Shown in pieces: positions 1 to 64,000 of a stretch of DNA of 64,000 nucleotides. The DNA is taken from positions 434,001-498,000 of the forward strand of contig NZ_NINW01000049.1 of the NCBI RefSeq assembly GCF_002188465.1, in the 5' to 3' direction. Source of the stretch: Pigmentiphaga sp. NML080357 (GTDB lineage: Bacteria; Pseudomonadota; Gammaproteobacteria; Burkholderiales; Burkholderiaceae_B). The first letter of the stretch is position 1, and every line of letters starts with the position of its first letter. The position numbers and the translations under genes are program-made. The notes under the pieces were generated by a model. The model saw nothing but the letters and a program-made list of their open reading frames with translations, did no database searches and was not told where the DNA came from.

Positions 1-671
1 TTGGCCCGTTCCAGCGGCGCGCCGACCGTGAGCGCGTAGGGCGTGCCGTACAGCACGAGAGGCGCGGCCACCGACAGCGTATCGGCCTGGTGTTCCCCCA
101 GGTTGACGTGATAGCCCCGCCGGTCTCCTTCTTCCAGCGCCTTGCGCAATTGTTCCCGTGTGGTCGGCGTCCGGTCGGTGAAGCGGGACAGCGGCATGCG
201 GGCGATCAGCTCGTCGCGCTCTGCGGGCGCCATGGCGGCCAGCAGCGCGCGTCCCGACGCGGCGGCGTGCAGCGGCTTGCGTTCGCCGGTCCGGGCGGTG
301 AAGCGGACGATGCGCTCGGGCTCGGCCACGTCGAGGTAGACCACCTGGTCGCCGGAGCGCTGGGCCAGGATCAGTGTTTCCCTCAGGCTTTCCCGCAACT
401 CTTCGAGCACCGGGCGGATACGGGCCGTCAACTGGTCGTGCTCGGCGATGACTCGGGCCTCGTTGAACCACCGGCGCGTCAGGTAGTAGCGCCCGCCGGC
501 CTGGTGGGCGTAGCCTTCTCCCTCGAGCGTGTCGAGCAGCGCCAGGCAACTGGACTTGGGAAAACCCAGGGCTGCCGAGATCTGCGACAGCGAGGCGGGC
601 GCCTTGGTCTGCGCGAAGTACTGCAGGATGGTCAGCACGCGCTTGGCGCTTTTTACGTCGTTCGTGTTCAT
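1..671 (-). CDS. IclR-family transcriptional regulator (3' end cut by window edge)
   Basis: The minus strand reads open from an ATG at 671 down to base 1 with no stop, giving 223 codons; IclR proteins are usually 250-270 residues, so about 30-40 C-terminal residues lie outside the window. The N-terminal 70 residues form the winged helix (SAKRVLTILQYFA, then SLSQISAALGFPKSS and a short wing). The effector domain follows, including RPVLEELRESLRETLILA and PLHAAASGRALLA, typical of IclR ligand domains. The gene diverges from the MaoC-CitE-CaiB-Bug run beginning at 802 and is its likely regulator (inference from position). The ligand is unknown; a C4/C5 carboxylate or its CoA thioester would fit the neighbours. 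Confidence 0.9.
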   Translation of the reverse strand, partial: MNTNDVKSAKRVLTILQYFAQTKAPASLSQISAALGFPKSSCLALLDTLEGEGYAHQAGGRYYLTRRWFNEARVIAEHDQLTARIRPVLEELRESLRETLILAQRSGDQVVYLDVAEPERIVRFTARTGERKPLHAAASGRALLAAMAPAERDELIARMPLSRFTDRTPTTREQLRKALEEGDRRGYHVNLGEHQADTLSVAAPLVLYGTPYALTVGAPLERA

Positions 672-801
672 GGCAAAAAGTCTATATGCACGAAGGGGGC
701 GGCGCTACTTTCCCGGGCGGAAATCCCCGGTTGAATGTTTTTGTTCAAGTATATAAACTTTTATTCATAAATAAGAACGATCGAACCGGAAGGAGACATC
801 G
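672..801. promoter_or_regulatory. Divergent AT-rich promoter/operator region, IclR vs MaoC operon
   Basis: This 130-base gap is strikingly AT-rich between 730 and 780. It holds two inverted repeats: TTGAA-N8-TTCAA at 731-748 and TTATT-N4-AATAA at 761-774. A TATAAA at 752-757 may be a -10 element for the plus-strand operon. The MaoC start at 802 has a clear AGGAG ribosome site at 791-795. Binding of the adjacent IclR protein to one of the dyads is inference. Confidence 0.5.
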
Positions 802-1254
802 ATGGCCGGACTGTATTTCGAGCAGTTCTCGCCCGGGCAGGAATTCGTCCATGACTGGACGCGTACCGTCACGGAGATGGACAACGTGCTGTTCAGTTCC
901 CTGACGATGAACGTCCAGCCCCTGCATATCGACGCCCATTTCGCCGCGCAGACCGAGTTCAAGCGGCCGCTGGTGAACAGCCTGTTCACGCTGGGCCTGA
1001 TGATAGGCATGACCGTGAACGACACCACGCTCGGCACGACGGTGGCCAACCTGGGCATGACCGAAGTGGCTTTTCCCAAGCCGGTGTTCGCCGGCGATAC
1101 GCTGCACGTGCGCACCCGCGTGCTATCGGTGCGCGAGAGCCGCTCGCGTCCGAACGCCGGCATCGTGGAGTTCGAGCACGTCGCGTTGAACCAGGACGAC
1201 GACATCGTCGCCCGCTGCAAGCGCTCCGCCTTGATGCACAAGGCGCCGGCCTAG
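802..1254 (+). CDS. MaoC-family acyl-CoA hydratase (itaconyl/mesaconyl-CoA-hydratase-like)
   Basis: A 150-residue single hot-dog-fold hydratase that would add or remove water on a short CoA thioester in the cytoplasm. The hydratase motif is at residues 33-49 ([17 protein letters not shown]). The usual catalytic Asp position of (R)-hydratases of the PhaJ type carries Asn (MN-x3-LH), a form I associate with the MaoC branch found beside CitE lyases and CaiB transferases. The conserved RPLVNS and PVFAGDTL segments follow. It is first gene of a run with a CitE-like lyase 9 bases downstream and a CaiB transferase after that. Together they match the three steps of itaconate degradation (CoA transfer, hydration to citramalyl-CoA, cleavage to acetyl-CoA and pyruvate). 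The substrate is inference; mesaconyl- or methylmalyl-CoA are alternatives. Confidence 0.85.
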
Positions 1255-1263
1255 GAGTCCGCC

Positions 1264-2118
1264 ATGATCCGCTCCATGCTGTTCGTGCCCGGCGATTCGC
1301 CGCGCAAGTTCGACAAGGCCGCCGCGAGTTCCGCAGACGCCCTGATCCTCGATCTGGAGGACTCGGTGGCGCCCGATGCCAAGCCGGCGGCGCGGGATAC
1401 GGTGCGCGGCATGCTGGACCGGCCGCCCGCCGGCAAGCAGCTATGGGTGCGGATCAACGCATTGGACAGCGGCGTCGCGCTCGAGGACCTCGCCGCCGTC
1501 GTGCCCGGGCGGCCGTTCGGCATCGTGCTGCCCAAGTGCGCGGGCCGCGCCGATCTTCAGCGGGCCGCGCACTACCTCGACGCCTGCGAGGCCATGGCGG
1601 GCCTGCCGGCGGGCGATGTCCGCATCCTGGCCATCGCGACCGAGACCGCGCGGTCGCTGTTCGGCCTGCACGACTATGCCGGCGCCACGCCCAGGCTCTG
1701 GGGCCTGTCGTGGGGCGCGGAGGATCTCGCCGCCGACGTGGGCGCCCAGGCCAACCGCGCGGCGGGCCGCTACACCGAACCGTTCCGGCTGGCGCGTTCC
1801 CTGTGCCTGATGGCCGCGGCCGCTGCCGGCGTGCGCGCCGTCGATACCGTGTGCGTGGATCTTGACGCGCCCGAGGTGCTGGCCGAGGAAACCCGCGAGG
1901 CCGTGCGCGACGGCTTCGTCGGCAAGCTCGCCATTCATCCCAGGCACGTGGATGCCATCAATGCGCTCATGTCGCCCGACGCGGCCATGCTCCAGTGGGC
2001 CCGGGCGGTGGTGGCGGCGTTCGATGCCCATCCCGGCGCCGGCGCGCTGAACCTGGACGGCAAGATGATCGACCGGCCGCACCTGCGGCTGGCGCGGCGC
2101 CTGCTGGGGGAGGAATGA
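1264..2118 (+). CDS. HpcH/HpaI (CitE-like) CoA-ester lyase, citramalyl/malyl-CoA lyase type
   Basis: A 284-residue TIM-barrel lyase of the citrate-lyase-beta/malyl-CoA-lyase group, which cleaves beta-hydroxyacyl-CoA thioesters using Mg2+. Family motifs appear in order: LFVPGDSPRKF (6-16), DLEDSVAPD (30-38), the substrate arginine in WVRINAL (about 61-67), the metal glutamate in ATETARS (about 125-131), GLSWGAEDLAADVG (metal Asp), LAIHPRHV and the C-terminal DGKMIDRPH. The length fits the stand-alone enzymes rather than true citrate lyase subunits, and no citrate lyase alpha or gamma gene is near. It sits 9 bases after the MaoC gene and 1 base before the CaiB gene, so translation is probably coupled. 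The likely reaction is (S)-citramalyl-CoA to acetyl-CoA plus pyruvate, inferred from neighbours. Confidence 0.87.
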   Translation: MIRSMLFVPGDSPRKFDKAAASSADALILDLEDSVAPDAKPAARDTVRGMLDRPPAGKQLWVRINALDSGVALEDLAAVVPGRPFGIVLPKCAGRADLQRAAHYLDACEAMAGLPAGDVRILAIATETARSLFGLHDYAGATPRLWGLSWGAEDLAADVGAQANRAAGRYTEPFRLARSLCLMAAAAAGVRAVDTVCVDLDAPEVLAEETREAVRDGFVGKLAIHPRHVDAINALMSPDAAMLQWARAVVAAFDAHPGAGALNLDGKMIDRPHLRLARRLLGEE

Positions 2119-2119
2119 C

Positions 2120-3256
2120 ATGGCCGGCCCGCTCGACGGCGTACGCATCCTGGACATGAGCGCCGTGGGCATGGGGCCGATGGCGACACAGATGCTGGGC
2201 GACATGGGCGCCGACGTGATCAAGGTCGAGCCGCCCGAGGGTGACGTGTTCCGCCACGTCACGCCCCAGCGCCATCCCGGCATGAGCCACGCGCACTTGA
2301 ACCTGAACCGCAATAAGCGCAGTGCGGTGATCGACGCCAAGACCGAGGCCGGCCGGCGACAGCTCGTCGCGCTGCTCGAGGAGGCGGACGTCTTCGTGTC
2401 CAACATGCGCGCGCCGGCCCTGCGCCGGCTGGGATTGGACCATGCCTCTCTGGCCGGGCGCTTTCCCCGGCTCATCCATTGCGTCTGCTACGGCTATTCC
2501 GAGCGCGGGCCGTATGCCGGCAGGCCGGCCATCGACGACACCATCCAGGCGGTATCCGGCCTGGCGTGGCTGCAGGGAGGCGCCGGCGGGCAGGCGCCAC
2601 GCTACGTGAATTCGGTGGTCGCCGACAAGGTGGTCGCCCTTTATGTGGCCAATGCCATCGCCTGCGCGCTGTACGCCCGCGAGCGGACCGGCGCCGGGCA
2701 GGCCGTCGAGGTGCCCATGTTCGAATGCATGGTGGCGTTTCTCGCGCCCGAACACCTGGCCGGCCGGACCTTCGTGCCGCCGGAGGGTCCGGCCGGCTAT
2801 GCGCGCCTGCTCAACGAGTACCGGCGGCCGTTCGCCACCCGGGACGGCTACCTCAGCGTCGTGCCCTACACCGACGCCCAGTGGCGCCGCTTCTTCGCCC
2901 TGGCGGGCGATCCCGGCATGGCGGACGATCCGCGTTATCGCACCGCCCGGGATCGCAGCCGGCATTTCCCCGAGCTGTACCGGTACGTCGAGGACACGCT
3001 GCGCACGCGGACCACCGCCCAATGGCTGGATGCCCTCGCGACGGCGGACATTCCCTTCGCGCCCGTCAACGCGTTCGACGATCTGCTGCGCGATCCCCAT
3101 CTGGCGGCAATCGGCTTCTGGCGCGAATGCGACCATCCGACCGAGGGCCGCCTGCGCCAGGCCGGTATTCCCGTGCACTTTGGCGCAACGCCGGGGGACA
3201 TCCGGCGGCACGCGCCGAACCTGGGCGAGCATACCGACGAAGTGCTGCGCGGCTAG
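2120..3256 (+). CDS. CaiB/BaiF family (class III) CoA-transferase
   Basis: A 378-residue class III CoA-transferase, which moves CoA between two carboxylic acids through an aspartyl intermediate. The N-terminal GVRILDMSAV and GADVIKVEPPEG motifs bind CoA. The expected catalytic Asp is Asp169, in the VVADK segment. The C-terminal half carries the family NEYRRPFATRDGYLSV and FAPVNAFDDLL stretches. It starts one base after the CitE stop and is followed, 45 bases on, by a Bug binding protein. In this set it would load CoA from succinyl-CoA onto the imported dicarboxylate (itaconate, mesaconate or citramalate); donor and acceptor are inferred. It is one of three CaiB paralogues in the window. Confidence 0.9.
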   Translation: MAGPLDGVRILDMSAVGMGPMATQMLGDMGADVIKVEPPEGDVFRHVTPQRHPGMSHAHLNLNRNKRSAVIDAKTEAGRRQLVALLEEADVFVSNMRAPALRRLGLDHASLAGRFPRLIHCVCYGYSERGPYAGRPAIDDTIQAVSGLAWLQGGAGGQAPRYVNSVVADKVVALYVANAIACALYARERTGAGQAVEVPMFECMVAFLAPEHLAGRTFVPPEGPAGYARLLNEYRRPFATRDGYLSVVPYTDAQWRRFFALAGDPGMADDPRYRTARDRSRHFPELYRYVEDTLRTRTTAQWLDALATADIPFAPVNAFDDLLRDPHLAAIGFWRECDHPTEGRLRQAGIPVHFGATPGDIRRHAPNLGEHTDEVLRG

Positions 3257-3301
3257 GACGGCCGCATCGCGTTGACCAGAGGGACGACAGAGGAGACTTC
3301 T

Positions 3302-4273
3302 ATGCGGAAGGTGATCGCGCTGGGGTTGGCAAGCGCCGCCCTCATGGCCTGGATGCCCGCGCAGGCCCAGTCCTATCCCGAGGCGGGCAGGACCATACGC
3401 TTCGTGATCGGCTTTCCGGCCGGCAGCTCCATCGACAACGTGTCGCGCATCGTGCTGGACGACATCCGCGCCCGCACCGGCGCCGTGATCGTCATCGAGA
3501 ATAAGGCCGGGGCGCTGGGTGCGCTGGGCGTGGACGCGGTGGCGCGCGCCGCGCCGGACGGCTACACCATGATGCCCAGTTCCAGCGCCACCAGTTCCTC
3601 GGGGCCGTTCCTGTCCAAGGCCATCCAGAAGCACGACGCGCTGGCCGACTTCACCCAGGTGGCCCGCATGGTGCGCTTCGACGTGGTGGTCGTGACCCGC
3701 GCGGCGGGCGGCTACGCCGACGCGAAAAGCCTGATCGCCGCCGCCCGCGCCAAGCCGAAATCGCTGGCCACCGGCTATGGCTCGGGCACGGGCCAGGTCG
3801 CTTCGGCCGCCTTCAGCCGCGCCGCCGGCATGGAGGTGCTGAGCGTGCCCTACAAAGGGCAGCCCGCGGCGGTGACCGACCTGCTGGGCGGCCGGGTCGA
3901 CTTCGTCTCCTCCGACCTGGGGGCCGTGCTGCCGCAGATCGGCGCGCACAACCTGCACGCGGTCGCGCTGGTGTCCAACAAGCGCTCCACCATCCTGCCC
4001 GGTGTCCCCACCGCCGCCGAGCTCGGGCTGTCCGGGCTGGATCTGACCGGCTGGATAGGCGTGGCGGGGCCGGCGCGGCTGCCGGCGCAGGCGGTGCAGT
4101 GGTGGCAGGAGCAGTTGAAGCTGTCGCTGAACAAGCCGGAGGTCAGGGAACGCCTGCGCGGCATGGGCATGGAAACCGACTTCCTGGCCGGGGACGAGTT
4201 CCAGCGCTTCGTGCGCGCCCAGTACGAGGAATGGGGCGCGCAGATCCGGCACGCGGGGATCCAGGCGGAATAG
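3302..4273 (+). CDS. Bug/TctC-family periplasmic solute-binding protein
   Basis: A 323-residue secreted binding protein with a signal peptide (MRKVIALGLASAALMAWMPAQA, cleaved after residue 22). The ATG at 3302 is preferred over a start 30 bases upstream because it has a GAGGAG ribosome site and places the signal peptide at the N-terminus. The ligand-loop motif that is usually P-x3-GG-x2-D reads FPAGSSID here, so the glycine pair is altered. The VPYKG motif near residue 180 is intact. It closes the MaoC-CitE-CaiB run and would capture the substrate carboxylate in the periplasm. No TctA or TctB membrane gene is present. Confidence 0.88.
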   Translation: MRKVIALGLASAALMAWMPAQAQSYPEAGRTIRFVIGFPAGSSIDNVSRIVLDDIRARTGAVIVIENKAGALGALGVDAVARAAPDGYTMMPSSSATSSSGPFLSKAIQKHDALADFTQVARMVRFDVVVVTRAAGGYADAKSLIAAARAKPKSLATGYGSGTGQVASAAFSRAAGMEVLSVPYKGQPAAVTDLLGGRVDFVSSDLGAVLPQIGAHNLHAVALVSNKRSTILPGVPTAAELGLSGLDLTGWIGVAGPARLPAQAVQWWQEQLKLSLNKPEVRERLRGMGMETDFLAGDEFQRFVRAQYEEWGAQIRHAGIQAE

Positions 4274-4280
4274 CCTCCAC

Positions 4281-4301
4281 GGCGGCGCCGGTTGCGCCGC
4301 C
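4281..4301 (+). terminator. Strong GC hairpin after the first Bug gene
   Basis: A perfect 8-bp stem (GGCGGCGC/GCGCCGCC) with a 5-base loop lies 8 bases after the Bug stop codon. There is no following T-run, so this may be an attenuator or mRNA 3' end rather than a classical intrinsic terminator. Confidence 0.4.
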
Positions 4302-4304
4302 ATA

Positions 4305-4359
4305 CATATCAGCTTTGCCTTCTCCGGTCCTGGGATGGGGAAGGGCGCGCTTCTATAGT
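4305..4359 (+). promoter_or_regulatory. Half-site of shared regulon motif plus -10-like element upstream of second Bug gene
   Basis: CATATCAGCTTTGCC at 4305-4319 matches the right half of a motif found in four other gaps of this region. A TATAGT element at 4354-4359 starts 39 bases after the TTG of the motif, the same distance as at two of the other sites. The left half (GYTATS) is not convincing here. Confidence 0.4.
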
Positions 4360-4410
4360 GGGTCGCAGCGCCATGGCCGCAGGCGGCCGGATGGCGGACA
4401 ACCATAAGCC

Positions 4411-5400
4411 ATGGAGACGACCTTGAAACGCGCATTCGCCATCCTGCTCGGAGGCCTGGCGGCCACGGCCCTGCTGCTGCCCGCCGCCCACGCCCAGTCC
4501 GACTATCCCAGCCGGCCGATCACCCTGGTCAATCCCTACGCGCCGGGCGGCCCCGCCGACACGCTGGCCCGGGAACTGGCATCCCGGCTGAAGGAGCGCC
4601 TGGGCCAGCCCGTGGTCGTCGAGAACAAGGCGGGCAGCGGAGCCATGGTCGGCACCGGCTACGTGGCGCGCGCCAAGCCCGATGGCTATACCCTGCTGAT
4701 GGGCACTTCGCCCGGCATGGTGGTCGGCCCGCTGATCGAGCGCGTGACCTACGACGGCCTGAAGGACTTCGAACTCGTCGGGCTGGTGGCCAACCAGCCC
4801 GTGGTCCTGGTGGCCAACGCCAAGCTCGGCATCAACACCATGCAGGACCTGCTCGACCGGGCGCGCAAGCAGCCGGGCAAGCTGAATTTCGCGTCGGCCG
4901 GCACCGGCGGCCCGACCCACCTGGCCGGGGAATTGCTGCGCCGCCGCGCCGGCATAGAGATCACCCACGTTCCCTACAAGGGCGCCGCCCCGGCCTTGCA
5001 GGACCTGATCGGTGGCCAGGTCGAGCTGGGCATGCTGAGCGCCTCGCCCGTGCTGCCCTTCGTCAAGGACGGCCGGCTCAAGGCCATCGCCTATACCGGC
5101 GCCAAGCGGTCCTCGCTGCTGCCCGACGTGCCGACCATGACAGAGGCCGGCATCAAGAACTGGAACGAGGTCTCCACCTGGTACGCCCTGGCCGCGCCAC
5201 GCGGCACGCCAGCGGCTATCATCGAGAAGCTGAGCGCGGCGCTGACGGCGATCAACGCCGAGCCGGAACACCAGCGCTTCCTGGCGCAGCAGGACGGCAG
5301 CATCGACAACATGACGCCTTCGGAAGTCACCGCCTTCGCGCAGAAGGACAAGACCGCGATGACGGAACTGCTGGGCGCCCTGGACATGCTGGCCAAATGA
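4411..5400 (+). CDS. Bug/TctC-family periplasmic solute-binding protein
   Basis: A 329-residue secreted binding protein; signal peptide cleaved after residue 28 (LLPAAHA). The ligand loop is intact (NPYAPGGPADTLARE), as is VPYKGAAPAL. Start choice is uncertain: the ATG at 4411 has no ribosome site, whereas the TTG at 4423 (giving MKRAFAIL...) has GGAG six bases upstream inside the first codons, so the true start may be 4423. It is separated from the previous Bug gene by 137 bases with a hairpin and its own promoter-like motif, so it probably belongs to a different unit, perhaps with the flavin reductase 49 bases downstream. Confidence 0.88.
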   Translation: METTLKRAFAILLGGLAATALLLPAAHAQSDYPSRPITLVNPYAPGGPADTLARELASRLKERLGQPVVVENKAGSGAMVGTGYVARAKPDGYTLLMGTSPGMVVGPLIERVTYDGLKDFELVGLVANQPVVLVANAKLGINTMQDLLDRARKQPGKLNFASAGTGGPTHLAGELLRRRAGIEITHVPYKGAAPALQDLIGGQVELGMLSASPVLPFVKDGRLKAIAYTGAKRSSLLPDVPTMTEAGIKNWNEVSTWYALAAPRGTPAAIIEKLSAALTAINAEPEHQRFLAQQDGSIDNMTPSEVTAFAQKDKTAMTELLGALDMLAK

Positions 5401-5408
5401 AACACCAC

Positions 5409-5435
5409 GGCGCGGCGCCTTCCTCGCGCCGCGCC
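5409..5435 (+). terminator. GC-rich hairpin between Bug and flavin reductase genes
   Basis: Ten paired bases (GGCGCGGCGC with GCGCCGCGCC) around a 7-base loop, starting 9 bases after the Bug stop codon and ending 14 bases before the next ATG. There is no T-run; a processing or attenuation element protecting the highly expressed binding-protein message is a reasonable guess. Confidence 0.4.
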
Positions 5436-5449
5436 CGGAAGCGGAGAAC

Positions 5450-6097
5450 ATGAAAGAATTCATTCGCGTCGACGTCCCCGGCCTCGATCCCGCGGACGCC
5501 TATCGACTGGTCGTGGGATGCGTGGTGCCGCGTCCCGTTGCCTGGATCACCACCCAGGATCGGAGCGGCCGGGTCAACGCCGCCCCCTTCAGTTCCTACA
5601 ATTACGTCGCCAGCCGGCCGCCCATGCTGGCCGTCAACATCTCGACGCTGGACGGAGAGCTCAAGGACACGGCCCGCAATATCGTGGAAACCGGCGAGTT
5701 CGTCGTCAACGTCTCGACCGAGGCCGACCTGGAGACCATGCATGCCAGCGCGGCCGAGTACCCGCCCGAGATCAGCGAGCCCGAAGCCCTGGGCATCGCG
5801 CTCCTTCCGAGCCACCATGTCCGGCCGCCCCGCATCGCTTCCACCCCTGTCCAGATGGAATGCCGCCTGGACCAGGCCATCCCCCTGGGCGAAGGCTATA
5901 ACACCCTCTACATCGGGCAGGTCGTCGCCTTCCACCTGTCTCCCGACATCTACGACGGCCGCCGCGTCAACAGCGCCGCCATGCGCCCCGTGGCCCGCCT
6001 GGGCGGCCCGTTCTACGCCGCGCTGGGCGAGATCTTCCACCGCCCCATGCTCCAACGCCAGCCCGGCGCGGAGCCTGATCCAGCCCCCAGACCTTAG
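5450..6097 (+). CDS. Flavin reductase-like FMN-binding split-barrel protein
   Basis: A 215-residue protein of the flavin-reductase-like (DIM6/NTAB) family. The core runs from about residue 15 to 170 and includes VVPRPVAWITTQD, NAAPFSSYNYVASRPPML and DTARNIVETGEFVVNV, the FMN-binding strands of the family. Such proteins reduce flavin with NAD(P)H for a two-component monooxygenase, or act alone on small substrates. No partner monooxygenase lies next to it; the nearest is the flavoprotein at 28 kb, which is of the self-sufficient type. A GGAGA ribosome site precedes the ATG. It ends 3 bases before the convergent fumarase-like beta gene. Its role in the local pathway is unknown. Confidence 0.85.
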   Translation: MKEFIRVDVPGLDPADAYRLVVGCVVPRPVAWITTQDRSGRVNAAPFSSYNYVASRPPMLAVNISTLDGELKDTARNIVETGEFVVNVSTEADLETMHASAAEYPPEISEPEALGIALLPSHHVRPPRIASTPVQMECRLDQAIPLGEGYNTLYIGQVVAFHLSPDIYDGRRVNSAAMRPVARLGGPFYAALGEIFHRPMLQRQPGAEPDPAPRP

Positions 6098-6100
6098 AGC

Positions 6101-6727
6101 TCAATCCCGGGCGGAACTCCGCCGCTCATCCAACCGGGCCAGTATCTCAGGCAACCGCTCCCGGGCCGTCTCCGCCAGGTCGCCGTAAAGGCTGTTGCCT
6201 TGCGCGTCGATCCCCACCGTGGCGGGGCCCAGCCCCTCCACCCGCAGCTTCACCAGCCGGTAGTGGTGCACCAGGTCGTTCCAGTGCACCGCCACCACTT
6301 CCCGTATCGCCTCGGATAGAAGCGTGCATCCACCCCCCAGGAACGACAGGTAGACGCACCCCGCCTCCCGCATCGCCTCGACGCTGCGAGCGTCCAGCCC
6401 GCCCTTGCCGCCCGCCACCCGCAACCCCAATCCGCGTATCAACCGCGGCATGAACCCGTTGAATCGCGTGCTCGTCGTCGGGTTCAGGTATAGCACCTCG
6501 AAATGGCCGCCGGCTTCCCGGCTGTAGCTGCCCAGGTGCAGCAGCGCGGCGTCCTTCAGGTCGATGGGGGGCGCCTCGCCACGGTCGAGCAGTTCCATCA
6601 GCCGTTCATGCGTCGTCATGCCGGCGCACAGCACGACCTCGCCATGCAGCCGGACCTGGTCGCCCACGCGTAGCGACCGGACCGCCTCTTCGCTCAGCGG
6701 CAACTCAAGTTCGTGGACGGTGCTCAC
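6101..6727 (-). CDS. Class I fumarase/tartrate dehydratase-like beta subunit (divergent)
   Basis: A 208-residue C-terminal-type hydratase subunit that pairs with the alpha gene 28 bases upstream. Compared with L-tartrate dehydratase TtdB, the overall layout is kept: LPLSEEAVRSLRVGDQVRLHG, then NPTTSTRF, then GGKGGLD and a final GNSLYGD. However, the Arg-Asp of the CRD-x2-H motif is replaced (CAGMTTH), GPTTS-x-RM is NPTTSTRF, and the GMPE segment is VHHY. The conserved threonine, arginine and lysine of the second and third motifs remain. The loss of the first substrate arginine suggests a substrate other than fumarate; mesaconate is attractive because class I fumarase homologues acting as mesaconases are known. 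Substrate is inference. Confidence 0.85.
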   Translation of the reverse strand: MSTVHELELPLSEEAVRSLRVGDQVRLHGEVVLCAGMTTHERLMELLDRGEAPPIDLKDAALLHLGSYSREAGGHFEVLYLNPTTSTRFNGFMPRLIRGLGLRVAGGKGGLDARSVEAMREAGCVYLSFLGGGCTLLSEAIREVVAVHWNDLVHHYRLVKLRVEGLGPATVGIDAQGNSLYGDLAETARERLPEILARLDERRSSARD

Positions 6728-6755
6728 GGTGTCGGGTCCTTGTCATGACGGCCAG

Positions 6756-7625
6756 TCATTCGATGATCTCCACGCGGCCCGAATCATGGATGCGGGCGCG
6801 GGTGCGGCGGTTGATCCAGCAGTTGAAACATACCGCCACCGGCGTGAAACCGTGGCCCGAGGCATAGTCCACGTGCACGGCCATCGCCGTGCTGTCGCCG
6901 CCGGTGCCCATGGGGCCGAAACCCGTCGCGTTGGCCGCTTCCTTGAGGCGATCCTCCATGGCGGCCAGCACGGGCTCGGGGTTGACCGTACCGATGGACC
7001 GAAGCGTGGCCTGTTTGGCCAGCTTGGCGGCATAGTCGAACGTGCCGCCTATGCCCACGCCGATCACCACCGGCGGACAATGCTGCGACCCGGCTTTGAG
7101 GATGACCTCCATCACGTAGCGCTCGATGGTCTCCAGGCTGGGAAAGGTGAAGATCTCCAGCGCGGCCCAGCGGCCCGAGCCCAGCGCCTTGGGCGAACAG
7201 GTGATGTCCACGTAGTCGGCGCCGTCGATCAGGTCGAAAGTGACGATGGGCATGTCCTTGCCCTTGTAGCCGCGCTCGTTGGTGAGGGGATTGGTCACGT
7301 GGGCGAGCAGCGGCGGCTGGATGGCGGCGACCAGATCGTCGAAACCGTCGGCGAAGGCGCGCTTGATGTCGCCCTCCAGCCGGGCGGCGGTGCCGATGCC
7401 GACGAAGTACACCGGGACGCCGGAGTCGGAGCAGACGAAGTGCTGGCGAGCCTCGGCGGCATCCGCGCTTTGCAGCATGATGCGCAGCGTGCCGCGCGCG
7501 ACCTCGTTGCGCTCGCCTTGCTCGGCCTCGCGCAGCGCCGCCTTGGTGTCCTCGGGTATCTTCTTCAGCGCGCGTTCGTAGAGCTGGGCGCTGACCGACC
7601 GCACGAGGTCGTAGCTGATGGCCAT
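6756..7625 (-). CDS. Class I fumarase/tartrate dehydratase-like alpha subunit (4Fe-4S)
   Basis: A 289-residue iron-sulfur subunit of a two-subunit class I hydro-lyase. The three cluster cysteines are visible: Cys65 (VCSDSG), Cys183 (HCPPVVIGVGIGG) and Cys269 (FNCWINRRTRAR). The segment LAKQATLRS and the GPMGTGG loop also match the family. It is transcribed ahead of the beta subunit with a 28-base gap, and diverges from a glutathione transferase across a gap holding the shared regulon motif. Together the subunits should hydrate or dehydrate a C4/C5 dicarboxylate in an oxygen-sensitive reaction. Length is normal for the two-subunit type. Confidence 0.9.
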   Translation of the reverse strand: MAISYDLVRSVSAQLYERALKKIPEDTKAALREAEQGERNEVARGTLRIMLQSADAAEARQHFVCSDSGVPVYFVGIGTAARLEGDIKRAFADGFDDLVAAIQPPLLAHVTNPLTNERGYKGKDMPIVTFDLIDGADYVDITCSPKALGSGRWAALEIFTFPSLETIERYVMEVILKAGSQHCPPVVIGVGIGGTFDYAAKLAKQATLRSIGTVNPEPVLAAMEDRLKEAANATGFGPMGTGGDSTAMAVHVDYASGHGFTPVAVCFNCWINRRTRARIHDSGRVEIIE

Positions 7626-7697
7626 CTGTCTCCCCTGTGGCGCGTCGGGGCGCGCGCGTTCCTGGTCTCCGGACTATAACGACGCGGCCGGGCCGCT

Positions 7698-7759
7698 GCT
7701 ATCACCCGGCCGGCACACCTGCTTTGCGGGCGTCTGTCCGGAACCGTGGTGGATATACT
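7698..7759. promoter_or_regulatory. Shared regulon motif in the fumarase/GST divergent gap
   Basis: GCTATC-N10-CACACCTGCTTTG at 7698-7726 aligns base for base with the sites at 12588 and 16056. A TATACT (-10-like) follows at 7754-7759, 36 bases before the glutathione transferase ATG. Its distance from the TTG is 30 bases rather than the 38-39 seen at the other sites. The left half could serve the minus-strand fumarase genes. Confidence 0.5.
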
Positions 7760-7794
7760 GGCCGGCACGTGCAATGTCTCGACGGAAGGAGCGC

Positions 7795-8427
7795 ATGAAG
7801 CTGCATTGGTCCACCCGTTCGCCCTACGTGCGCAAGGTCATGGCGGCGGCCATCGAGACCGGGCTGGACGCGTCCATCCAGACCCGGCTGTCCATCGTCT
7901 CGCTGTCGACCGTGAACGCCGACGTGGAGCGCGACAACCCGCTGGGCAAGATACCCACCCTGGTGACCGACGAGGGCGTGGCCCTGTACGACTCGCTGGT
8001 CATCTGCGAATACCTGGACCACCACAGCCGCAAGGGCCGGCTGTTCCCGCGTGAGTTCGACCAGCGCCTCGAAGCGCTGCGCTGGCATGCGCTGGGCAAC
8101 GGGCTGACCGACATCCTGATCCTGTGGAACAACGAGCGGGGGCGCGATCCGGCGCTCCAGTCGCCGGCGCACCTGTCCTCCTACCGTGCCAAGACGCTGG
8201 CTACGCTGGACGCGCTCGAAGCCACGGTGGACGAGCTGGACCGTCGCGAGTTCGACATCGGCCACCTGGGCGTGGCGGTCGGGGTCGGCCACGCGGATTT
8301 CCGGTTTGCCGACCTGCAGTGGCGCGCCACGCGGCCGCGCCTGTCGGCCTGGGCCGACAGCATGGCCGAGCGCGAATCCCTGCGCCGGACCGTGCAGTTC
8401 GACCCGCGCCTGCAAAAACCAGGTTAG
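7795..8427 (+). CDS. Glutathione S-transferase family protein (paralogue 1)
   Basis: A 210-residue cytosolic GST. The thioredoxin-fold N-domain (1-80) has the conserved DNPLGKIPTLV cis-proline loop and the YDSLVICEYLD segment that binds the gamma-glutamyl group. The all-helical C-domain follows, ending in a DFRFADLQW stretch. The ATG at 7795 is chosen because it has a GGAAGGAG ribosome site and gives the canonical MKLHWS N-terminus. It is closely related to the GST at 13968: 14 of the first 16 residues are identical. In catabolic clusters such proteins can be isomerases, lyases or dehalogenases as well as detoxifying enzymes; nothing in the sequence decides between these. Confidence 0.9.
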   Translation: MKLHWSTRSPYVRKVMAAAIETGLDASIQTRLSIVSLSTVNADVERDNPLGKIPTLVTDEGVALYDSLVICEYLDHHSRKGRLFPREFDQRLEALRWHALGNGLTDILILWNNERGRDPALQSPAHLSSYRAKTLATLDALEATVDELDRREFDIGHLGVAVGVGHADFRFADLQWRATRPRLSAWADSMAERESLRRTVQFDPRLQKPG

Positions 8428-8460
8428 TGCCGACAGAAGTCCTCATCCCCGCCGTCGAAG

Positions 8461-8991
8461 CTAGCGCGCGGCGAACTCGCTCGCCAGCGCGTTGACCAGT
8501 CCGCCGCTTTCCCAGATCCGCACCATCTGCGGCGAGAACGGCGGTGACGGGATGACGCGGCCGTCGGCCAGTTCGATCTCTCCGGTGGCCGGCGTGACGC
8601 CGATTACGTCGCCATCGGCCACGGCCTGCGTGATGCCTGGAACCAGCAGTATCGGCAGCCCCTGGCTGAGCGCCCGCCGGATGAAGCCCGATTCGCAGGA
8701 CTCCACCAGCACGGCCGCGATGCCCGAGGCCTTGATGGCGACGCTGACTTCCACGTGGTTGTGATGCGCGAAGTTCTTGCCGCCGACGACGATGTCGCCC
8801 GGCCGGACTTGCGACGGGAACTCGGGCCGCAGCTGGCGAAAGCACATCTGCCTGAGCGCGTCCAGGTCGAACGGCTTGCCGAAGCCGTCCCGCACCGCGG
8901 CGAATTCGATGATGCCATCGTCGCCGCAGACCTGGTCGCCGAATTTCCAGACCCGGCCCCGCAGGGTGCGCACGGAGGATGCTTCGTTCAT
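8461..8991 (-). CDS. Aconitase-superfamily small (swivel) subunit, LeuD-like, with altered active site
   Basis: A 176-residue protein with the fold signature of isopropylmalate dehydratase small subunits: GRVWKFGDQVCGDDGIIEF near the start and RPGDIVVGGKNFA near residue 88. The motif that normally reads NFGCGSSREHAP is replaced by NFAHHNHVEVSV, so the Ser-Ser-Arg that contacts substrate in aconitases is missing. The following segment (SGIAAVLVESCESGF) matches the family again. It lies 13 bases after the large-subunit gene and is last in a minus-strand run panE-like - Bug - large - small. It is unlikely to be the leucine-biosynthesis enzyme; reaction unknown. Confidence 0.82.
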   Translation of the reverse strand: MNEASSVRTLRGRVWKFGDQVCGDDGIIEFAAVRDGFGKPFDLDALRQMCFRQLRPEFPSQVRPGDIVVGGKNFAHHNHVEVSVAIKASGIAAVLVESCESGFIRRALSQGLPILLVPGITQAVADGDVIGVTPATGEIELADGRVIPSPPFSPQMVRIWESGGLVNALASEFAAR

Positions 8992-9004
8992 GTCGTGCCG
9001 CTCC

Positions 9005-10291
9005 TCAAAGCCTGCCCGCCAGCAGCGGGCGCGGATCCGCGATCTCTCCCGCCACGGCCGATGCCGCCACCGTATAAGGCGAGGCCAGGTGCACCGAGGC
9101 CTGGGTGCTGCCGTTGCGGCCCTGGTAGTTGAACTGGTGGGTGGTGATCGAGACGTCCTCGCCGCTCAGCACGCCCAGGTAGCCCCAACAGGTATTGCAA
9201 CCGGGCGACAGCACCGTGGCGCCAGCCTCGGCGAACACCTCGAGCAGCCCTTCGCGCGCGGCCGCGGCGTAGACGTTCTGGCTGCCGGGCGAGATGTACA
9301 TCGTGACGTGCGGGGCGATCCGGCGGCCGCGCAGCACGGCGGCCGCCGCCCGCATGTCGTCGAGCCGGTTGTTGGCGCAGGACCCGACGGCGGCCTGGTC
9401 GATGCGCCGGCCCGCCACCCGCGCGACGTCCACCGCGCCGCTTTGCGTGGGCGGCACGGTCACCATGGGCGTCAGCTGCGACAGGTCGTAGGTCAGCACC
9501 GCCGCGTAGTCCGCGTCCGGGTCGCTGCGCATCACCTGGTAGGGCCGGCCGTCCGCGCGTTCGTCGACGTAGTCCAGCGCGCGCGCGTCCACGTCCATGA
9601 TGGCGGTGTCCGAACCGGTATGGAAGGTCGAGGCCAGGATGGCCTGCCTGTCGTCCAGGCTCAGCTGCGCCAGCGCCGGCCCGCCGTATTCGACGCAGCA
9701 TTGCAGGAAGGTACCCTGTTCCTCGTGGTCGCGGATGATGGCCTGGACCAGGTCCCGCCCGGTCACGCCGAAGGGCAGGCTGCCCACCAGCTCGATGCGT
9801 ACCGTGCGCGGCACGCACACCCAGTGCCGGTCGTTCAGCAACGGCGCCAGCACGTCGGTGGACATGGGAATGTTCAGGGCGCCGACCGCGCCGATCGACG
9901 CGATGTTGCCTTCGTCCGAAAACACCAGGGACCCGGGCCGGGCAAAGCCGCGTTCGACCAGCACCAGGTGGCGCAGCCCGGTGTTGGGGCCGTAGAAGTT
10001 GTCGACGCCGAAGTCGCGCGTCAGTTGCTTGAGCATGTGGTGCGTCGCCGCGTGCGGCGAACCGGTGGCGGCCGCCGGCGTGTGGTCGATGACGATGATG
10101 GCTTTCTCGGGCCGGGCGAACGAGGTCGCGCCTATCTTCTCCAGGTTGCGCTTGTGCATGGGCCAGACCATCTCCTGGGTGACCACGTGGTCCGGCACGC
10201 AATTGACGTATTCGCCCGGCGCCACGGTCTCCCGGCCGGCGGCGCGGGCCAGGATCTTCTGGGCGATGGTCTGGCCGGTGGAGGCTGGCAT
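9005..10291 (-). CDS. Aconitase-superfamily large subunit, LeuC-like, with altered active site
   Basis: A 428-residue homologue of the isopropylmalate/homoaconitate dehydratase large subunit, somewhat shorter than E. coli-type LeuC. The cluster cysteines are kept: GSCANNR near residue 308 and GCNTC near 366. The early Asp-His (VIDHTPAA) is present. The GDSHT motif that supplies Asp-Ser-His to the active site reads SDEGN, so Ser and His are lost. A Bug binding protein precedes it by 21 bases and the small subunit follows by 13. Context suggests isomerisation or hydration of an imported polycarboxylate, such as citraconate, dimethylmaleate or an aromatic ring-cleavage product; this is inference. 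Confidence 0.85.
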   Translation of the reverse strand: MPASTGQTIAQKILARAAGRETVAPGEYVNCVPDHVVTQEMVWPMHKRNLEKIGATSFARPEKAIIVIDHTPAAATGSPHAATHHMLKQLTRDFGVDNFYGPNTGLRHLVLVERGFARPGSLVFSDEGNIASIGAVGALNIPMSTDVLAPLLNDRHWVCVPRTVRIELVGSLPFGVTGRDLVQAIIRDHEEQGTFLQCCVEYGGPALAQLSLDDRQAILASTFHTGSDTAIMDVDARALDYVDERADGRPYQVMRSDPDADYAAVLTYDLSQLTPMVTVPPTQSGAVDVARVAGRRIDQAAVGSCANNRLDDMRAAAAVLRGRRIAPHVTMYISPGSQNVYAAAAREGLLEVFAEAGATVLSPGCNTCWGYLGVLSGEDVSITTHQFNYQGRNGSTQASVHLASPYTVAASAVAGEIADPRPLLAGRL

Positions 10292-10312
10292 GGCAAGTTC
10301 CTATTGGACCGA

Positions 10313-11293
10313 TCAGTTGAGCGAAATGCCGGTTTCCTTGATGAACTGGCCCCAGAACTCGTAGCTGGCGAGCACGTTCTTGCGATACTGCTCGGGCGAG
10401 CTCGAGACGGCAAGCGAGCCCATCTGCTCGTAAGCCTTGCGCACTTCGGGGGTAGCCATGATCGTTGCCAGTTCCCGCTGGACGCGATCGACGATGGCGG
10501 CCGGCGTGCCGGGCGGCATGATGACGCCGTACTCGGTCGCCTGCACGACCTTGGGATAGCCCAGCTCGACCAGGGTGGGGGCGTCGGGCAGCAGCGGCGT
10601 GCGCTTTTCCGTGGTGACCGCCAGCACCCGCACGGTGCCGGCCTGGACGTGAGGCAGGATGGGCGTCAGGTCCGAGACCATGGACTCGACCTGTCCGCCC
10701 AGCAGATCGGTGATCGCAGGCGCCGCGCCGGCGTAGGGCACGTGCACGATGTCGACGCCGGCCGCGCGCTTGAAACGCTCTCCGGCCAGGTGGACCATGG
10801 TTCCGGTGCCGGCGCTGCCGTAGTTCATCTTGCCCGGGTGGCTCTTGGCCCGCTCCAGGAACTGCGCCATATTGGTGATGCCGGACTTGGCGTTGACGGC
10901 GATGACCGCCGGCACCTGCGCCAGGCTGGAGACGTAGGTGAAGTCCTGCTGCACCGAATAGGGAACTTTCATCAGGTGGGGCATCACCATCAGCGCGCCG
11001 CCCGCGCCCAGTCCCATCGTGTAGCCGTCCGGCGTCGCCTTGGCCACCGCCGCGGTGCCGATGGAGCCGCCGGCCCCGGCGCGGTTCTCGACGACGATGG
11101 GCTGCTTGAGGGCCTCGCCCAGCGGACCCGCGATGGTGCGCACGTAGGTGTCGGTCGGCCCGCCGGGCGGGAAGGGCACGATGAAGCGGATCGGCCGGGT
11201 GGGCCAGGAGGCGCTTTGCGCCAGGATCGGTGCCGAGAAAATTCCCAGGGTGCAGCTTGCGATCAGGCATGCCGCAAGGCGTCTGGCGCGCAT
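10313..11293 (-). CDS. Bug/TctC-family periplasmic solute-binding protein
   Basis: A 326-residue binding protein with a signal peptide cleaved near residue 26 (SAPILAQ). The ATG at 11293 is chosen for its GAGGAGA ribosome site and signal peptide; the reading frame stays open far upstream without coding character. The ligand loop is PFPPGGPTDTYVR; the second motif is VPYAGAAPAI, where Ala replaces the usual Lys. It heads the aconitase-like pair 21 bases downstream and presumably binds that enzyme's precursor. The 115-base gap to the panE-like gene contains a copy of the regulon motif, so it likely has its own promoter. Confidence 0.9.
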   Translation of the reverse strand: MRARRLAACLIASCTLGIFSAPILAQSASWPTRPIRFIVPFPPGGPTDTYVRTIAGPLGEALKQPIVVENRAGAGGSIGTAAVAKATPDGYTMGLGAGGALMVMPHLMKVPYSVQQDFTYVSSLAQVPAVIAVNAKSGITNMAQFLERAKSHPGKMNYGSAGTGTMVHLAGERFKRAAGVDIVHVPYAGAAPAITDLLGGQVESMVSDLTPILPHVQAGTVRVLAVTTEKRTPLLPDAPTLVELGYPKVVQATEYGVIMPPGTPAAIVDRVQRELATIMATPEVRKAYEQMGSLAVSSSPEQYRKNVLASYEFWGQFIKETGISLN

Positions 11294-11345
11294 GGCAGTC
11301 TCCTCTTCGGCGGGCGGTGCCGCCGCGTCTTGTCGATGTCCGGGC

Positions 11346-11399
11346 ATGGTATCGGGCGTGCCGCGGCGTCGATAGGCGCCGCGGTGCAAAGCTGCTATG
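11346..11399 (-). promoter_or_regulatory. Shared regulon motif upstream of Bug-aconitase-like genes
   Basis: On the minus strand CATAGCAGCTTTGCACC runs from 11399 to 11383. It is the best match to the right half of the motif seen at 4305, 7698, 12588 and 16056. A GATACCA (-10-like) sits about 38 bases beyond the TTG, the spacing seen at three of the other sites. On the left side only GTTA is found, two bases closer than expected. Confidence 0.45.
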
Positions 11400-11408
11400 G
11401 CGTGCGCG

Positions 11409-12440
11409 TTAACGGCCGGGCGAGGTGTAGAGGCCCAGCCGTTCGGCGCGCACGCGCGCCAGCGCGTAGACGGTCTCGAGCAGCGGCGCGGGCATGCCCA
11501 GCTCGCCGGCAATCTCCACGGCGGCGCCGAGGATGCTGTCCAGCTCTACCGCGCGGCCGGCCTCCACGTCCTGCAGCATCGACGTCTTGACGTGCCCCAG
11601 CTTGCGCGTGACCGCCAGGCGCTCGGGAGGCGAGATGGCCAGCGGCAGGCCCAGCGCTTCTCCCATCGCCAGGAGTTCCCGCATCATGGCCTGGAACAGG
11701 CGGTTGACGCGCTCGTCGTCGATCAAGAGGTCGGTGGCCGAGCCCGTCAGCAGGCTGACGGGATTGAAGCAGGCGTTGCCCAGCAGTTTTTCCCAGACCA
11801 CGCCGCGGATGTTGGGGCTGGCCGATGCGTCGAAGCCGGCGTCGGCAAGGCGCTGCGCCGCGGCTTGCGCCCTCGGGCTGGACCCGCCGCCCGGTTCGCC
11901 CACCACCAGCCGCGATCCGGATGCGTGGACCACCACGCCGGGTTCCGGGCACGAGCAGGACGGGAAAACGACGAAGCCCAGGATGCGATCGGCGGGAATG
12001 GCCCGCTCGAGCCGTCCCTCCGGATCCACCGCGCGCAGGCGATGTCCCGCCAGCGGGCCGCCCCCTGGCTGGAAGAACCACCATGGCACGCCGTTCAGGG
12101 CGGGCAGCACGACTGTGTCCGGCCCCAGCAACGGCGCGAGCCGGTCGGCCAGCGCCGGCAGCGAGGGCGATTTGACCGCGAGTATCACCAGGTCTTGCAC
12201 GCCCAGCCGCCCGGGATCGTCGCTGGCGCGCACCCGGGCCACCGATTCCACGCCGCCGCTGTCCAGGCGTATGCCCCGTTCGTTCACCGCGCGCAGCGTG
12301 GCGCCTCGCGCCAGCACGCTGACGTCGTTGCCCGCCAGGGCCAGCCGCGCCGCCAGGAATCCGCCGATGGCGCCCGCTCCGGCGATGCCTATCCTCAGGC
12401 GGCCGGGAGCCGGCATGGTCCGTTCTTGGGCGTTGTCCAT
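11409..12440 (-). CDS. Ketopantoate reductase-like (PanE/ApbA family) oxidoreductase
   Basis: A 343-residue NADPH-dependent 2-oxoacid reductase homologue. The dinucleotide loop is at about residues 17-26 (GIAGAGAIGG). The catalytic lysine lies in VVWEKLLGNACFNP near residue 222, and the substrate loop KTSMLQDVEAGRAVELDSI near 290 is intact. The ATG at 12440 has a GGAGA ribosome site; a second ATG at 12416 would shorten it by eight residues. It is first in the minus-strand run that continues to Bug and the aconitase-like pair, and diverges from CaiB. In such clusters PanE paralogues usually reduce a pathway-specific 2-oxoacid rather than serve pantothenate synthesis (inference). Confidence 0.88.
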   Translation of the reverse strand: MDNAQERTMPAPGRLRIGIAGAGAIGGFLAARLALAGNDVSVLARGATLRAVNERGIRLDSGGVESVARVRASDDPGRLGVQDLVILAVKSPSLPALADRLAPLLGPDTVVLPALNGVPWWFFQPGGGPLAGHRLRAVDPEGRLERAIPADRILGFVVFPSCSCPEPGVVVHASGSRLVVGEPGGGSSPRAQAAAQRLADAGFDASASPNIRGVVWEKLLGNACFNPVSLLTGSATDLLIDDERVNRLFQAMMRELLAMGEALGLPLAISPPERLAVTRKLGHVKTSMLQDVEAGRAVELDSILGAAVEIAGELGMPAPLLETVYALARVRAERLGLYTSPGR

Positions 12441-12540
12441 CGGTGATGTCTCCTGCGGATATGGGGGGCTGCGAGTCCGCCGGCGGCAGCCCGCTCTCGC
12501 TCCATTATTCCGGCCCCTGTCGCGCGCGTGGTGCACCCGG

Positions 12541-12658
12541 CAGGCATTTCTGCCTGTGCCCGGCGGATATAGCGGACCATGGACGGCGTTATGCGCATGG
12601 ACGCATTGCAGTCTTGCCGGCCCAGGCAGTAGGCAAGCGGGCGTCGGGCCCCTAGAGT
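12541..12658. promoter_or_regulatory. Shared regulon motif and promoter in the PanE-like/CaiB divergent gap
   Basis: The 286-base gap 12441-12726 contains GTTATG-N10-CATTGCAGTCTTGCC at 12588-12618, aligned with the 16056 site over both halves. TAGAGT at 12653-12658 starts 39 bases after the TTG. A separate small palindrome CAGGCA-N4-TGCCTG lies at 12541-12556. No small reading frame with a plausible ribosome site is seen in the gap. Confidence 0.5.
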
Positions 12659-12726
12659 CCGCACAGCGGCGACAGGCGCGGACGGATGAGGCTCGTCCGG
12701 CCGTCGGCGCGCACGCGGAGGAATGT

Positions 12727-13956
12727 ATGCATCGAACGACGGGCCCGCTGTCGCACGTCAAAGTCCTGGACCTGAGCCGCATCCTGGCGGCGCCGTGGGC
12801 CAGCCAGACCCTGGCCGATCTCGGCGCCGACGTCATCAAGGTGGAGCGTCCCGGCAGCGGCGACGACACCCGCGCCTGGGGGCCGCCTTTCCTGAAGGAC
12901 GGGCAGGGGCAGGATACCGAGGAGGCCGGCTACTACCTCGCGGTCAACCGCGGCAAGCGCTCGATCACGATCGGGCTCGACACGCCCGAGGGCCAGCGCA
13001 TCGTGCGGGAGCTGGCCATGCGCGCCGACATCCTGCTGGAGAACTACAAGGTCGGCACGCTGGCCCGCTACGGGCTCGACCAGGCATCGCTGCGGGCGCT
13101 CAACCCGAGGCTGATCTATTGCTCGGTCACCGGATTCGGCCAGACGGGGCCGCGCCGCGATCAGCCCGCCTACGACTTCCTGATACAGGCCATGGGCGGC
13201 CTGATGAGCGTGACCGGAGAACGCGACGACCGGCCCGGCGGCGGTCCGCAGAAGGTGGGCGTGCCCATCGTCGACCTGATGACCGGCATGTACACCGCCG
13301 TGGCGGTACTGGCTGCGCTGGCCCGCCGCAACGAAACGGGCGAAGGCGAGTACATCGACATCGGCATGTTCGACGTGCAGGTGGCGACCCTGGCCAACCA
13401 GGCCATGAACTACCTGGTGTCCGGCAAGCCGCCGCGGCGCAACGGCAACGCCCACCCCAACATCCAGCCGCAGGACGTCTATCGGTGCGCCGACGGCGAC
13501 ATCATCCTGGTCGTCGGCAACGACGGCCAGTTCCGCAAGCTGTGCGAAGCGCTGGGACATGCGGAGTGGGCCGCGGACGAGCGCTTCGCCACCAACGCGC
13601 AGCGCGTGCGGAACATCGACCGGCTGTCGGCGATGCTGCGCGAAGTGCTGGCGCGCCGCGACCGCGCCGGCCTGCTCGCGCTGCTGGATCGCGCCGGCGT
13701 GCCGTGCGGGCCGATCAACACGGTGGCGGAAGTGTTCGAGGAGCCGCAGACGATCGCGCGCGGGATGCTGCGCCATATCGACCATCCCAGCGGCGGCCAG
13801 GTGCCTCAGGTCGCCAGCCCCATGCGGTTCGCCGATGCCGCGTTGCCCGACCTCGCCGCCCCGCCCACGCTCGGCCAGCACAGCGCCGAGATCCTGGCCG
13901 AATTGGGCTACGACGCCGCCGGCATCGAGGCGCTGCGCGCCGCGGGCGCGATCTGA
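12727..13956 (+). CDS. CaiB/BaiF family (class III) CoA-transferase
   Basis: A 409-residue CoA-transferase. Landmarks are VKVLDLSRILAAPW (11-24), GADVIKVERPGSGDDTR (33-49), FGQTGPRRDQPAYDF, and the likely catalytic Asp183 in PIVDLMTGMY. The ATG at 12727 is preceded by GCGGAGGA and gives the standard N-terminus; an ATG four bases upstream is in another frame. A glutathione transferase gene follows after 11 bases, so the two are probably cotranscribed. In Alcaligenaceae such transferases activate diverse acids, including dicarboxylates and aromatic acids; the substrate cannot be read from sequence. The divergent promoter links it to the PanE-like/aconitase-like run. Confidence 0.92.
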   Translation: MHRTTGPLSHVKVLDLSRILAAPWASQTLADLGADVIKVERPGSGDDTRAWGPPFLKDGQGQDTEEAGYYLAVNRGKRSITIGLDTPEGQRIVRELAMRADILLENYKVGTLARYGLDQASLRALNPRLIYCSVTGFGQTGPRRDQPAYDFLIQAMGGLMSVTGERDDRPGGGPQKVGVPIVDLMTGMYTAVAVLAALARRNETGEGEYIDIGMFDVQVATLANQAMNYLVSGKPPRRNGNAHPNIQPQDVYRCADGDIILVVGNDGQFRKLCEALGHAEWAADERFATNAQRVRNIDRLSAMLREVLARRDRAGLLALLDRAGVPCGPINTVAEVFEEPQTIARGMLRHIDHPSGGQVPQVASPMRFADAALPDLAAPPTLGQHSAEILAELGYDAAGIEALRAAGAI

Positions 13957-13967
13957 GGGGGACGCGC

Positions 13968-14582
13968 ATGAAATTGCATTGGTCTCCCAAGTCGCCTTAC
14001 GTGCGCAAGGTCATGGTCTGCCTGCAGGAACTCGGGCTGGACGACCGCGTGGAGCGGGTGCGCTCGGTCGCGGCCATGCTCCGGCCCAATCCGCAGATCA
14101 TGCGGGACAATCCCCTGAGCAAGATCCCGACGCTGGTGCTGGACGACGGATCGGCGCTGTTCGATTCGGCCGTCATCTGCGAATACCTCGACGCGCTGGC
14201 CGGCGGCGGGCTGTTCCCGGCGCGGGGCGAGGAGAAGTGGCGGGCCCTGCGCTGGCATGCCTTCGCCGACGGCCTGCTGGACGTCCTCATCCTGTGGCGC
14301 AACGAGGCCGACCGCGGCGATGGCCAGCGGTCGGATGCGCTCATCGACGCGTTCCGGATCAAGACCGAGGCGGCGCTGCGCCAGCTGGAAAGCGAAGCCC
14401 GGGCGCTGGAGTCCGCGCCGTTCGGCATCGGTCACATCGGCCTCGGCTGCGCGCTGGGCTACATGGATTTCCGCTTTGCATTCCTGCAATGGCGCGAGCG
14501 CGCACCGCAACTGGCCGCGTGGCATGCCCGGATCGCAGCCCGGCCATCGTTCCGGAGCACCGAGCCCGTGCTGGAGGGATGA
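13968..14582 (+). CDS. Glutathione S-transferase family protein (paralogue 2)
   Basis: A 204-residue GST with N-terminal MKLHWSPKSPYVRKVM, nearly identical to the opening of the GST at 7795. The DNPLSKIPTLV loop and FDSAVICEYLD are the glutathione-site motifs; the C-domain ends with DFRFAFLQW. It begins 11 bases after the CaiB stop, with GGGGGA as ribosome site. The pairing of a GST with a CoA-transferase is unusual for plain detoxification and suggests a step such as glutathione-dependent isomerisation or ring opening in the pathway. That role is inference. Confidence 0.9.
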   Translation: MKLHWSPKSPYVRKVMVCLQELGLDDRVERVRSVAAMLRPNPQIMRDNPLSKIPTLVLDDGSALFDSAVICEYLDALAGGGLFPARGEEKWRALRWHAFADGLLDVLILWRNEADRGDGQRSDALIDAFRIKTEAALRQLESEARALESAPFGIGHIGLGCALGYMDFRFAFLQWRERAPQLAAWHARIAARPSFRSTEPVLEG

Positions 14583-14588
14583 GACGCT

Positions 14589-15425
14589 TCAGCCGTAGAG
14601 CCGGGTCGGGTTGTCGACCAGGATCCTGCGCACCAGCGACTCGCTGCCGGTCCATGCGCGGAAGGTGTCGAACAGCTTGCGCGTGTCGGGCAACGGATCG
14701 ATGCGGATGTGGGGCCAGTCGCTGCCCCAGACGAGCTGGTCGGGATTGGCTTCCAGCAGCTTGCGGTGAAAGGGGCGTCCGGGCTCCATGTCCGGCGTTT
14801 TCAGCAGGCTGCGATAGGCCGACAGCTTGACCCATGCCTTGCCGTCTGCCAGCAGGCGCAGCAATTGCTGGAAGCCGGGATCCTCCGTGCCGGCCCGTAC
14901 GTCGAAACTTCCCATGTGGTCGATCACGACCGGGCAGGGCAGGCTGGCCAGCAGCGGCGCGATGCCGGGCAGCGCCTCGCAGTCGGTCCAGAGCTCGACG
15001 TGCAGCCCGGCGTCGGCGACGGCGGAGGCCATCTGCCGCAGGTCGTCGATCGAGGCGCTGCCGGCGAAATTCCCCGCCGCGCCGCTGCGATGGCTGTAGC
15101 GCAGCGCGCGTACGCCGCGCCCGCGCAGCGTGGCCAGATCCAGGGGCGTGCCCGGTCGCGCGACGATGACGCCGCGCAAGTGGTCGTGCGTCGAGAGCGC
15201 GTGGAACAGCAGCGAGTAGTCTTCCCCGTACGCGCTGGGATGCACCAGCACCGCATGCGACAGCCCCTGGCCGGCCAGCATGGCCGAATGGTCCGCGACC
15301 AGCGCCTCGGGCGGCGTGTAGCTGCGTTCGGCCGCCAGCGGGAAGCGATCATAGGGGCCCAGCAGGTGGTTATGGCAGTCCCAGCCCGTGATCGGGGTGG
15401 GAGCCTGTCGCGCATCGCCGCTCAT
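14589..15425 (-). CDS. Amidohydrolase, 2-pyrone-4,6-dicarboxylate lactonase-like (LigI group)
   Basis: A 278-residue TIM-barrel hydrolase of the amidohydrolase_2 group. It has WDCHNHLLGP near residue 15, a VIDHMGSFD segment near 168 and WGSDWPHIRIDP near 228, whose Asp is the expected catalytic base. Length and the GSDWPH motif resemble 2-pyrone-4,6-dicarboxylate lactonase and related sugar/aromatic lactonases. Its ATG overlaps the stop of the upstream carboxymuconolactone-decarboxylase-like gene by 4 bases (ATGA), so the two are translationally coupled. Likely role: hydrolysis of a lactone formed during ring cleavage. The exact lactone is unknown. Confidence 0.85.
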   Translation of the reverse strand: MSGDARQAPTPITGWDCHNHLLGPYDRFPLAAERSYTPPEALVADHSAMLAGQGLSHAVLVHPSAYGEDYSLLFHALSTHDHLRGVIVARPGTPLDLATLRGRGVRALRYSHRSGAAGNFAGSASIDDLRQMASAVADAGLHVELWTDCEALPGIAPLLASLPCPVVIDHMGSFDVRAGTEDPGFQQLLRLLADGKAWVKLSAYRSLLKTPDMEPGRPFHRKLLEANPDQLVWGSDWPHIRIDPLPDTRKLFDTFRAWTGSESLVRRILVDNPTRLYG

Positions 15426-16009
15426 CGCGCCTGGCCCCATGCCGCCGCGTCGTCCTGGGGCAGCGGGAAGGCGGCGACCACGCCGGGCTCCAGCGGAATC
15501 TCGTGCGCGTTCAGGGTCATCGCCACCAGCGTGTAGTAGCCGACCAGCGCGGTCAGCTCCACCACCGTGCGCGCGCCGAAACGCGCCAGCGCGGCGGCGT
15601 AGGTCGCGTTGGACACCGACCGGTGGGCATTCAGCTCGCTGGCGTAGCGCACCACCAGCGCGTCGTCGGGCGCCAGTTCGTCGGGGATGCGGCGTTCGCA
15701 CAGGGCCTCGATGATCCAGGCTTCCACGCCTGCCTTCTCGGCCTCGGTCCGGTGGGCCGCCCATTCGAAGGGGGAATGGCAGGCCCGGGCCGTGACCAGG
15801 ATGGCCAGCTCCGACAGCCGGGGCGGCAGCGTGGTGTCGTAGCGCAGCAGTTCGCCCAGCGCCGACCAGCGCTCGGCCAGTTCGGGGTTGTACAGCGCGG
15901 CGCGCAGCGGCCCCCGCAGCCGGCCGCGCTTGCCGGCGACGACTTTATCGTGCACCCGGCGTTGTTCCGGGCTCATGGTTTCGGGCGTGGGCAGGTCGAT
16001 TCTCGGCAT
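15422..16009 (-). CDS. Carboxymuconolactone decarboxylase family protein
   Basis: A 195-residue protein of the CMD/AhpD-like all-helical family. The central stretch ELAILVTARACHSPFEWAAH (about residues 67-86) is the family core, with a single Cys and the EWAAH helix. The redox CxxC pair of AhpD is absent, so it is more like the non-redox decarboxylase-type branch. The ATG at 16009 has an AGAGGAG ribosome site. It is first in a two-gene unit with the overlapping amidohydrolase and diverges from an enoyl-CoA hydratase across the shared motif. A role in processing a lactone or muconate-like intermediate fits, but is inferred. Confidence 0.85.
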   Translation of the reverse strand: MPRIDLPTPETMSPEQRRVHDKVVAGKRGRLRGPLRAALYNPELAERWSALGELLRYDTTLPPRLSELAILVTARACHSPFEWAAHRTEAEKAGVEAWIIEALCERRIPDELAPDDALVVRYASELNAHRSVSNATYAAALARFGARTVVELTALVGYYTLVAMTLNAHEIPLEPGVVAAFPLPQDDAAAWGQAR

Positions 16010-16055
16010 GGGCTCCTCTCTTCTGGGCGCATTATCGGACGCCACGCGCGGCGGC

Positions 16056-16125
16056 GCTATGGCGCGGGGCGCATAGCAGCCTTGACCCGGCCCGCCTTTG
16101 CGCGGGCGCCGCGCGCGCCTAGACT
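16056..16125. promoter_or_regulatory. Best copy of the shared regulon motif, CMD/enoyl-CoA hydratase divergent gap
   Basis: A perfect inverted repeat GCTATG-N10-CATAGC (16056-16077) is followed directly by AGCCTTGACC. TTTGCG (16097-16102) and TAGACT (16120-16125) are spaced by 17 bases and form a plausible sigma-70 promoter for the plus-strand hydratase gene. The dyad lies upstream of the -35, where LysR-type activators usually bind. Confidence 0.55.
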
Positions 16126-16166
16126 CGCTGCGTATCCTGCCTCGTCGCTTCGACCACGACCTTCCC

Positions 16167-16943
16167 ATGAACGAATACAAGCAACTGCAACTGCGGATAG
16201 ACGGCCACATCGCGCTGGTGACTCTGGACAGCCCGCCGGTCAACGCGCTGACCCGCGTCCTGAACGACGAACTGACCGCCGCGCTGGACTGGATCTCCGA
16301 GACGCCCGACGTCCGCGTGGTCGTGCTGACGGGCGCGGGGAAGGTGTTCTGCGCCGGCGCCGACCTGAAAGGCCGGGCCGATGTAATCAAGGGGCCCGGC
16401 GACCTGCCCGCGCACCTGCGCCGCACCCGCGAGTGCTTCCACGCCATCCGCGAATGCGCCAAGCCGGTGGTGGCGGCGATCAACGGACCGGCGCTGGGAT
16501 CCGGGCTGGCGATGGTCGCCTCGGCCGACGTGCTGATCGCTTCCGAGCGCGCCACCCTGGGCCTGCCCGAAGTGGACGTGGGCCTCTTGGGCGGATGCCG
16601 CCATGCGATGCGTTTGTTCCCCCATTCGCTGCTGCGGCGCATGATGTTGACGGGGCATCGGGTGCCGGCGGCCGAACTCTACCGGCTGGGCATCGTCGAG
16701 GCCTGCACGGCGCCGGAGGACCTGCTGCCCGCCGCCATGGAGATGGCGGGCGTCATCGCTTCCAAGAGCCCGGTCTCCACGCGCATGGGCAAGCACACGC
16801 TGAACACCATCGAGGACATGAGCCTGCGCGACGGCTATCGCTACGAGCAGGACATGACGGCGATCATCGCCACCACCGAGGATGCCGCCGAGGCGCAGGC
16901 CGCGTTCCGCGAAAAGCGCGCGCCGGTGTTCAAGGGCCGGTAG
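16167..16943 (+). CDS. Enoyl-CoA hydratase/isomerase (crotonase) family protein
   Basis: A 258-residue crotonase. The oxyanion-hole segments are VFCAGADLKGR (about 62-72) and INGPALGSG (about 107-115). The second catalytic acid is present in LGLPEVDVGLLGG. The first glutamate of classical hydratases, normally in GG-x-E-L, is replaced (GSGLAM), so isomerase, hydrolase or lyase chemistry is possible. The ATG at 16167 lacks a strong ribosome site but gives the normal N-terminus. The LysR gene follows after 79 bases. It would handle a CoA thioester made by the nearby CaiB transferase (inference). Confidence 0.88.
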   Translation: MNEYKQLQLRIDGHIALVTLDSPPVNALTRVLNDELTAALDWISETPDVRVVVLTGAGKVFCAGADLKGRADVIKGPGDLPAHLRRTRECFHAIRECAKPVVAAINGPALGSGLAMVASADVLIASERATLGLPEVDVGLLGGCRHAMRLFPHSLLRRMMLTGHRVPAAELYRLGIVEACTAPEDLLPAAMEMAGVIASKSPVSTRMGKHTLNTIEDMSLRDGYRYEQDMTAIIATTEDAAEAQAAFREKRAPVFKGR

Positions 16944-17022
16944 CGCACGGCTCTCCAGGGCGTCCCGCCGGGAGCGGGCGGGTATAAACTCGTCTTCTTT
17001 TCCCGGACGAGCGCCGTTTGCG

Positions 17023-17985
17023 ATGCAGCATCCGAAAGCCACCAGTATCCAGCTGGACGTGACCGCCAGCTTGCAGAAATGGCGGGCATTCCTCGCCATC
17101 GGCGAACTGGGCAGCCTTACCCGCGCCGCCCTGTTCCTGAACAGCAACCAGTCGTTATTGAGCCGGCAACTGAACGCGCTCGAACGCGAGTGCGGCACGC
17201 GGCTGTTCGTGCGCACCGGCCGGGGGGTGGAGCTGTCGGACGTGGGCCAGCGCATCTTCCCGCAGGTGCGGGCCTTGCTGGCCGATGCCGAGCAGCTCGA
17301 GAACGAGATCCGGGAGCAGGCGCGCGACGCCAGCGGGCGCGTCACGCTGGGCACGCTGCCGTCCATCGGCCACCATCTCGTGGGGCAGCTGTTCACCGAG
17401 GTCCGGGCGCGCTACCCCGGCGTCAGCCTCAAGGTACTGGAGGGTTCCAGCGGCCAGGTCGAGGAATGGCTGGCCGATGCCCGGGTCGACATCGGCATCC
17501 TGTACCGGTACGGCGGCACACTGCCCGAGCACGAGCAGTGCCTGGCCACTGTCGACAGTTACCTGATCGGGCCCGCGGGCGACCGCCTCACTGCGCAGGA
17601 AGAGGTGCCGTTCCGGAGCCTGCACGAGCTTCCCTTCATCCTGCCCAGCGCGCCCAACGGGCTGCGCACCGCGCTCGATTCCATGGCGCGGCAGGAGCAC
17701 ATCACGCTGGCGCCCGTGATCGAAGCCGATTCGCTGCCGCTGCAGGCCTCGCTGGTTGCGCGCGAGCGGCTCTATACCGTGCTGCCGCTGCACGCCGTAT
17801 GGACCGAGGTCGCCAACGGCGACGTGCAGGCCGCCCGCATCGTGGATCCGCCGTTCCAGCGCACCGTGGCGCTGGTCTTCGCCAAGACCAAGGGCCCCGG
17901 CAAGGCGGTGTCCGCCATCGCCGCGCTGATCGGCGAGATCGTCGAGAGAATGGCGCGCGACGGAATGTGGCGGACGAGCCGCTGA
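17023..17985 (+). CDS. LysR-family transcriptional regulator (Nac-like)
   Basis: A 320-residue regulator. The winged helix spans roughly residues 17-78 (LQKWRAFLAIGELGSLTRAA, then LSRQLNALERECGTRLFVRTGRG). The effector domain begins at about 100 (RVTLGTLPSIGHHLVGQLF) and contains VLEGSSGQVEEWL and ILYRYGG, which resemble the Nac-type subgroup. It lies 79 bases after the enoyl-CoA hydratase and is the only LysR gene within the first 40 kb. Since five gaps between 4.3 and 16.1 kb share a dyad of LysR-site form, it is the leading candidate for their regulator (inference). The tetrapyrrole-methylase gene follows after 50 bases. Confidence 0.9.
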   Translation: MQHPKATSIQLDVTASLQKWRAFLAIGELGSLTRAALFLNSNQSLLSRQLNALERECGTRLFVRTGRGVELSDVGQRIFPQVRALLADAEQLENEIREQARDASGRVTLGTLPSIGHHLVGQLFTEVRARYPGVSLKVLEGSSGQVEEWLADARVDIGILYRYGGTLPEHEQCLATVDSYLIGPAGDRLTAQEEVPFRSLHELPFILPSAPNGLRTALDSMARQEHITLAPVIEADSLPLQASLVARERLYTVLPLHAVWTEVANGDVQAARIVDPPFQRTVALVFAKTKGPGKAVSAIAALIGEIVERMARDGMWRTSR

Positions 17986-18035
17986 ACGTCGGCCATTCTG
18001 TGCACCCACCCTTATCGACAACGCAGGAGGCGCCG

Positions 18036-18806
18036 ATGCCGACCGACACCGGCAAGCTTTATCTCGTGAGCCTGGGCACCGGCGATCCGGACCAGTTGAC
18101 CCTGCGCGCCGATCGCATCATGCGCGCCGCCGACCTGGTGCTCGGCCCCGGCGATGCGCCGGTGCGCTACGCCGGCCAACTGGCCGGCAAGCCTTTCATG
18201 GAGGCCGGGCACGGTTTGTTCACACCCATGGCGCGCCGCCGCGACACACCCGAGGCGGTCGATGCGGAGGAGGGCCGGCGCCGGACGGCCATACGCGACT
18301 GCATCGCCGCCGGAGGCACGGTGGCGGTGCTCAGTTTCGGCGATCCGACGCTCTACGGCCCGCAAGTCGGTTATCTCGACGCCTTCCGCGACCTGCAGCC
18401 GGAGGTCGTCCCGGGGATTTCGAGCTTCGCGGCGGCCAATGCCGCGCTGGCCTGCGCCCTTACCGGCGGGAGCACGAGCCAGTCCGTGATCCTGAGCCTG
18501 GGCAAGAATGCGAACGCCGGCTATGCCGGCAGCGACCGCCTTTCGGTGCTCGCCCAGAGCCGCAGCGCGCTCGTGCTGTTCACGATGAAGACGGACCTTG
18601 GCCGGGTCGTGGAGGAATTGCGCGCCGGCTATCCCGGCGATACGCCGGTGGCCATCGTCTGCCATGCGGGCAACGCCGCCAAGCAGGAGGTCCTGCGCGC
18701 CACGCTGGATACGCTGGTGGAAGTGGCGAGCCGCCGCGAGCTTCCGTTCGAGCACCTCGTCTACGTCGGCGATTTCCTGGCGCATCCGCGAGGCGACTAC
18801 CAATAA
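18036..18806 (+). CDS. Orphan tetrapyrrole (corrin/porphyrin) methylase family protein
   Basis: A 256-residue SAM-dependent methyltransferase of the tetrapyrrole methylase fold. LVSLGTGDPDQLTLRADRIM (residues 9-28) is the N-terminal glycine-rich loop. The VLSFGDPTLYGP motif near residue 104 and PEVVPGISSFAAANAAL near 125 are the SAM/substrate-site segments shared with CbiF/CobM-type enzymes. No other cobalamin or siroheme gene is in the window, so a B12 role is not supported. The ribosome site is GCAGGAGG. It follows LysR by 50 bases and ends 47 bases before a convergent gene. Similar orphan methylases modify non-tetrapyrrole substrates in some bacteria; the substrate here is unknown. Confidence 0.8.
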   Translation: MPTDTGKLYLVSLGTGDPDQLTLRADRIMRAADLVLGPGDAPVRYAGQLAGKPFMEAGHGLFTPMARRRDTPEAVDAEEGRRRTAIRDCIAAGGTVAVLSFGDPTLYGPQVGYLDAFRDLQPEVVPGISSFAAANAALACALTGGSTSQSVILSLGKNANAGYAGSDRLSVLAQSRSALVLFTMKTDLGRVVEELRAGYPGDTPVAIVCHAGNAAKQEVLRATLDTLVEVASRRELPFEHLVYVGDFLAHPRGDYQ

Positions 18807-18809
18807 CGC

Positions 18810-18869
18810 CCGGCTCCGCCGTTCCATCCGCATCGCCCCCTGGGTGGCGCTCGTCAGCGCGAAGGGGAG
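18810..18869 (-). repeat. Dispersed 60-bp palindromic repeat, copy A
   Basis: This stretch matches 20192-20253 with four mismatches in the first 52 bases and a two-base length difference in the tail. It overlaps the last codons of the Gfo-type oxidoreductase gene. It contains short nested palindromes (CCGGC-N-GCCG and a CCCCC/GGGTGG region) and lies just 3' of a minus-strand gene, as copy B does. A stem-loop mRNA 3'-end element is the likely function. Confidence 0.6.
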
Positions 18870-20044
18870 GGACCCTCTGTCAACCCAATATCCTGCTGAG
18901 ACGCCGCCGATCGCAGCATCGCAAGGCATATCTCCAGCGTCGCCCTGGCCCAGCGCCCGTCGTGGCGCGGCGGCGTGCCGCCGCGGACGGCGGACGCCAG
19001 TTCGTCGATCACTTCGTGGCGGGGCACGGCCGGTTTGTCGAGGGGGATCCATCGCTTGGCATCGTCCCCATAGACCGCGATCCCGTCCGGTAGCGGCCGC
19101 AGGTCGGCATGATCGCACGAGACGATGATGGGACCGAAGTGCTGGTATGACCGCGCTTCCCCGCTTTCGGGCGGCTTGTAAGAAGCGCCCCCGTAGGTCC
19201 CGTCGGCCTTGGCGCGGGCCTCCGCATCGGGCGAGTCCACCGCCGCGAGTTTTCTGCGCGCGGCGCCATAGTCGTCGGGCGATTTGCGGTTGCCCATCTC
19301 GCCCAACCAGTTCGTCCACTCGTCGGAGTCGAAGTGGGCATAGCCGTTGTAGGACAAGGACGCGTAGGCTCCCGATTCGAACCACAGCATCGCCGAGTAG
19401 GCGCCTTCCGTCGCGCGCCGGGGGTCCCAGTTGCCCAATGCGGCCCGCAGGCGGACCGGGCGCGATCCCGCCAGCAGGCGGACGATGTCGACCTGGTGCG
19501 CGGCCTGGCTGAAGACGGCGCCCCCGCCCTCGGCGGTGACGAGCTCCTCCGGCCTGCGTGGCCGATAGAGATAGTCGGTGTAGTTGAGCGCATGGATCAT
19601 CCGCACGCCGCCGAACTCGCCGCTGTCGATCAGCTCGCGCGTCTTCAGGTACGGCATGTCGAAGCTGTGGCAGTGCCCGACGATGAGATGAACGCCGGCG
19701 CGGTCGCAGGCGGCGATCATGCGGTCGCATTCTTCCAGCGCGAGCGCCATGGGCTTTTCCACCAGCACGTGCTTGCCATGCGCGGCCGCGATCTCCGTAT
19801 GGCGCGCGTGAAACTGGTGAGGGCTGGCGACGTATATCGCGTCCAGCGACGGATCGGCCGCCAGGGCCTCGATGTCCGCATGCACCGCCGCGCCGAAATC
19901 ACGCGCGAACTGCTCCCTCGCAGCGGACCGCGGATCACAGGCCGCCGCCAGCACGATACGCGGATCGCGCAGAAAGGTCGGCAGCATCAGCGAAAAGGCC
20001 CGGCCCAGTCCCGCGACACCCAGCCGCAGCGGAGAAAACGACAT
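18854..20044 (-). CDS. Gfo/Idh/MocA oxidoreductase, phthalate cis-dihydrodiol dehydrogenase-like
   Basis: A 396-residue NAD(P)-dependent dehydrogenase. The Rossmann loop is at residues 8-14 (GVAGLGR), the active-site EKP motif is in [16 protein letters not shown] near residue 100, and [13 protein letters not shown] follows. It resembles 4,5-dihydro-4,5-dihydroxyphthalate dehydrogenase (Pht4) of aromatic degraders, and the dioxygenase 210 bases upstream on the same strand supports this. The C-terminal residues (LTEGPSPSR) are encoded within repeat copy A, so the repeat has probably extended the reading frame. The ATG at 20044 has a GGAGGAGT ribosome site. Substrate assignment rests on resemblance and context. 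Confidence 0.82.
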
Positions 20045-20079
20045 CAGAACTCCTCCATGTACGTAGTCAGGCCAGGGCA

Positions 20080-20179
20080 CTGGGGTACCACCAGGCTGAC
20101 CGAGGACGGCGTCCTTGCCTAGGCTTTCCACCGAGGTACCAAAAGAACGCCGTGCGCGGTCAGCCTGGTGGTACCCCAG
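20080..20179. repeat. 100-bp element with perfect 23-bp inverted ends between dioxygenase and dehydrogenase genes
   Basis: CTGGGGTACCACCAGGCTGACCG-type ends at 20080-20102 and 20157-20179 are exact reverse complements, separated by 54 bases. The spacer has a second small hairpin (AGGAC-N3-GTCCT at 20103-20115), another pair CGGCGT/ACGCCG (20107-20112, 20147-20152) and a third GGTACC at 20135. It codes for nothing. It could be a MITE-like insertion or a strong attenuator between the two genes. Confidence 0.65.
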
Positions 20180-20191
20180 GATGCGGTGGAT

Positions 20192-20253
20192 CCGGCTCCG
20201 CCGGTCCACCCGCATCGCCCCCTGGGGGGCGCGCGTCAGCGCGTAGGGGGGAG
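20192..20253 (-). repeat. Dispersed 60-bp palindromic repeat, copy B
   Basis: This second copy of the 18810 repeat ends 2 bases before the stop codon of the Rieske oxygenase gene. Read on the minus strand it begins CTCCCCCCTACGCGCTGACG and contains GCGCGC, CCCCCCAGGGGG and CCGGCGGAGCCGG palindromes. Its placement directly after a stop codon, like copy A, suggests an mRNA 3'-end or terminator-like role. Confidence 0.6.
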
Positions 20254-20254
20254 C

Positions 20255-21571
20255 CTACCCCACCTCATAGTTGGATTCCAGCTTCCGGCCCGCCGGAACA
20301 TCGTCCCATACATAGGAAACCCGGTACTCGCGCCAGTCGACCGACTTGGGCACGATGGCCTGGAACGAACAGATTTCCTTGGGGATGGCGTTGGCGCCCA
20401 GGCCCACCGGTTCCGCGCCTCCCGCGAACTCGTCCAGAGCGGCCAGCATGCGGCGGCGGAATTCGACGATGGCGAGGTCGCTGGTGCCCAGCCGTTCCTC
20501 GGAGCGATCGGCGATGGGACCCATGGTCACCCACATGGCGATGTCCTGGTTGGGAAAGCCGGTGATGCCCGTGAAGTTGCCGGCCTTCATGGCCTGGCGG
20601 TCCTGCCAGAAGCGGTTGTCGTGGTTGCGGTGCGGCCGGTAGCGCTCGTCGAGGTCCGGGCCGACCTGCGCGCGCAGGAACTTGCGCCATGTTTCGGTAT
20701 CCGGCGTCTTGGCGGGATGGCCCCAGGCCAGGAAGTAGAACGCCGTATGCGTATCGTCCATGGGGACGTTGACGTTGGCGACGTTGTACAGGTTGTTGGG
20801 CGGAACAAGAACCGTGAAGGGGGCGACGAACACCGTGGAGCGCACGTAGTCCTGCGTGTCCGGATCGAAGATCGGACGCCGGATGGCCGCATAGCGGAAG
20901 CCATAGGGCGTGCGTTCCACCTGCATCCGCGGCGCCTTGTCGGTGGAAGGGCGCAGCCAGTTCTTGTCGGTGGCTTCGGCCCCGCTGACCTTGGCCGGCA
21001 CGAAATCCGAGGAGTGCAGGCTGGAGCTGTGGGCCGAATCGATCGCGCCTTCCAGGATCTGCGCCCAATTGCACGGCAGCAGGATCTTGGCGATGCTGAC
21101 CTTGGCGTCTTTGGTGGGCGCCCAGGGCGGCGGAACGAACCCGGGCGCGTCTTCCTCCTTGCCGAGGAACACCCAGACCATGCCGCCCCATTCGCGGGTG
21201 GGGTAAGCCGTCGTCCGCACCTTCGAGGCAATGGGGCTGGTCTCCGGTTCGGACGCCATCTCCAGCACTTGCCCATGTACGTCCATCTTCCAGCCGTGGT
21301 AGAGGCAGCGCAGGCCGCCCTCCTCGTTGCGGCCGTAGACCAGCGACACACGGCGGTGCGGACACTTCTCGTCCAGCGCGCCGATGCGTCCTTCGCTGTC
21401 GCGGAAGACGACCAGGTCCTGGCCCAGCACGCGGGCGTGCACGGGCGCTCCGTCCGGTTCGGCCACTTCTTCGATCAGGCACAAAGGCAGCCAGAACCGG
21501 CGCATCAGCGCGCCCATGGGCGCGTCGCCTTCCACCCGGCACAGCCGCTCGTTCTTTTCACGCGTCAACAT
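20255..21571 (-). CDS. Rieske non-heme iron oxygenase, phthalate 4,5-dioxygenase-like oxygenase subunit
   Basis: A 438-residue oxygenase component. The Rieske [2Fe-2S] ligands are CPHR (near residue 69) and CLYHGW (near 88). The mononuclear iron ligands follow the D-x2-H-x4-H pattern in IDSAHSSSLH near residue 187. Length and layout match Pht3/OphA2-type phthalate 4,5-dioxygenases, which act as oxygenase-only subunits with a separate flavin/iron-sulfur reductase. No reductase (Pht2-like) or decarboxylase (Pht5-like) gene is in the window, so electrons must come from a gene elsewhere, or the enzyme is an O-demethylase/hydroxylase of the same family. It lies 12 bases after a Bug gene and is controlled with it. 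Confidence 0.88.
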   Translation of the reverse strand: MLTREKNERLCRVEGDAPMGALMRRFWLPLCLIEEVAEPDGAPVHARVLGQDLVVFRDSEGRIGALDEKCPHRRVSLVYGRNEEGGLRCLYHGWKMDVHGQVLEMASEPETSPIASKVRTTAYPTREWGGMVWVFLGKEEDAPGFVPPPWAPTKDAKVSIAKILLPCNWAQILEGAIDSAHSSSLHSSDFVPAKVSGAEATDKNWLRPSTDKAPRMQVERTPYGFRYAAIRRPIFDPDTQDYVRSTVFVAPFTVLVPPNNLYNVANVNVPMDDTHTAFYFLAWGHPAKTPDTETWRKFLRAQVGPDLDERYRPHRNHDNRFWQDRQAMKAGNFTGITGFPNQDIAMWVTMGPIADRSEERLGTSDLAIVEFRRRMLAALDEFAGGAEPVGLGANAIPKEICSFQAIVPKSVDWREYRVSYVWDDVPAGRKLESNYEVG

Positions 21572-21583
21572 CCTGCTTCTCCT

Positions 21584-22597
21584 TCAATTTTCGGGCTTGA
21601 TCCCCGCGGCCTTGATGGGGCCGGCATAGCGCCGCGCTTCCTCGTCGATGGCCTTCGCGTATTCCTCGGGCGAGCCGCCCACCGGCTCGATGCCCAGGCC
21701 CTGCAACTGCTTGATGACCTCGGGCTGTCTGACCACCTTGGCGACTTCGTCGCTGAGCTTTTTCACGATCGCCTTGGGCGTGCCGGTGGGCGCCAGTACG
21801 CCTACCGTCACCGCGAAATTGAAATCGGGGATGATCTCGGACACCGCCGGGATGTCGGGCGCCAGCGTCGAGCGCTTGAGCGAGTTGGTGGCGAGGATCT
21901 TGGCCTGCCCCTTTTGCGCGAAGCCCGACAAGGACGGCAGCGCGGCCACCACGATGTCCACCTGCTTGCCCACCAGCGCCGGCACGGCCTGGCCCGAGCC
22001 CCGGAACGGCACGTGGTCCAGCCGCAGGTTCAACGCGCTTTTCATGGCCTCCATGGTCAGGTGGTGGCTGCTGCCGACCCCGGACGAACCGTAGGTGATG
22101 CCGGTGGTGCTTTTCTTGGCCAGGTCCACGAACTCCTTCAGCGTATTGGCCGGGAAATCCGGGCGCGCGGCGATGAACAGGGGCGAGGTCGCCACCAGCG
22201 CCACCGGCATGAAATCCCGCTTGGGGTCGTAGGCGAGGTCTTTGTACAGCGACGGGTTGATCGACATCATCGAGCCGTCTGTCACCAGGAAGGTGTAGCC
22301 GTCGTGCGGGCTGCCCATCAGCGTCTGGGCGGCCACCACGCCGTTGGCGCCAGGCTTGTTCTCCACCACGAACGACTTGCCCAGGTTCTCGGTCAATCGC
22401 TGCCCGATGATGCGGGCCACCGTATCGGGCAGGCCGCCGGTGGCATAGGGAACGATAAAGCGCACGGGACGCGAAGGGTAGTCGGCCAGGTCATCGGCGC
22501 TGGCCAGCGCCGGCGCACAGGCCAGCAGGGCCGCAAGACCGGCACGGACCAGGCGCGCCGGCAGGGCGCGGGCGAGGTGGCGAGTATGAAGATTCAT
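21584..22597 (-). CDS. Bug/TctC-family periplasmic solute-binding protein
   Basis: A 337-residue binding protein with a long signal peptide cleaved near residue 34 (PALASA). The ligand loop is PYATGGLPDTVAR; the second motif is VPFRGSGQAV, where Phe-Arg replaces the usual Tyr-Lys. It is the first gene of the dioxygenase run, driven from the MarR-flanked promoter at 22.7 kb. It would capture the aromatic acid substrate; an aromatic ligand (phthalate isomer) is inferred from the downstream Rieske oxygenase. Confidence 0.9.
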   Translation of the reverse strand: MNLHTRHLARALPARLVRAGLAALLACAPALASADDLADYPSRPVRFIVPYATGGLPDTVARIIGQRLTENLGKSFVVENKPGANGVVAAQTLMGSPHDGYTFLVTDGSMMSINPSLYKDLAYDPKRDFMPVALVATSPLFIAARPDFPANTLKEFVDLAKKSTTGITYGSSGVGSSHHLTMEAMKSALNLRLDHVPFRGSGQAVPALVGKQVDIVVAALPSLSGFAQKGQAKILATNSLKRSTLAPDIPAVSEIIPDFNFAVTVGVLAPTGTPKAIVKKLSDEVAKVVRQPEVIKQLQGLGIEPVGGSPEEYAKAIDEEARRYAGPIKAAGIKPEN

Positions 22598-22682
22598 GGG
22601 GGTCTCCTTGGTGGCTACGCGCCTTTTCCCTGGCGCTCCGGTGCTCGGGCCGCATCCAGACCATCTGGACGGAGGCTTTTAA

Positions 22683-22727
22683 TTAGAGCTCTAAGATAAT
22701 AATATTAAAGCTCTAAGTATTTTTCAA
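22683..22727 (-). promoter_or_regulatory. Sigma-70 promoter overlapped by two 12-bp MarR-type operators
   Basis: On the minus strand TTGAAA (22727-22722) and TATTAT (22704-22699) are separated by exactly 17 bases, a good promoter for Bug-dioxygenase-dehydrogenase. A perfect palindrome TTAGAGCTCTAA lies at 22683-22694 around the expected start of transcription. A near copy, TTAAAGCTCTAA, lies at 22705-22716 inside the spacer. The centres are 22 bases apart, two helical turns, which suits two dimers on one face. The divergent MarR gene starts 72 bases away. Confidence 0.7.
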
Positions 22728-22787
22728 CCCCCGGGCTTCCCCGAGGGGCCGAGTATGATTTGCACGAGCACAGGCCCACGGACAAGC

Positions 22788-23441
22788 ATGAGTTCCCCAG
22801 AAGACACCCGCAAGATCCTCGAGCACTGGCAAAGCGCCGCGCCCAACGACCGCCTCGCCCACCTCGTCAAAGACGCTACCCGGGCGCTCGTCCGGGGGCT
22901 GCAGATGCGGCTGAACCAGCACCACGTGTCGTTCGGCCATTGGGCGTTCCTGCGCATCCTCTGGGTGCAGGATGGATTGACGCAACGCGAACTGAGCGAA
23001 GAGGCGGGGGTCATGGAACCCACCACCTACAGTGCGCTGAAGGCGATGGAAGCGCGCGGCTATGTGGAGCGCAAGCACCTGCCGGGAAACAAGAAGAACG
23101 TGCACGTCTATCTGACCGAGAAGGGCCGCGAACTCGAGAGCGTTCTCATCCCGCTGGCGGAGGAGGTGAACCGCATCGGCGTCAAGGGCCTGACCGCCGC
23201 GGAGGTCGCGGTCGCGCGGAAGGTATTGCTCGGCATCATCACCAACCTGGCCGAGGACGAGGCGAAAGCCGACGAGCGCAGCATGCGCATTCCCTCCACG
23301 CGGGAACTGTCGCGGCGGGTGTCGGAGCGATCTCAGCCGCAGCGCGGCCGGCCCGCCATGCGTACGGCGGCCGAGCGCTCGCCCGCGCAGGCCGCCGCCC
23401 CGCGTGCCGCCAGGAAGAAGGTGGCCAGCTATGACGAGTGA
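22788..23441 (+). CDS. MarR-family transcriptional regulator with basic C-terminal tail
   Basis: A 217-residue protein. The MarR winged helix lies at about residues 45-145: FGHWAFLRILWVQDGLTQRELSE, then MEPTTYSALKAMEARGYVERK and a wing ending NVHVYLTEKG. The family is usually 140-160 residues. The extra 55 residues (from about 160) are rich in Arg, Ala and Pro, with no fold I recognise; they may add nonspecific DNA contacts. The ATG at 22788 is preferred; an in-frame ATG at 22755 would add eleven residues. It diverges from the aromatic-uptake and dioxygenase genes and is their probable repressor, relieved by an aromatic acid (inference from operator and family). Confidence 0.88.
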   Translation: MSSPEDTRKILEHWQSAAPNDRLAHLVKDATRALVRGLQMRLNQHHVSFGHWAFLRILWVQDGLTQRELSEEAGVMEPTTYSALKAMEARGYVERKHLPGNKKNVHVYLTEKGRELESVLIPLAEEVNRIGVKGLTAAEVAVARKVLLGIITNLAEDEAKADERSMRIPSTRELSRRVSERSQPQRGRPAMRTAAERSPAQAAAPRAARKKVASYDE

Positions 23442-23503
23442 GGGCCCGGCCGGGTCGGCCGCGCAAGTCTCCATGCGCGCCAGCGTCGGCATTGCGAGGG
23501 CGC

Positions 23504-24949
23504 ATGGCTGATTCGGCCCTGGTCTGGTTCCGGCGCGATCTGCGCAGTTTCGATCATGCCGCGCTTTGCCAGGCGCTGCGCCGCTACGAGCGCGTGCATT
23601 GCGTCTTCGTTTTCGACACCGACATATTGGATGCCTTGCCCTCGCGTTCCGACCGACGCGTGGAGTTCATCCATGCTTGCGTGCTGGAGCTGGACGAGGC
23701 GCTGGACCGTCTCGGCCGCCAGGCCGGCGCGGCGGGGGGCGGCCTCATCGTCCGCCATGGCAGCGCCCCCGAGTGCATCGTCCGGTTGGCGCGGGAACTG
23801 GGCGTGCGCGAGGTGCTGGCCAACCGCGACTACGAACCCGGCGCCATCGCGCGCGACCGACGCGTGGCGCAGGAGCTCGAGGCATGCGGCATCGCCTTCA
23901 GCGACTACAAGGACCAGGTGGTGCTGGAGCGCGGCGAGCTATTGACGCAGCAGGGCCAGCCCTACAGCGTGTTCACGCCCTACAAGCGCGCCTGGCTGCA
24001 ACGGGTGGACGGCTCGCGGCTCTCATCCCATCCCGTCGAACGCCATGCCGCGCACCTGGCGCCCAAGCCGCGCGGAGAGCATCCGCCAAGCCTGGAGGAG
24101 CTGGGGTTCGAGCGGACGAACCTGTCGAACTTGGCGCTGCCGCCTGGCATGCGGGGCGGGAAGGAACTGCTGCGAGAGTTCGCGGGGCGCATCGAGCGCT
24201 ATCATGAAACGCGAGACTACCCCGCACGCAGGGGCGTGTCATATCTGTCGGTGCACCTGCGCTTTGGCACGGTATCCATCCGACAGCTGGTGGACCTGAC
24301 GCAGCGCGACGGCGGCGAAGGGGCGCAGACCTGGCTGTCGGAGCTGATCTGGCGCGAGTTCTACCAGATGATCCTATGGCACCACCCACATGTGGTGCAA
24401 GGCTGCTTCAAGCCCGATTTCGACCGCCTGTCCTGGGACGACGCGCCCGAGCTCTGGCAGGCCTGGTGCGAGGCGCGGACGGGTTATCCGCTCGTGGATG
24501 CCGCCATGCGCCAGCTGCACCAGACCGGATATATGCACAATCGCCTGCGCATGGTGGCGGCCTCGTTCCTGACCAAGGACCTGGGCATAGACTGGCGCCG
24601 GGGCGAGCGGCATTTCGCCGATCACCTGAACGACTACGATCTCGCGGCCAACAACGGCGGCTGGCAGTGGGCGGCGTCCACCGGCTGCGACGCGCAGCCG
24701 TGGTTCCGCATTTTCAACCCGGTCACGCAGTCGCAGAAGTTCGATCCCGGCGGCGCCTTCATTCGCCGCTACCTGCCCGAGCTGGCGCGCGTGCCCGACC
24801 GGTTCATCCACTTTCCGGCGGCCATGCGGCCGGCGGACGCCGATGCGTGCGGCGTGCGGCCGGGCCGGGACTATCCGCTGCCCGTGGTGGATCATGCGCG
24901 GGCGCGGACCCGGACGCTGATGCGCTTCGAAGCGCTGCATTCCGCCTGA
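23504..24949 (+). CDS. phrB: Deoxyribodipyrimidine photolyase (class I CPD photolyase)
   Basis: A 481-residue light-driven DNA repair flavoprotein that splits cyclobutane pyrimidine dimers. The antenna-binding alpha/beta domain starts at once (ALVWFRRDLRSFDHAAL). The FAD-binding helical domain carries the class I signatures TGYPLVDAAMRQLHQTGYMHN (about 345-365) and DYDLAANNGGWQWAAS (about 391-406). The tryptophans expected for electron transfer are present. The ATG at 23504 gives the standard start, although the frame is open for 66 bases upstream. It is followed by the MerR gene after 10 bases, reminiscent of photolyase-MerR/LitR pairs, but this MerR has no obvious B12 domain. Confidence 0.95.
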   Translation: MADSALVWFRRDLRSFDHAALCQALRRYERVHCVFVFDTDILDALPSRSDRRVEFIHACVLELDEALDRLGRQAGAAGGGLIVRHGSAPECIVRLARELGVREVLANRDYEPGAIARDRRVAQELEACGIAFSDYKDQVVLERGELLTQQGQPYSVFTPYKRAWLQRVDGSRLSSHPVERHAAHLAPKPRGEHPPSLEELGFERTNLSNLALPPGMRGGKELLREFAGRIERYHETRDYPARRGVSYLSVHLRFGTVSIRQLVDLTQRDGGEGAQTWLSELIWREFYQMILWHHPHVVQGCFKPDFDRLSWDDAPELWQAWCEARTGYPLVDAAMRQLHQTGYMHNRLRMVAASFLTKDLGIDWRRGERHFADHLNDYDLAANNGGWQWAASTGCDAQPWFRIFNPVTQSQKFDPGGAFIRRYLPELARVPDRFIHFPAAMRPADADACGVRPGRDYPLPVVDHARARTRTLMRFEALHSA

Positions 24950-24959
24950 GGCAGCCTCC

Positions 24960-26027
24960 ATGTTGCTCAAAGTCGGAGAGCTCGCGCGCAAGACCGGACT
25001 GACGGTGCGCACGCTGCATCACTACGACGAGATCGGCCTGCTCAAGCCATCCGCCCGTTCGTCATCGGGCTATCGGCTGTATGGCGCCGATGACATCACG
25101 CGGCTGCACGCGATACAGGGACTGCGGCAGCTGGGGTTCTCGCTGTCGGCCATCGGCGGGCTGCTGCAGGGCGGAACCGTGCCGCTGGCCGATATCGTGG
25201 CCGGGCAGATCCGGGCGCTGGACGAGGAGATGGCGCGCGCCCGCGAGTTGCGTACGCGCCTGGCGCTGTTGCAGGCCACGCTCGCCGCGGACCGGGCGCC
25301 AGACCCGGGGCAATGGCTTGCAACGCTCGAGCAGGTCGAGGCGTATCGCAAGTTCCTCACGCCGGCGCAGCTGCGGCGCATCTTCGAGCGGTGGCGTGGG
25401 ACGCGCGCGGAATGGGAAGACCTCCTCGGCGCGGTGAGGAATGCCCGGGATCGGCGTATTGCCCCGGAAAGCGACGAAGCGCAGCGGCTGGCGGCGCGCT
25501 GGATGGATGTGTCGATGCGCTGGATGGGGGGCGACATGGAACTCGCCGTCCGCTGGGGACGCATGGTCGGGCAGACGGCGGCGGCCAGCGGGAAGACGGG
25601 CCTCGATGCGGCGGTCATCCAGTACATGGAGCAAGCTGTCAGCCTGCGCATGGCCGCGTTCCGGCGTCACCTGTCGGACGAGGAGCTGGAACGCATCGAC
25701 AAGCGCCAGGGACCGCGCTGGGCGGACCTGGCCCGCCGTATCGGCCAGTCGATGGAGCGCGGCGCGTCTCCCGCAGGCGGCCCGGCGCAGGCGCTCCTTC
25801 GGGAATGGGACGATCTGCTGGACGATACTACCGGCCACGACCCGGTATTGCGGGAGAAATTCGAGCGGGCCTACCGCGAAGAACCGATCCTGCGGATCGG
25901 CCATGTGATCGAGCCGGCAATGCGGGCGTTCATCGATCGGGCGCGGGCTGCTCGCGAGCGTGTCGAGGCCGCGGATCGGGCCAAGTCCGCCAAGGCTCCC
26001 GCGAGGCAGCGCCGCCGGACCCCTTGA
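24960..26027 (+). CDS. MerR-family transcriptional regulator with TipAS-like C-terminal effector region
   Basis: A 355-residue regulator. The MerR winged helix occupies residues 1-70 (LLKVGELARKTGLTVRTLHHYDEIGLL, then SGYRLYGADDITRL), followed by a dimerisation coil to about 120. The remaining 230 residues are helical and acidic/aromatic (for example WMDVSMRWMGGDMELA and LREWDDLLDDTTG), of the general TipAS antibiotic-sensing type. That domain class binds bulky drugs in other bacteria, but I cannot name a ligand. The stop codon lies inside the -35 of a MerR-type promoter for the methyltransferase gene, so this protein almost certainly controls that gene, and not obviously itself. The ATG is 10 bases after the photolyase stop. 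Confidence 0.88.
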   Translation: MLLKVGELARKTGLTVRTLHHYDEIGLLKPSARSSSGYRLYGADDITRLHAIQGLRQLGFSLSAIGGLLQGGTVPLADIVAGQIRALDEEMARARELRTRLALLQATLAADRAPDPGQWLATLEQVEAYRKFLTPAQLRRIFERWRGTRAEWEDLLGAVRNARDRRIAPESDEAQRLAARWMDVSMRWMGGDMELAVRWGRMVGQTAAASGKTGLDAAVIQYMEQAVSLRMAAFRRHLSDEELERIDKRQGPRWADLARRIGQSMERGASPAGGPAQALLREWDDLLDDTTGHDPVLREKFERAYREEPILRIGHVIEPAMRAFIDRARAARERVEAADRAKSAKAPARQRRRTP

Positions 26028-26055
26028 CCCTCACGTGGACGTGAGGCCCTATCCT
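26024..26055 (+). promoter_or_regulatory. MerR-type promoter: 20-bp spacer with perfect 18-bp dyad
   Basis: TTGACC (26024-26029) and TATCCT (26050-26055) are 20 bases apart, too far for unaided RNA polymerase. CCTCACGT-GG-ACGTGAGG (26029-26046), a perfect dyad, fills the spacer. This is the defining architecture of MerR-activated promoters, where the regulator untwists the DNA. It lies between the MerR gene and the methyltransferase gene, with a start of transcription expected near 26062. Confidence 0.8.
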
Positions 26056-26078
26056 GCGCCGTTTGCACAGGAGGTCTC

Positions 26079-26957
26079 ATGACTAATCACCAGAAAACGG
26101 CCGCCGGCCGGCAGGAAGCCGGCGGGTCGGCGCTGCGCGTGGCCATGGCGCGGGCGGTGCACCAGTTGCTGGACGAGCCGCTCGTATTTGCCGATCCCTA
26201 TGCGTTGCCCATACTGGGGCCCGAGCTCGAGCACCGGCTGCGCGAAGACCCGTTCACGCTCAACGATCCCATGGCCCGCAGCATGCGCGCCGCCATCGTC
26301 GCGCGCACCTTGTGCGCCGAAGACGAGCTGCGCATGGCCACGGAAGCAGGCGTTCGCCAGTGCGTGATCCTCGGCGCAGGGCTGGACACCCTGGCCCTGC
26401 GCGCGCCTCATGCGGCGATGGGGCTGCGGATGTTCGAGGTCGATCATCCGCGGGCGCAGCAGTTCAAGCGCGAACTGATGGCGCAAGCCGGCATCGCGCT
26501 GCACGGTTCTGCAGTCATGGTGCCGGTGGATCTGCGGCAGGGATCGCTGGCCCATGCGCTGGAGCGAGCGGGCTTGCGCCGCGATCAGCCGGCGTTTTTC
26601 TCCTGGCTGGGCGTCACTCCGTACCTGGACGATGAAGCGATATGGGCCGTGCTGGATTTCATCGCCCGCCTGCCGCCGGGTAGCGCGGTCACGTTCGACT
26701 ACCGCGTGGCGCCGCAGCGCCTGAACGCGATAGAGCGCGTCATGGAAGAACATGTCGCGGCCATGTTCGCAGCGATGGGCGAACCATGGCTGTCGGCATT
26801 CGAACCCGAAGCCTTGCGGGCGCGCCTGCATGAAATGGGCTACGCCCACGCCGTCAGCCTGGGTTCGGCAGACCTGAACGGGCGCTACTTCGCGCGCCGC
26901 AAGGACGGACTCCAGACCGCCGGGGGCGGGCTGGAGGTGATGTGCGCCCGCGTTTGA
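26079..26957 (+). CDS. Class I SAM-dependent methyltransferase, leucine-carboxyl-methyltransferase (Ppm1/TCMP) family
   Basis: A 292-residue methyltransferase. SAM motif I is RQCVILGAGLDTLALR near residue 88; an acidic residue in MFEVDHPRAQQFKREL near 113 closes the adenosine site. The N-terminal helices (SALRVAMARAVHQL, PLVFADPYALPILG) are typical of the family, which methylates carboxyl or hydroxyl groups on small molecules, including polyketides and toxins. AGGAGG sits five bases before the ATG. It is the direct target of the MerR-type promoter, so it should be induced by whatever the MerR protein senses. Detoxification by methylation, with the efflux gene next door, is a plausible but unproven role. 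Confidence 0.88.
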   Translation: MTNHQKTAAGRQEAGGSALRVAMARAVHQLLDEPLVFADPYALPILGPELEHRLREDPFTLNDPMARSMRAAIVARTLCAEDELRMATEAGVRQCVILGAGLDTLALRAPHAAMGLRMFEVDHPRAQQFKRELMAQAGIALHGSAVMVPVDLRQGSLAHALERAGLRRDQPAFFSWLGVTPYLDDEAIWAVLDFIARLPPGSAVTFDYRVAPQRLNAIERVMEEHVAAMFAAMGEPWLSAFEPEALRARLHEMGYAHAVSLGSADLNGRYFARRKDGLQTAGGGLEVMCARV

Positions 26958-26982
26958 GCGGGCGCCGTGCAATCCCGGCGCG

Positions 26983-27015
26983 AGCAGGGGCAGCCACAAG
27001 TAGAATGCCCCTGCT
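26983..27015 (+). repeat. 10-bp inverted repeat upstream of the PACE gene
   Basis: AGCAGGGGCA (26983-26992) and TGCCCCTGCT (27006-27015) pair perfectly around a 13-base loop in the 87-base gap between methyltransferase and PACE genes, ending 29 bases before the PACE ATG. It could be a regulator operator or an mRNA hairpin separating the two messages. Confidence 0.5.
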
Positions 27016-27044
27016 ACGCAGCAACACAAACGGAATTGCCGGCC

Positions 27045-27491
27045 ATGCAGGGCTTCAAAAGAAAAATCGTCTACGTCACGTTCTTCGAACTCATTGCCGT
27101 CGCCGTCACCACCATCGGCTTTTCGCTTTTTTCCGACCAGGGCGTGGGGCATGCGAGCGTCGCCGCCGTCGCTTCGTCGGCCATCGCGGTGCTCTGGAAC
27201 CTCGCCTACAACACCGCCTTCGAATGGTGGGAAGCCCGCCAGGCCAAGCGCGGGCGCGGGTTCTGGCGCAGGGTGGCGCATGCCGTCGGCTTCGAGGCGG
27301 GCCTGGTCTTCATGCTGGTGCCGCTGTTTGCCTGGTGGCTGGAGGTCTCGCTATGGCATGCCTTCCTGCTGGATCTCGGCCTCATCGTTTTCTTCCTGGT
27401 CTATACCTTCGTCTTCAATCTGGTTTTCGATAGCCTGTTCGGCTTGCCGGCCTCGGCGCAGCCTGCGCCGGCCAAGCCTCCTCTGGGCTGA
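27045..27491 (+). CDS. PACE-family multidrug/biocide efflux protein (AceI-like)
   Basis: A 148-residue inner-membrane protein with four predicted helices, made of two tandem bacterial transmembrane pair units. The first helix reads KIVYVTFFELIAVAVTTIGF with Glu15, the position of the essential membrane glutamate of AceI. The NTAFEWWEARQAKR segment near residue 60 is the conserved loop after helix 2; the second unit has FEAGLVFMLVPLFAWWLEVS and ends VFNLVFDSLFG. PACE pumps export chlorhexidine, acriflavine and short diamines using the proton gradient. No divergent LysR regulator, common for PACE genes, is adjacent; the neighbours are the MerR-controlled methyltransferase and a convergent MarR gene. 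Confidence 0.9.
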   Translation: MQGFKRKIVYVTFFELIAVAVTTIGFSLFSDQGVGHASVAAVASSAIAVLWNLAYNTAFEWWEARQAKRGRGFWRRVAHAVGFEAGLVFMLVPLFAWWLEVSLWHAFLLDLGLIVFFLVYTFVFNLVFDSLFGLPASAQPAPAKPPLG

Positions 27492-27495
27492 CGCT

Positions 27496-27948
27496 TCAAT
27501 CGGCCGCTGCCGCATAAGCGGCCAGGTTCTTCAGCAGGATCGACAGATTGCGGCTGCCCACTTCTTTCATCATCTCTTCCTCGGCCACCGCCACGGCCCG
27601 GCCGAAGTCATCCAGCCACGCCAGTCCCGCGGGCGTGAAGCGCACGATGCGCGCCCGCTTGTCCGCCGGATCCGCCACGCGCTCCACCAGCCCCAGCTCT
27701 TCGCACTGCCCGACCAGTTCGTTCATGGCCGCGTTGGTCATCGCCGAGCGCCTGGCGAGGTCGGTGATGCGGGTGCCCTCCAGGTCCAGATGACGGGTCA
27801 GGTTCACGTGCCACCGGCGGGTTTCGGCATGCCCGGCCTCGGCCATGAGGTCCATGACGCGCTGCTCGAAACGGCGCAGTGCGCTGTTGAGCACGCGGCC
27901 GGGGTTGTGGGTGCGCCATTGGTAGGCGTTGCTATCGAGGGTTTTCAC
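27496..27948 (-). CDS. MarR-family transcriptional regulator
   Basis: A 150-residue MarR protein. The winged helix spans about residues 35-110 (LNLTRHLDLEGTRITDLARRSAMTN type core, then NELVGQCEELGLVERVADP and KRARIVRFTPAG for the wing). Both ends are the flanking dimerisation helices. It ends 4 bases from the PACE stop codon (convergent) and diverges from the flavin monooxygenase gene at 28034, which is its probable target. TTTGGTAACCTAA at 27981-27993, nearly palindromic around GGTAACC, may be the operator. The inducer is unknown, probably a phenol-like substrate of the monooxygenase. Confidence 0.88.
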   Translation of the reverse strand: MKTLDSNAYQWRTHNPGRVLNSALRRFEQRVMDLMAEAGHAETRRWHVNLTRHLDLEGTRITDLARRSAMTNAAMNELVGQCEELGLVERVADPADKRARIVRFTPAGLAWLDDFGRAVAVAEEEMMKEVGSRNLSILLKNLAAYAAAAD

Positions 27949-28033
27949 GGGATCGATTCGAATTGTGCGCAGCTATTTGCTTTGGTAACCTAAATAAATA
28001 TCGGGCCGGGCTATCCGAAAAAGGGAACATACG
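27949..28033. promoter_or_regulatory. MarR/monooxygenase divergent gap with candidate operator
   Basis: This 85-base gap is AT-rich in its middle. TTTGGTAACCTAA at 27981-27993 is a 13-base dyad with one mismatch, centred on GGTAACC, and is a candidate MarR operator. AAATAAATAT just downstream could hold a -10 for the plus-strand gene. Confidence 0.35.
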
Positions 28034-29752
28034 ATGCTTGACGACGCGCAGTCTACTGTGAGCGAGCCGATCCGGCTCGAGGTCGACGTGCTGGTCGCGG
28101 GGGGCGGGCCATGCGGGTTGATGCTCGCGAACGAATTGGGACCGCGCGGCGTGCGCTGCCTGATCGTGGATGCCAAGCCCGGCACCGCGTTCAACCCGCA
28201 GGCCAACGCCACCCAGGCCCGCACCATGGAACATTTCCGCCGGCTGGGTTTCGCGCACGAGATCCGCGCGCTGGGGCTGCCGGCCGATCATCCTACCGAC
28301 ATCGCCTATTTCACGCGCTACACCGGACATGAGCTCGCGCGCATCAAGCTGCCGACCGCCGCCGAGGCCACGGTGCGGATCAGGACGATGACGGGTTCCT
28401 GGAGCGCGGCCGAGCTGCCGCACCGCGTGTCGCAGAAATTCGTCGAGGCCGCGCTGCGGCGCCACGCTCAGTCCTGGCCTTCGATCGACCTGCGGTATGG
28501 ATGGGTCCTGCAGGCATTCCGAGAAGAGGATGATGGCGTCGTCGCCACGGTGCAGGCCGTCGATGGCGGCGAGCCCCTGGAAGTGAAGGCCCGGTTCCTG
28601 GTGGGCGCCGACGGCGCGCGCAGCTTCGTCAGGGGCCGGCTGGGCATCGAGTGGGGCGGCGTCACCGGCATCCAGCGAGAGTTCATGGGAGGCAAGATGT
28701 TCGCCATCTACCTGCGCTCGCCCGAGTTCCTGTCCAGGCTGCCTCATCCGAAGGCCTGGATGTACGTCGCGGTCAATCATCAACGGCGCGCCTTCATGGC
28801 GTCCGTGGACGGCGTTGCCGAATTCGCTTTCCATGCGGCGGTTCATCCCGGGGAGAACCCGGAAAGCTGGACCGAGGCGGACGCCCGCCGCATCTTCGCG
28901 GAAGCGGTGGGGACGGACGTGCCGATGGAAATCCTGTCCATGGGCACCTGGCTGGCCGGGCACGCGCTCGTCGCCCGGCGCTTCCGCCACGGCCGCGTGT
29001 TCATCGCCGGCGACGCGGCGCATCTGTTCACGCCCACCGGTGGCCTGGGCTACAACACGGCGGTCGAGGATGCCGTGAACCTGGCCTGGAAGCTCGCGAG
29101 TGTGCTCAAAGGGCAAGCGCCGATGTCCCTCTTGGACAGCTACGAGGCCGAGCGTCGGCCGCTGGCCGAACGCAATACCGGATTCGCCCGGCGCTTCGCG
29201 GACTCGGTGGGCCTGTTCCAGGCCAGGGCCGTGCTGGAAGAGGACTCGCCGCAGGGCGAGGCCGAGCGCGAGGCGGCCGCGCGGCACCTGGACGAGCATG
29301 CAAGGCTGGAATTCAACATCCCGGGCGTCACCTTCGGCGGCCGCTACGACGGTTCGCCCATCATCGTAGGCGACGGCGCCCCGCTGCCGCCCGACGAGCC
29401 CAACCGCTATGTCCATACCGCCAGTCCCGGCGGCCGTCCGCCCCACATGTGGCTGGACGACGGCCGCTCGCTGTTCGACCTGTTCCACCGCGAATGGACG
29501 CTGCTGGTGCTGGGTGAGGACGAGGCGCCGCACGCAGGCTTCGAGGCCGCCGCGCGCGAACTGGGCATCGACCTGGAGGCCGTCCGGCTTGCGTCCCCGG
29601 CGCTGCGGGCGTTGTACGAGGCGCCGCTGGTTCTCATCCGGCCCGACCAGATCGTCGCCTGGCGGGGCGCGGACGACGGCCAGGCGCATGCGGTCCTGGC
29701 GCGGGTCAGCGGCCGGCTGGCTAGCGACCCTTATGGCATGAGGCCGGACTAG
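28034..29752 (+). CDS. Class A FAD-dependent aromatic monooxygenase (PheA/TfdB-type)
   Basis: A 572-residue flavoprotein hydroxylase using NAD(P)H and O2. Motifs in order: VLVAGGGPCGLMLANEL (about residues 18-34, ADP of FAD), the DG motif VGADGARSFVRGRLG (about 190), and the GD motif RVFIAGDAAHLFTPTGGLGYN (about 322). The C-terminal 170 residues form the thioredoxin-like domain of phenol hydroxylases, ending with a short tail. Substrates of the group are phenols, resorcinols and polyketide-like aromatics. The gene is single, controlled from the divergent MarR gene, and ends 1 base before the glmS stop on the other strand. Either aromatic catabolism or inactivation of an aromatic drug would fit. 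Confidence 0.9.
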   Translation: MLDDAQSTVSEPIRLEVDVLVAGGGPCGLMLANELGPRGVRCLIVDAKPGTAFNPQANATQARTMEHFRRLGFAHEIRALGLPADHPTDIAYFTRYTGHELARIKLPTAAEATVRIRTMTGSWSAAELPHRVSQKFVEAALRRHAQSWPSIDLRYGWVLQAFREEDDGVVATVQAVDGGEPLEVKARFLVGADGARSFVRGRLGIEWGGVTGIQREFMGGKMFAIYLRSPEFLSRLPHPKAWMYVAVNHQRRAFMASVDGVAEFAFHAAVHPGENPESWTEADARRIFAEAVGTDVPMEILSMGTWLAGHALVARRFRHGRVFIAGDAAHLFTPTGGLGYNTAVEDAVNLAWKLASVLKGQAPMSLLDSYEAERRPLAERNTGFARRFADSVGLFQARAVLEEDSPQGEAEREAAARHLDEHARLEFNIPGVTFGGRYDGSPIIVGDGAPLPPDEPNRYVHTASPGGRPPHMWLDDGRSLFDLFHREWTLLVLGEDEAPHAGFEAAARELGIDLEAVRLASPALRALYEAPLVLIRPDQIVAWRGADDGQAHAVLARVSGRLASDPYGMRPD

Positions 29753-29753
29753 C

Positions 29754-31586
29754 TCACTCCACCGTCACGCTCTTGGCCAGGTTCCTGGGCTTGTCCACGT
29801 CCGTCCCGCGCGCGCACGCCGTGTGATAGGCGAGCAACTGCATCGGCACCACGTGCAGGATGGGCGAGAGCCAGCCGTAGTGCTCGGGCATGCGGATCAC
29901 GTGCACGCCGGTCTCGGTGCGGATGTTGCTGCCGGCGTCGGCGAACACATACAGGTGGCCGCCCCGCGCGCGCACTTCCTGCATGTTGGATTGCAGCTTC
30001 TTGAGCAGGGCATCCTGCGGCGCCACGGTGATCACGGGCATCTGGTCGGTGACCAGGGCCAGCGGGCCGTGCTTGAGTTCGCCGGCCGGATAGGCCTCGG
30101 CGTGGATGTAGCTGATTTCCTTGAGCTTGAGCGCGCCCTCGAGCGCGATCGGGTAGTGCATGCCGCGGCCCAGGAAGAGGGCGTTTTCCTTGCGCACGAA
30201 CTCCTCGGCCCACGAGATGATCTGCGGCTCGAGGGCCAGCACGGCCTGGATGGCGACCGGCAGGTGGCGCAGCGAGCGGATGTGGTCGGCTTCCTGCTCG
30301 TCGGTGAGGCGGCCCTTGATCTTCGCCAGCGACAGCGTCAGCAGGAACAGGCCCACGAGCTGGGTGGTGAAGGCCTTGGTGGAGGCCACGCCGATCTCGA
30401 CGCCCGCGCGCGTCAGGAAGTTGAGCTTGCATTCGCGCACCATGGCGCTGGTGGCGACGTTGCAGATGGTGAGCGTGTTGGTCATGCCCTGTTGCTGCGC
30501 GTGCTTGAGCGCGGCCAGGGTATCGGCCGTCTCGCCCGATTGCGAGATGGTGACGACGAGGGCGCGCGGGTTGGGCACGCTGGTGCGGTAGCGGTATTCG
30601 CTGGCGATTTCGACGGCGACCGGCACCTTGGCGATGGCCTCGATCCAGTACTTGGCGGTGAGACCGGCGTAGTAGCTGGTGCCGCAGGCCAGGATCAGTA
30701 CCGAGTCGATGTTGCGGAAAATGCCGTCCGCGGATTCGCCGAACAGGTCGGGCGTGACGGTCTCGATGTCCTGCAGGGTGTCGCCGATGGCGCGCGGCTG
30801 CTCGAAGATTTCCTTCTGCATGTAGTGCCGGTAGGGACCGAGGTCCGCCGCCGCCGTGTGGGCGACCACCGTGCGCACCGGGCGCTCCACCGGCTGGCCG
30901 TCGACGTCGACGATCCAGACACGCGCGAGCTGCAGGTCGACGACGTCGCCGTCTTCCAGATAGATGATGTTGTTGGTGGTGCCGGTCAGCGCCAGCGCGT
31001 CGGACGCCAGGAAGTTCTCGCCTTCGCCCAGGCCGACGATGAGCGGCGAACCGTGGCGGGCGCCGACCACGCGATGCGGCTCGTCGCGGCAGAACGCGGC
31101 GATGGCGTAGGCGCCCTGCAAGCGTTTGACGGTCTGCTGTACGGCGGCGAACAGGTCGCCGTCGTAAAGGTGGTTGAGCAGGTGGGCGATGACCTCGGTG
31201 TCGGTCTGGCTCTCGAACTCGTAGCCGTAGCCTTGCAGCTCGGCGCGCAGTTCCTCGTAGTTCTCGATGATGCCGTTGTGCACCAGCGCGACGCGGCTGC
31301 GGCCATTGCGGTCGGCCGAGAAATGGGGATGGGCGTTGTTGGTGGCCGGCGCGCCGTGCGTGGCCCAACGGGTATGGGCGATGCCGGTGAAGCCGGTCAG
31401 CGTTTCGGCCGCGATCAGCGATTCGAGCTCGGCCACGCGCGAGGTGCTGCGGGTGCGCCGCAGTTCGCCCTCGAGGTGGACGGCGACGCCGCACGAGTCA
31501 TAGCCGCGGTATTCGAGGCGCTTCAGGCCTTCGATCAGAACGGGAACGATGTCGCGCTGGGCGACGGCGCCGACGATGCCACACAT
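29754..31586 (-). CDS. glmS: Glutamine-fructose-6-phosphate aminotransferase (isomerising)
   Basis: A 610-residue enzyme that makes glucosamine-6-phosphate from fructose-6-phosphate and glutamine, the entry step of cell-wall and LPS amino sugars. The N-terminal nucleophile Cys2 is in MCGIVGA, followed by the glutaminase domain with [10 protein letters not shown]. Two SIS domains (from about 285 and 455) follow, with CGTSYYAGL and [10 protein letters not shown] in the first, and the C-terminus AKSVTVE is the conserved glucose-site tail. It is full length. It diverges from an Lrp/AsnC regulator over an AT-rich gap and is separated from glmU by that regulator gene. Confidence 0.97.
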
Positions 31587-31698
31587 GATGCCTTGTCCTT
31601 GGTATACGGGTCCGGCGAATTCTGGTGCTTTTGGGGAGAAATGTAATTGCTATTTTTTCGTATAATTTTTTGAAAATTTCACTATTTTGATCGCGGGA

Positions 31699-31715
31699 AT
31701 TATTTGAAAAATAAT
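31699..31715. promoter_or_regulatory. 17-bp AT palindrome in the glmS/Lrp-type gap
   Basis: ATTATTT-GAA-AAATAAT at 31699-31715 is a perfect dyad with a 3-base centre, the size and AT content of Lrp/AsnC boxes. The 170-base gap 31587-31756 is the most AT-rich stretch in this part of the window and also holds TATAAT at 31661-31666. The neighbouring Lrp-type regulator may bind here and act on itself or on glmS (inference). Confidence 0.5.
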
Positions 31716-31756
31716 CAAGAAGAGTTTTTCTTCAATTTCATGACTATGGCAATACG

Positions 31757-32221
31757 ATGACTTTCCCGCTCGACGACCTGGACCGCCGCATTCTTTCGGT
31801 CTTGCAGAACGACGCGACCCTGACCAACCAGGAACTGGCCGCCCGCGTCCACGTTTCGGCCCCGACCTGCCTGCGCCGGGTCCGGCGGCTGGTGGAACAA
31901 GGCGTGATCGAAAAGCAGGTCGCCATCGTGTCGCCGGAGAAGGTGGGCGCGGGGTTGACCGGCATCGTCGAGATCACGCTGGACGTGCAGGCGGCCGAAC
32001 GGCTGGCCGAGTTCGAGGCGGCGATGGCGGGGGAGGCGGCGGTGACGCAGTGCTACCGGGTGTCGACCGGTCCCGACTTCGTGCTGGTGGTGCAGGTGCC
32101 CGACATGGCGGCCTATCACGCCCTCGTGCACAGGGCGTTCACCGGACAGGGCAACGTGCGCAACGTGCGCACGTTCTTTTCCGTGCACCGGAGCAAGTTC
32201 GATACGCGCGTGGCGTTGTGA
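31757..32221 (+). CDS. Lrp/AsnC-family transcriptional regulator
   Basis: A 154-residue regulator. The helix-turn-helix is at residues 4-60 (LDDLDRRILSVLQNDATLTNQELA, then HVSAPTCLRRVRRLVEQGVI). The C-terminal RAM ligand domain spans about 70-150, with AVTQCYRVSTGPDFVLVVQVPDM, the usual effector-binding loop. Proteins of this type sense amino acids. It sits between glmS (divergent) and glmU (convergent, 40 bases apart), an arrangement I associate with Bordetella-type genomes. Control of amino-sugar synthesis is possible but unproven. Confidence 0.92.
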   Translation: MTFPLDDLDRRILSVLQNDATLTNQELAARVHVSAPTCLRRVRRLVEQGVIEKQVAIVSPEKVGAGLTGIVEITLDVQAAERLAEFEAAMAGEAAVTQCYRVSTGPDFVLVVQVPDMAAYHALVHRAFTGQGNVRNVRTFFSVHRSKFDTRVAL

Positions 32222-32233
32222 GGGGAAGCGCAC

Positions 32234-32248
32234 GGCCGCCGGGCGGCC
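32234..32248. terminator. GC hairpin between convergent Lrp-type gene and glmU
   Basis: GGCCGC-CGG-GCGGCC at 32234-32248 is a 6-bp stem with a 3-base loop in the 40-base convergent gap. There is no T-run on either side, so bidirectional termination is only a guess. Confidence 0.3.
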
Positions 32249-32261
32249 GCACGCCGGATGG

Positions 32262-33644
32262 CTACTTGTTTTTCGTGGGACGCTGCCAGCCCGGCACCGT
32301 GCTTTGCCGCGTGCGCGAAAGCGTGAGCTGGCCCGCCGGCGCATCCTTGGTCAAGGTGGTGCCGGCGCCCAGGGTCGCGCCCTTGCCCACGGTCACCGGT
32401 GCGACGAGTTGCGTGTCCGACCCGATGAAGGCGTCGTCCTCGATGACCGTGCGCGCCTTGTTGACGCCATCGTAGTTGCAGGTGATGGTGCCGGCGCCGA
32501 TGTTCACTCGCGCGCCCACGGTCGCATCGCCGACGTAGCTGAGGTGGTTGGCCTTGGAGCCGGTGTCGAAACTGCTGTTCTTGATCTCGACGAAATTGCC
32601 GACGTGGGTCTGGTCGGCGAGCTCGGTGCCGGGCCGCAGCCGGGCGTACGGGCCGATCCGGGCGTCGGCGCCCACGCTGGCGCCGTCCAGGTGACTGAAT
32701 GCGGCCACCCGCGTGCCGGCGCCGATGCGCACGTCGCGCAGCACGCAGTGCGGGCCGACGGCAACGCCGTCGGCCAGTTCCACCGTTCCTTCGAACACGC
32801 AGCCGACGTCGATGAAGACGTCGCGGCCGCAGGTCAGCGTGCCGCGCAGGTCGAACCGCGACGGATCGGCCAGCGTGACGCCCGCTTCCAGCTGGCGCTC
32901 GGCCTGGGTGCGCTGGTAGATGCGCTCCAGCTCGGCCTGCTGCACGCGGCTGTTCACGCCCAGGGTTTCCCACTCGTGGTCGGGTGCGGCGGCCAGGACC
33001 GGCGCGCCGTCGGCGACGGCCATGGCGATGATGTCGGTCAGGTAGTACTCGCCCTGCGCGTTGTCGTTCTTGAGCGCGCCCAGCCAGCGCTTGAGCGCGG
33101 CGGTCGGCACGGCCAGGATGCCGGTGTTGACCTCGCGGATGGCCAGCTCTTCGGCGGAGGCGTCCTTGTGCTCGACCACCCGGTCTATGGAGCCGGAAGC
33201 GTTGCGCACGATGCGGCCGTAGCCGGTGGCGTCGGCGAGTTCGACCGTCAGCACCGCGACGGCGCCCGGCTGCGAGGCCTGGGTATCGAGCAGGCGTCTC
33301 AAGGTGGCGCTGCCCACCAGGGGCACGTCGCCGTAGAGGACCAGCGTGACGTCGTCGCCCGTCTCGCCGCCGGCGAGTTCGGGGACGGCCTGTTGCACCG
33401 CGTGCCCCGTGCCGAGCTGCGGTTGTTGTAAAACGAAGCTGAGATCCGTGTCGCGCTCATAGTGGCGCTTGACCGTCTCGGCGCCGTGGCCGACCACCAG
33501 CACGATGCGGGCGGGGTCCAGCGCCCGCGCGGCACCGAGCACGTGGGTCAGCATGGGGCGGCCTGCCAGTCCGTGCAGGACTTTGGGCAGGTCGGACTTC
33601 ATGCGCTTGCCCATGCCGGCGGCAAGGATCACGATGTTGAGCAT
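32262..33644 (-). CDS. glmU: Bifunctional N-acetylglucosamine-1-phosphate uridyltransferase/glucosamine-1-phosphate acetyltransferase
   Basis: A 460-residue enzyme that makes UDP-GlcNAc, the precursor of peptidoglycan and LPS. The N-terminal pyrophosphorylase domain has [18 protein letters not shown] (7-24) and the [12 protein letters not shown] nucleotide site. From about residue 250 the left-handed beta-helix acetyltransferase domain shows hexapeptide repeats, with [21 protein letters not shown] near 390 as the catalytic and acetyl-CoA site. Length is normal. It diverges from a DUF6279 lipoprotein gene by 68 bases. The nearby glmS supplies its upstream substrate via GlmM, which is not in the window. 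Confidence 0.97.
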
Positions 33645-33712
33645 TTTGCGGCACTACTCCGGTTGGAGATTGGTCAAAGCGTGGCAGTTTAAGGCAGCTT
33701 CGAGACAAGCAG

Positions 33713-34579
33713 ATGATCCGAAGTGTATTGATCGTTGTCATCCTGGGCCTGCTGGCCGCCTGCAGCGGCGTCAAGCTGGGCTACAACAGCGCCGAGAAGG
33801 TGCTGGCCTACCGCATGGACGACTGGTTCGGCCTTTCCGAGGCCATGCGCGAGCCCGCGCGGGAGCGCCTGCACCGGGTGCTGGCGTGGCACCGGCGCGA
33901 GGAGTTGCCCCGCTACGTCCACATCCTGCGCGCGGCGGAACGGCGGCTGGAGGATCCGGCGCCCTTGTCCGTATCCGAACTGCTGACTCTGCAACAACAA
34001 GTGACAGGCCGCTTGCTGGAGCTCGGCAGCCGGACGGCCGACGAGTTCGCCGACGTACTGACGCAGTTCGGCCCGCCCCAGCGCCGGCGCCTGTTGGCCC
34101 GACTGGCGGAAAGCAACGAGGAGTTCCGCGAAGACTACCTGCACGCCGGCGAGGCCGCCGTGCGCAAGCGGCGCATCGACCAACTGGTGGACCGCTACGA
34201 GCTGTGGCTGGGGCGCCTTGCGCCGGCCCAGCGCGCCCACATCGAGCAGTGGGTCGGGGCGCACCCGTCGGATGCGCCGTGGCGCCTGGGCCTGCGCGAG
34301 GCGAGGCAGCAAGCCTTCGTCGGCATCGTGGACGATGCGATGCAACGCCAATCCCCGCCGCGGACCTCGGCCAGGCTGCGGGCCTTCTTTGCCGACCTGG
34401 AAACCCCCGTGGCCGCGGACGTGCGCGCCCGCCACGAGGAGGGAGCGCGCGCGCGAGCGCAATTGACGGCCGACTTGTTCAACATGGCCACGCCCGCCCA
34501 GCGCGAAAGGGCACGAGAGCGCCTGCGCAAGCTGTCGGACGATTTCCTGGCCCTGTCGGGCCAGGGCGCCGGGCGCTAG
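33713..34579 (+). CDS. DUF6279-type lipoprotein
   Basis: A 288-residue predicted lipoprotein: the signal peptide MIRSVLIVVILGLLAACS ends in a lipobox (LAAC, Cys17), so it should be lipidated and membrane-anchored. The following KLGYNSAEKVLAYRMDDWFGL and EREFRxDY-like segments (NEEFREDYLHAGEAAVRKRRIDQL) match a family known only as DUF6279, long helices rich in Arg and Glu. No function is established. Its neighbours glmU (divergent) and a secreted glutathione peroxidase (convergent) give no clue beyond an envelope setting. Confidence 0.8.
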   Translation: MIRSVLIVVILGLLAACSGVKLGYNSAEKVLAYRMDDWFGLSEAMREPARERLHRVLAWHRREELPRYVHILRAAERRLEDPAPLSVSELLTLQQQVTGRLLELGSRTADEFADVLTQFGPPQRRRLLARLAESNEEFREDYLHAGEAAVRKRRIDQLVDRYELWLGRLAPAQRAHIEQWVGAHPSDAPWRLGLREARQQAFVGIVDDAMQRQSPPRTSARLRAFFADLETPVAADVRARHEEGARARAQLTADLFNMATPAQRERARERLRKLSDDFLALSGQGAGR

Positions 34580-34611
34580 GGGAAGACCCGCCAGCGGTCC
34601 CTTGCCGCCGC

Positions 34612-35244
34612 TCAGCCTGCCAGCAGCCTCTCGATTTCCCGCGTCACCCGCGCGTCGGTCGGCTCGACCGCGCTCGGGAAAGCGGTAACCGGCTTGCCGT
34701 CGCGGCCGACGAGGTACTTGTGGAAATTCCACTTGGGCGGTTGCCCGGTCGACTTGGCCAGCGCGGAGAACAGCGGATTGGCGTCCCTGCCGGTCACCAC
34801 CGATTTGGAGAAGATGGGGAACTTGACGCCATAGGTGTTGAAGCACAGGTCGGCGATCTGTTCCTTGGAGCCCGGTTCCTGCTGGCCGAAATCATTGGAA
34901 GGAAAGGCCAGCACGACCAGTCCCCGGTCGCGGTACTTGGCGTAGATGCGCTCCAGCCCTTCGTACTGGCGCGTGTAGCCGCAATAGCTGGCGGTGTTGA
35001 CCACCAGCAGCACCTTGCCCCGGTATTGGCAGAGGTTCTGCGGCGATTCGTCCTGCAGCCGGGGGAAGCTCACGTCGAGCAGGGCAGGGCAGCTGGACGG
35101 CGCGGCTGCGGGGTCGGCGGCACGGGCGATCTGTGGCATGGACAGCAGCGCCGCGGCGGCGAGCAAGGCGGCGCCCAGCCAGAGCAGGCGCCGGCGCAAA
35201 GCGGGCGACGCGGCGGCAAGGCGTGCGGAATGGGACGGCTTCAT
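34612..35244 (-). CDS. Glutathione peroxidase-family thiol peroxidase with export signal
   Basis: A 210-residue peroxidase. The first 42 residues are a signal peptide (basic start, long hydrophobic run, then MPQIARA), so it should act in the periplasm. The peroxidatic Cys88 lies in NTASYCGYT where animal enzymes carry selenocysteine; the FPSNDFGQQEPGS and KWNFHKYLVG motifs supply the other catalytic residues. Cys134 (DLCFNTYG) is a candidate resolving cysteine, which suggests a thioredoxin-type cycle. Typical bacterial GPx (BtuE) is about 160-180 residues and cytoplasmic, so the exported form stands out. A FIST-domain gene lies 27 bases upstream on the same strand. Confidence 0.9.
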   Translation of the reverse strand: MKPSHSARLAAASPALRRRLLWLGAALLAAAALLSMPQIARAADPAAAPSSCPALLDVSFPRLQDESPQNLCQYRGKVLLVVNTASYCGYTRQYEGLERIYAKYRDRGLVVLAFPSNDFGQQEPGSKEQIADLCFNTYGVKFPIFSKSVVTGRDANPLFSALAKSTGQPPKWNFHKYLVGRDGKPVTAFPSAVEPTDARVTREIERLLAG

Positions 35245-35271
35245 GATGCGGCTCCCGGCGGATGCGCGCCG

Positions 35272-36462
35272 TCAGAGGAAGACGGCCAGCACACCCGCAT
35301 ACCAATATAGCCGGTCTTTGAAGATCTCGCCGTTGGCGTAGAGGCCGATCAAGGGCAGGTCGCCCAGCTGCTGCTGCACGAGCTGCATCTCGGCCGACGG
35401 CCCGCCGAACAGGGTGCCGGTACGGCCGAGACACGAGATGTAGAGGGCGCCGCGGACCTTGTCCATGCCGCCGTGCTCGGATTCGATGTGTTCGCGCAGC
35501 GCGGTGCAGGCGCGGATCAGGTCGGCTTGCGCCGAGGCGCGGTCGCGCCGGCAGAACACCACGTGGTCGGCGGCTTCCAGGTCGGTGCCGACGGCCAGCG
35601 CGCCTTCGTGCGGGTCGATGCCGATCAGCGGCCGCACCTGGTAGTCGCCGTGCATGAAGGCGTCGCCGGTGCCCATGCCGACGAACGTCCCCTGCAACAT
35701 CTGCACCGCGGCGGGAATCTGGCCGGCCGATGCAGAGGCGCCGGGCCGCGATCCGGCGTCGGCCGGCATGCCCATGTCGTGCATCAGGACGTCCAGCGCC
35801 GGCGCGCCGTCCAGCCGATTGAGCCGGTGCCCGGCGGATTCGGTGATGCGATGGACCGGGCCGATGGGCTGGCAGCTCTGGCTGACCCGGCTGGCCACGG
35901 TGATGTTCTCGGACAGCACCACGCCCGACAATCCGCCGGACAGCACGCTGTCGGCGATCATGGTCTGCGGATGGCGGCTGCTCGAGACGCCGCCGAACAC
36001 GGCGGCGCCCGCGAGTTTGCCGCGCATGTCCTGGATCAGGTCCGGCAGGTCGGGCGTGGCGGCGTCGGCGTGAACCAGCGCGGTCCATGCGGCCCGGCGG
36101 CCGTCCGGCGTTCGCGCCAGCCGTCCGGGCGGCCGCGTGGCGCCGGAGAACACCTGGAAATCGTCCGGCGCGAAATCCGCCAGCATCAGGGCCATGGCCG
36201 GTTCGTCGATGTATTCGGCCATGCCGGCGGCAATGCCCACGCCGATGGCGCCGGTCCAGTGCGTCACGCCCGTGCGTTCGCGCAGGAAAGCGAGGATCTC
36301 GGCGGCTTCGCCGGCGTGGTGATCGGTCAGGTAGAGAAAGCCCAGCGTCGCGGCTGCGCCGGCGCCGACCCGGCTGGCCCGTTCGATCTGCGCGAGGCAC
36401 AGCGAAGCCGACATGCGCCAGTCGGGATGCGTGGCATGGGCCCAGGGGAACTGCGAGCTCAT
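35272..36462 (-). CDS. FIST-domain (FIST N + FIST C) sensory protein
   Basis: A 396-residue protein with the FIST N domain over roughly residues 20-215 and FIST C to about 375. Recognisable segments are GFLYLTDHHAGEAAEIL near 40, the glycine-rich VFGGVSSSRHPQTMIADSVLSGGLSGVVLSE near 155-185 and YISCLGRTGTLFGGPSAEMQLV near 350. Such domains bind small ligands, thought to be amino acids, usually attached to signalling modules; here it stands alone with no output domain. It follows phaM by 9 bases and precedes the exported peroxidase by 27, so the three may be cotranscribed. Role unknown. Confidence 0.85.
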   Translation of the reverse strand: MSSQFPWAHATHPDWRMSASLCLAQIERASRVGAGAAATLGFLYLTDHHAGEAAEILAFLRERTGVTHWTGAIGVGIAAGMAEYIDEPAMALMLADFAPDDFQVFSGATRPPGRLARTPDGRRAAWTALVHADAATPDLPDLIQDMRGKLAGAAVFGGVSSSRHPQTMIADSVLSGGLSGVVLSENITVASRVSQSCQPIGPVHRITESAGHRLNRLDGAPALDVLMHDMGMPADAGSRPGASASAGQIPAAVQMLQGTFVGMGTGDAFMHGDYQVRPLIGIDPHEGALAVGTDLEAADHVVFCRRDRASAQADLIRACTALREHIESEHGGMDKVRGALYISCLGRTGTLFGGPSAEMQLVQQQLGDLPLIGLYANGEIFKDRLYWYAGVLAVFL

Positions 36463-36471
36463 GGCTGGGGC

Positions 36472-37200
36472 CTAGGCCTTGGATGGACGAGTGCGCCGCG
36501 TCGCCGTGCCGGCAGGTTTTGCGGTCGCCTTGCGTGGACTTGCCGGCTTGGAGGCGGCCTTGGCATTCGCCTTGGGTGCGGGCGCCGGCGCGCCGGGCAT
36601 CGATGCGGCCGCTGCCGCCATGCGGCCGAATTGCTCCTGCAGCATGTTCCACCAGAGGCCCGCGGCGGCCGGGGGTTCGGCCGGTTTCGCGGAGGACGGC
36701 CGGTCGGATGCGCCTGCCGCCCCGGGGGGAGCGGTCTCGACTCCTTCGGGACCGGCGCCGGGCCCGTCAGGCGCCTTCGGCTTGGCGGCCTCGGGCGGGC
36801 GCCGCAGCCCCAGCGCGACTTCCAGCGGAGAGGGCGGCGCGTCCTGGGCGCCGGTGCCATAAGCTTCGCTTGCCGTCTGCGCGAACGAGCGCAGGGTCGA
36901 GATGGTGGCGCGCTGCACTTCCAGGCCCTGGATGGTCCCGCGCAGCATGGTGAGGTTCAGGTTCAGCCAGTTCTCGACGGCGCGCAAATCGGTAATGCGC
37001 CGGTCGAGCTCGTCCAGTCCCATGGCCGGGGAGACCGGCGTGGTCTGCGACAGCGTGCCCAGGGTGCTCCACACCTGCCGCATCATCTCCATGCTTTGCA
37101 GCACCGGATTGGCGACGTTGCCATCGGCGCCCGGCAACTGCAGGCCCGGTATGCCGAACGGATGAGCTGCGCCGGCGGAGTTGGAGGATTGAGAGGCCAT
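36472..37200 (-). CDS. phaM: PhaM-type polyhydroxyalkanoate granule-associated regulator
   Basis: A 242-residue protein. The conserved core at about residues 30-115 includes NPVLQSMEMMRQVWSTLG, ELDRRITDLRAVENWLNLNL and TIQGLEVQRATISTL, matching PhaM of Ralstonia-type bacteria, which activates PHA synthase and ties granules to the nucleoid. The C-terminal third is Pro-Ala-Lys rich and ends with basic RKATAKPA and TRRTRPSKA stretches, the expected DNA-binding tail. A middle low-complexity linker separates the two. It is read with the FIST gene downstream. Function is assigned by motif; PHA synthase is not in the window. Confidence 0.85.
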   Translation of the reverse strand: MASQSSNSAGAAHPFGIPGLQLPGADGNVANPVLQSMEMMRQVWSTLGTLSQTTPVSPAMGLDELDRRITDLRAVENWLNLNLTMLRGTIQGLEVQRATISTLRSFAQTASEAYGTGAQDAPPSPLEVALGLRRPPEAAKPKAPDGPGAGPEGVETAPPGAAGASDRPSSAKPAEPPAAAGLWWNMLQEQFGRMAAAAASMPGAPAPAPKANAKAASKPASPRKATAKPAGTATRRTRPSKA

Positions 37201-37224
37201 GGCGGTTTCCTCGGTCGCAAGGCG

Positions 37225-38208
37225 CTATTTGGGCGCGGCAACGACCTGGTCGATGGCGCCGAACAGGCTGGCGCCGGTCTCGTCGAACATTTCCATGCGG
37301 ATAGTGTCGCCGAATTTCATGAACTCGGTGCTGGCCGACCCGTTGGCGATGATTTCCAGGCAGCGCTTCTCGGCGATGCAGGCATAGCCCACCTGCGGGT
37401 CCTTGTTGGAAATAGTACCCGAGCCGACGATGCTGCCCGCGCGGCAGTTGCGGGTCTTGCAGATGTGGGAGATCAGCCGCGGGAAATTGAACACCATGTC
37501 GGTGCCGGCATGCGGGCGGCCGACGACCTTGCCGTTCCAGGTGACGGTGAGCGGCAGGTGCACCATGCCGTCGCGCCATGCGTGGCCCAGTTCGTCGGGC
37601 GTGATGGCGACCGGCGAGAATGCCGTGGCGGGCTTGCTCTGGAAAAAGCCGAAGCCCTTGGCCAGTTCGTTCGGAATCAGGTTGCGCAGCGAAACGTCGT
37701 TGGCCAGCATGACGAGACGGATCGCGTCGGCCGCCTCGGCCGGCGTGGCGCCCATGGCGACGTCGCCGGTGATGACCGCCACTTCGCCTTCGAAGTCGAT
37801 GCCGAAGGCTTCCGCGCCGCAGACGATGTCGTCCGTAGGGCCGAGGAAGTCATCGCTGCCGCCCTGGTACATGAGCGGATCGGTCCAGAACGTCTCCGGC
37901 ATCTCGGCATTGCGTGCCTTGCGCACCAGTTCGACGTGATTGACGTAGGCCGAACCGTCGGCCCATTGGAAGGCGCGCGGCAGCGGCGCGGCGCATTGTT
38001 CCGCCGAAAACTCGAAGGGCCGGGGCGCGCGGCCTGCATTGAGCGCGTCGTACAGGTCCTGCAACTGCGGCGCGATGAAGTTCCAGTCGTCCAGCGCGCG
38101 CTGCAGCGTGGGCGCGATCTCGGTGGCGAAATGGGCACTGCGCAGGTCGCGCGAGACGACGATCAGCTGGCCGTCGCGCGAACCGTCACGGTAGGAAGCG
38201 AGTTTCAT
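37225..38208 (-). CDS. Fumarylacetoacetate hydrolase family protein
   Basis: A 327-residue FAH-fold protein. The metal-binding acidic triad is visible in the AFGIDFEGEVAVITGDV region (residues about 128-144); the later KPATAFSPVAITPDELG, LPLTVTWNG and NFPRLISHICKTR segments also match the long FAH type that cleaves fumarylacetoacetate-like diketones. It is somewhat shorter than eukaryotic FAH (about 420) but longer than the 280-residue bacterial hydratase type. It is upstream of phaM by 24 bases, and diverges from the DUF3108 gene. Tyrosine/homogentisate catabolism is the likeliest pathway, but the other genes of it are not here. Confidence 0.9.
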   Translation of the reverse strand: MKLASYRDGSRDGQLIVVSRDLRSAHFATEIAPTLQRALDDWNFIAPQLQDLYDALNAGRAPRPFEFSAEQCAAPLPRAFQWADGSAYVNHVELVRKARNAEMPETFWTDPLMYQGGSDDFLGPTDDIVCGAEAFGIDFEGEVAVITGDVAMGATPAEAADAIRLVMLANDVSLRNLIPNELAKGFGFFQSKPATAFSPVAITPDELGHAWRDGMVHLPLTVTWNGKVVGRPHAGTDMVFNFPRLISHICKTRNCRAGSIVGSGTISNKDPQVGYACIAEKRCLEIIANGSASTEFMKFGDTIRMEMFDETGASLFGAIDQVVAAPK

Positions 38209-38367
38209 GGCTGCGTGGAAGAAATGCGGTGGGGAGACAAGAAGCCGAACAGTAACACGGCGCGGACTGGAGCCCCGTAGCAGTCGCTAACAGCCCGGCC
38301 CCGCCCGTCCAGTACGATAGAGGACATCACCGTATCGAGGGCCGCGCGACCGTGGCCCGGGACCGCC

Positions 38368-39102
38368 ATGTACTTCTCCTTCCGTTCCTCCCGTCGACAT
38401 TTCGCCCGCGCCTGCGCGGCCCTGGCGCTGGTCGCCGCGGCGCCTGCGCTGCATGCCGCCGAGCGTTACGAGCCACCCGCCTCGGCCGTGCTGACCTACA
38501 AGCTCAATGCCTCGGCCAAGGGCTTCAAGATCAACGTGGACAGCACGCTGGAATGGCGGCGTAGTGGCGGCGACTACCGGCTGGTGAACCGCGGCAGCTT
38601 CCTTTTCTTCAGCTTCGTCTGGGAAAGCACCGGCAAGGTGAGCGATGCGGGCCTGCAGCCGGTGCGCTACCAGGAGACCCGCAACAAGCGCGTCAAGGTG
38701 GCCGAGTTCGATGCCGCCGCCGGACGCCTGCGCCTGCCCAGCGGCAACGAGGAGCCGCTCAAGCCGGGAACGCAGGACCGCATGTCGGTGCTGCTGCAAC
38801 TGGCGTCGATCGGCCGGGCCGACAGCGGCGCCTTCGCCGACGGCAAGGTCGTGCCCTTCCGCGTGGCGGGTTCCAGCCAATCGGACAACTGGCGTTTCCG
38901 GGTGGCGGGCCGAGATAAGCTGTCCACGCCCATGGGCAGCATCGAGGCGGTGCACCTGGTGCGCGAGCGCGACCATGACGACGGCCAGAAGATCGAGGTG
39001 TGGCTGGCGCCCGCGCACGACTGGCTGCCCGTGCGCGTGCTGTCGAACGAGGCCAATGGCGATTTCCTGGACCAGGTCGTGCAGAAGATCGAGCGGCCGT
39101 AG
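38368..39102 (+). CDS. DUF3108-domain exported protein
   Basis: A 244-residue protein with an N-terminal signal peptide (basic SSRRHFARA then a hydrophobic run ending ALHAAE near residue 31). The DUF3108 domain covers the rest: YKLNASAKGFKINVDSTLEWR, then RLVNRGSFLFFSFVWESTG-like strands and VWLAPAHDWLPVRV near the end. The family forms a lipocalin-like beta barrel in the periplasm and is often found in Burkholderiales beside nucleotide or envelope genes; no function is established. It diverges from the FAH gene across a 159-base gap in which I see no clear signal. Confidence 0.82.
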   Translation: MYFSFRSSRRHFARACAALALVAAAPALHAAERYEPPASAVLTYKLNASAKGFKINVDSTLEWRRSGGDYRLVNRGSFLFFSFVWESTGKVSDAGLQPVRYQETRNKRVKVAEFDAAAGRLRLPSGNEEPLKPGTQDRMSVLLQLASIGRADSGAFADGKVVPFRVAGSSQSDNWRFRVAGRDKLSTPMGSIEAVHLVRERDHDDGQKIEVWLAPAHDWLPVRVLSNEANGDFLDQVVQKIERP

Positions 39103-39207
39103 TCCCTCGCGTCCGGCGAACCCGTCCGATGCCTTCGCCTGCGTTGCTCGTCCAGCAACGCAATGTTCCGCCCACGGTGATTGTCCGCGCGGGTAGCGCC
39201 CGCGAGA

Positions 39208-40308
39208 ATGGGCGCCTGGCATTTCCCGGACGGTCTCGTGTCTTCCTCCTTCGTTTCATCCGTGCCGCGGGACGGCATTGCCATCCTGTGGATCGATCAC
39301 CCGCCGGTCAACGCCATCGGATCGGAGGTGCGCGCCGCCCTCGATCAGGCGCTAACCGGCGTCGAGCATGACGCGGCCCTGCGCGGCGTGGTCGTGGCCG
39401 GCACGGGCCGCATGTTCTCGGGCGGCGGCGACCTGCGCGAGATCGGCCGGCCCGATGCGCCCGGCACGGTCCGCATGGCCGATCTGGCCTGGCGCATCGA
39501 GACCTTTCCCAAGCCCGTCGTGGCCGCGGTGCGCGGCAAGTGCATAGGCGGCGGCACGCTGCTGTCCCTGGCCTGCCATGCGCGAGTCGGCGCCGGCGAC
39601 GCGTTGCTGATGCTGCCCGAACTGAACCTGGGCCTGGTGCCCGGCGCCGGCGGGACGCAGCGGCTGCCGCGCCTGGTGGGGCTGGAAGCCGCACTGGACA
39701 TGGTGGTGCGGGCCCGCGGCGTGGATGCCGCGACCGCGCTGGCGCTGGGGCTGTTGGATGAGGTGGCCGACGATCCGGTTGCAGCCGCCGTGCGCCGTGC
39801 CAACGACATCGCCTCGGGCCGCCTGCCGTGGCGACGCACCGCCGAGCTGCCCGTTCCGGACGGCGCGTCGGCCGATGCGTTGCGTGCGCGCTATCTGGAC
39901 GTGGCCGCGCAGGCTTTCCCCGGCCGCGATGCCGGCCCGCAGGCCATCGACCTGATCCTGGCCGCCGCGGCCCTGCCCTTCGAGCAGGGCTGTGAGGCCG
40001 AGCGCGATCGTTTCGCGCAACTGGCCGAGGGGCCGCAGGCCCGGGCCCTGCTGCATCTCTTCTTCGCCGAGCGCGCGCTGGCCAAGGCCGCCGATGCGCC
40101 CGATGCGGCCACGCGCGCCCGGATCGCCGGCCGCCTGCGCGCCGCGGGCGAGGCCGTGCCGCCCTACGCGGCCTGGGTGCAGGCCGCACGCGCCTGCCTG
40201 GCCGAGGGCCTGGCGCAACGCGCCGAATTCATCGATGTCATCGCCGTCAAGGACTGCGGCTTCCCGGCCCTGTCCGGAGGACCCCTGCATCATGCTGGAC
40301 AGCATTGA
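39208..40308 (+). CDS. Crotonase-family protein equivalent to the N-terminal half of FadB/FadJ
   Basis: A 366-residue protein. The crotonase domain (about 20-200) has MFSGGGDLREIG, AVRGKCIGGGTLL and LPELNLGLVPGAGGTQRLPR. Beyond it a helical linker with LPFEQGCEAERDRFAQL and ALLHLFFAERALAK matches the region that in FadB/FadJ joins crotonase to the dehydrogenase; the dehydrogenase domain itself is absent. The first catalytic glutamate is replaced by Thr (GGGTLL), the second is kept (LPEL). Start is uncertain: ATG 39208 is used, GTG 39238 and TTG 39181 are alternatives. It overlaps the acyl-CoA synthetase by 17 bases. Confidence 0.85.
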   Translation: MGAWHFPDGLVSSSFVSSVPRDGIAILWIDHPPVNAIGSEVRAALDQALTGVEHDAALRGVVVAGTGRMFSGGGDLREIGRPDAPGTVRMADLAWRIETFPKPVVAAVRGKCIGGGTLLSLACHARVGAGDALLMLPELNLGLVPGAGGTQRLPRLVGLEAALDMVVRARGVDAATALALGLLDEVADDPVAAAVRRANDIASGRLPWRRTAELPVPDGASADALRARYLDVAAQAFPGRDAGPQAIDLILAAAALPFEQGCEAERDRFAQLAEGPQARALLHLFFAERALAKAADAPDAATRARIAGRLRAAGEAVPPYAAWVQAARACLAEGLAQRAEFIDVIAVKDCGFPALSGGPLHHAGQH

Positions 40309-42439
40309 ATCCCCCGTTTGCGAGCACGCGACCGGCTCCCTGGATCCGTTGTTCTCGCCGGCCTCGATCGCCGTGCTGGGGGCCTCGGCCGATCCGCTGA
40401 AGATAGGCGGACGTCCCATCAAGTTCCTGAAGGCGCACGGCTATGGCGGGACCATCCTGCCGGTGAACCCCCGGGGGGGCGACGTGCAGGGGCTGCCGGC
40501 GCTGCGCAGCGTCGCCGAGCTGCCGTGGGGCGTGGACCATGCGGTCGTGGCGCTGCCGGCCGCGGCGGTGCTGGACGCCGCGCAGGCCTGCGCCGACCGT
40601 GGCGTCAAAGCACTGACCGTGTTCAGCGCCGGCTTCGCGGAAGTCGGACCGGAAGGCGCCGCCATGCAGGCCCGGCTGTCGGCGCTGGCGCGCGAGAGCG
40701 GCATGCGCATCATCGGGCCGAACTGCATGGGTGTGATGAACTTCCGCATCGGCATGATCGCCAGCTTCGCCTTCATGGTGGACCTGGGACTGCCGCGCCT
40801 GGGCCGCACCGCGCTGGTCAGCCAGAGCGGCGCGTTCGGCGGTCAGGCGCTGGTGATGGCCCGCCGCCGGGGCCTGCCCCTGGGCGCGTGGGTGACCACC
40901 GGCAACGAGTGCGACGTCGAAATGGCCGACTGCCTGGCCCACTTCGCGCGCGACGACGAGACCGACGTCATCATGGGCTACATGGAAGGCTGCCGCAGCC
41001 CCGACCGGCTCGTGCACGCGCTGGCGCTGGCGCGCGAGCGCGGCAAGCGCGTGGTCATGGTCAAGGCGGGCAGCTCGGACGTGGGACGGGCGGCGGCGCA
41101 GTCGCACACGGGCGCGCTGGCCGGCAACGACCGCGTCTTCGACAGCCTGTTCCGGCAGTACGGCGTGCATCGCGCCGATTCCATCGAATCCTTCTTCGAT
41201 GCCGCGTACGCGGCGGGCAGCGGCAAGCGCATCGCCGAAGGGCGGGTGGGCGTGTTCACCGTGTCGGGCGGCGTGGGCGTGCTGATGGCCGACGTGGCCG
41301 AGCACGAGGGCCTGGACATGGCGCCGCTGCCGCAGCCGGCCCAGGACGCATTGCGCGCCATGCTGCCGCTGGCCGCCGTGCGCAATCCCGTGGACGGCAC
41401 GGCGCAGATCTGGAGCGACATGGCGTTGTTCCGGCGCTTTTTGCGCACCATGCTGCGCGAGGGGCGCTACGAGGCGGTGGTGTTCTTCCTGACGGCGATG
41501 CCGTATTCGCCGCCGCTGCAGCAGCCGCTGGCCGAGATCTTCGCGGACCTGCGGCGCGAGTTTCCCGAGCCGGTCCTGGTGCTGTCCATGCTGGCGCCGC
41601 AGGCGCTGCAGGACGAACTGGCCGACCAGGGATACCTGCTGATCGAGGATGCCTCGCGTGCGATCCGGGCGCTGTCCGCGCTGCGCGCCCTGTCGCAGCC
41701 CAGTCCCGGGCCGGTCGACCTGGCCACCCTGCCGCGCGTGCCGCACTTCCCGGTACTGGAGGCGGCCAACGAATACGCGGCCAAGGAAGTCCTGGCCCGT
41801 GTGGGGATCCCCGTGCTGCCGGAGCGGGCGACCGCGGGCATCGACGACGCCTGCGCGGCCGCGCGGGAGCTGGGCTATCCCGTGGCGCTCAAGGTGCTGT
41901 CGCCCGATATCGTGCACAAGAGCGAGGCGGGCGGCGTGGCGCTGGACATCGCCGACGAGGAAGGGTTGCGCCAGGCCTGGGCCGCCATGCGCGAACGCGT
42001 CGCGCAGGCCGTGCCGCAGGCGCGCATCGAGGGCATGCTGGTGGCGCCCATGGCGCCGGCCGGCGTGGAAATGATCCTCGGCGTGCAGCGCGACCCCGTT
42101 TTCGGTCCGGTGGTGATGGTAGGGATGGGAGGCATCTACGCCGAACTCCTGGACGACATATCGCTGCGCATTGCCCCGGTGGATGCCGATGGCGCGTTGC
42201 GGATGGTGTGCGAGCTCAAGGCCTTTCCGTTGCTGTACGGCGCGCGGGGCAGGCCCCGCGCCGACCTGGACGCCCTGGTCCGCGCCATCGTGCGGCTGTC
42301 GGTGTTCGCGTACCAGCACGCCGACCGCATCGCGTCCATCGACATCAATCCTTTCCGGGTGTTCGACGCCGGCCGGGGCGCCGCCGCGCTCGATGCGGTG
42401 CTGCTCACCCGCGATCCGGAAGAGGAGAGACGCGCATGA
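40292..42439 (+). CDS. Fused ADP-forming acyl-CoA synthetase (acetate-CoA ligase family)
   Basis: A 715-residue enzyme with the alpha and beta parts in one chain: a CoA-binding domain (about 15-145, SIAVLGASADPLKIGGRPI), succinyl-CoA-ligase-like domains with the phosphohistidine segment QSHTGALAGNDRVFDSL near 270, and a C-terminal ATP-grasp domain with VALKVLSPDIVHKSEAGGVAL near 530. It makes acyl-CoA from an acid, ATP and CoA, releasing ADP and phosphate. GGAGGA precedes the ATG within the upstream gene. It is flanked by the crotonase-like gene and an HCCA-isomerase-like gene (4-base ATGA overlap), so the three act together, probably on an aromatic or branched acid. Confidence 0.92.
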   Translation: MLDSIESPVCEHATGSLDPLFSPASIAVLGASADPLKIGGRPIKFLKAHGYGGTILPVNPRGGDVQGLPALRSVAELPWGVDHAVVALPAAAVLDAAQACADRGVKALTVFSAGFAEVGPEGAAMQARLSALARESGMRIIGPNCMGVMNFRIGMIASFAFMVDLGLPRLGRTALVSQSGAFGGQALVMARRRGLPLGAWVTTGNECDVEMADCLAHFARDDETDVIMGYMEGCRSPDRLVHALALARERGKRVVMVKAGSSDVGRAAAQSHTGALAGNDRVFDSLFRQYGVHRADSIESFFDAAYAAGSGKRIAEGRVGVFTVSGGVGVLMADVAEHEGLDMAPLPQPAQDALRAMLPLAAVRNPVDGTAQIWSDMALFRRFLRTMLREGRYEAVVFFLTAMPYSPPLQQPLAEIFADLRREFPEPVLVLSMLAPQALQDELADQGYLLIEDASRAIRALSALRALSQPSPGPVDLATLPRVPHFPVLEAANEYAAKEVLARVGIPVLPERATAGIDDACAAARELGYPVALKVLSPDIVHKSEAGGVALDIADEEGLRQAWAAMRERVAQAVPQARIEGMLVAPMAPAGVEMILGVQRDPVFGPVVMVGMGGIYAELLDDISLRIAPVDADGALRMVCELKAFPLLYGARGRPRADLDALVRAIVRLSVFAYQHADRIASIDINPFRVFDAGRGAAALDAVLLTRDPEEERRA

Positions 42440-43032
42440 AGACCCTAACCTTCTATTTTTCGCTGCTGTCGCCCTGGGTCTACATGGCAGGCCCCAGGCT
42501 GCACGAACTGGCCGCCGAAACCGGCACCCGCATCGTCTACCGGCCCATCGACCTGCTGCGCGTGTTCCGCGAGACCGGCGGCGCGCCGCTGGCGGGCCTG
42601 CATCCGTCGCGCCGCGCCTACCGCGCCGTGGAGCGGCGGCGCTGGGCGCGGTACCTGGACATGCCGATCAAGGAGCAGCCGCGCCATCATCCCGTGGACG
42701 AAACGCGCGCCGCCTGCGCCGTACTCGCCGCCGAGCGCGCCGGCCTGGCCGTGTGGCCCCTGGCGCAGGCCATCCTGGCTGGCGTATGGGTGCGGGACCT
42801 GGACATATCCGATGCGGGCACGCTGGCCTGCATCGCCGACGAGGCCGGCTATCCGGGGCGCGCGCTGGTCGCCGAGGGCGGCACCGCGCCCTGTCGCGAT
42901 CTTTTCGAGGCCCATACCCAGGAAGCCCTGGCGCAGGGCGTATTCGGCGTGCCGAGTTTCGTCATCGACGGCGAACTGTTCTTCGGACAGGATCGCCTGG
43001 ATTTCGTGCGGCGGGCGCTTGTTGCTGACTGA
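42436..43032 (+). CDS. 2-hydroxychromene-2-carboxylate isomerase-like (DsbA-fold, kappa-GST) protein
   Basis: A 198-residue thioredoxin-fold protein. The N-terminus FYFSLLSPWVYMAGPRL has Ser12-Pro in the position of the glutathione-site serine of HCCA isomerases, and the C-terminus GVFGVPSFVIDGELFFGQDRL is diagnostic for the family. No CxxC motif is present, so it is not an oxidoreductase. The ATGA overlap with the acyl-CoA synthetase shows coupled translation, and a Bug gene follows by 10 bases. In naphthalene-type pathways this enzyme isomerises a ring-cleavage product using glutathione; a similar isomerisation here is inference. Confidence 0.88.
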   Translation: MKTLTFYFSLLSPWVYMAGPRLHELAAETGTRIVYRPIDLLRVFRETGGAPLAGLHPSRRAYRAVERRRWARYLDMPIKEQPRHHPVDETRAACAVLAAERAGLAVWPLAQAILAGVWVRDLDISDAGTLACIADEAGYPGRALVAEGGTAPCRDLFEAHTQEALAQGVFGVPSFVIDGELFFGQDRLDFVRRALVAD

Positions 43033-43042
43033 GGAACGCATC

Positions 43043-44020
43043 ATGAACCATGCAAGGAAACTGCCTGCCGTCATCCTGCTCGCGGCGGGCCTGCTCGGCT
43101 GGCAAGGCGCGGGCGCCCAGAACTATCCGGCCAGGCCCATACAGTGGATCTCGCCCTGGACCGCCGGCGGCGGCAACGACATCCTGTCGCGCGCGCTGGG
43201 CGAGCAATTGGCCAGCCGGCTCGGGCAGCCGGTAGTCGTGGAGAACCGCCCCGGCGCCACCGGCACCATAGGCACTGCCCAGGTGGCGCGCGCCGCGCCC
43301 GACGGCTACACCCTGACGCTGGCCAGCGCCGCCACCCATGCCACCGCTCCGGCCATCTACAGCAAGCTGCCCTACGACCCGGTCAAGGACTTCACGCCCA
43401 TCACGCTGGTGGCGACCGTGGCCAACGTGCTGGTGGTGCATCCCAGCGTGCCGGCGGCCGACCTGAAGGCATTGATCGCCTACGCCAAGGCCAATCCGAA
43501 CAAGCTGAACTATTCGTCGGTGGGCGCCGGTTCCATCCAGCACCTCTCCGGCGTGATGTTCAACCAGCTGGCGGGCGTGCAGACGGCGCACGTGCCCTAC
43601 AAGGGAACGGCGCCCGCCGTCGTCGACCTGCTCGCGGGGCGCGTGCAGATGGCGTTCGAGAGCCTGCCCACCATGCTGCCGCACATACGCAGCGGCGCCT
43701 TGCGGGCCATAGGCGTGACCACGCCCCGGCGCTCGGCGGTGCTGCCCGAGCTGCCGACACTGGCCGAGGCGGGACTGACCGGCTTCGACGCTTCGCTGTG
43801 GTATGCGGTCATGGGCCCCGCCGGCATCCCGCAACCCGTGGTCAAGGTCTTGCACGACACGGTGGTGGCCAGCCTGCAGTCGCCGGAGGTGATGCGCCGG
43901 TTGTCGGAGCAGGGCGCCGAGCTGGCCACGAGCTCGCCGGAAGAGCTGGCGGAGTTCGTGCGCAAGGACACCGAGAAGTGGCGAGGGTTCATCAAGCGGG
44001 CTGGCGTGACGCTGGACTAG
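43043..44020 (+). CDS. Bug/TctC-family periplasmic solute-binding protein
   Basis: A 325-residue binding protein; the signal peptide (MNHARKLPAVILLAAGLLGW) is cleaved after about residue 26. The ligand loop is SPWTAGGGNDILSR and the second motif VPYKGTAPAV is canonical. It is last in the crotonase - acyl-CoA synthetase - isomerase - Bug run, 10 bases after the isomerase stop, so its ligand is probably the acid activated by the synthetase. It ends 19 bases from a convergent LysR gene. Confidence 0.9.
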   Translation: MNHARKLPAVILLAAGLLGWQGAGAQNYPARPIQWISPWTAGGGNDILSRALGEQLASRLGQPVVVENRPGATGTIGTAQVARAAPDGYTLTLASAATHATAPAIYSKLPYDPVKDFTPITLVATVANVLVVHPSVPAADLKALIAYAKANPNKLNYSSVGAGSIQHLSGVMFNQLAGVQTAHVPYKGTAPAVVDLLAGRVQMAFESLPTMLPHIRSGALRAIGVTTPRRSAVLPELPTLAEAGLTGFDASLWYAVMGPAGIPQPVVKVLHDTVVASLQSPEVMRRLSEQGAELATSSPEELAEFVRKDTEKWRGFIKRAGVTLD

Positions 44021-44039
44021 CGCCGCGGAAAAGACGCCT

Positions 44040-44939
44040 TCAGCGCACGGGATCGCCGACCTGGCCGCGCAGATGGCGCAGAAAGGCGTTGACCGCCGGT
44101 GTCAGGCGGCGTCTGCCCAGCACGCAGATCTCGAGCGCGGTCCTGCCCAGCAGCGGGTCGGACAGGGGCACGCCCACCACCTGGGCGCCCGGACCTTGCC
44201 GGTGCAGGGACACGCCCAGGAGGATCGCGACGCCCCCTTCGTCGCGCACGAACGCCTGCATCGCAGCGATCGAACTCGTAACCAGGGCCGGCGCCAGTTC
44301 CAGCTTGTCGATGCGGGCGACCGCGTCCAGCAGGTGGCGGATGCCCGTGTCCGGCGGCGGCAGCGCCAGCGGATACGCCAGCAGCTCGGCCAGCGATACC
44401 GAGGTCCGTCCGGCCAGGGGATGGCCTGGCCATACCACGGCGCATAGCGGCGCCGGCAGGCGGACGGCGCATTCGACCGCGCTGGCCGCGCGCGGCGACA
44501 GCGCGATGCCGATGTCCGCGCGCCCCGCCTCGATGGCCGCCATGATCTGGTCGCTGCCGTCCATGGCGAGCTCGAAGGTGATGCCCGGGTATTGCCGCCG
44601 GAAGGTCGCGATGCTGGAGGCCGCCAGTTCGGCCGCATAGCCCTCTATCGTGCGCAGTTTCACGTGACCGGTGCGCAGACCCTTGAGCGCATCCAGTTCC
44701 TCGAGCACCAGCTTGCGGCTCTGGCGCAGGCTCTCGACGTAGTTCAGGTAGACCTTGCCCGCGGGCGTCAGCGTCATGTTGCGGCTGTTGCGGTCGAACA
44801 GCTTGATCTGCAGCTCCGCCTCCAGGCGCCCGATCTGCCGGCTCACGACCGACGGCGCGAGGTCCAGCCGCTCCGAAGCCTTGCGTATGCCGCCGCACTG
44901 GGCGACCTGGTAGAAGCAGTCGAGCTCGTCGCTATGCAT
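44040..44939 (-). CDS. LysR-family transcriptional regulator
   Basis: A 299-residue regulator from ATG 44939 (an in-frame ATG at 44957 would add six residues). The winged helix is residues 1-62 (ELDCFYQVAQCGGIRKASERL, VVSRQIGRLEAELQIKLFDRN). The effector domain begins near 88 (GHVKLRTIEGYAAELAASS) and has an ELAMDGSDQIMAAIEAGRADIGIAL stretch. Similarity of layout is to the regulators that sit beside SBP-type transporters. It is 30 bases downstream of the THI5-like SBP gene on the same strand, so it may regulate that ABC system, or the convergent acyl-CoA gene run whose Bug gene it abuts. The sequence does not decide. Confidence 0.9.
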   Translation of the reverse strand: MHSDELDCFYQVAQCGGIRKASERLDLAPSVVSRQIGRLEAELQIKLFDRNSRNMTLTPAGKVYLNYVESLRQSRKLVLEELDALKGLRTGHVKLRTIEGYAAELAASSIATFRRQYPGITFELAMDGSDQIMAAIEAGRADIGIALSPRAASAVECAVRLPAPLCAVVWPGHPLAGRTSVSLAELLAYPLALPPPDTGIRHLLDAVARIDKLELAPALVTSSIAAMQAFVRDEGGVAILLGVSLHRQGPGAQVVGVPLSDPLLGRTALEICVLGRRRLTPAVNAFLRHLRGQVGDPVR

Positions 44940-44969
44940 GGCGGATCCGCCTCGCAAGACCGCGCCGGG

Positions 44970-45974
44970 TCAGGGCAGCACGCGGACCTGGTCGACGATC
45001 TCGGTGGTAAATGCCGAGCGGTAATCGACCTTGGGGCTGAGCAGCTTTTCCCGCACCATGAAGTCGTAGGTCTTCTTCCAGCGCGAGTCCGTCATGGTCA
45101 GCAGGCCTCGCGTGCGCGCGTCGCCGCCGTCGACCAGCCTGGCGTCGCGCAGGGCCTCGACACCGTAGTTCAGCAGCGCACGGGTCATCTGCGGATTGTC
45201 CTTGAGGATGAGCGCGTTGCCTGGCGCGGGATTTTTCAGGTAGCTCTTCCAGCCTTCGGCGCTGGCCTCGACGAAGCGCCGGATGGCGTCTTTCTTTGCG
45301 GCCAGTCCGGACTTGGTGGCGACGATGGTCTGCGCGTAGGGCGGATAGCCGTAGGCGCCCAGCAGGAAGACCGTGGGCTTGAAGCCACCCTGGGTCTCGA
45401 TGGTGTAGGGCTCGGAAGCCAGGTAGCCCTGGACGGCGGAATTCTTGTCCACCAGGAAGGGCTGCACCGAGAAGGTGTAGGGCTTTTTCTGGGCCTCGGT
45501 GAAGCCGTACTTGGTCTTGAGCCAGGGCCAGTAGGTGGTTTCGCTGGCCTGGCCGATGTAGAGGGTCTTGCCCTTGAGGTCCGCCAGGGTCTTGGGGCCG
45601 GGGTGGGAGACGAGGACGGTGGGGGACTGCTGGAAGGTGGTGGCCACTGTGACGAGCGGCAGGCCCTGTTCGACGCCCTTGTAGGTTTGCAGGTCGTCGC
45701 CCATGGCGATGTCGTATTGGCCGGCCAGCAGCAGCTGCAGGACGTTGATCTGGGGGCCGCCCATCTTGATGGTGACGTCCAGTCCGTGCTTCTTGTAGAT
45801 GCCTTCCGCCACGGCCTGGTAGAAGCCGCCGTGTTCGGCCTGGGCGTACCAGTTGGAGCCGAAGACGAGTTTGGTCGGGGCGCCTGGGGTTTGTGCGTGA
45901 GCGTGTCCGGCCAGGCCCAGCGCCAGGGCGGCGCCGGCCAGCAGCGACCGGGTCAGTGAAGGGGCGTTACGCAT
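44970..45974 (-). CDS. THI5/NMT1-like ABC transporter substrate-binding protein
   Basis: A 334-residue secreted binding protein; the signal peptide ends AGHAHA near residue 26, and the ATG at 45974 gives it (upstream frame adds 13 unlikely residues). The mature start FGSNWYAQAEHGGFYQAVAEGIYKKHGLDV and the QGYLASEPYTIE segment near 195 are the hallmark of the THI5/ThiY group, whose best-known ligands are thiamine pyrimidine precursors; other members bind riboflavin or aromatic sulfur/nitrogen compounds. It is read with permease and ATPase genes upstream. No thiamine-pyrophosphate riboswitch is evident in the 106-base gap before it, so the ligand stays open. Confidence 0.9.
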   Translation of the reverse strand: MRNAPSLTRSLLAGAALALGLAGHAHAQTPGAPTKLVFGSNWYAQAEHGGFYQAVAEGIYKKHGLDVTIKMGGPQINVLQLLLAGQYDIAMGDDLQTYKGVEQGLPLVTVATTFQQSPTVLVSHPGPKTLADLKGKTLYIGQASETTYWPWLKTKYGFTEAQKKPYTFSVQPFLVDKNSAVQGYLASEPYTIETQGGFKPTVFLLGAYGYPPYAQTIVATKSGLAAKKDAIRRFVEASAEGWKSYLKNPAPGNALILKDNPQMTRALLNYGVEALRDARLVDGGDARTRGLLTMTDSRWKKTYDFMVREKLLSPKVDYRSAFTTEIVDQVRVLP

Positions 45975-46080
45975 CGTGCGTGCTCCGGGGAAAGAAACGG
46001 CAATGGGTGCCATGGTACCGACGGCGGCGGTATCTCGCCATACGGTGCGCCGTCATGCCACTGCTCGGGCGAGCGGTGGG

Positions 46081-46848
46081 TCAATTCACCTCGTGCCAGC
46101 GGGCAAGTACCAGGCGCGAGAGCAGCGTCATTGCCGCGAATAGGATGACCCCGGCGATGGTGATCAGCAGCAGCGCCGCGAACAGGCGCGGGATGTTGAT
46201 CTGGTAGCCCGCCTGCAGAATCTGGTAGGCGAGGCCGGTTTGCGAGCCGCCGGTGCCGGCGACGAATTCGGCCACGACGGCGCCGATGAGGGCCAGGCCG
46301 CAGGCGATCCGCAGGCCGCCGAAGAAGGCGGGCAGGGCGGAGGGCAGGCGCAGGCGCCAGAGGATCTGCCAGCGGCTGGCGCGCTTGAGGCGGAAGAAGT
46401 CCAGCAGGCCCGGGTCGATGCTGCGCAGGCCCAGCACCGTGTTGCTGATGATGGGGAAGATGGCGACGATGGTGGCGCAGAGGGTCAGGGCCGCCAGGGT
46501 GTTCTTGACCCAGATGATGATGAGCGGCGCGATGGCGACGATGGGGGTCACCTGCAGCAGCACCGCGTAGGGGAAGAGGCTGGCCTCGATGACGCGGCTC
46601 TGCACGAAGAGAAAGGCCAGCAGCACGCCCAGCACGGTGGCCGCGAGCAGGGCCAGGCCGGTGATCTTGAGCGTGATCCACAGCGATCCGGCCAGCAGGT
46701 CCCAGTCCTGGACCAGGGTATGGGCCACGTCCAGGGGCGAGGGCACCAGGTAGACAGGGACGTCGAAGGCGCGCACCAATCCGTGCCAGAGCGCGATCAC
46801 GACGAGCGCGACCAGCACGGGTGCGCCCAGGCGCAGTCCGGCGTTCAT
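46081..46848 (-). CDS. ABC transporter permease (BPD_transp_1, SsuC/ThiX type)
   Basis: A 255-residue inner-membrane permease with about six helices. The first is VLVALVVIALWHGLVRAF; others include ITGLALLAATVLGVLLAFLF and LLLITIAGVILFAAM. The EAA-type loop that contacts the ATPase is at about residues 150-170 (DPGLLDFFRLKRASRWQI). It lies 37 bases after the ATPase gene and 106 before the binding-protein gene. Together they form a full importer. The gap to the SBP gene may hold an additional promoter, but none is clear. Confidence 0.92.
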   Translation of the reverse strand: MNAGLRLGAPVLVALVVIALWHGLVRAFDVPVYLVPSPLDVAHTLVQDWDLLAGSLWITLKITGLALLAATVLGVLLAFLFVQSRVIEASLFPYAVLLQVTPIVAIAPLIIIWVKNTLAALTLCATIVAIFPIISNTVLGLRSIDPGLLDFFRLKRASRWQILWRLRLPSALPAFFGGLRIACGLALIGAVVAEFVAGTGGSQTGLAYQILQAGYQINIPRLFAALLLITIAGVILFAAMTLLSRLVLARWHEVN

Positions 46849-46885
46849 GCCCAGCCTCCAGGAGGCGCCAGGAGCGGTGCGGGCC

Positions 46886-47641
46886 TCATCGCTGGCCCTC
46901 CAGCAGCGCGGCCTGCAACCGTGCGGCCTGCATCGCGAACCCGGGCGAGACGCGGAAGGCGGCATCGCGGCTGGGGGCTTCGATCGGGATGTCGGCGACG
47001 ATGCGGCCGGGCCGGCGGGACATGACGATGACGCGGTCCGATAGATATACCGCCTCGAAGATGCTGTGGGTCACGAAGACCACCGTCAGGTCCTGCGTCG
47101 CCGCCAGGCCCAGCAGTTCATCGTCCAGGTGCTGGCGGGTGATGTCGTCGAGCGCGCCGAACGGCTCGTCCATCAGCAGCAGCCTGGGCTCGGTCACCAG
47201 CGCCCGCGCGATGGACACGCGCATGCGCATGCCGCCCGAGAGCTCGCGCGGAAGAGCGTGCGCGAAATCGGCCAGGCCCACGCGCTCGAGCGCGCGCCGG
47301 ACCTTGTCCCGGCGCGCCTCCATGCCTTGCCTGCGATCCCCGCGCTCGAGGTCCAGCGGCAGCCGCACGTTCGTGGCCACGGAGGCCCATGGCATCAGCG
47401 TGGCGTCCTGGAACACGTAGGACAGCTCGTCCACGTCCGCATGCCGCCGCAGGGTGCCCGACGTGGGAGCATCCAGCCCGGCGAAGATGCGCAGCAAGGT
47501 CGTCTTGCCGCAGCCGGATGGGCCCAGCAGGGTGACGAATTCCCCGGGACGCACGGCGAGGTCGAGCGGCGACAGGGCTTCCACGCCGTTGGGAAAACGG
47601 CGGGCGATGCCTTGCGCCTCCAGGACGGGCGGGCCGTTCAA
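46886..47641 (-). CDS. ABC transporter ATP-binding protein (SsuB/ThiZ type), TTG start overlapping ttcA
   Basis: A 251-residue ATPase. Walker A is [13 protein letters not shown] (about residues 38-50), the Q-loop FQDATLMPW near 76, the signature LSGGMRMRV near 133, and Walker [14 protein letters not shown] near 153. No ATG lies before Walker A that suits the length; TTG at 47641 gives [15 protein letters not shown] and overlaps the TGA of ttcA (TTGA). The ATPase is therefore probably made by re-initiation after ttcA. It serves the permease and THI5-like SBP downstream. Confidence 0.9.
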
Positions 47642-48609
47642 CGGCCCGGGCCGGCGCGGAAGAAGCGCACCGTCTGTTCCGAGAGGTCCCCATCCGCGTC
47701 GTCGTTGCAGCCGGAGGAAGAAGGCTGCGGATCGACGTGGTCGAACGCGACGTCGCCACCGGGGTCGGGCACGCCCGTGGGCTTGAGGTTCGCGAAATCG
47801 AACAGTTCGCGATCGAGCAGGTGCGAGGGCGTGACGCGCGACAGGGCGTTGAAGATGTTCTCGATCCGCCCGGGGAAGGCGCGCTCCCACTCGTCGATCA
47901 GGCGGCCGGCTTCCTTGCGCTTGAGGTTTTCCTGCGATCCGCACAGGTTGCACGGGATGATAGGGAAAGCCTTCCACTCGGCATAGGCGACGAGATCGTC
48001 TTCCTTGACGTAGGCGAGCGGCCGGATGACGGTATGGCGGCCGTCGTCCGACACCAGCTTGGGCGGCATGCTCTTCAACTGCCCGCCATAGAACATGTTG
48101 AGGAAGAAAGTGGCGAGGATGTCGTCCCGATGATGGCCGAGCGCGATCTTGGTGGCCTTCAGCTCGTCGGCGACGCGGTACAGGATGCCGCGCCGCAGCC
48201 GCGAGCAGAGCGAGCACATCGTCTTGCCTTCGGGGATGACGCGGGTGACGATGGAATAGGTGTCCTGGGTCTCGATGTGGAATGGCACGCCGAGCTCGCT
48301 CAGGTAGCGCGGCAGCACGTCGTCGGGAAAGCCCGGCTGCTTCTGGTCGAGGTTGACGGCGACGATGTCGAAATCGATGGGCGCGCGCTCGCGCAGCTTG
48401 AGCAGGATGTCCAGCATCCCGTAGGAGTCCTTGCCGCCCGACAGGCAGACCATCACGCGGTCGCCCGCCTCGATCATGTTGAAATCGGCAATGGCCCGGC
48501 CGGCTTCGCGCATCAGGCGCTTTTCCAGCTTGTTGCGCTCGCGCTCGAGCTTGAGCCGCGCCCGCCCCGCGTCGGGGGCGTTGGCGACGGCGGATACGAT
48601 GGCGTTCAT
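47638..48609 (-). CDS. ttcA: tRNA 2-thiocytidine(32) synthetase TtcA
   Basis: A 323-residue tRNA modification enzyme that makes s2C32 with an iron-sulfur cluster and ATP. The PP-loop is [12 protein letters not shown] near residue 55; the cluster/catalytic CxxC pairs are CSLC near 131 and CNLC near 220. The C-terminal 30 residues (from PQPSSSGC) are extra, low-complexity and variable in betaproteobacteria. It is 12 bases after folB on the same strand and is followed, with overlap, by the ABC ATPase. Confidence 0.95.
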
Positions 48610-48621
48610 GTCATGCTTCCA

Positions 48622-48999
48622 TCAATGGCCGCGGCTTGCCGTGACCTCGATGCCCACGGCGGCGCAATCGGCGAAGGCCTGCGGCTTGGACACGCGCAGG
48701 CGCACGTCGCGGATCTCGGCGAACTGCGCCAGCAGCCGGGCCGCCAGGCGGTCGCACAGGGTTTCGAGCAGGTTGACGTGGGTGCGCGTGCATTCGTCGA
48801 TGATGCACTCGCGCAGCCGACGGTAGTCGAGCACCTCCTGGATGCCGTCGTGCTGCGGCTTTTCCACGCCCTCGAGGTCGATCTCGGCGTCCACGTGCAG
48901 GGGCTGGGTCGCGCCGCGCTCGTGGTCCAGTATGCCTATCTGCGCATCGACGGCCAGGCGGTTGAAGAAAATGCGGCGTGTGCCCATGGTTGTGCTCAA
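48622..48999 (-). CDS. folB: Dihydroneopterin aldolase
   Basis: A 125-residue enzyme of folate synthesis, converting dihydroneopterin to hydroxymethyl-dihydropterin and glycolaldehyde in the cytoplasm. Conserved parts are VDAQIGILDHERGATQPLHVDAEI (residues 17-40), the tyrosine in LDYRRLRECI near 58 and the catalytic lysine in LRVSKPQAF near 107. The ATG at 48999 overlaps the stop of the SDR gene (ATGA), so the two folate-linked genes are coupled; ttcA follows by 12 bases. Confidence 0.93.
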   Translation of the reverse strand: MSTTMGTRRIFFNRLAVDAQIGILDHERGATQPLHVDAEIDLEGVEKPQHDGIQEVLDYRRLRECIIDECTRTHVNLLETLCDRLAARLLAQFAEIRDVRLRVSKPQAFADCAAVGIEVTASRGH

Positions 49000-49814
49000 G
49001 GATTGCCGGCGGGAGCGGTGTCCGCCGGCGGGTTCATCATGCTGAAATCGCGCGTGAATCCCACCAGGTGCTGGCCGCCGTCCACCAGCACCGTGGTGCC
49101 GGTGATCGAGCGGTTCTGCACCGCGAACAGGACCGCGTGCGCAACGTCTTCGGGATGGCTGGCATGGCCCAGCGGCGCCATGGCGTGGGTGCGGGCGAAT
49201 TGCTGCGGCGTCTGCAGGTGGCTGATCATCGTCAACCCCGGCGCCACGCCCACCACCCGCACGGCCGGCGCCAGCGCCTGCGCCAGCATGGTCGTGGCCG
49301 CTTCCAGCGCGGCCTTGCTCAGGGTGTAGGAAAAGAAGTCGGGATTGTAGTTCCAGAGCTTCTGATCCAGCAGGTTGACCACCACCCCGCGCGCCTGCGG
49401 ATCGCGGGCGGCGACCGCCGTGGCCAGTTCGCGCGCCAGCACCACGGGCGCCACGAGGTTGGGCAGCATGTGGGCCTGCAGCATGCCGGCGTCGAACGTG
49501 CGCGCATCGTCGTACTCGAAGGTCGAGGCGTTGTTCACCACGGCGTCGATGCGGCCGAAGCGGGCCGTCACGGCCGGCACCAGGGCCGCCAGCGCGGTCT
49601 GGTCGGAGAGGTCGCAGGCGAAGCTTTCGGCCTCGGCGCCCAGCCCGTGCAGCATGGCGCAGGTTTCCTGCGCGGCGTCGCGCGAGGTGGCATAGTGCAC
49701 CGCCACGTTCCAGCCGGCGCGCGCCAGGGCGAGCGCGATCTCGCGGCCGATGCGCCGGGCGGCGCCGGTGACGAGCGCGACGGGACGGGAGGAGCTGGGG
49801 CTCGTTTCGCTCAT
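48996..49814 (-). CDS. Short-chain dehydrogenase, pteridine reductase/FolM-like
   Basis: A 272-residue SDR. The cofactor motif reads VTGAARRIGREIALAL, with the TG-x3-R-x-G form of pteridine reductases (PTR1/FolM) rather than TG-x3-G-x-G; the arginine favours NADPH. NNAS near residue 106 and Y-x3-K in FFSYTLSKAALEAA near 165 are the structural and catalytic motifs. The ATG at 49814 is chosen because it gives a normal N-terminus; the frame is open a little upstream. Its overlap with folB supports a dihydrofolate/dihydromonapterin reductase role. It diverges from the MidA-like gene. Confidence 0.88.
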   Translation of the reverse strand: MSETSPSSSRPVALVTGAARRIGREIALALARAGWNVAVHYATSRDAAQETCAMLHGLGAEAESFACDLSDQTALAALVPAVTARFGRIDAVVNNASTFEYDDARTFDAGMLQAHMLPNLVAPVVLARELATAVAARDPQARGVVVNLLDQKLWNYNPDFFSYTLSKAALEAATTMLAQALAPAVRVVGVAPGLTMISHLQTPQQFARTHAMAPLGHASHPEDVAHAVLFAVQNRSITGTTVLVDGGQHLVGFTRDFSMMNPPADTAPAGNP

Positions 49815-49915
49815 GGCGGCACGAAATCCGGGTCGAACGGCAAAGACCACAAGTTTAGCAAGGCCCGGCCGCCGCAAGCCCGGACGGCGCCCCGGAACGT
49901 GGGAAAATCCGTTTC

Positions 49916-51073
49916 ATGACGAATCTTCCCGAACTGGATCCCGTTTCCGAGGCGCATTCCCGGCGCGTCGCCCGTTACATTGCCGACGAAATCCGCGCGG
50001 CGGGCGGCTGGCTGCCGTTCGACCGCTGGATGTCGCTGGCCCTGTATGCCCCCGGCCTGGGCTACTACGCCGCCGGCAGCCAGAAGCTGGCGGCGGGCGG
50101 GGCCGCGCCCGCGGGCGATTTCGTCACCGCTCCTGAACTGACCCCCCTTTTCGCGCGCACCCTCGCGCGCCAGGTGGCGCAGGTGCTGGAGGCCTGCGGC
50201 GGGACCGAGATCCTGGAGTTCGGCGCCGGCACCGGCGCGCTGGCCGAAGGGCTGCTGGCGGCGCTCGACGAGGCGGGCGTGCGGGCTTCCTATCGCATCG
50301 TCGAGGTCTCGGCCGACTTGCGCGAGCGACAGCGCCGCCGTCTGGCCGCCCATGGCGACCGGGTCCGCTGGCTCGATGCGCTGCCCGAGTCGTTCACCGG
50401 CTGCGTGGTGGGCAACGAAGTGCTCGACGCGATGCCGGTGCGCCTGTTCCGCTGGGCCGAGACCGGCTTGCAGGAGCGCGGCGTCGCGCTCGCGGGCGAA
50501 GGCGGCTTCGCCTGGGAAGACCGGCCCGCCCCGCCGGACCTGGCCGACGCGGTGTCGGCCCGCATGCCGGCGCTGCCGGGTTACGTCTCGGAAATCAACC
50601 TGCAGGCCGAGGCCTTCATGCGCGGCATGGGAAGTTGGCTGAAGGCCGGCGCGGCGCTACTGGTGGACTACGGCTTCGTGCGCGGGGAGTACTACCATCC
50701 GCAGCGCGTGGAAGGCACGCTGATGTGCCACCTGCGGCACGTCGCCCACGCCGATCCGCTGATTGCCGTGGGTGTGCAGGACATCACCGCGCACGTGGAC
50801 TTCACCGCGATGGCGGAGGCCGCGGTCGATGGCGGGCTGGACGTGCTCGGCTACACCTCCCAGGCCGGATTCCTGATGAACGCCGGCCTGATGGACCTGC
50901 TGGCCGGGTTCGACCCCGCCGATGCGCCGGCCTACGCGCGCGCGGTGGCGCCGGTACAGAAACTGCTGTCGCCGGCCGAGATGGGCGAGCTGTTCAAGGT
51001 GCTGGCCGTCGGCCGCGGCATCGCGCAGCCGCTGACCGGATTCAGCCGCGGGGACCGGAGCCACTCGCTGTAG
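49916..51073 (+). CDS. MidA/NDUFAF7-family SAM-dependent protein methyltransferase
   Basis: A 385-residue class I methyltransferase of COG1565, whose mitochondrial relative NDUFAF7 methylates an arginine of complex I subunit NDUFS2. The N-terminal FDRWMSLALYAPGLGYYAAG (about 38-57) and SAM motif ILEFGAGTGALAEGLL near 98 are the family markers. VVGNEVLDAMPVRLFRW near 163 and LLVDYGFVRGEYYHP near 250 follow. The frame overlaps the convergent CitE-like gene by 32 bases at its 3' end. Complex I assembly is a reasonable guess for its function; a local complex-I-like link is the NDUFA9-like epimerase at 56 kb. Confidence 0.9.
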   Translation: MTNLPELDPVSEAHSRRVARYIADEIRAAGGWLPFDRWMSLALYAPGLGYYAAGSQKLAAGGAAPAGDFVTAPELTPLFARTLARQVAQVLEACGGTEILEFGAGTGALAEGLLAALDEAGVRASYRIVEVSADLRERQRRRLAAHGDRVRWLDALPESFTGCVVGNEVLDAMPVRLFRWAETGLQERGVALAGEGGFAWEDRPAPPDLADAVSARMPALPGYVSEINLQAEAFMRGMGSWLKAGAALLVDYGFVRGEYYHPQRVEGTLMCHLRHVAHADPLIAVGVQDITAHVDFTAMAEAAVDGGLDVLGYTSQAGFLMNAGLMDLLAGFDPADAPAYARAVAPVQKLLSPAEMGELFKVLAVGRGIAQPLTGFSRGDRSHSL

Positions 51074-51944
51074 GGTCATCATCGTCGGCCAGGCCCAGGC
51101 GGCGGGCCGTCTCCATGACGGCGCCGGCGCGGCGGATGAAGGGCGCGTCCACCATGCGGTCGTCCACGGTGAAGGCGCCCCGGCCGGCTCGTGCTGCTTC
51201 CCGTTCCGCCTGCAGCACCCGTGCCGCGTGCCGGATCTCGTCGTCGGTGGGGCGAAACGTGTCGTTGGCCGCGGCCACCTGGCTGGGATGGATGCAGCTC
51301 TTGCCCACGTAGCCGAGCCGCCTGGCCATTCGCGCTTCGGCCAGGAAACCCTCGCGATCCGCGAGGTCGGCATAGGCGCCGTCGCACGCCCACACGCCCG
51401 CGCGGCCGGCGGCCAGCCGTATGGACAGGAGGACGTGGTGGACGGCGGCGGCATCGCGGCGGTCCACGCCCAGGTCCTCGAAAAGATCGCCCAGCCCGAC
51501 CTGAAGGCCGGCCACGCGCGGATGGGCGCCGGCCAGTTCCGCGGCGCACGCCAGCGCCTCGGGCGTTTCGATATTGACCAGAATGCCTATCGGCCGGACG
51601 ATGCCCCGCTCCCGCTCGAGTCTATCCAACTGCCGGGCGGCGGCCTGAATGGCGCGGGGCGATTCGGCCTTGGGCAGGTTGAGCAGATCCAGGGCGGGCT
51701 GCGCCACCGCATCCAGGTCGGCGCCGAAATGCGGCGTCTCCCAGGCGTTGACGCGCACGACCATGAGCTTGCCGTCGCCGCCTGCCCGCGATGCGAGGAA
51801 TCCGGCGACGGCGTCGCGCGCTTCGTGCTTGCGCGCCTGCGGCACGGCGTCTTCCAGGTCGAACGAGAGCGCGTCGGCGTCGCTGGCCAGCGCCTTGGCG
51901 AATAGCTCGGGCCGGGAGCCCGGTACGAAAAGCTTGCTGCGCAT
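51042..51944 (-). CDS. HpcH/HpaI (CitE-like) CoA-ester lyase
   Basis: A 300-residue lyase of the same family as the gene at 1264 but from a different subgroup. Motifs are SKLFVPGSRPELF (3-15), FDLEDAVPQARK (28-39), VVRVNAWETPHF near 62, the metal glutamate in LVNIETPEAL near 128, GLGDLFEDLGV near 151 and VDDRMVDAPF near 266. It is last of a minus-strand run Bug-CaiB-CitE (3-base gap to CaiB) and its tail overlaps the MidA-like gene. No hydratase is in this run, so the substrate may enter already as a 3-hydroxy- or 3-methylmalyl-type acid. Confidence 0.88.
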   Translation of the reverse strand: MRSKLFVPGSRPELFAKALASDADALSFDLEDAVPQARKHEARDAVAGFLASRAGGDGKLMVVRVNAWETPHFGADLDAVAQPALDLLNLPKAESPRAIQAAARQLDRLERERGIVRPIGILVNIETPEALACAAELAGAHPRVAGLQVGLGDLFEDLGVDRRDAAAVHHVLLSIRLAAGRAGVWACDGAYADLADREGFLAEARMARRLGYVGKSCIHPSQVAAANDTFRPTDDEIRHAARVLQAEREAARAGRGAFTVDDRMVDAPFIRRAGAVMETARRLGLADDDDPTASGSGPRG

Positions 51945-51947
51945 GCG

Positions 51948-53210
51948 TCATTCCTTGGCGGATGGGCCGGGCCGGGGGCCTGCCCCTGCCTGGTGCACGG
52001 CGCCTTCCTGCAGCAGCGCACGATAGCGCTGGTCGTCCACGCCCAGCGCGGCGAGCACTTCGCGGTTGTGCTGGCCGATGGCCGGCGCGGGAGCGCGGAT
52101 CGCGCCGGGCGTGCCGCTCATGCGCGGCACCACGTGATGCATGGGAAACGACCCCATGTCCGGGTCGGGGTAGTCGGCGAGGATCTCGCGGTCGATGAAG
52201 TGTGGATCGTCCACGATCTGCGAGATGTCGTAGATGGGGCCGATGGTGACCTGCGCTTCTTCGAAGAAGCGGACGTTCTCGGCCTGCGTGCGCTGCGCGA
52301 TGAAGGCGCCGATGATGGCGTCGAGCTCTTCGGCGTGGCGCACGCGGCCGGCATTGGTGCGGTAGCGGGGATCTTCGACGAGGTCGGGCCGGCCGATGGA
52401 CACGAACAGGCGCTCTGCCATCTTCTGCGTGGAGGCCGACAGGCCCACATAGAGACCGTCCTTGCAGCGATACGCGTTGCGCGGCCCCGAGTTGGTGGAG
52501 CGGCTGCCGGTACGCGGCTTGACGCGTCCCGTCAGGCGGTAATTGGCCGCCTGCGGACCCAGGACCGCGAACAGGGGATCGAGCAGGGGCAGGTCGATCA
52601 CTTGTCCGCGCCCGCCGTTGACCTCGACCTCGCGCAACGCGATCAGCAGTCCCGCCGCGCCGTACAGCCCGGCCACCGTGTCGGCCAGGTACATGGGCGG
52701 CAGCACCGGTTCGCGGTCGGCGAAGCCGTTCATCGCCGCGAACCCCGAGATGCCTTCGACCAGCGTGCCGAAGCCGGGCCGGCCGCGATACGGCCCGGTC
52801 TGGCCCCAGCCCGAGATGCGCACCACGACCAGGCGCGGATTGCGTGCCAGCAGCACGTCGGGCGCGAGCCCCATGGCCTCCAGTACGCCCGGCTTGAAGC
52901 TCTCGACCAGCACCGCGGCCGACGCCGCCAGCTCCAGCAGCAGCTCGCGCGCCGCCGGCTGGCGCAGGTCCAGGCCCAGGCTTTTCTTGTTGCGCGCGTA
53001 CAGCTTCCAGTTGGTGTCCACGTCCTGGGTGCGCCAGGCGCGCAGCGTGTCGCCGTCCGGGCTTTCCACCTTGACCACGTCGGCGCCGAAGTCCGCCAGC
53101 ACCTGGGTGAGCGTATTGCCCGCCACCAGCCGCGACAGGTCCAGGATGCGGACGCCCGCCAGCGGGCCGCCCGCGCCCGATTCGTAACCGCGTTGCTTCA
53201 ACGATGCCAT
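51948..53210 (-). CDS. CaiB/BaiF family (class III) CoA-transferase
   Basis: A 420-residue CoA-transferase. GVRILDLSRLVAGNTL (19-34) and GADVVKVESPDGDTLR open the fold; the likely catalytic Asp177 is in MYLADTVAGLYGA, and ISGWGQTGPYRGRPGFG and GPIYDISQIVDDPHF are family stretches. The C-terminal 20 residues (GAGPRPGPSAKE) are a loose tail. The ATG shares one base with the upstream Bug stop (TGATG), so translation is coupled. With CitE downstream it likely activates an imported hydroxy-dicarboxylate such as citramalate or methylmalate; that is inference. Confidence 0.92.
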   Translation of the reverse strand: MASLKQRGYESGAGGPLAGVRILDLSRLVAGNTLTQVLADFGADVVKVESPDGDTLRAWRTQDVDTNWKLYARNKKSLGLDLRQPAARELLLELAASAAVLVESFKPGVLEAMGLAPDVLLARNPRLVVVRISGWGQTGPYRGRPGFGTLVEGISGFAAMNGFADREPVLPPMYLADTVAGLYGAAGLLIALREVEVNGGRGQVIDLPLLDPLFAVLGPQAANYRLTGRVKPRTGSRSTNSGPRNAYRCKDGLYVGLSASTQKMAERLFVSIGRPDLVEDPRYRTNAGRVRHAEELDAIIGAFIAQRTQAENVRFFEEAQVTIGPIYDISQIVDDPHFIDREILADYPDPDMGSFPMHHVVPRMSGTPGAIRAPAPAIGQHNREVLAALGVDDQRYRALLQEGAVHQAGAGPRPGPSAKE

Positions 53211-54220
53211 CAGTCCGCCTTGATGTTCGCCTGCCGGGCGATGCGCCGCCATTGCTCGATGTCGCCCCGCAACTGGGCGCCGAATGCGTCCGGGGTCTTG
53301 GGGTCGGGTTCCGCGCCTTCGCGCAGCAGCAGGTCCTTGATCTCGTCCTGTCCCAGGATACGGTTGATCTCGGTGTTCAGGCGAGCCACGACGGGCGCGG
53401 GCGTGCCGGCGGGCGCCAGGATGCCCCACCACAGGCCCGACTCGTAGCCGGGCGCGCCGTTGGCCGCCAGCGGCGCCAGCCCCGGCGCGACAGCGGAGGG
53501 CGTGGCGCTGGTCACGCCCAGCGCGCGCACTTTGCCTGCCTTGACGGTGGGCAGGATGGACGGGCCGCTGGCGATCAGCACCTGGATGTGTCCGCCGATC
53601 AAGTCGTTGATGGCCGGCGCCATGCCCTTGTACGGTACATGCGCCATCTGTACGCCCGCGACCTGCGCGTACTGGTGAGTGGCGAAGTGATTGATGCTGC
53701 CCACGCCCGAACTGGCGTAGTTCAGCTTGTCCGGCTGGCTTTTCGCCAGCGCGAGCAGATCCTGAGGCGTCTTGACGGGCAGGTCGTTGTTCACCGTCAG
53801 GATCATCGGACCCTTGGCGACCATGGCGACCGGTGCGAACGCATGCACCGAATCGAACGGCAGGTTGGTGTGGATGGCCGCGTTGGTGGTGTAGGTGGAC
53901 GACACGAACAGCAGCGTGTAGCCGTCCGGCTGGGCGCGCGCCGCCAGCCCCGCGCCCACGCTGCCGCCCGCGCCGGCCTTGTTGTCCACCACCACGGGCT
54001 GGCCCAGCGCGTCGCCCAGGCGCTTGCCGATCGCTCGGGCGAACACGTCGTTGGAGCCGCCGGGCGGGTTGGGCACGATCAGCGTGACCGGGCGGGAGGG
54101 AAAGGCTTCCAGGGCCAGGACTTGCGCCGGTCCGGCGCAGGCCAGTATCGCGGCCACGCAGACGGCGCGGCGGCCGGGACGGAAGAGCGGCAAGGCAGGG
54201 GCGGGCGGCAAGGTATTCAC
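53210..54220 (-). CDS. Bug/TctC-family periplasmic solute-binding protein
   Basis: A 336-residue binding protein; the signal peptide runs to about residue 36 (GPAQVLALEA). The ligand loop reads PNPPGGSNDVFAR, the second motif VPYKGMAPAI. The ATG at 54220 has a GGAGA ribosome site. It heads the Bug-CaiB-CitE run and diverges from a LysR gene 92 bases away, which is the expected regulator. Confidence 0.9.
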   Translation of the reverse strand: MNTLPPAPALPLFRPGRRAVCVAAILACAGPAQVLALEAFPSRPVTLIVPNPPGGSNDVFARAIGKRLGDALGQPVVVDNKAGAGGSVGAGLAARAQPDGYTLLFVSSTYTTNAAIHTNLPFDSVHAFAPVAMVAKGPMILTVNNDLPVKTPQDLLALAKSQPDKLNYASSGVGSINHFATHQYAQVAGVQMAHVPYKGMAPAINDLIGGHIQVLIASGPSILPTVKAGKVRALGVTSATPSAVAPGLAPLAANGAPGYESGLWWGILAPAGTPAPVVARLNTEINRILGQDEIKDLLLREGAEPDPKTPDAFGAQLRGDIEQWRRIARQANIKAD

Positions 54221-54312
54221 GAATGTCTCCTGTCATGGTTATCCGACGGATTCTAGACACTCGATAAACTACGAAAAGCGATTTTTCGTGATACGAGAGT
54301 TTAGGAAATCTA
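54221..54312. promoter_or_regulatory. Divergent Bug/LysR gap with a 7-bp dyad
   Basis: ACGAAAA-GCGAT-TTTTCGT at 54271-54289 is a perfect inverted repeat with a 5-base centre in this 92-base AT-rich gap; partly complementary ACTCGATA/ATACGAGAGT flank it. The LysR protein encoded 23 bases away probably binds here. The spacing to the Bug gene suits an activator site. Confidence 0.5.
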
Positions 54313-55200
54313 ATGAAACTGGAATTCCTGCAAACCCTTTGCGCCGTCCTGCGGCGGGGCACTTTCGCGGCCGCGGCCGAGGAGGTGAGCCTGACCCCGG
54401 GCGCGGTCAGCCAGCACATCAAGTACCTTGAGCAGCATTTCGGCCAGCCCCTGTTCGACAGGGCGGCGCGCCAGGCCCGGCCCACGCCGTTCGCCCACGA
54501 GCTGGCGGCGCTGGTCCAGGGGACGCTCGAATCGCTCGAAGCGCTGCGCGCGCGGCGCCAGACCCGCGTGTCGGGCAAGGTGACGCTGGGCACCATCGAC
54601 TCGATCCAGGCCACGCTGCTGCCCATGGCGATGAAGGCGCTGCAATCGGACTATCCCGAACTGGACGTGCACCTGGCCCGGGGCCGGTCCGAGCGCCTGC
54701 TGGGCGAATTGCGGGATGGCGCGATCGACGCCGCGGTGCTGGTCAAGCCGCAGTCGGGCGGATCGAGCCGGCTCTACTGGCAGACGCTGATGCACGAGAC
54801 CATGGTGCTGGTAGCGCCGCCGGACGCGCGGGGCGACACGGTCGAGCAGTTGCTGCGCGGCCACGACTGGATACGCTTCGACAAGACCTCCACCGGCGGC
54901 CGTATAGCCGCGCAATACGTGCGCCGCCTGCATCCGCGCATGAAAAGCCGCATCGATCTGCTGTCCAGCCACGCCATCATCGCGATGGTCTCGGCGGGGC
55001 TGGGGGTCTCCATCATTCCGCAGCCCTACGATCCGTTGCGCAAGGCCTATCGCTTCCGCGAACTGCCATTGGGGCGGAACGGGCCGCGGCGCCAGATCGC
55101 CTTCGTCTGCCGCCGCGCGGACGTCGACAAGCCGGCGCTGGGCGTGTTGAGGGCGGTGTTCGAGCAGGTGGCGGCCAGGGCCAAGGACGGCGGCGCCTAG
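54313..55200 (+). CDS. LysR-family transcriptional regulator
   Basis: A 295-residue regulator. The winged helix is at residues 1-60 (FLQTLCAVLRRGTFAAAAEEVSL, VSQHIKYLEQHFGQPLFDR). The effector domain starts near 88 (SGKVTLGTIDSIQATLLPMAMKAL) and includes ELRDGAIDAAVLVKP; near the end MVSAGLGVSIIPQP is the usual second-lobe motif. It diverges from the Bug-CaiB-CitE run and is its probable activator. The ribosome site is weak (TTTAGGAAAT). It ends 8 bases before the convergent cca stop. Confidence 0.92.
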   Translation: MKLEFLQTLCAVLRRGTFAAAAEEVSLTPGAVSQHIKYLEQHFGQPLFDRAARQARPTPFAHELAALVQGTLESLEALRARRQTRVSGKVTLGTIDSIQATLLPMAMKALQSDYPELDVHLARGRSERLLGELRDGAIDAAVLVKPQSGGSSRLYWQTLMHETMVLVAPPDARGDTVEQLLRGHDWIRFDKTSTGGRIAAQYVRRLHPRMKSRIDLLSSHAIIAMVSAGLGVSIIPQPYDPLRKAYRFRELPLGRNGPRRQIAFVCRRADVDKPALGVLRAVFEQVAARAKDGGA

Positions 55201-55208
55201 GCCGGGCG

Positions 55209-56369
55209 TCAGGCCCCGTCCGTCTTTACCGCCGGCGCCAGGGCGGCCAGCCGGGCCGCCCGAACCGCTTCGCGTATGCCCGAAGGCTGGCCGGCGTACC
55301 GGGCGGCGACGGCGCCGGCGTCCACCGCCTTGACCGTGTCGCGCCATGCCGCCCACCGCGCCGCATCCACCGGCATCCGCTGCCGCGCGGCTTCCAGCAG
55401 CTGGTCGAAGCGCTCCGGCTTGCGCAGGGCATCCGTATGTTCCAGCAGGGCCAGCACGCGCACAGGATCCCGGCCAACGCCCGGCAGGTCGGCCAGGACC
55501 CGCTGCAGCAGGCGCGCCATGTCGTTGCAGTCGTTCGAGGCCCGCAGGCGCTTGCCCAGCGCCGCCGGGTCGGCGCTGTCCGAGCACAGCAGCGCGTAGC
55601 GCGAGGCCAGCGGCAGGCCTGCGTCCGCAGCCTGGTCCAGCACGGCAAGCAGGCCGTCGTCCATCGCCAGTCCCGGCGCGACGCGCGGCAGCGCCTCGGT
55701 ATCGGCCAGGACCCGCAGCATGCGGGAAGGCCGCTCCTGCATCAATCCCCGCGACAGCTCGCGCCAGACGCGTTCGGGCACCAGGGCGTCGACCTCGCCT
55801 TCCGCGACCATGCGGCGGCACAGTTCCAGGGTCTCCGGCGCCACCTCGAAGTCATGGAAACGCGCCGCGAAGCGCGCCAGCCGCAGGATGCGGACGGGAT
55901 CCTCGGCAAAGGCCGGCCCGACGTGCCGGAAGCGCCGGGCGCGCAGATCGGCCTCGCCTCCGTAGGGATCGATCAGGCGACCGTCGGGCGCCTGGGCGAT
56001 GGCGTTGATGGTGAGGTCGCGCCGACCGAGGTCGTCCTCGAGCGTCACGTCGGGGCCGGTATGGAAGGTAAACCCTTTGTAGCCGCGGCCCGACTTGCGC
56101 TCGGTGCGGGCGAGCGCGTATTCCTCGCGGGTGACGGGATGCAGGAATACGGGGAAGTCGCCGCCGACGGGCACGAAACCACGTTCCGACATCTGTTCAG
56201 GCGTGGCGCCGACCACCACCCAGTCGCGATCGCCCGCTGGCAGTCCGAGCAGCGCATCGCGCACGGCGCCGCCCACGACGAAGACCGCGAGGCCCTCGGT
56301 GGCGGGGTCCGCCTCGCCCGCGGGCCGCGGCCCGCCGGGAAGCGCAGGCGCGCGGTCAGCGCCGGCCAT
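55209..56369 (-). CDS. cca: CCA tRNA nucleotidyltransferase
   Basis: A 386-residue class II enzyme that adds or repairs the 3' CCA of tRNAs. The nucleotidyltransferase motif is [24 protein letters not shown] (about residues 31-54) with the Asp pair, followed by [10 protein letters not shown] near 115 and [18 protein letters not shown] near 146. The N-terminal 28 residues before the fold are extra compared with E. coli (which starts almost at the GG motif). The only good ATG, 56369, lies inside the last codons of the epimerase gene (14-base overlap), so the extension may be real or an unusual start may lie inside. No HD phosphohydrolase domain is visible; it is the short form. Confidence 0.92.
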
Positions 56370-57333
56370 GGCGCATGCGGAAGAGGTCGAAGCGGGTGTG
56401 TTCTTTCCGCCCCAGGTAGTCGGGCGCAAGCGCTTCCAGCGACGCGGGATGGACGCCCAGCTCGGGCGCCAGCGGCGTCTCGAGCACGTTGTCCCGCTGC
56501 AGCGAGTCGAGGTTGTCGCGCGAGATCAACGGTTCGCCCGGCAGCATTTCCATGCCGGCCGCCTGCAGCTTGCCCAGCCCCATGGGGAGCGGCAGCACGC
56601 GGCGGGGATGGCCGCTCCAGGCGGCGGCTTTTTCGATCAGCTCGCGCAGCGTATAGGCCTGCGGACCGGCTATGGGATAGGTCTTGCCGTAGGTCCGGTG
56701 GTCGTCGAGCGCGTTGGCCATGGCCTCCGTGACGTCACCGACGTAGATGGGTTGCAGGCGCGAGGAGCTGCCCGCCACCGGCAGCACCGGGAAGCAGCGG
56801 GCCAGCGACGCGAAGGTATTGAGGAAGCGATCGTCCGGACCGAACACCACCGATGGCCGGAAAACCGTCAGCGCACCGTCGGGCCAGGCATCGAATACAC
56901 GCCGGACGGCGGCTTCGCCGTCGCCCTTGGAGCGCTGGTACATGCTGGCGCCGTGCGAGTCGGCGCCCAGCGCGCTCATGTGGATGAGCCGCGTGACGCC
57001 CTGGGCCACGCAGGCGCGCGCGATGCGCTCGGGGAGATCGACGTGCAGCTTGCGGAAAGTCTTTCCATACGGGGTGCCCCGGTCCCCGTGCAGCACGCCG
57101 ATAAGGTTGATGACCGCATCCTGTCCCCTTACCAGGCGCGCGAGCGCGGCATCGTCGAACAGGTCGGCCAGGACGATGTCCACCGTGGGCAGCGGCAGCA
57201 GGTGGCGGGCGTTCATGTAGCGGCGGGTGGGAACCAGCAGCTTGCGGCCCTGGGCTGCAAGACGCGCCACCAGGTGGCTGCCTATGAAGCCCGAACCGCC
57301 TAGCACGAGTATGCGCGGGTAGATCATGGTCAT
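56356..57333 (-). CDS. NDUFA9-like NAD(P)-binding epimerase-fold protein
   Basis: A 325-residue extended-SDR protein. The cofactor loop is [18 protein letters not shown] (about 8-25); the YQRSK segment near 134 has Tyr-x3-Lys, and [17 protein letters not shown] follows near 155. This group (complex I NDUFA9 subunit family, often annotated as such in bacteria) binds NADPH and is linked in mitochondria to complex I stability; the bacterial role is not settled. It lies 14 bases downstream of the lytic transglycosylase gene and overlaps cca. Confidence 0.88.
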
Positions 57334-57347
57334 GGCGTTGTACTTCC

Positions 57348-59315
57348 TCAGGGAATGGCGGTGGTCTCCACCGCCTGCGGTACGACCGTTCCCAGCCTGG
57401 CCTTGAGCGATTGCGGCTGGCCCGTGAACAAGGCCGCGTAGTACGTGGCATTGGACAGGACCTTCTTGACGTAGTCGCGGGTCTCGGTGAAGGGAATGGT
57501 CTCGGCGAAGATCGCGCCTTCCACCGGGCCTGGCAGCGTCGAGCGCCAGGCGTGCGGCCGGCGCGGGCCGGCATTGTAGCCGGCCGAAGCCAGCAGCGGC
57601 GAACCGCCCAGGTCGTCCAGGACGATGCGCAGATAGCTCGTACCGAGCGTGAGGTTGGTGTCCATGTCGTTGACGCGGTGCTGCGCGTAGTCGGACATGC
57701 CTATGCGGCGCGCCACCCATTTGGCGGTTGCCGGCATCAGCTGCATCAGCCCCGACGCGCCGACGCTGGAACGGGCATCCATGACGAACCGGGACTCCTG
57801 GCGGATGAGGCCGTAGACCCAGGTCGCGTCCACGCCGATCTCGCGCGCCTTGTCCACCAGCTGGTCGCGGAAAGGGGTGAGGAACCGCAGGTTGAAGTCG
57901 TGCTGGTCGCGCGTGCGCTCGGCCGTGTTGACCGCGCGATCGTAGAGGTTCTCGCGGTGCGCGAGCTGGGCGGCCGCCAGCAACTGCCTGTCGTCCATGC
58001 CTCGCAGCGCATAGTTCCACTCGCGGACCGCCTCGGTGCGCCAGCCCAGTCGGAACAGCGCGATGGCGCGCTGCAGGCCCGGGTTGTACTGCGCCCTGGC
58101 CAGTTCGTCGGGCGTGATGGGCGCGCCCGACGTGGGAATGGTCGTGGCGATGCCGAGCTCTTCGGCGGCCAGCTGGCCATAGAAATTGAACTGGCCGGCG
58201 ATGCTGCGGAATCCCGCCTGCCCTTCCTGTATCGCGCCGAGCGCGACCAGTCCGCGCGAGTGCCAATAGATCCAGGTGGGGTCCTCGCGCATGGAGGACG
58301 GCATTTGTTCGATATAGCGGTTCAGCGTCCGCCAGTCGACCGGCTGCTGGCGCAGCACCATGCGCGCGCGCCAGGCCTGGTTGTATTCCGTGAGCTTGCC
58401 GCCTTCGCCCGCGCGATACCAGGCCACCGCGATCGGGTCGAGCTTGAACGAGGCCTGCAGGGCGAGCTGGTTGCGCACCCAGTTGGCGTCGTCGGCCGGC
58501 AACTGCCGCGCCCAGCTGCGCTCGAAATAGTCGTAGCCCACCTGCATGTCGTTGCGCGCGAGGCGGCTGAGGGCCACCACCACGAGCTCGCGGCTGGCGC
58601 GGTCGCGCGGGAGCGCGTTCTGCCGCACGAGCCACGCCATGGGCTGGTCCATCACGGCGTTGAGCGTCTTCAATTGCCCGGCTTCGAACACATAGCGGGC
58701 CATGCGCCTGGCGTTGGCCAGCGAATTGGTTTCCAGCAGGTTGCGCATCTGCGCGGAGAAATCTTCCCACTGCATGACGCCGTCGGCCTGCAGCCGGTCG
58801 TACAGCGTCCAGCAGCTGTCGCCCGGTTCGAACTTGCCCATGGCCTGCAGGGCCGTCACCCGTTCGCCGCGGGCATGCATGGCCAGCAGCACCGCACAGT
58901 CGATTTGCGGGGTATTGACCGACGTGTCGGCCAGCGACCGCACGGTGGCGTAGTCGGCCTGCTTGGCCGCAGCCAGCAGCCATTCGCCGCGCAGCCGCTC
59001 GGCAAGATAAGTGCCGCGGTGCGTGCTGACGAACTCGTTGAGCTCGGTTTCCGGCAGCGGCTTGCGCGGATCGTTCAATTGCTGGCGCAGCCACCAGTAC
59101 TGCGGATAGGCCGCCAGCACATGGCCTTGGACGCGCGGAACCAGCGAACGGAGGATGTCCCAGTTACCGGTCTGCACCGCCGTGCGTGCCGCCAGCAGCG
59201 CGTCGTCCGACGAGGATGCGGAGACCTGCGCGCAGGCGCTGCCCATGGCGGCGCTTGCCAGGACGGCGGCAAGTGCTGTAATGCGGATTCTGTTCAGGAA
59301 AGCGGTATAGGCCAT
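57348..59315 (-). CDS. Soluble lytic murein transglycosylase (Slt70-type)
   Basis: A 655-residue periplasmic enzyme that cleaves peptidoglycan with 1,6-anhydro ring formation. A signal peptide ends near residue 29 (GSACAQ). Residues 35-470 are the alpha-helical superhelix (U and L domains). The catalytic C-domain has WVYGLIRQESRFVMDARSSVG near residue 490, with the catalytic Glu in the ES pair, and ASGLMQLMPATAKWVARRIG after it. The start ATG at 59315 overlaps the ATG of the divergent cyclo-ligase gene (CATG), so both genes use promoters within the other's coding sequence, if both starts are right. Confidence 0.93.
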   Translation of the reverse strand: MAYTAFLNRIRITALAAVLASAAMGSACAQVSASSSDDALLAARTAVQTGNWDILRSLVPRVQGHVLAAYPQYWWLRQQLNDPRKPLPETELNEFVSTHRGTYLAERLRGEWLLAAAKQADYATVRSLADTSVNTPQIDCAVLLAMHARGERVTALQAMGKFEPGDSCWTLYDRLQADGVMQWEDFSAQMRNLLETNSLANARRMARYVFEAGQLKTLNAVMDQPMAWLVRQNALPRDRASRELVVVALSRLARNDMQVGYDYFERSWARQLPADDANWVRNQLALQASFKLDPIAVAWYRAGEGGKLTEYNQAWRARMVLRQQPVDWRTLNRYIEQMPSSMREDPTWIYWHSRGLVALGAIQEGQAGFRSIAGQFNFYGQLAAEELGIATTIPTSGAPITPDELARAQYNPGLQRAIALFRLGWRTEAVREWNYALRGMDDRQLLAAAQLAHRENLYDRAVNTAERTRDQHDFNLRFLTPFRDQLVDKAREIGVDATWVYGLIRQESRFVMDARSSVGASGLMQLMPATAKWVARRIGMSDYAQHRVNDMDTNLTLGTSYLRIVLDDLGGSPLLASAGYNAGPRRPHAWRSTLPGPVEGAIFAETIPFTETRDYVKKVLSNATYYAALFTGQPQSLKARLGTVVPQAVETTAIP

Positions 59316-60018
59316 GGCAGCAAGAATAGCATCGGGAAAACCCAGGGAAGACCGCGCGTCCGGCCGAGCCGGCGCTACGCCGCGAAAAGAGGCGGATCCG
59401 GCCGGCGCACCCACCGCGGCCGCCCTGCGCCCGCGCCTGCGCGCCTTGCGCGCGGCCATGCCGGCCGCCGAGCGCGCCGAGGCCGACGCCCGCATCGCCG
59501 GTTTCCTGCAGGGCAGGATACACGACTACCTCGCCAGCGGCCGCTGGGGCGGCAGGCGCGTCGTGCTGTCCGCCTTCTGGCCCATCGGCGACGAGCCGGA
59601 CCTGCGTCCGGCGCTCCATGCCTGGGCGCAGGACGACCGGCTCGAATTGGCCCTGCCCGTCGTCCTGACCCCCGCGGCGCCCCTCGAGTTCCGTGCCTGG
59701 ACCCCCGGCACCGCCATGGCCCCGGGCGCCTACCGGATTCCCGAACCCCAAGGCACGCCCGCGCGCGTGCCGGACATCGTCCTGGTCCCCACGCTCGGAT
59801 ACACCGTCGACGGCGATCGCATCGGCTATGGAGGCGGCTATTACGACCGCACCCTGGCCGCCCTGCGCCAAGGCGGCCGCGAGACCCTGGCCCTGGGCAT
59901 CGCCTATGCCTGCGGCCGCCTGGCCCCGGACGTGCACGTGCCCGAACCGCACGACATGCGGCTGGACGAGATCATCAGTGAGGAAGGATGGATGGCCGGC
60001 CCCCACGCTGCGCGATAA
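59314..60018 (+). CDS. 5-formyltetrahydrofolate cyclo-ligase
   Basis: A 234-residue enzyme that converts 5-formyl-THF to 5,10-methenyl-THF with ATP. The core starts near residue 38 (LRPRLRALRAAMPAAERAEAD); the ATP/folate loop is VPTLGYTVDGDRIGYGGGYYDRTL near 150-173. The first 37 residues (MAARIASGKPREDRASG...) are basic and not family-like, and no ATG start lies between, so the extension may be untranslated or a non-ATG start may be used. It shares a CATG start overlap with the lytic transglycosylase. The next gene, metF, is also in folate metabolism but on the other strand. Confidence 0.9.
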   Translation: MAARIASGKPREDRASGRAGATPRKEADPAGAPTAAALRPRLRALRAAMPAAERAEADARIAGFLQGRIHDYLASGRWGGRRVVLSAFWPIGDEPDLRPALHAWAQDDRLELALPVVLTPAAPLEFRAWTPGTAMAPGAYRIPEPQGTPARVPDIVLVPTLGYTVDGDRIGYGGGYYDRTLAALRQGGRETLALGIAYACGRLAPDVHVPEPHDMRLDEIISEEGWMAGPHAAR

Positions 60019-60049
60019 GGGGCCGCACGAACCGCCTGAAGAACGAGCG

Positions 60050-60916
60050 TTACCGCTCCAGCTCTTTCCAGATGGCCTGGACAGAGTCCGCCTGGTTCAT
60101 CGTATAGAAATGCAATCCAGGCGCGCCCCCATCCAGCAATGTCTGGCAAAGCTCGGTCACCACGTCGTGCCCGAAGGCCCGGATCGAGGCCTTGTCATCC
60201 CCGTACGACGCCAACCTCAGCCGGATCCAGCGGGGGATCTCCGCCCCGCACATGTCCGAAAAACGCGCCAGCTGCGTGTAGTTCGTGATCGGCATGATGC
60301 CCGGCACGATAGGCGCCAGCACCCCCTTGGCCGTCGCGCGGTCGACGAAATCGAAATACGCGTCCGCATTGAAAAAATACTGCGTAATCGCGCTGTCGGC
60401 GCCGGCCCGCATCTTCTCCACGAAATGATCCAGATCCGCCTCCGGATCATGGGCCTGCGGATGCATTTCGGGATAGGCCGCCACCTCGATATGGAACCAG
60501 TCGCCCGTTTCCTCGCGCACGAACCGCACCAGGTCCCGCGCATACCGGAGCTCGCCCATGTCGCCCATGCCCGAAGGCATGTCGCCCCGCAAGGCAACCA
60601 GCCGCCTGATGCCGGCCTGGCGGTAGGCATAGAGGATGTCGCGCAGGCTATCGGGCGTGGAGCCGATGCAGGACAGGTGGGGCGCGACCTCGTAGCCCAG
60701 CTTCTGCAGCATGGTCACCGCCAGCATCGTGCCGTCGCGGGTGGAACCGCCGGCGCCGAACGTCACGCTGGCGAAATGGGGATGCAGGCCATGCAGCTGC
60801 TTGGCCGTGCGAACCAGCCTTTCCTGCGCCGCGATGTCGCGCGGCGGGAAGAATTCCAGGCTGAAGACCGGCGCGGCGTCGGCCGGCGCCGTGTCGGAAG
60901 GGACGGACGAACTCAC
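60050..60916 (-). CDS. metF: 5,10-methylenetetrahydrofolate reductase
   Basis: A 288-residue FAD enzyme that reduces methylene-THF to methyl-THF for methionine synthesis. The TIM-barrel signatures are FSLEFFPPRD (18-27), FGAGGSTRDGTM near 56, ALRGDMPSGMGD near 107 and the AAYPEMHPQAHDPEADL segment near 144. It is the short bacterial form lacking the regulatory domain. It is transcribed downstream of ahcY and the small membrane protein gene, which is consistent with a methyl-cycle operon: ahcY - holin-like - metF. Confidence 0.96.
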   Translation of the reverse strand: MSSSVPSDTAPADAAPVFSLEFFPPRDIAAQERLVRTAKQLHGLHPHFASVTFGAGGSTRDGTMLAVTMLQKLGYEVAPHLSCIGSTPDSLRDILYAYRQAGIRRLVALRGDMPSGMGDMGELRYARDLVRFVREETGDWFHIEVAAYPEMHPQAHDPEADLDHFVEKMRAGADSAITQYFFNADAYFDFVDRATAKGVLAPIVPGIMPITNYTQLARFSDMCGAEIPRWIRLRLASYGDDKASIRAFGHDVVTELCQTLLDGGAPGLHFYTMNQADSVQAIWKELER

Positions 60917-60943
60917 TTGGGAGCAACCTGTAGGTAGAGCGGA

Positions 60944-61282
60944 TCAGCTCGGCACGATGGCCGACAGCAGACCCGAAATCAGACTGTAGAGCAGCGCCCC
61001 GATGACCGCCCACCAGAAGCCGTTGACCTGGAAGCCCTTGAGGATGGACCCTGCGAACCAGAACAGCAGCGCGTTCAGCACGATCAGGAACAGGCCCAGC
61101 GTGACGATGGTGATCGGCAGCGTGAGCAGCACCAGGACCGGCTTGACCAGCGAGTTCAGGAGGCCCAGCACCAGCGCCGCGATCAGCGCCGAGCCGAAGC
61201 TGGCCACGGTGATGCCGGGCAGCAGATAGGCCACGACCAGAAGCGCTACGGCGTTGAGCAACCAGACGAGTAACAGGGTCAT
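60944..61282 (-). CDS. Four-helix small membrane protein (phage-holin superfamily IV type)
   Basis: A 112-residue membrane protein with four predicted helices: LVWLLNAVALLVVAYLLPG, LIAALVLGLLNSLVKPVLVLL, TIVTLGLFLIVLNALLFWFAG and WAVIGALLYSLISGLLS. It belongs to the holin superfamily IV (YvlD-like) proteins, which occur widely on bacterial chromosomes without phage and have no proven holin role. No phage gene is nearby. It sits between ahcY and metF (72 and 27 bases), an arrangement that I associate with Burkholderiales, so a link to the methyl cycle or membrane is possible. Confidence 0.88.
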   Translation of the reverse strand: MTLLLVWLLNAVALLVVAYLLPGITVASFGSALIAALVLGLLNSLVKPVLVLLTLPITIVTLGLFLIVLNALLFWFAGSILKGFQVNGFWWAVIGALLYSLISGLLSAIVPS

Positions 61283-61354
61283 CGCGAACTCCTTGCCAAG
61301 TGGGGGGGCGGACGCACCGGGGCGGGACCGCCCCGGGAGCGCTGGATGGAACGA

Positions 61355-62773
<1,419 letters not shown>

Positions 62774-62847
62774 GGGGACTCCAAAGTGCTTGCCCTCTGA
62801 CGCCGCGGCGTGAACCGGGAAGGCTCGCCGCGTGGCCTGCAGAGGGC
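62774..62847 (-). promoter_or_regulatory. Large stem-loop just upstream of ahcY, candidate riboswitch expression platform
   Basis: On the minus strand GCCCTCTG (62847-62840) and CAGAGGGC (62799-62792) pair perfectly, with CGCGGCG/CGCCGCG-type arms further inside. The 3' arm ends about 18 bases before the ahcY ATG and close to its GGAG (62779-62782). It lies between aptamer and start codon, where folding could control translation or readthrough. Confidence 0.5.
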
Positions 62848-62904
62848 AGGTTCAGGGGCGAGCGCCGTTGCCGGGACCGGCGCCATGGCTGGCCTGCCGA
62901 TCGG

Positions 62905-62970
62905 AAACCTGAGCCTGGCGGCCAGGCACGGGGTGCCGGTCGTCGCAACGCTCCTCAGGTGCCTGGCATT
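62905..62970 (-). promoter_or_regulatory. SAH riboswitch aptamer upstream of ahcY
   Basis: The minus strand shows the conserved SAH-riboswitch core. CCTGAG (62959-62954) pairs with CTCAGG (62913-62908) as P1. GAGCGTTGCGAC follows the 5' arm, matching the conserved GAGCGCTGCRAC stretch. GCCAGGCTC precedes the 3' arm, the other conserved segment. Nested GCC-rich hairpins between would be P2/P4. The aptamer lies 135 bases before the ahcY start, the usual gene for this riboswitch, which turns the gene on when S-adenosylhomocysteine builds up. Confidence 0.85.
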
Positions 62971-63011
62971 GTAGCCGGTTCCCGCTGGCGACGGACAATG
63001 TGGGGATCGTC

Positions 63012-64000
63012 TTATGTTGCCCCTTGCGGATACCAGTCCAGATCGGCCTTCTCCCTTCTCGGATCGGCTGGCACCTGCAATTCCAGCAGCCGATAAGCGA
63101 TGGCGGACCAGCTGTGCTCGAGCGCATGCTGGCGAATGTCGGTGCCAGACAGCTCCAGCGCGCCCATGCAGGCCGCGCGCAGGTCGTCGTGCAGGACGCC
63201 GGTGCGGCCTTCGCTCACGACCGCCATCGGCGCTTCGCAGCGGTAGGCGGCCACGGGCGTGCCGCAGGCGATCGCTTCCAGCATGACCAGGCCGAAGGTG
63301 TCGGTCTGGCTGGGAAAGACGAAAACGTCGGCGCCGGCGTAGTAGCGCGCCAGTTCGCCATGCGCCTTCATGCCGAGGAACACCGCCTGCGGAAACTTGC
63401 GCCGCAGCCTGGCCTCGTCGGGACCGCCGCCCACCACCACCTTGGTGCCGGGCAGGTCGAGGGACAGGAAGGCGTCGAGGTTTTTTTCCTTGGCCAGGCG
63501 GCCCACGCTCAGGAAGATGGGACCGGGATAGGGCAGGGCGTCGCCGGCCTCGGGGCGGAACCGCTCGGTATCCACCCCGCGCGCCCAGATATGCAGGTTG
63601 CGCAGGCCGCGCGCGGCCAGGGTGTCGCGCACCGTGGGGGTGGGCACGAGGACCCGCTGCGAAGGCCGGTGGAACCAGCGCATGAAGCGCCACGTCCAGG
63701 AGGCCGGTATGCCGAGCCGGGCCCGCAGATAGTCCGGGAACATCGTGTGGAAGGAGGTGGTGTAGCGCCAGCCCCGTTGCCGCGCCAGCCGGCGCGCCGC
63801 CAGGCCCAGCGGTCCCTCGGTGGCGATGTGCAGGGTATCGGGTTCGCGGCCGGCGAGCGTGCGCAGCAGGTGGCGGCGCGGCTCCACGCACAGGCGCACG
63901 TCGGGTTCGGTGGGGGTGGGAATGGTGCGGCTGCCGACCGGGCTGACGACGATGAGCTCGTGGCCCCAGGAGGTCAGCGTTTTCTGCATGTACGTCCAGG
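63012..64000 (-). CDS. GT4-type glycosyltransferase (alpha-mannosyltransferase-like), 5' end outside window
   Basis: At least 329 residues of a GT-B glycosyltransferase; the frame stays open through base 64000. The first in-window Met (63989) is preceded by W-T-Y codons, matching the GVVRTW-type N-terminal loop of the family, so the true start is upstream, about 20-30 residues further. Segments include TTSFHTMFPDYLRAR near 77, LSVGRLAKEKNLDAFL near 158 (UDP/GDP-sugar donor domain) and DVFVFPSQTDTFGLVMLEAIACGTPVAAY near 245, whose Glu binds the donor ribose. The closest named relatives are GDP-mannose-dependent alpha-mannosyltransferases of glycolipid synthesis. Substrate unknown. Confidence 0.9.
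   Translation of the reverse strand, partial: WTYMQKTLTSWGHELIVVSPVGSRTIPTPTEPDVRLCVEPRRHLLRTLAGREPDTLHIATEGPLGLAARRLARQRGWRYTTSFHTMFPDYLRARLGIPASWTWRFMRWFHRPSQRVLVPTPTVRDTLAARGLRNLHIWARGVDTERFRPEAGDALPYPGPIFLSVGRLAKEKNLDAFLSLDLPGTKVVVGGGPDEARLRRKFPQAVFLGMKAHGELARYYAGADVFVFPSQTDTFGLVMLEAIACGTPVAAYRCEAPMAVVSEGRTGVLHDDLRAACMGALELSGTDIRQHALEHSWSAIAYRLLELQVPADPRREKADLDWYPQGAT

Follow-up and report, generated by a model that had tools for sequence, protein, structure and literature searches.

A conserved promoter element as the putative operator of a LysR-type regulon for carboxylate breakdown in Pigmentiphaga and other genera

A promoter element recurs in a catabolic locus of the window (the whole stretch of 64,000 nucleotides that was analysed); it stands at a rigid distance from the -10 hexamer, is conserved among relatives, precedes targets unlinked to the locus and co-occurs with the LysR-type regulator encoded at 17023..17985 (+; LysR 17023). 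Judged from sequence, the element is very probably the operator of this regulator, which would act as the activator of a dispersed regulon for uptake and CoA-dependent breakdown of carboxylates. The catabolic genes are dispersed among many promoters, and yet their shared control has apparently not been lost. The original prediction of a shared regulon was supported, and the regulon extends past the locus that it considered.

The five motif sequences that had been proposed were all confirmed in position. The bug2 site (4289..4317, +), with the strong half CATATCAGCTTTG at 4305-4317 and a weak left arm, TTGCGC, precedes the genes of a TctC receptor and a flavin reductase (4411..6097, +) with the -10 TATAGT at 4354..4359 (+; spacer 36), and it was found in 5/5 relatives with bug2 in the cluster stretch and in a relocated copy in L113. 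The bug3 site (11387..11415, -; strong half CATAGCAGCTTTG at 11399-11387; 6/6 relatives) stands before a Bug/TctC receptor gene (10313..11293, -; PF03401). Downstream are an aconitase or isopropylmalate-dehydratase-like large subunit (9005..10291, -) and a LeuD/DmdB-like small subunit (8461..8991, -), which scored 103.1 bits against a cutoff of 108.95 and had no Pfam match. The gap between the PanE/ApbA-like reductase (11409..12440, -) and the CaiB-type CoA-transferase caiB2 (12727..13956, +; PF02515), behind which lies the glutathione S-transferase gst2 (13968..14582, +; PF13409), contains GTTATG-N10-CATTGCAGTCTTG (12588..12616, +; strong half from 12604; 6/6 relatives) with the caiB2 -10 TAGAGT at 12653..12658 (+; spacer 36). 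The site at 16056..16084 (+; 6/6 relatives) is a perfect dyad, GCTATG-N10-CATAGC followed by AGCCTTG, with its strong half from 16072. It lies between the enoyl-CoA hydratase gene ech (16167..16943, +; PF00378; NF005073 above cutoff), whose -10 is TAGACT at 16120..16125 (+; spacer 35), and the CMD-family gene cmd (15422..16009, -; PF02627). The amidohydrolase gene amh (14589..15422, -; PF04909; PDB 2ffi and 4d8l), related to 2-pyrone-4,6-dicarboxylate hydrolases, adjoins cmd. Three of the four -10 hexamers originally named, TATAGT, TAGAGT and TAGACT, stood, whereas GATACC was replaced by TACCAT (11346..11351, -) as the bug3 -10, at a spacer of 35 (36 in 5/6 relatives).

At bug2, bug3, caiB2 and ech, the 13-mer was followed at 35-36 bp by a TAnnnT -10 in 7/7 Pigmentiphaga copies each. 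The site GCTATC-N10-CACACCTGCTTTG (7698..7726, +), which lies between the glutathione S-transferase gene gst1 (7795..8427, +) and fumB-fumA (6101..7625, -), encoding a class I fumarase-like two-subunit hydro-lyase, was kept in 6/6 relatives, including a relocated copy with one base changed. The gst1 promoter is an outlier that breaks the spacing rule: its -10, TATACT (7754..7759, +), is at a spacer of 27 (26-28 in relatives), 8-9 bp off the other promoters' spacing. When this site was read by eye in the reversed orientation, no -10 was seen at the expected distance.

The dyad is of the T-N12-A type; bug2 and bug3 have a weak left arm, and in other genera this arm shrinks to [AT]TG. The left-arm T and G, which had not been selected for, were present in 39/57 and 42/57 non-redundant sites, respectively. 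The distance from the dyad centre to the -10 hexamer is ~53 bp, which gives a predicted centre at ~-65 from the putative start. The dyad [AT]TG-N10-CAT at this distance fits a LysR-type activator. In the proposed mechanism, a LysR dimer would bind [AT]TG-N10-CATAGCAGCYTTG centred ~65 bp upstream of the start site; a second contact is expected towards -35. With inducer, LysR would bring RNA polymerase to those promoters that have their -10 35-36 bp downstream of the strong half-site, and would turn on dispersed operons for Bug-receptor uptake and for the CoA-dependent degradation of a single carboxylate or of a few related ones. Binding, activation, inducer and pathway are the parts of this scheme that we infer.

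The divergent gaps raise the question whether the same regulator represses some promoters. Conserved -10-like hexamers were seen by eye on the minus strand ~30 bp from the dyad centre, GATAAT for cmd (16031..16036, -) and TATAGT for fumA (7673..7678, -); if these putative assignments are right, the dyad, centred at ~-42, would overlap the -35 of both genes. However, cmd has its own activator-type site, with a spacer of 34-36, in many loci of other genera, and joint induction is thus likelier than repression of cmd. We consider repression at some promoters rather unlikely, and activation by LysR 17023 remains the preferred reading.

In the window, the full pattern gave three matches when up to three mismatches were allowed, all of them exact, and 0/100 shuffles reached three. 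In the 5.73-Mb genome, it gave three exact matches, all at the locus, although these three had themselves served to fit the pattern. When up to three mismatches were allowed, the full 29-bp pattern was at background in the genome (33 matches vs 44 for the reversed control) and was of no use as a genome-wide search; the half-site CATAKCAGCYTTG with three mismatches was at background in the window (35 matches vs 28.9 expected). The original expectation of a motif confined to the locus rather than scattered at random frequency was accordingly borne out for exact matches and not at three mismatches: the intact motif occurs only at the locus, and half-sites elsewhere lie mostly at conserved promoters. 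Evidence from other species, to which the motif had not been fitted, is stronger.

Sites were kept at orthologous loci, which leaves the shared regulon unrefuted on this point, and in other genera and Gammaproteobacteria the element precedes orthologous genes beside an orthologous LysR. Among 35 named-genome loci, drawn from 40 by excluding five close relatives of the window, 40 matches with up to two mismatches were found in 28 loci. With 300 permuted motifs, the same loci gave a mean of 0.04 and a maximum of 3 matches. Spacers of 34, 35 and 36 accounted for 7, 28 and 5 matches, and all other spacers from 15 to 59 totalled 2. Upstream of the orthologous caiB2-ech operon in other genera, 17/19 regions carried CATAACAGC(T/C)(T/A)TG, then TAGACT or TAAACT 34-36 bp on, and the remaining two had a diverged CATATCTGGTTTA with TAGACT; these 19 regions come from 24 neighbourhoods, five of which had no caiB2 match in the stretch. 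A gap alignment revealed sites with one mismatch before caiB2 and bug41 in genomes G001 and G007; these sites lack TAnnnT at the spacing and are missed by a filter requiring it; upstream of cmd in the same two genomes, no site was seen in the alignment. Loose patterns at background, and flanks that are partly conserved within the genus too, could suggest chance or inherited likeness of GC-rich gaps. The permuted controls, the spacer spectrum and the conservation across genera speak against this explanation; the test on the 35 loci refutes it, and we regard it as practically negligible.

Targets outside the cluster carry the element as well. Unlinked conserved promoters with it include that of a Bug receptor gene and that of a second Bug gene, which in this genome lies behind a hydrolase gene. 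The element also stands in four relatives before an unlinked caiB-caiB-acyl-CoA dehydrogenase operon, whose members are homologs (52-63%) of those of an operon in genus g4 that ends in bug-lysR. In P. litoralis and G001, the ortholog (70%) of the unlinked bug41 adjoins lysR-cmd-amh and again has a site. In genome G006, the cluster is split ~1 Mb apart, and sites were kept in both halves, which speaks for action in trans. One exact half-site in genome G002 (L188) was not promoter-like.

The Bug genes among these targets might suggest a generic Bug-promoter element, read by various local regulators in a Bug-rich genome. Only four exact copies of CATAKCAGCYTTG occur in the genome, three at the locus and the fourth before an unlinked Bug gene, and a further half-site heads the hydrolase-Bug pair. 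Yet at least 150 Bug genes are present in the genome against only five exact copies of the half-site CATADCAGCYTTG, too few for a general Bug promoter, and sites also lie upstream of ech, caiB, cmd and caiB-acad2 operons. Moreover, in g4 the half-site was absent from 23/26 genomes without the LysR. A generic element was therefore rejected as very improbable.

LysR 17023 has an N-terminal HTH_1 domain (PF00126; 6.6e-17) and a C-terminal LysR substrate-binding domain (PF03466; 1.1e-35). In g4, the exact half-site was present in 17/17 genomes with this LysR vs 3/26 without it (Fisher 3e-9), where LysR-negative status is based on 8 scored candidates per genome. Off-locus half-sites in Pigmentiphaga with a close LysR had a -10 in 16/17 cases, vs 1/53 background half-sites (53 of 77 examined). 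Relatedness of the genomes, and the clustering of off-locus matches into four groups, make the comparative counts non-independent. Linkage, this co-occurrence and the unlinked targets support the earlier naming of LysR 17023 as the candidate regulator. The half-site was searched for in the gap before lysR itself, and none was there.

Another regulator, or LysR paralogs of the same specificity, might instead act on the element, with LysR 17023 serving only locally. Weak LysR-like matches do lie near unlinked sites: at 6 kb in L108 (28%), at 8 kb in L114 (30%), at ~4 kb in L187, L189, L190 and L191 (28% over 123 residues), and in L113 ~1.3 kb behind gst1 (29%). These matches are not group-wide, however, none being reported in L110-L112 (vs L114), L186, L192 or L194; the presence of the element follows LysR 17023 orthologs, and in other lineages target genes belong to the cluster. 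On this comparison of LysR-like genes, we regard action by other regulators as improbable, though somewhat less so than the generic element, and favour LysR 17023.

Near LysR orthologs at 50-54% identity (g25 and g52; two g52 neighbourhoods were left out), no convincing site was seen. L037 and L154 have in common only a CAAGTCAGCTATG with three mismatches and TATAGT, and L153 has none, yet its LysR helix (residues 43-55) is identical to that of LysR 17023. A pairing of helix with operator (SVLSRRIN with CATAAC; SLLSRQLN with CATAGC) does not hold, because SVLSRRIN occurs in G001 together with CATAGC and CATATC sites, and in L255 and L256 CATAAC sites go with SLLSRQ.

A LysR regulon is an already known kind of system. 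GcdR of Pseudomonas putida, a LysR activator of gcdH-gcoT for glutarate, likewise is encoded next to a CoA-transferase and an acyl-CoA dehydrogenase that serve dicarboxylate use. Compared by operator and setting, the reported GcdR site is AGTGA-N7-TCACT (T-N11-A) at the local gcdH promoter, whereas the element here stands at many promoters, some unlinked, and its consensus does not match AGTGA-N7-TCACT (PMC6667623). Against the succinate-glutarate CoA-transferase model NF052585, caiB2 scored 484.6 bits, under the cutoff of 750. CutR and PcaQ are LysR regulators with T-n12-A sites, and the CutR site is reported at ~-60, similar to the position predicted here. CutR differs in its dyad, TTAAG-n6-CTTAA, and target genes, and no activation site is reported for it (PMC12609908). 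In the open-access papers searched, neither the motif nor the cluster was described.

The core that recurs in other genera comprises CaiB-type CoA-transferases, enoyl-CoA hydratase, a double acyl-CoA dehydrogenase, a Bug receptor, the amidohydrolase and the CMD protein. One pathway for one imported carboxylate, as originally suggested, is plausible; family searches, and PDB comparison of caiB2, amh and LysR, named no substrate. Tentatively, one LysR may govern an undescribed regulon from Burkholderiales to Lysobacterales (Gammaproteobacteria), in which a new CoA-dependent pathway with CaiB enzymes, double acyl-CoA dehydrogenase, enoyl-CoA hydratase and a pyrone-dicarboxylate-hydrolase-like ring opener would degrade a cyclic or lactone-forming dicarboxylate, and the operator might then tag scattered orphan Bug receptors for this substrate. 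Bug receptors have multiplied enormously in these bacteria; most are unassigned, a statement made for Bordetella (PMC11452294). A conserved operator that connects particular Bug genes, some of them unlinked, with a single set of enzymes offers a direct route to sorting these receptors by substrate and opens the pathway to testing. The fum, acn, panE, maoC and hpcH genes are variable. The window's maoC and hpcH are nearest to RipB and RipC of the itaconate CoA module (RipB/Ich and RipC/Ccl; NCBIfam names), but score far under the equivalog cutoffs (146 vs 340 and 173 vs 375 bits), and both lie outside the recurring core.

All five motif sites of the original prediction were recovered at their stated positions, upstream of bug2 (4305) and bug3 (11399, minus strand) and in the gst1/fumA (7698), caiB2/panE (12588) and ech/cmd (16056) gaps. 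Pfam agreed with the earlier gene calls and supported MaoC, HpcH, CaiB, Bug1, Bug2, flavin reductase, fumarase-like B and A, GST1, the aconitase-like large subunit, Bug3, PanE-like, CaiB2, GST2, amidohydrolase, CMD, enoyl-CoA hydratase, and LysR proteins. The aconitase-like small subunit was detected by NCBIfam only. A TAnnnT hexamer lay 35 or 36 bp past the half-site, the strong right 13-mer of the dyad, at four good promoters (ech, caiB2, bug3, bug2). TACCAT fits this register at bug3 and replaces GATACC, the -10 assigned previously, while gst1 was an outlier with a spacer of 27 bp. In the 5.73-Mb genome, the half-site CATAKCAGCYTTG had four exact matches, three within the region, and the exact 29-bp pattern occurred only at the three source sites to which it had been fitted. 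The confinement to the locus that was originally expected held for the exact 29-bp pattern, but at 3 mismatches both the pattern and the half-site were no better than background.

We compared 11 Pigmentiphaga genomes including that of the window. The LysR gene (17023..17985, plus strand), the proposed activator, was present at 96–98% identity in six others (P. kullae K24 and Pigmentiphaga sp.) and at 63% in two, and was not found in two of the 11 at E <= 1e-80. The cluster was present in all six close relatives, and in one of them (G006; stretches L030 and L113) it was split into two halves ~1 Mb apart, both of which kept the operator. Gap alignments revealed a nearly invariant motif and -10 within more variable flanks, most clearly against G009 (L031), and parts of the flanks were likewise conserved. 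The 35–36-bp spacer was kept at the ech, caiB2, bug3, and bug2 promoters in 7/7 copies each, and the gst1/fumA site was kept in 6/6 relatives with a spacer of 26–28 bp and one base changed in G006. The caiB1 and bug1 genes (2120–4273) were missing between hpcH and bug2 in G002, G004, and G006 and present in G003 and G008, which is a gain or loss within the cluster.

The sites were kept at orthologous loci in other genera as well as within Pigmentiphaga, as the original prediction anticipated. We scanned 35 of 40 named loci around LysR orthologs (Variovorax, Polaromonas, Rubrivivax, Aquincola, Pseudorhodoferax, Pseudoxanthomonas, Luteimonas, and others, including Verticiella, genome G021, and P. 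litoralis, genome G007), and 28 had one or more matches, with 2 mismatches allowed, that were followed by a -10 at spacer 34–36; some of the other seven were short contigs. The whole loci, gaps and genes, contained 40 such matches, where permuted motifs averaged 0.04; the remaining spacers between 15 and 59 gave 2. The genes behind these sites were cmd-amh, ech, caiB2, bug, and flavin reductase. Pseudoxanthomonas belongs to the Lysobacterales (Gammaproteobacteria). The orthologous locus of g4, and of further genera, reads caiB2-ech-caiB'-acad2-bug-lysR, and amh and cmd run in the opposite direction; its gene families were checked on L139, where LysR is the sole regulator. Upstream of this g4-type operon, 17/19 regions had a half-site 1–2 mismatches from CATAGCAGCTTTG with TAGACT or TAAACT, and the other two, those of the g10 genomes, had a more diverged form. 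In three Lysobacterales loci (L278, L281, L284), a similar site, CATAGCTGGATTG with TAGACT, was observed on the minus strand upstream of lysR and directed away from it, which may indicate another divergent target. CAAGTCAGCTATG, followed by a -10 at spacer 35–36, was observed in two g25 genomes (L037, L154) and Verticiella (L032, 8416), and might represent an ancestral version of the operator. Four records of large plasmids, from Variovorax and Comamonas endophytica, also carried LysR relatives (70–74%).

The exact half-site CATADCAGCYTTG had 137 matches in 268 genomes of the family. Of these, 39 were in Pigmentiphaga, and 37 of the 39 were in the seven close-LysR genomes including that of the window, 20 inside the cluster and 17 elsewhere. 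The 17 form four groups and one exception (L188): bug41 (in G000, which is the window's genome, and in G002, G003, and G009), a caiB-caiB-acad2 operon (G002, G003, G006, G009), a second Bug gene 81–99% alike (G000, G002, G003, G004, G006, G008, G009), and the relocated bug2 of G006. A hydrolase lies between the site and the second Bug gene in G000, and none was found in the stretches of the other six genomes. At E <= 1e-90, acad2 had no match in G000, G004, or G008. TAnnnT at spacer 35–36 accompanied 16/17 off-locus sites. The background comprised 77 matches, 75 outside Pigmentiphaga and two in G005, which lacks LysR; 23 non-Pigmentiphaga matches assigned to the LysR operon were kept out of it (21 on the LysR contig, the rest on a different contig in the fragmented assemblies G087 and G093). 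Among the 53 background matches examined, one had the hexamer at 35–36 and one more at 37 (Fisher 1e-13 for off-locus versus background).

The unlinked genes are assigned to the regulon because their homologs or orthologs sit in LysR loci elsewhere and the split halves of G006 keep their sites: the caiB-caiB-acad2 operon encodes 52–63% homologs of g4-type operon members, and in P. litoralis and G001 the gene that immediately follows lysR-cmd-amh is the bug41 ortholog, with the half-site CATATCTGCTTTG. Another regulator at the unlinked sites is an improbable alternative, although the weak LysR-like matches close to some of them count against membership under LysR 17023.

At E <= 1e-85, and with 8 candidates scored in each genome, LysR was found in 43/268 genomes of the family; 33 of the 43 had the exact half-site, or 30 after dropping G107, G111, and G021, whose matches were unlinked and not promoter-like. 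In g4, the half-site occurred in 17/17 genomes with LysR versus 3/26 without, and none of these three was promoter-like. Variant sites were found in G001, P. litoralis, three g54, two g10, and Verticiella genomes. G034 and G230 have in common a site with 3 mismatches, which runs opposite to lysR. No site was seen in the LysR neighbourhood of G105; those of G107 and G111 were outside this inspection. Among LysR-negative genomes, 58/225 had the half-site, forming part of the examined background.

The consensus over 57 non-redundant sites carried information in [AT]TG, N10, and then CATAGCAG(C/G)Y(T/A/C)TGC; the 13-mer was selected for in collecting the sites, and the left arm, preceding G, and following C were not. 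The dyad centre lies ~53 bp from the -10, which would place it near -65, where LysR proteins classically have their recognition site. The dyad is similar in spacing to the T-N12-A reported for PcaQ and CutR (PMC12609908). Judged from the gap sequences, it would lie near -42 relative to putative divergent cmd and fumA promoters, at which LysR could act as activator or as repressor. The DNA-binding domain of LysR was 80–90% conserved versus 64–76% for the effector domain (L032 and aligned orthologs from L255 to L272 and L280), as is usual for the family. Co-variation between regulator and operator did not hold.

Conservation, spacing, unlinked targets, and co-occurrence with LysR all support the motif-based regulon first proposed, and the motif-bearing genes very probably constitute a real LysR regulon with a predicted operator; our confidence is slightly lower because LysR-like genes neighbour some unlinked sites and co-variation did not hold. 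No description of the motif or cluster was found in the open-access literature searched. Bug receptors would mediate uptake and CaiB enzymes CoA activation, followed by oxidation and hydration; the core suggests these steps together with an amidohydrolase. The amidohydrolase is nearest to 2-pyrone-4,6-dicarboxylate hydrolases, and caiB2 is similar to dicarboxylate and formyl-CoA transferases. Since 0/10 proteins run against NCBIfam reached an equivalog cutoff naming a substrate, the pathway is left without a name. The window's genome encodes at least 150 Bug/TctC receptors: scoring covered 150 of 302 candidates, and every one of them matched. Behind lysR, a reading frame (18036–18806) presumably encodes a precorrin methyltransferase-like protein.
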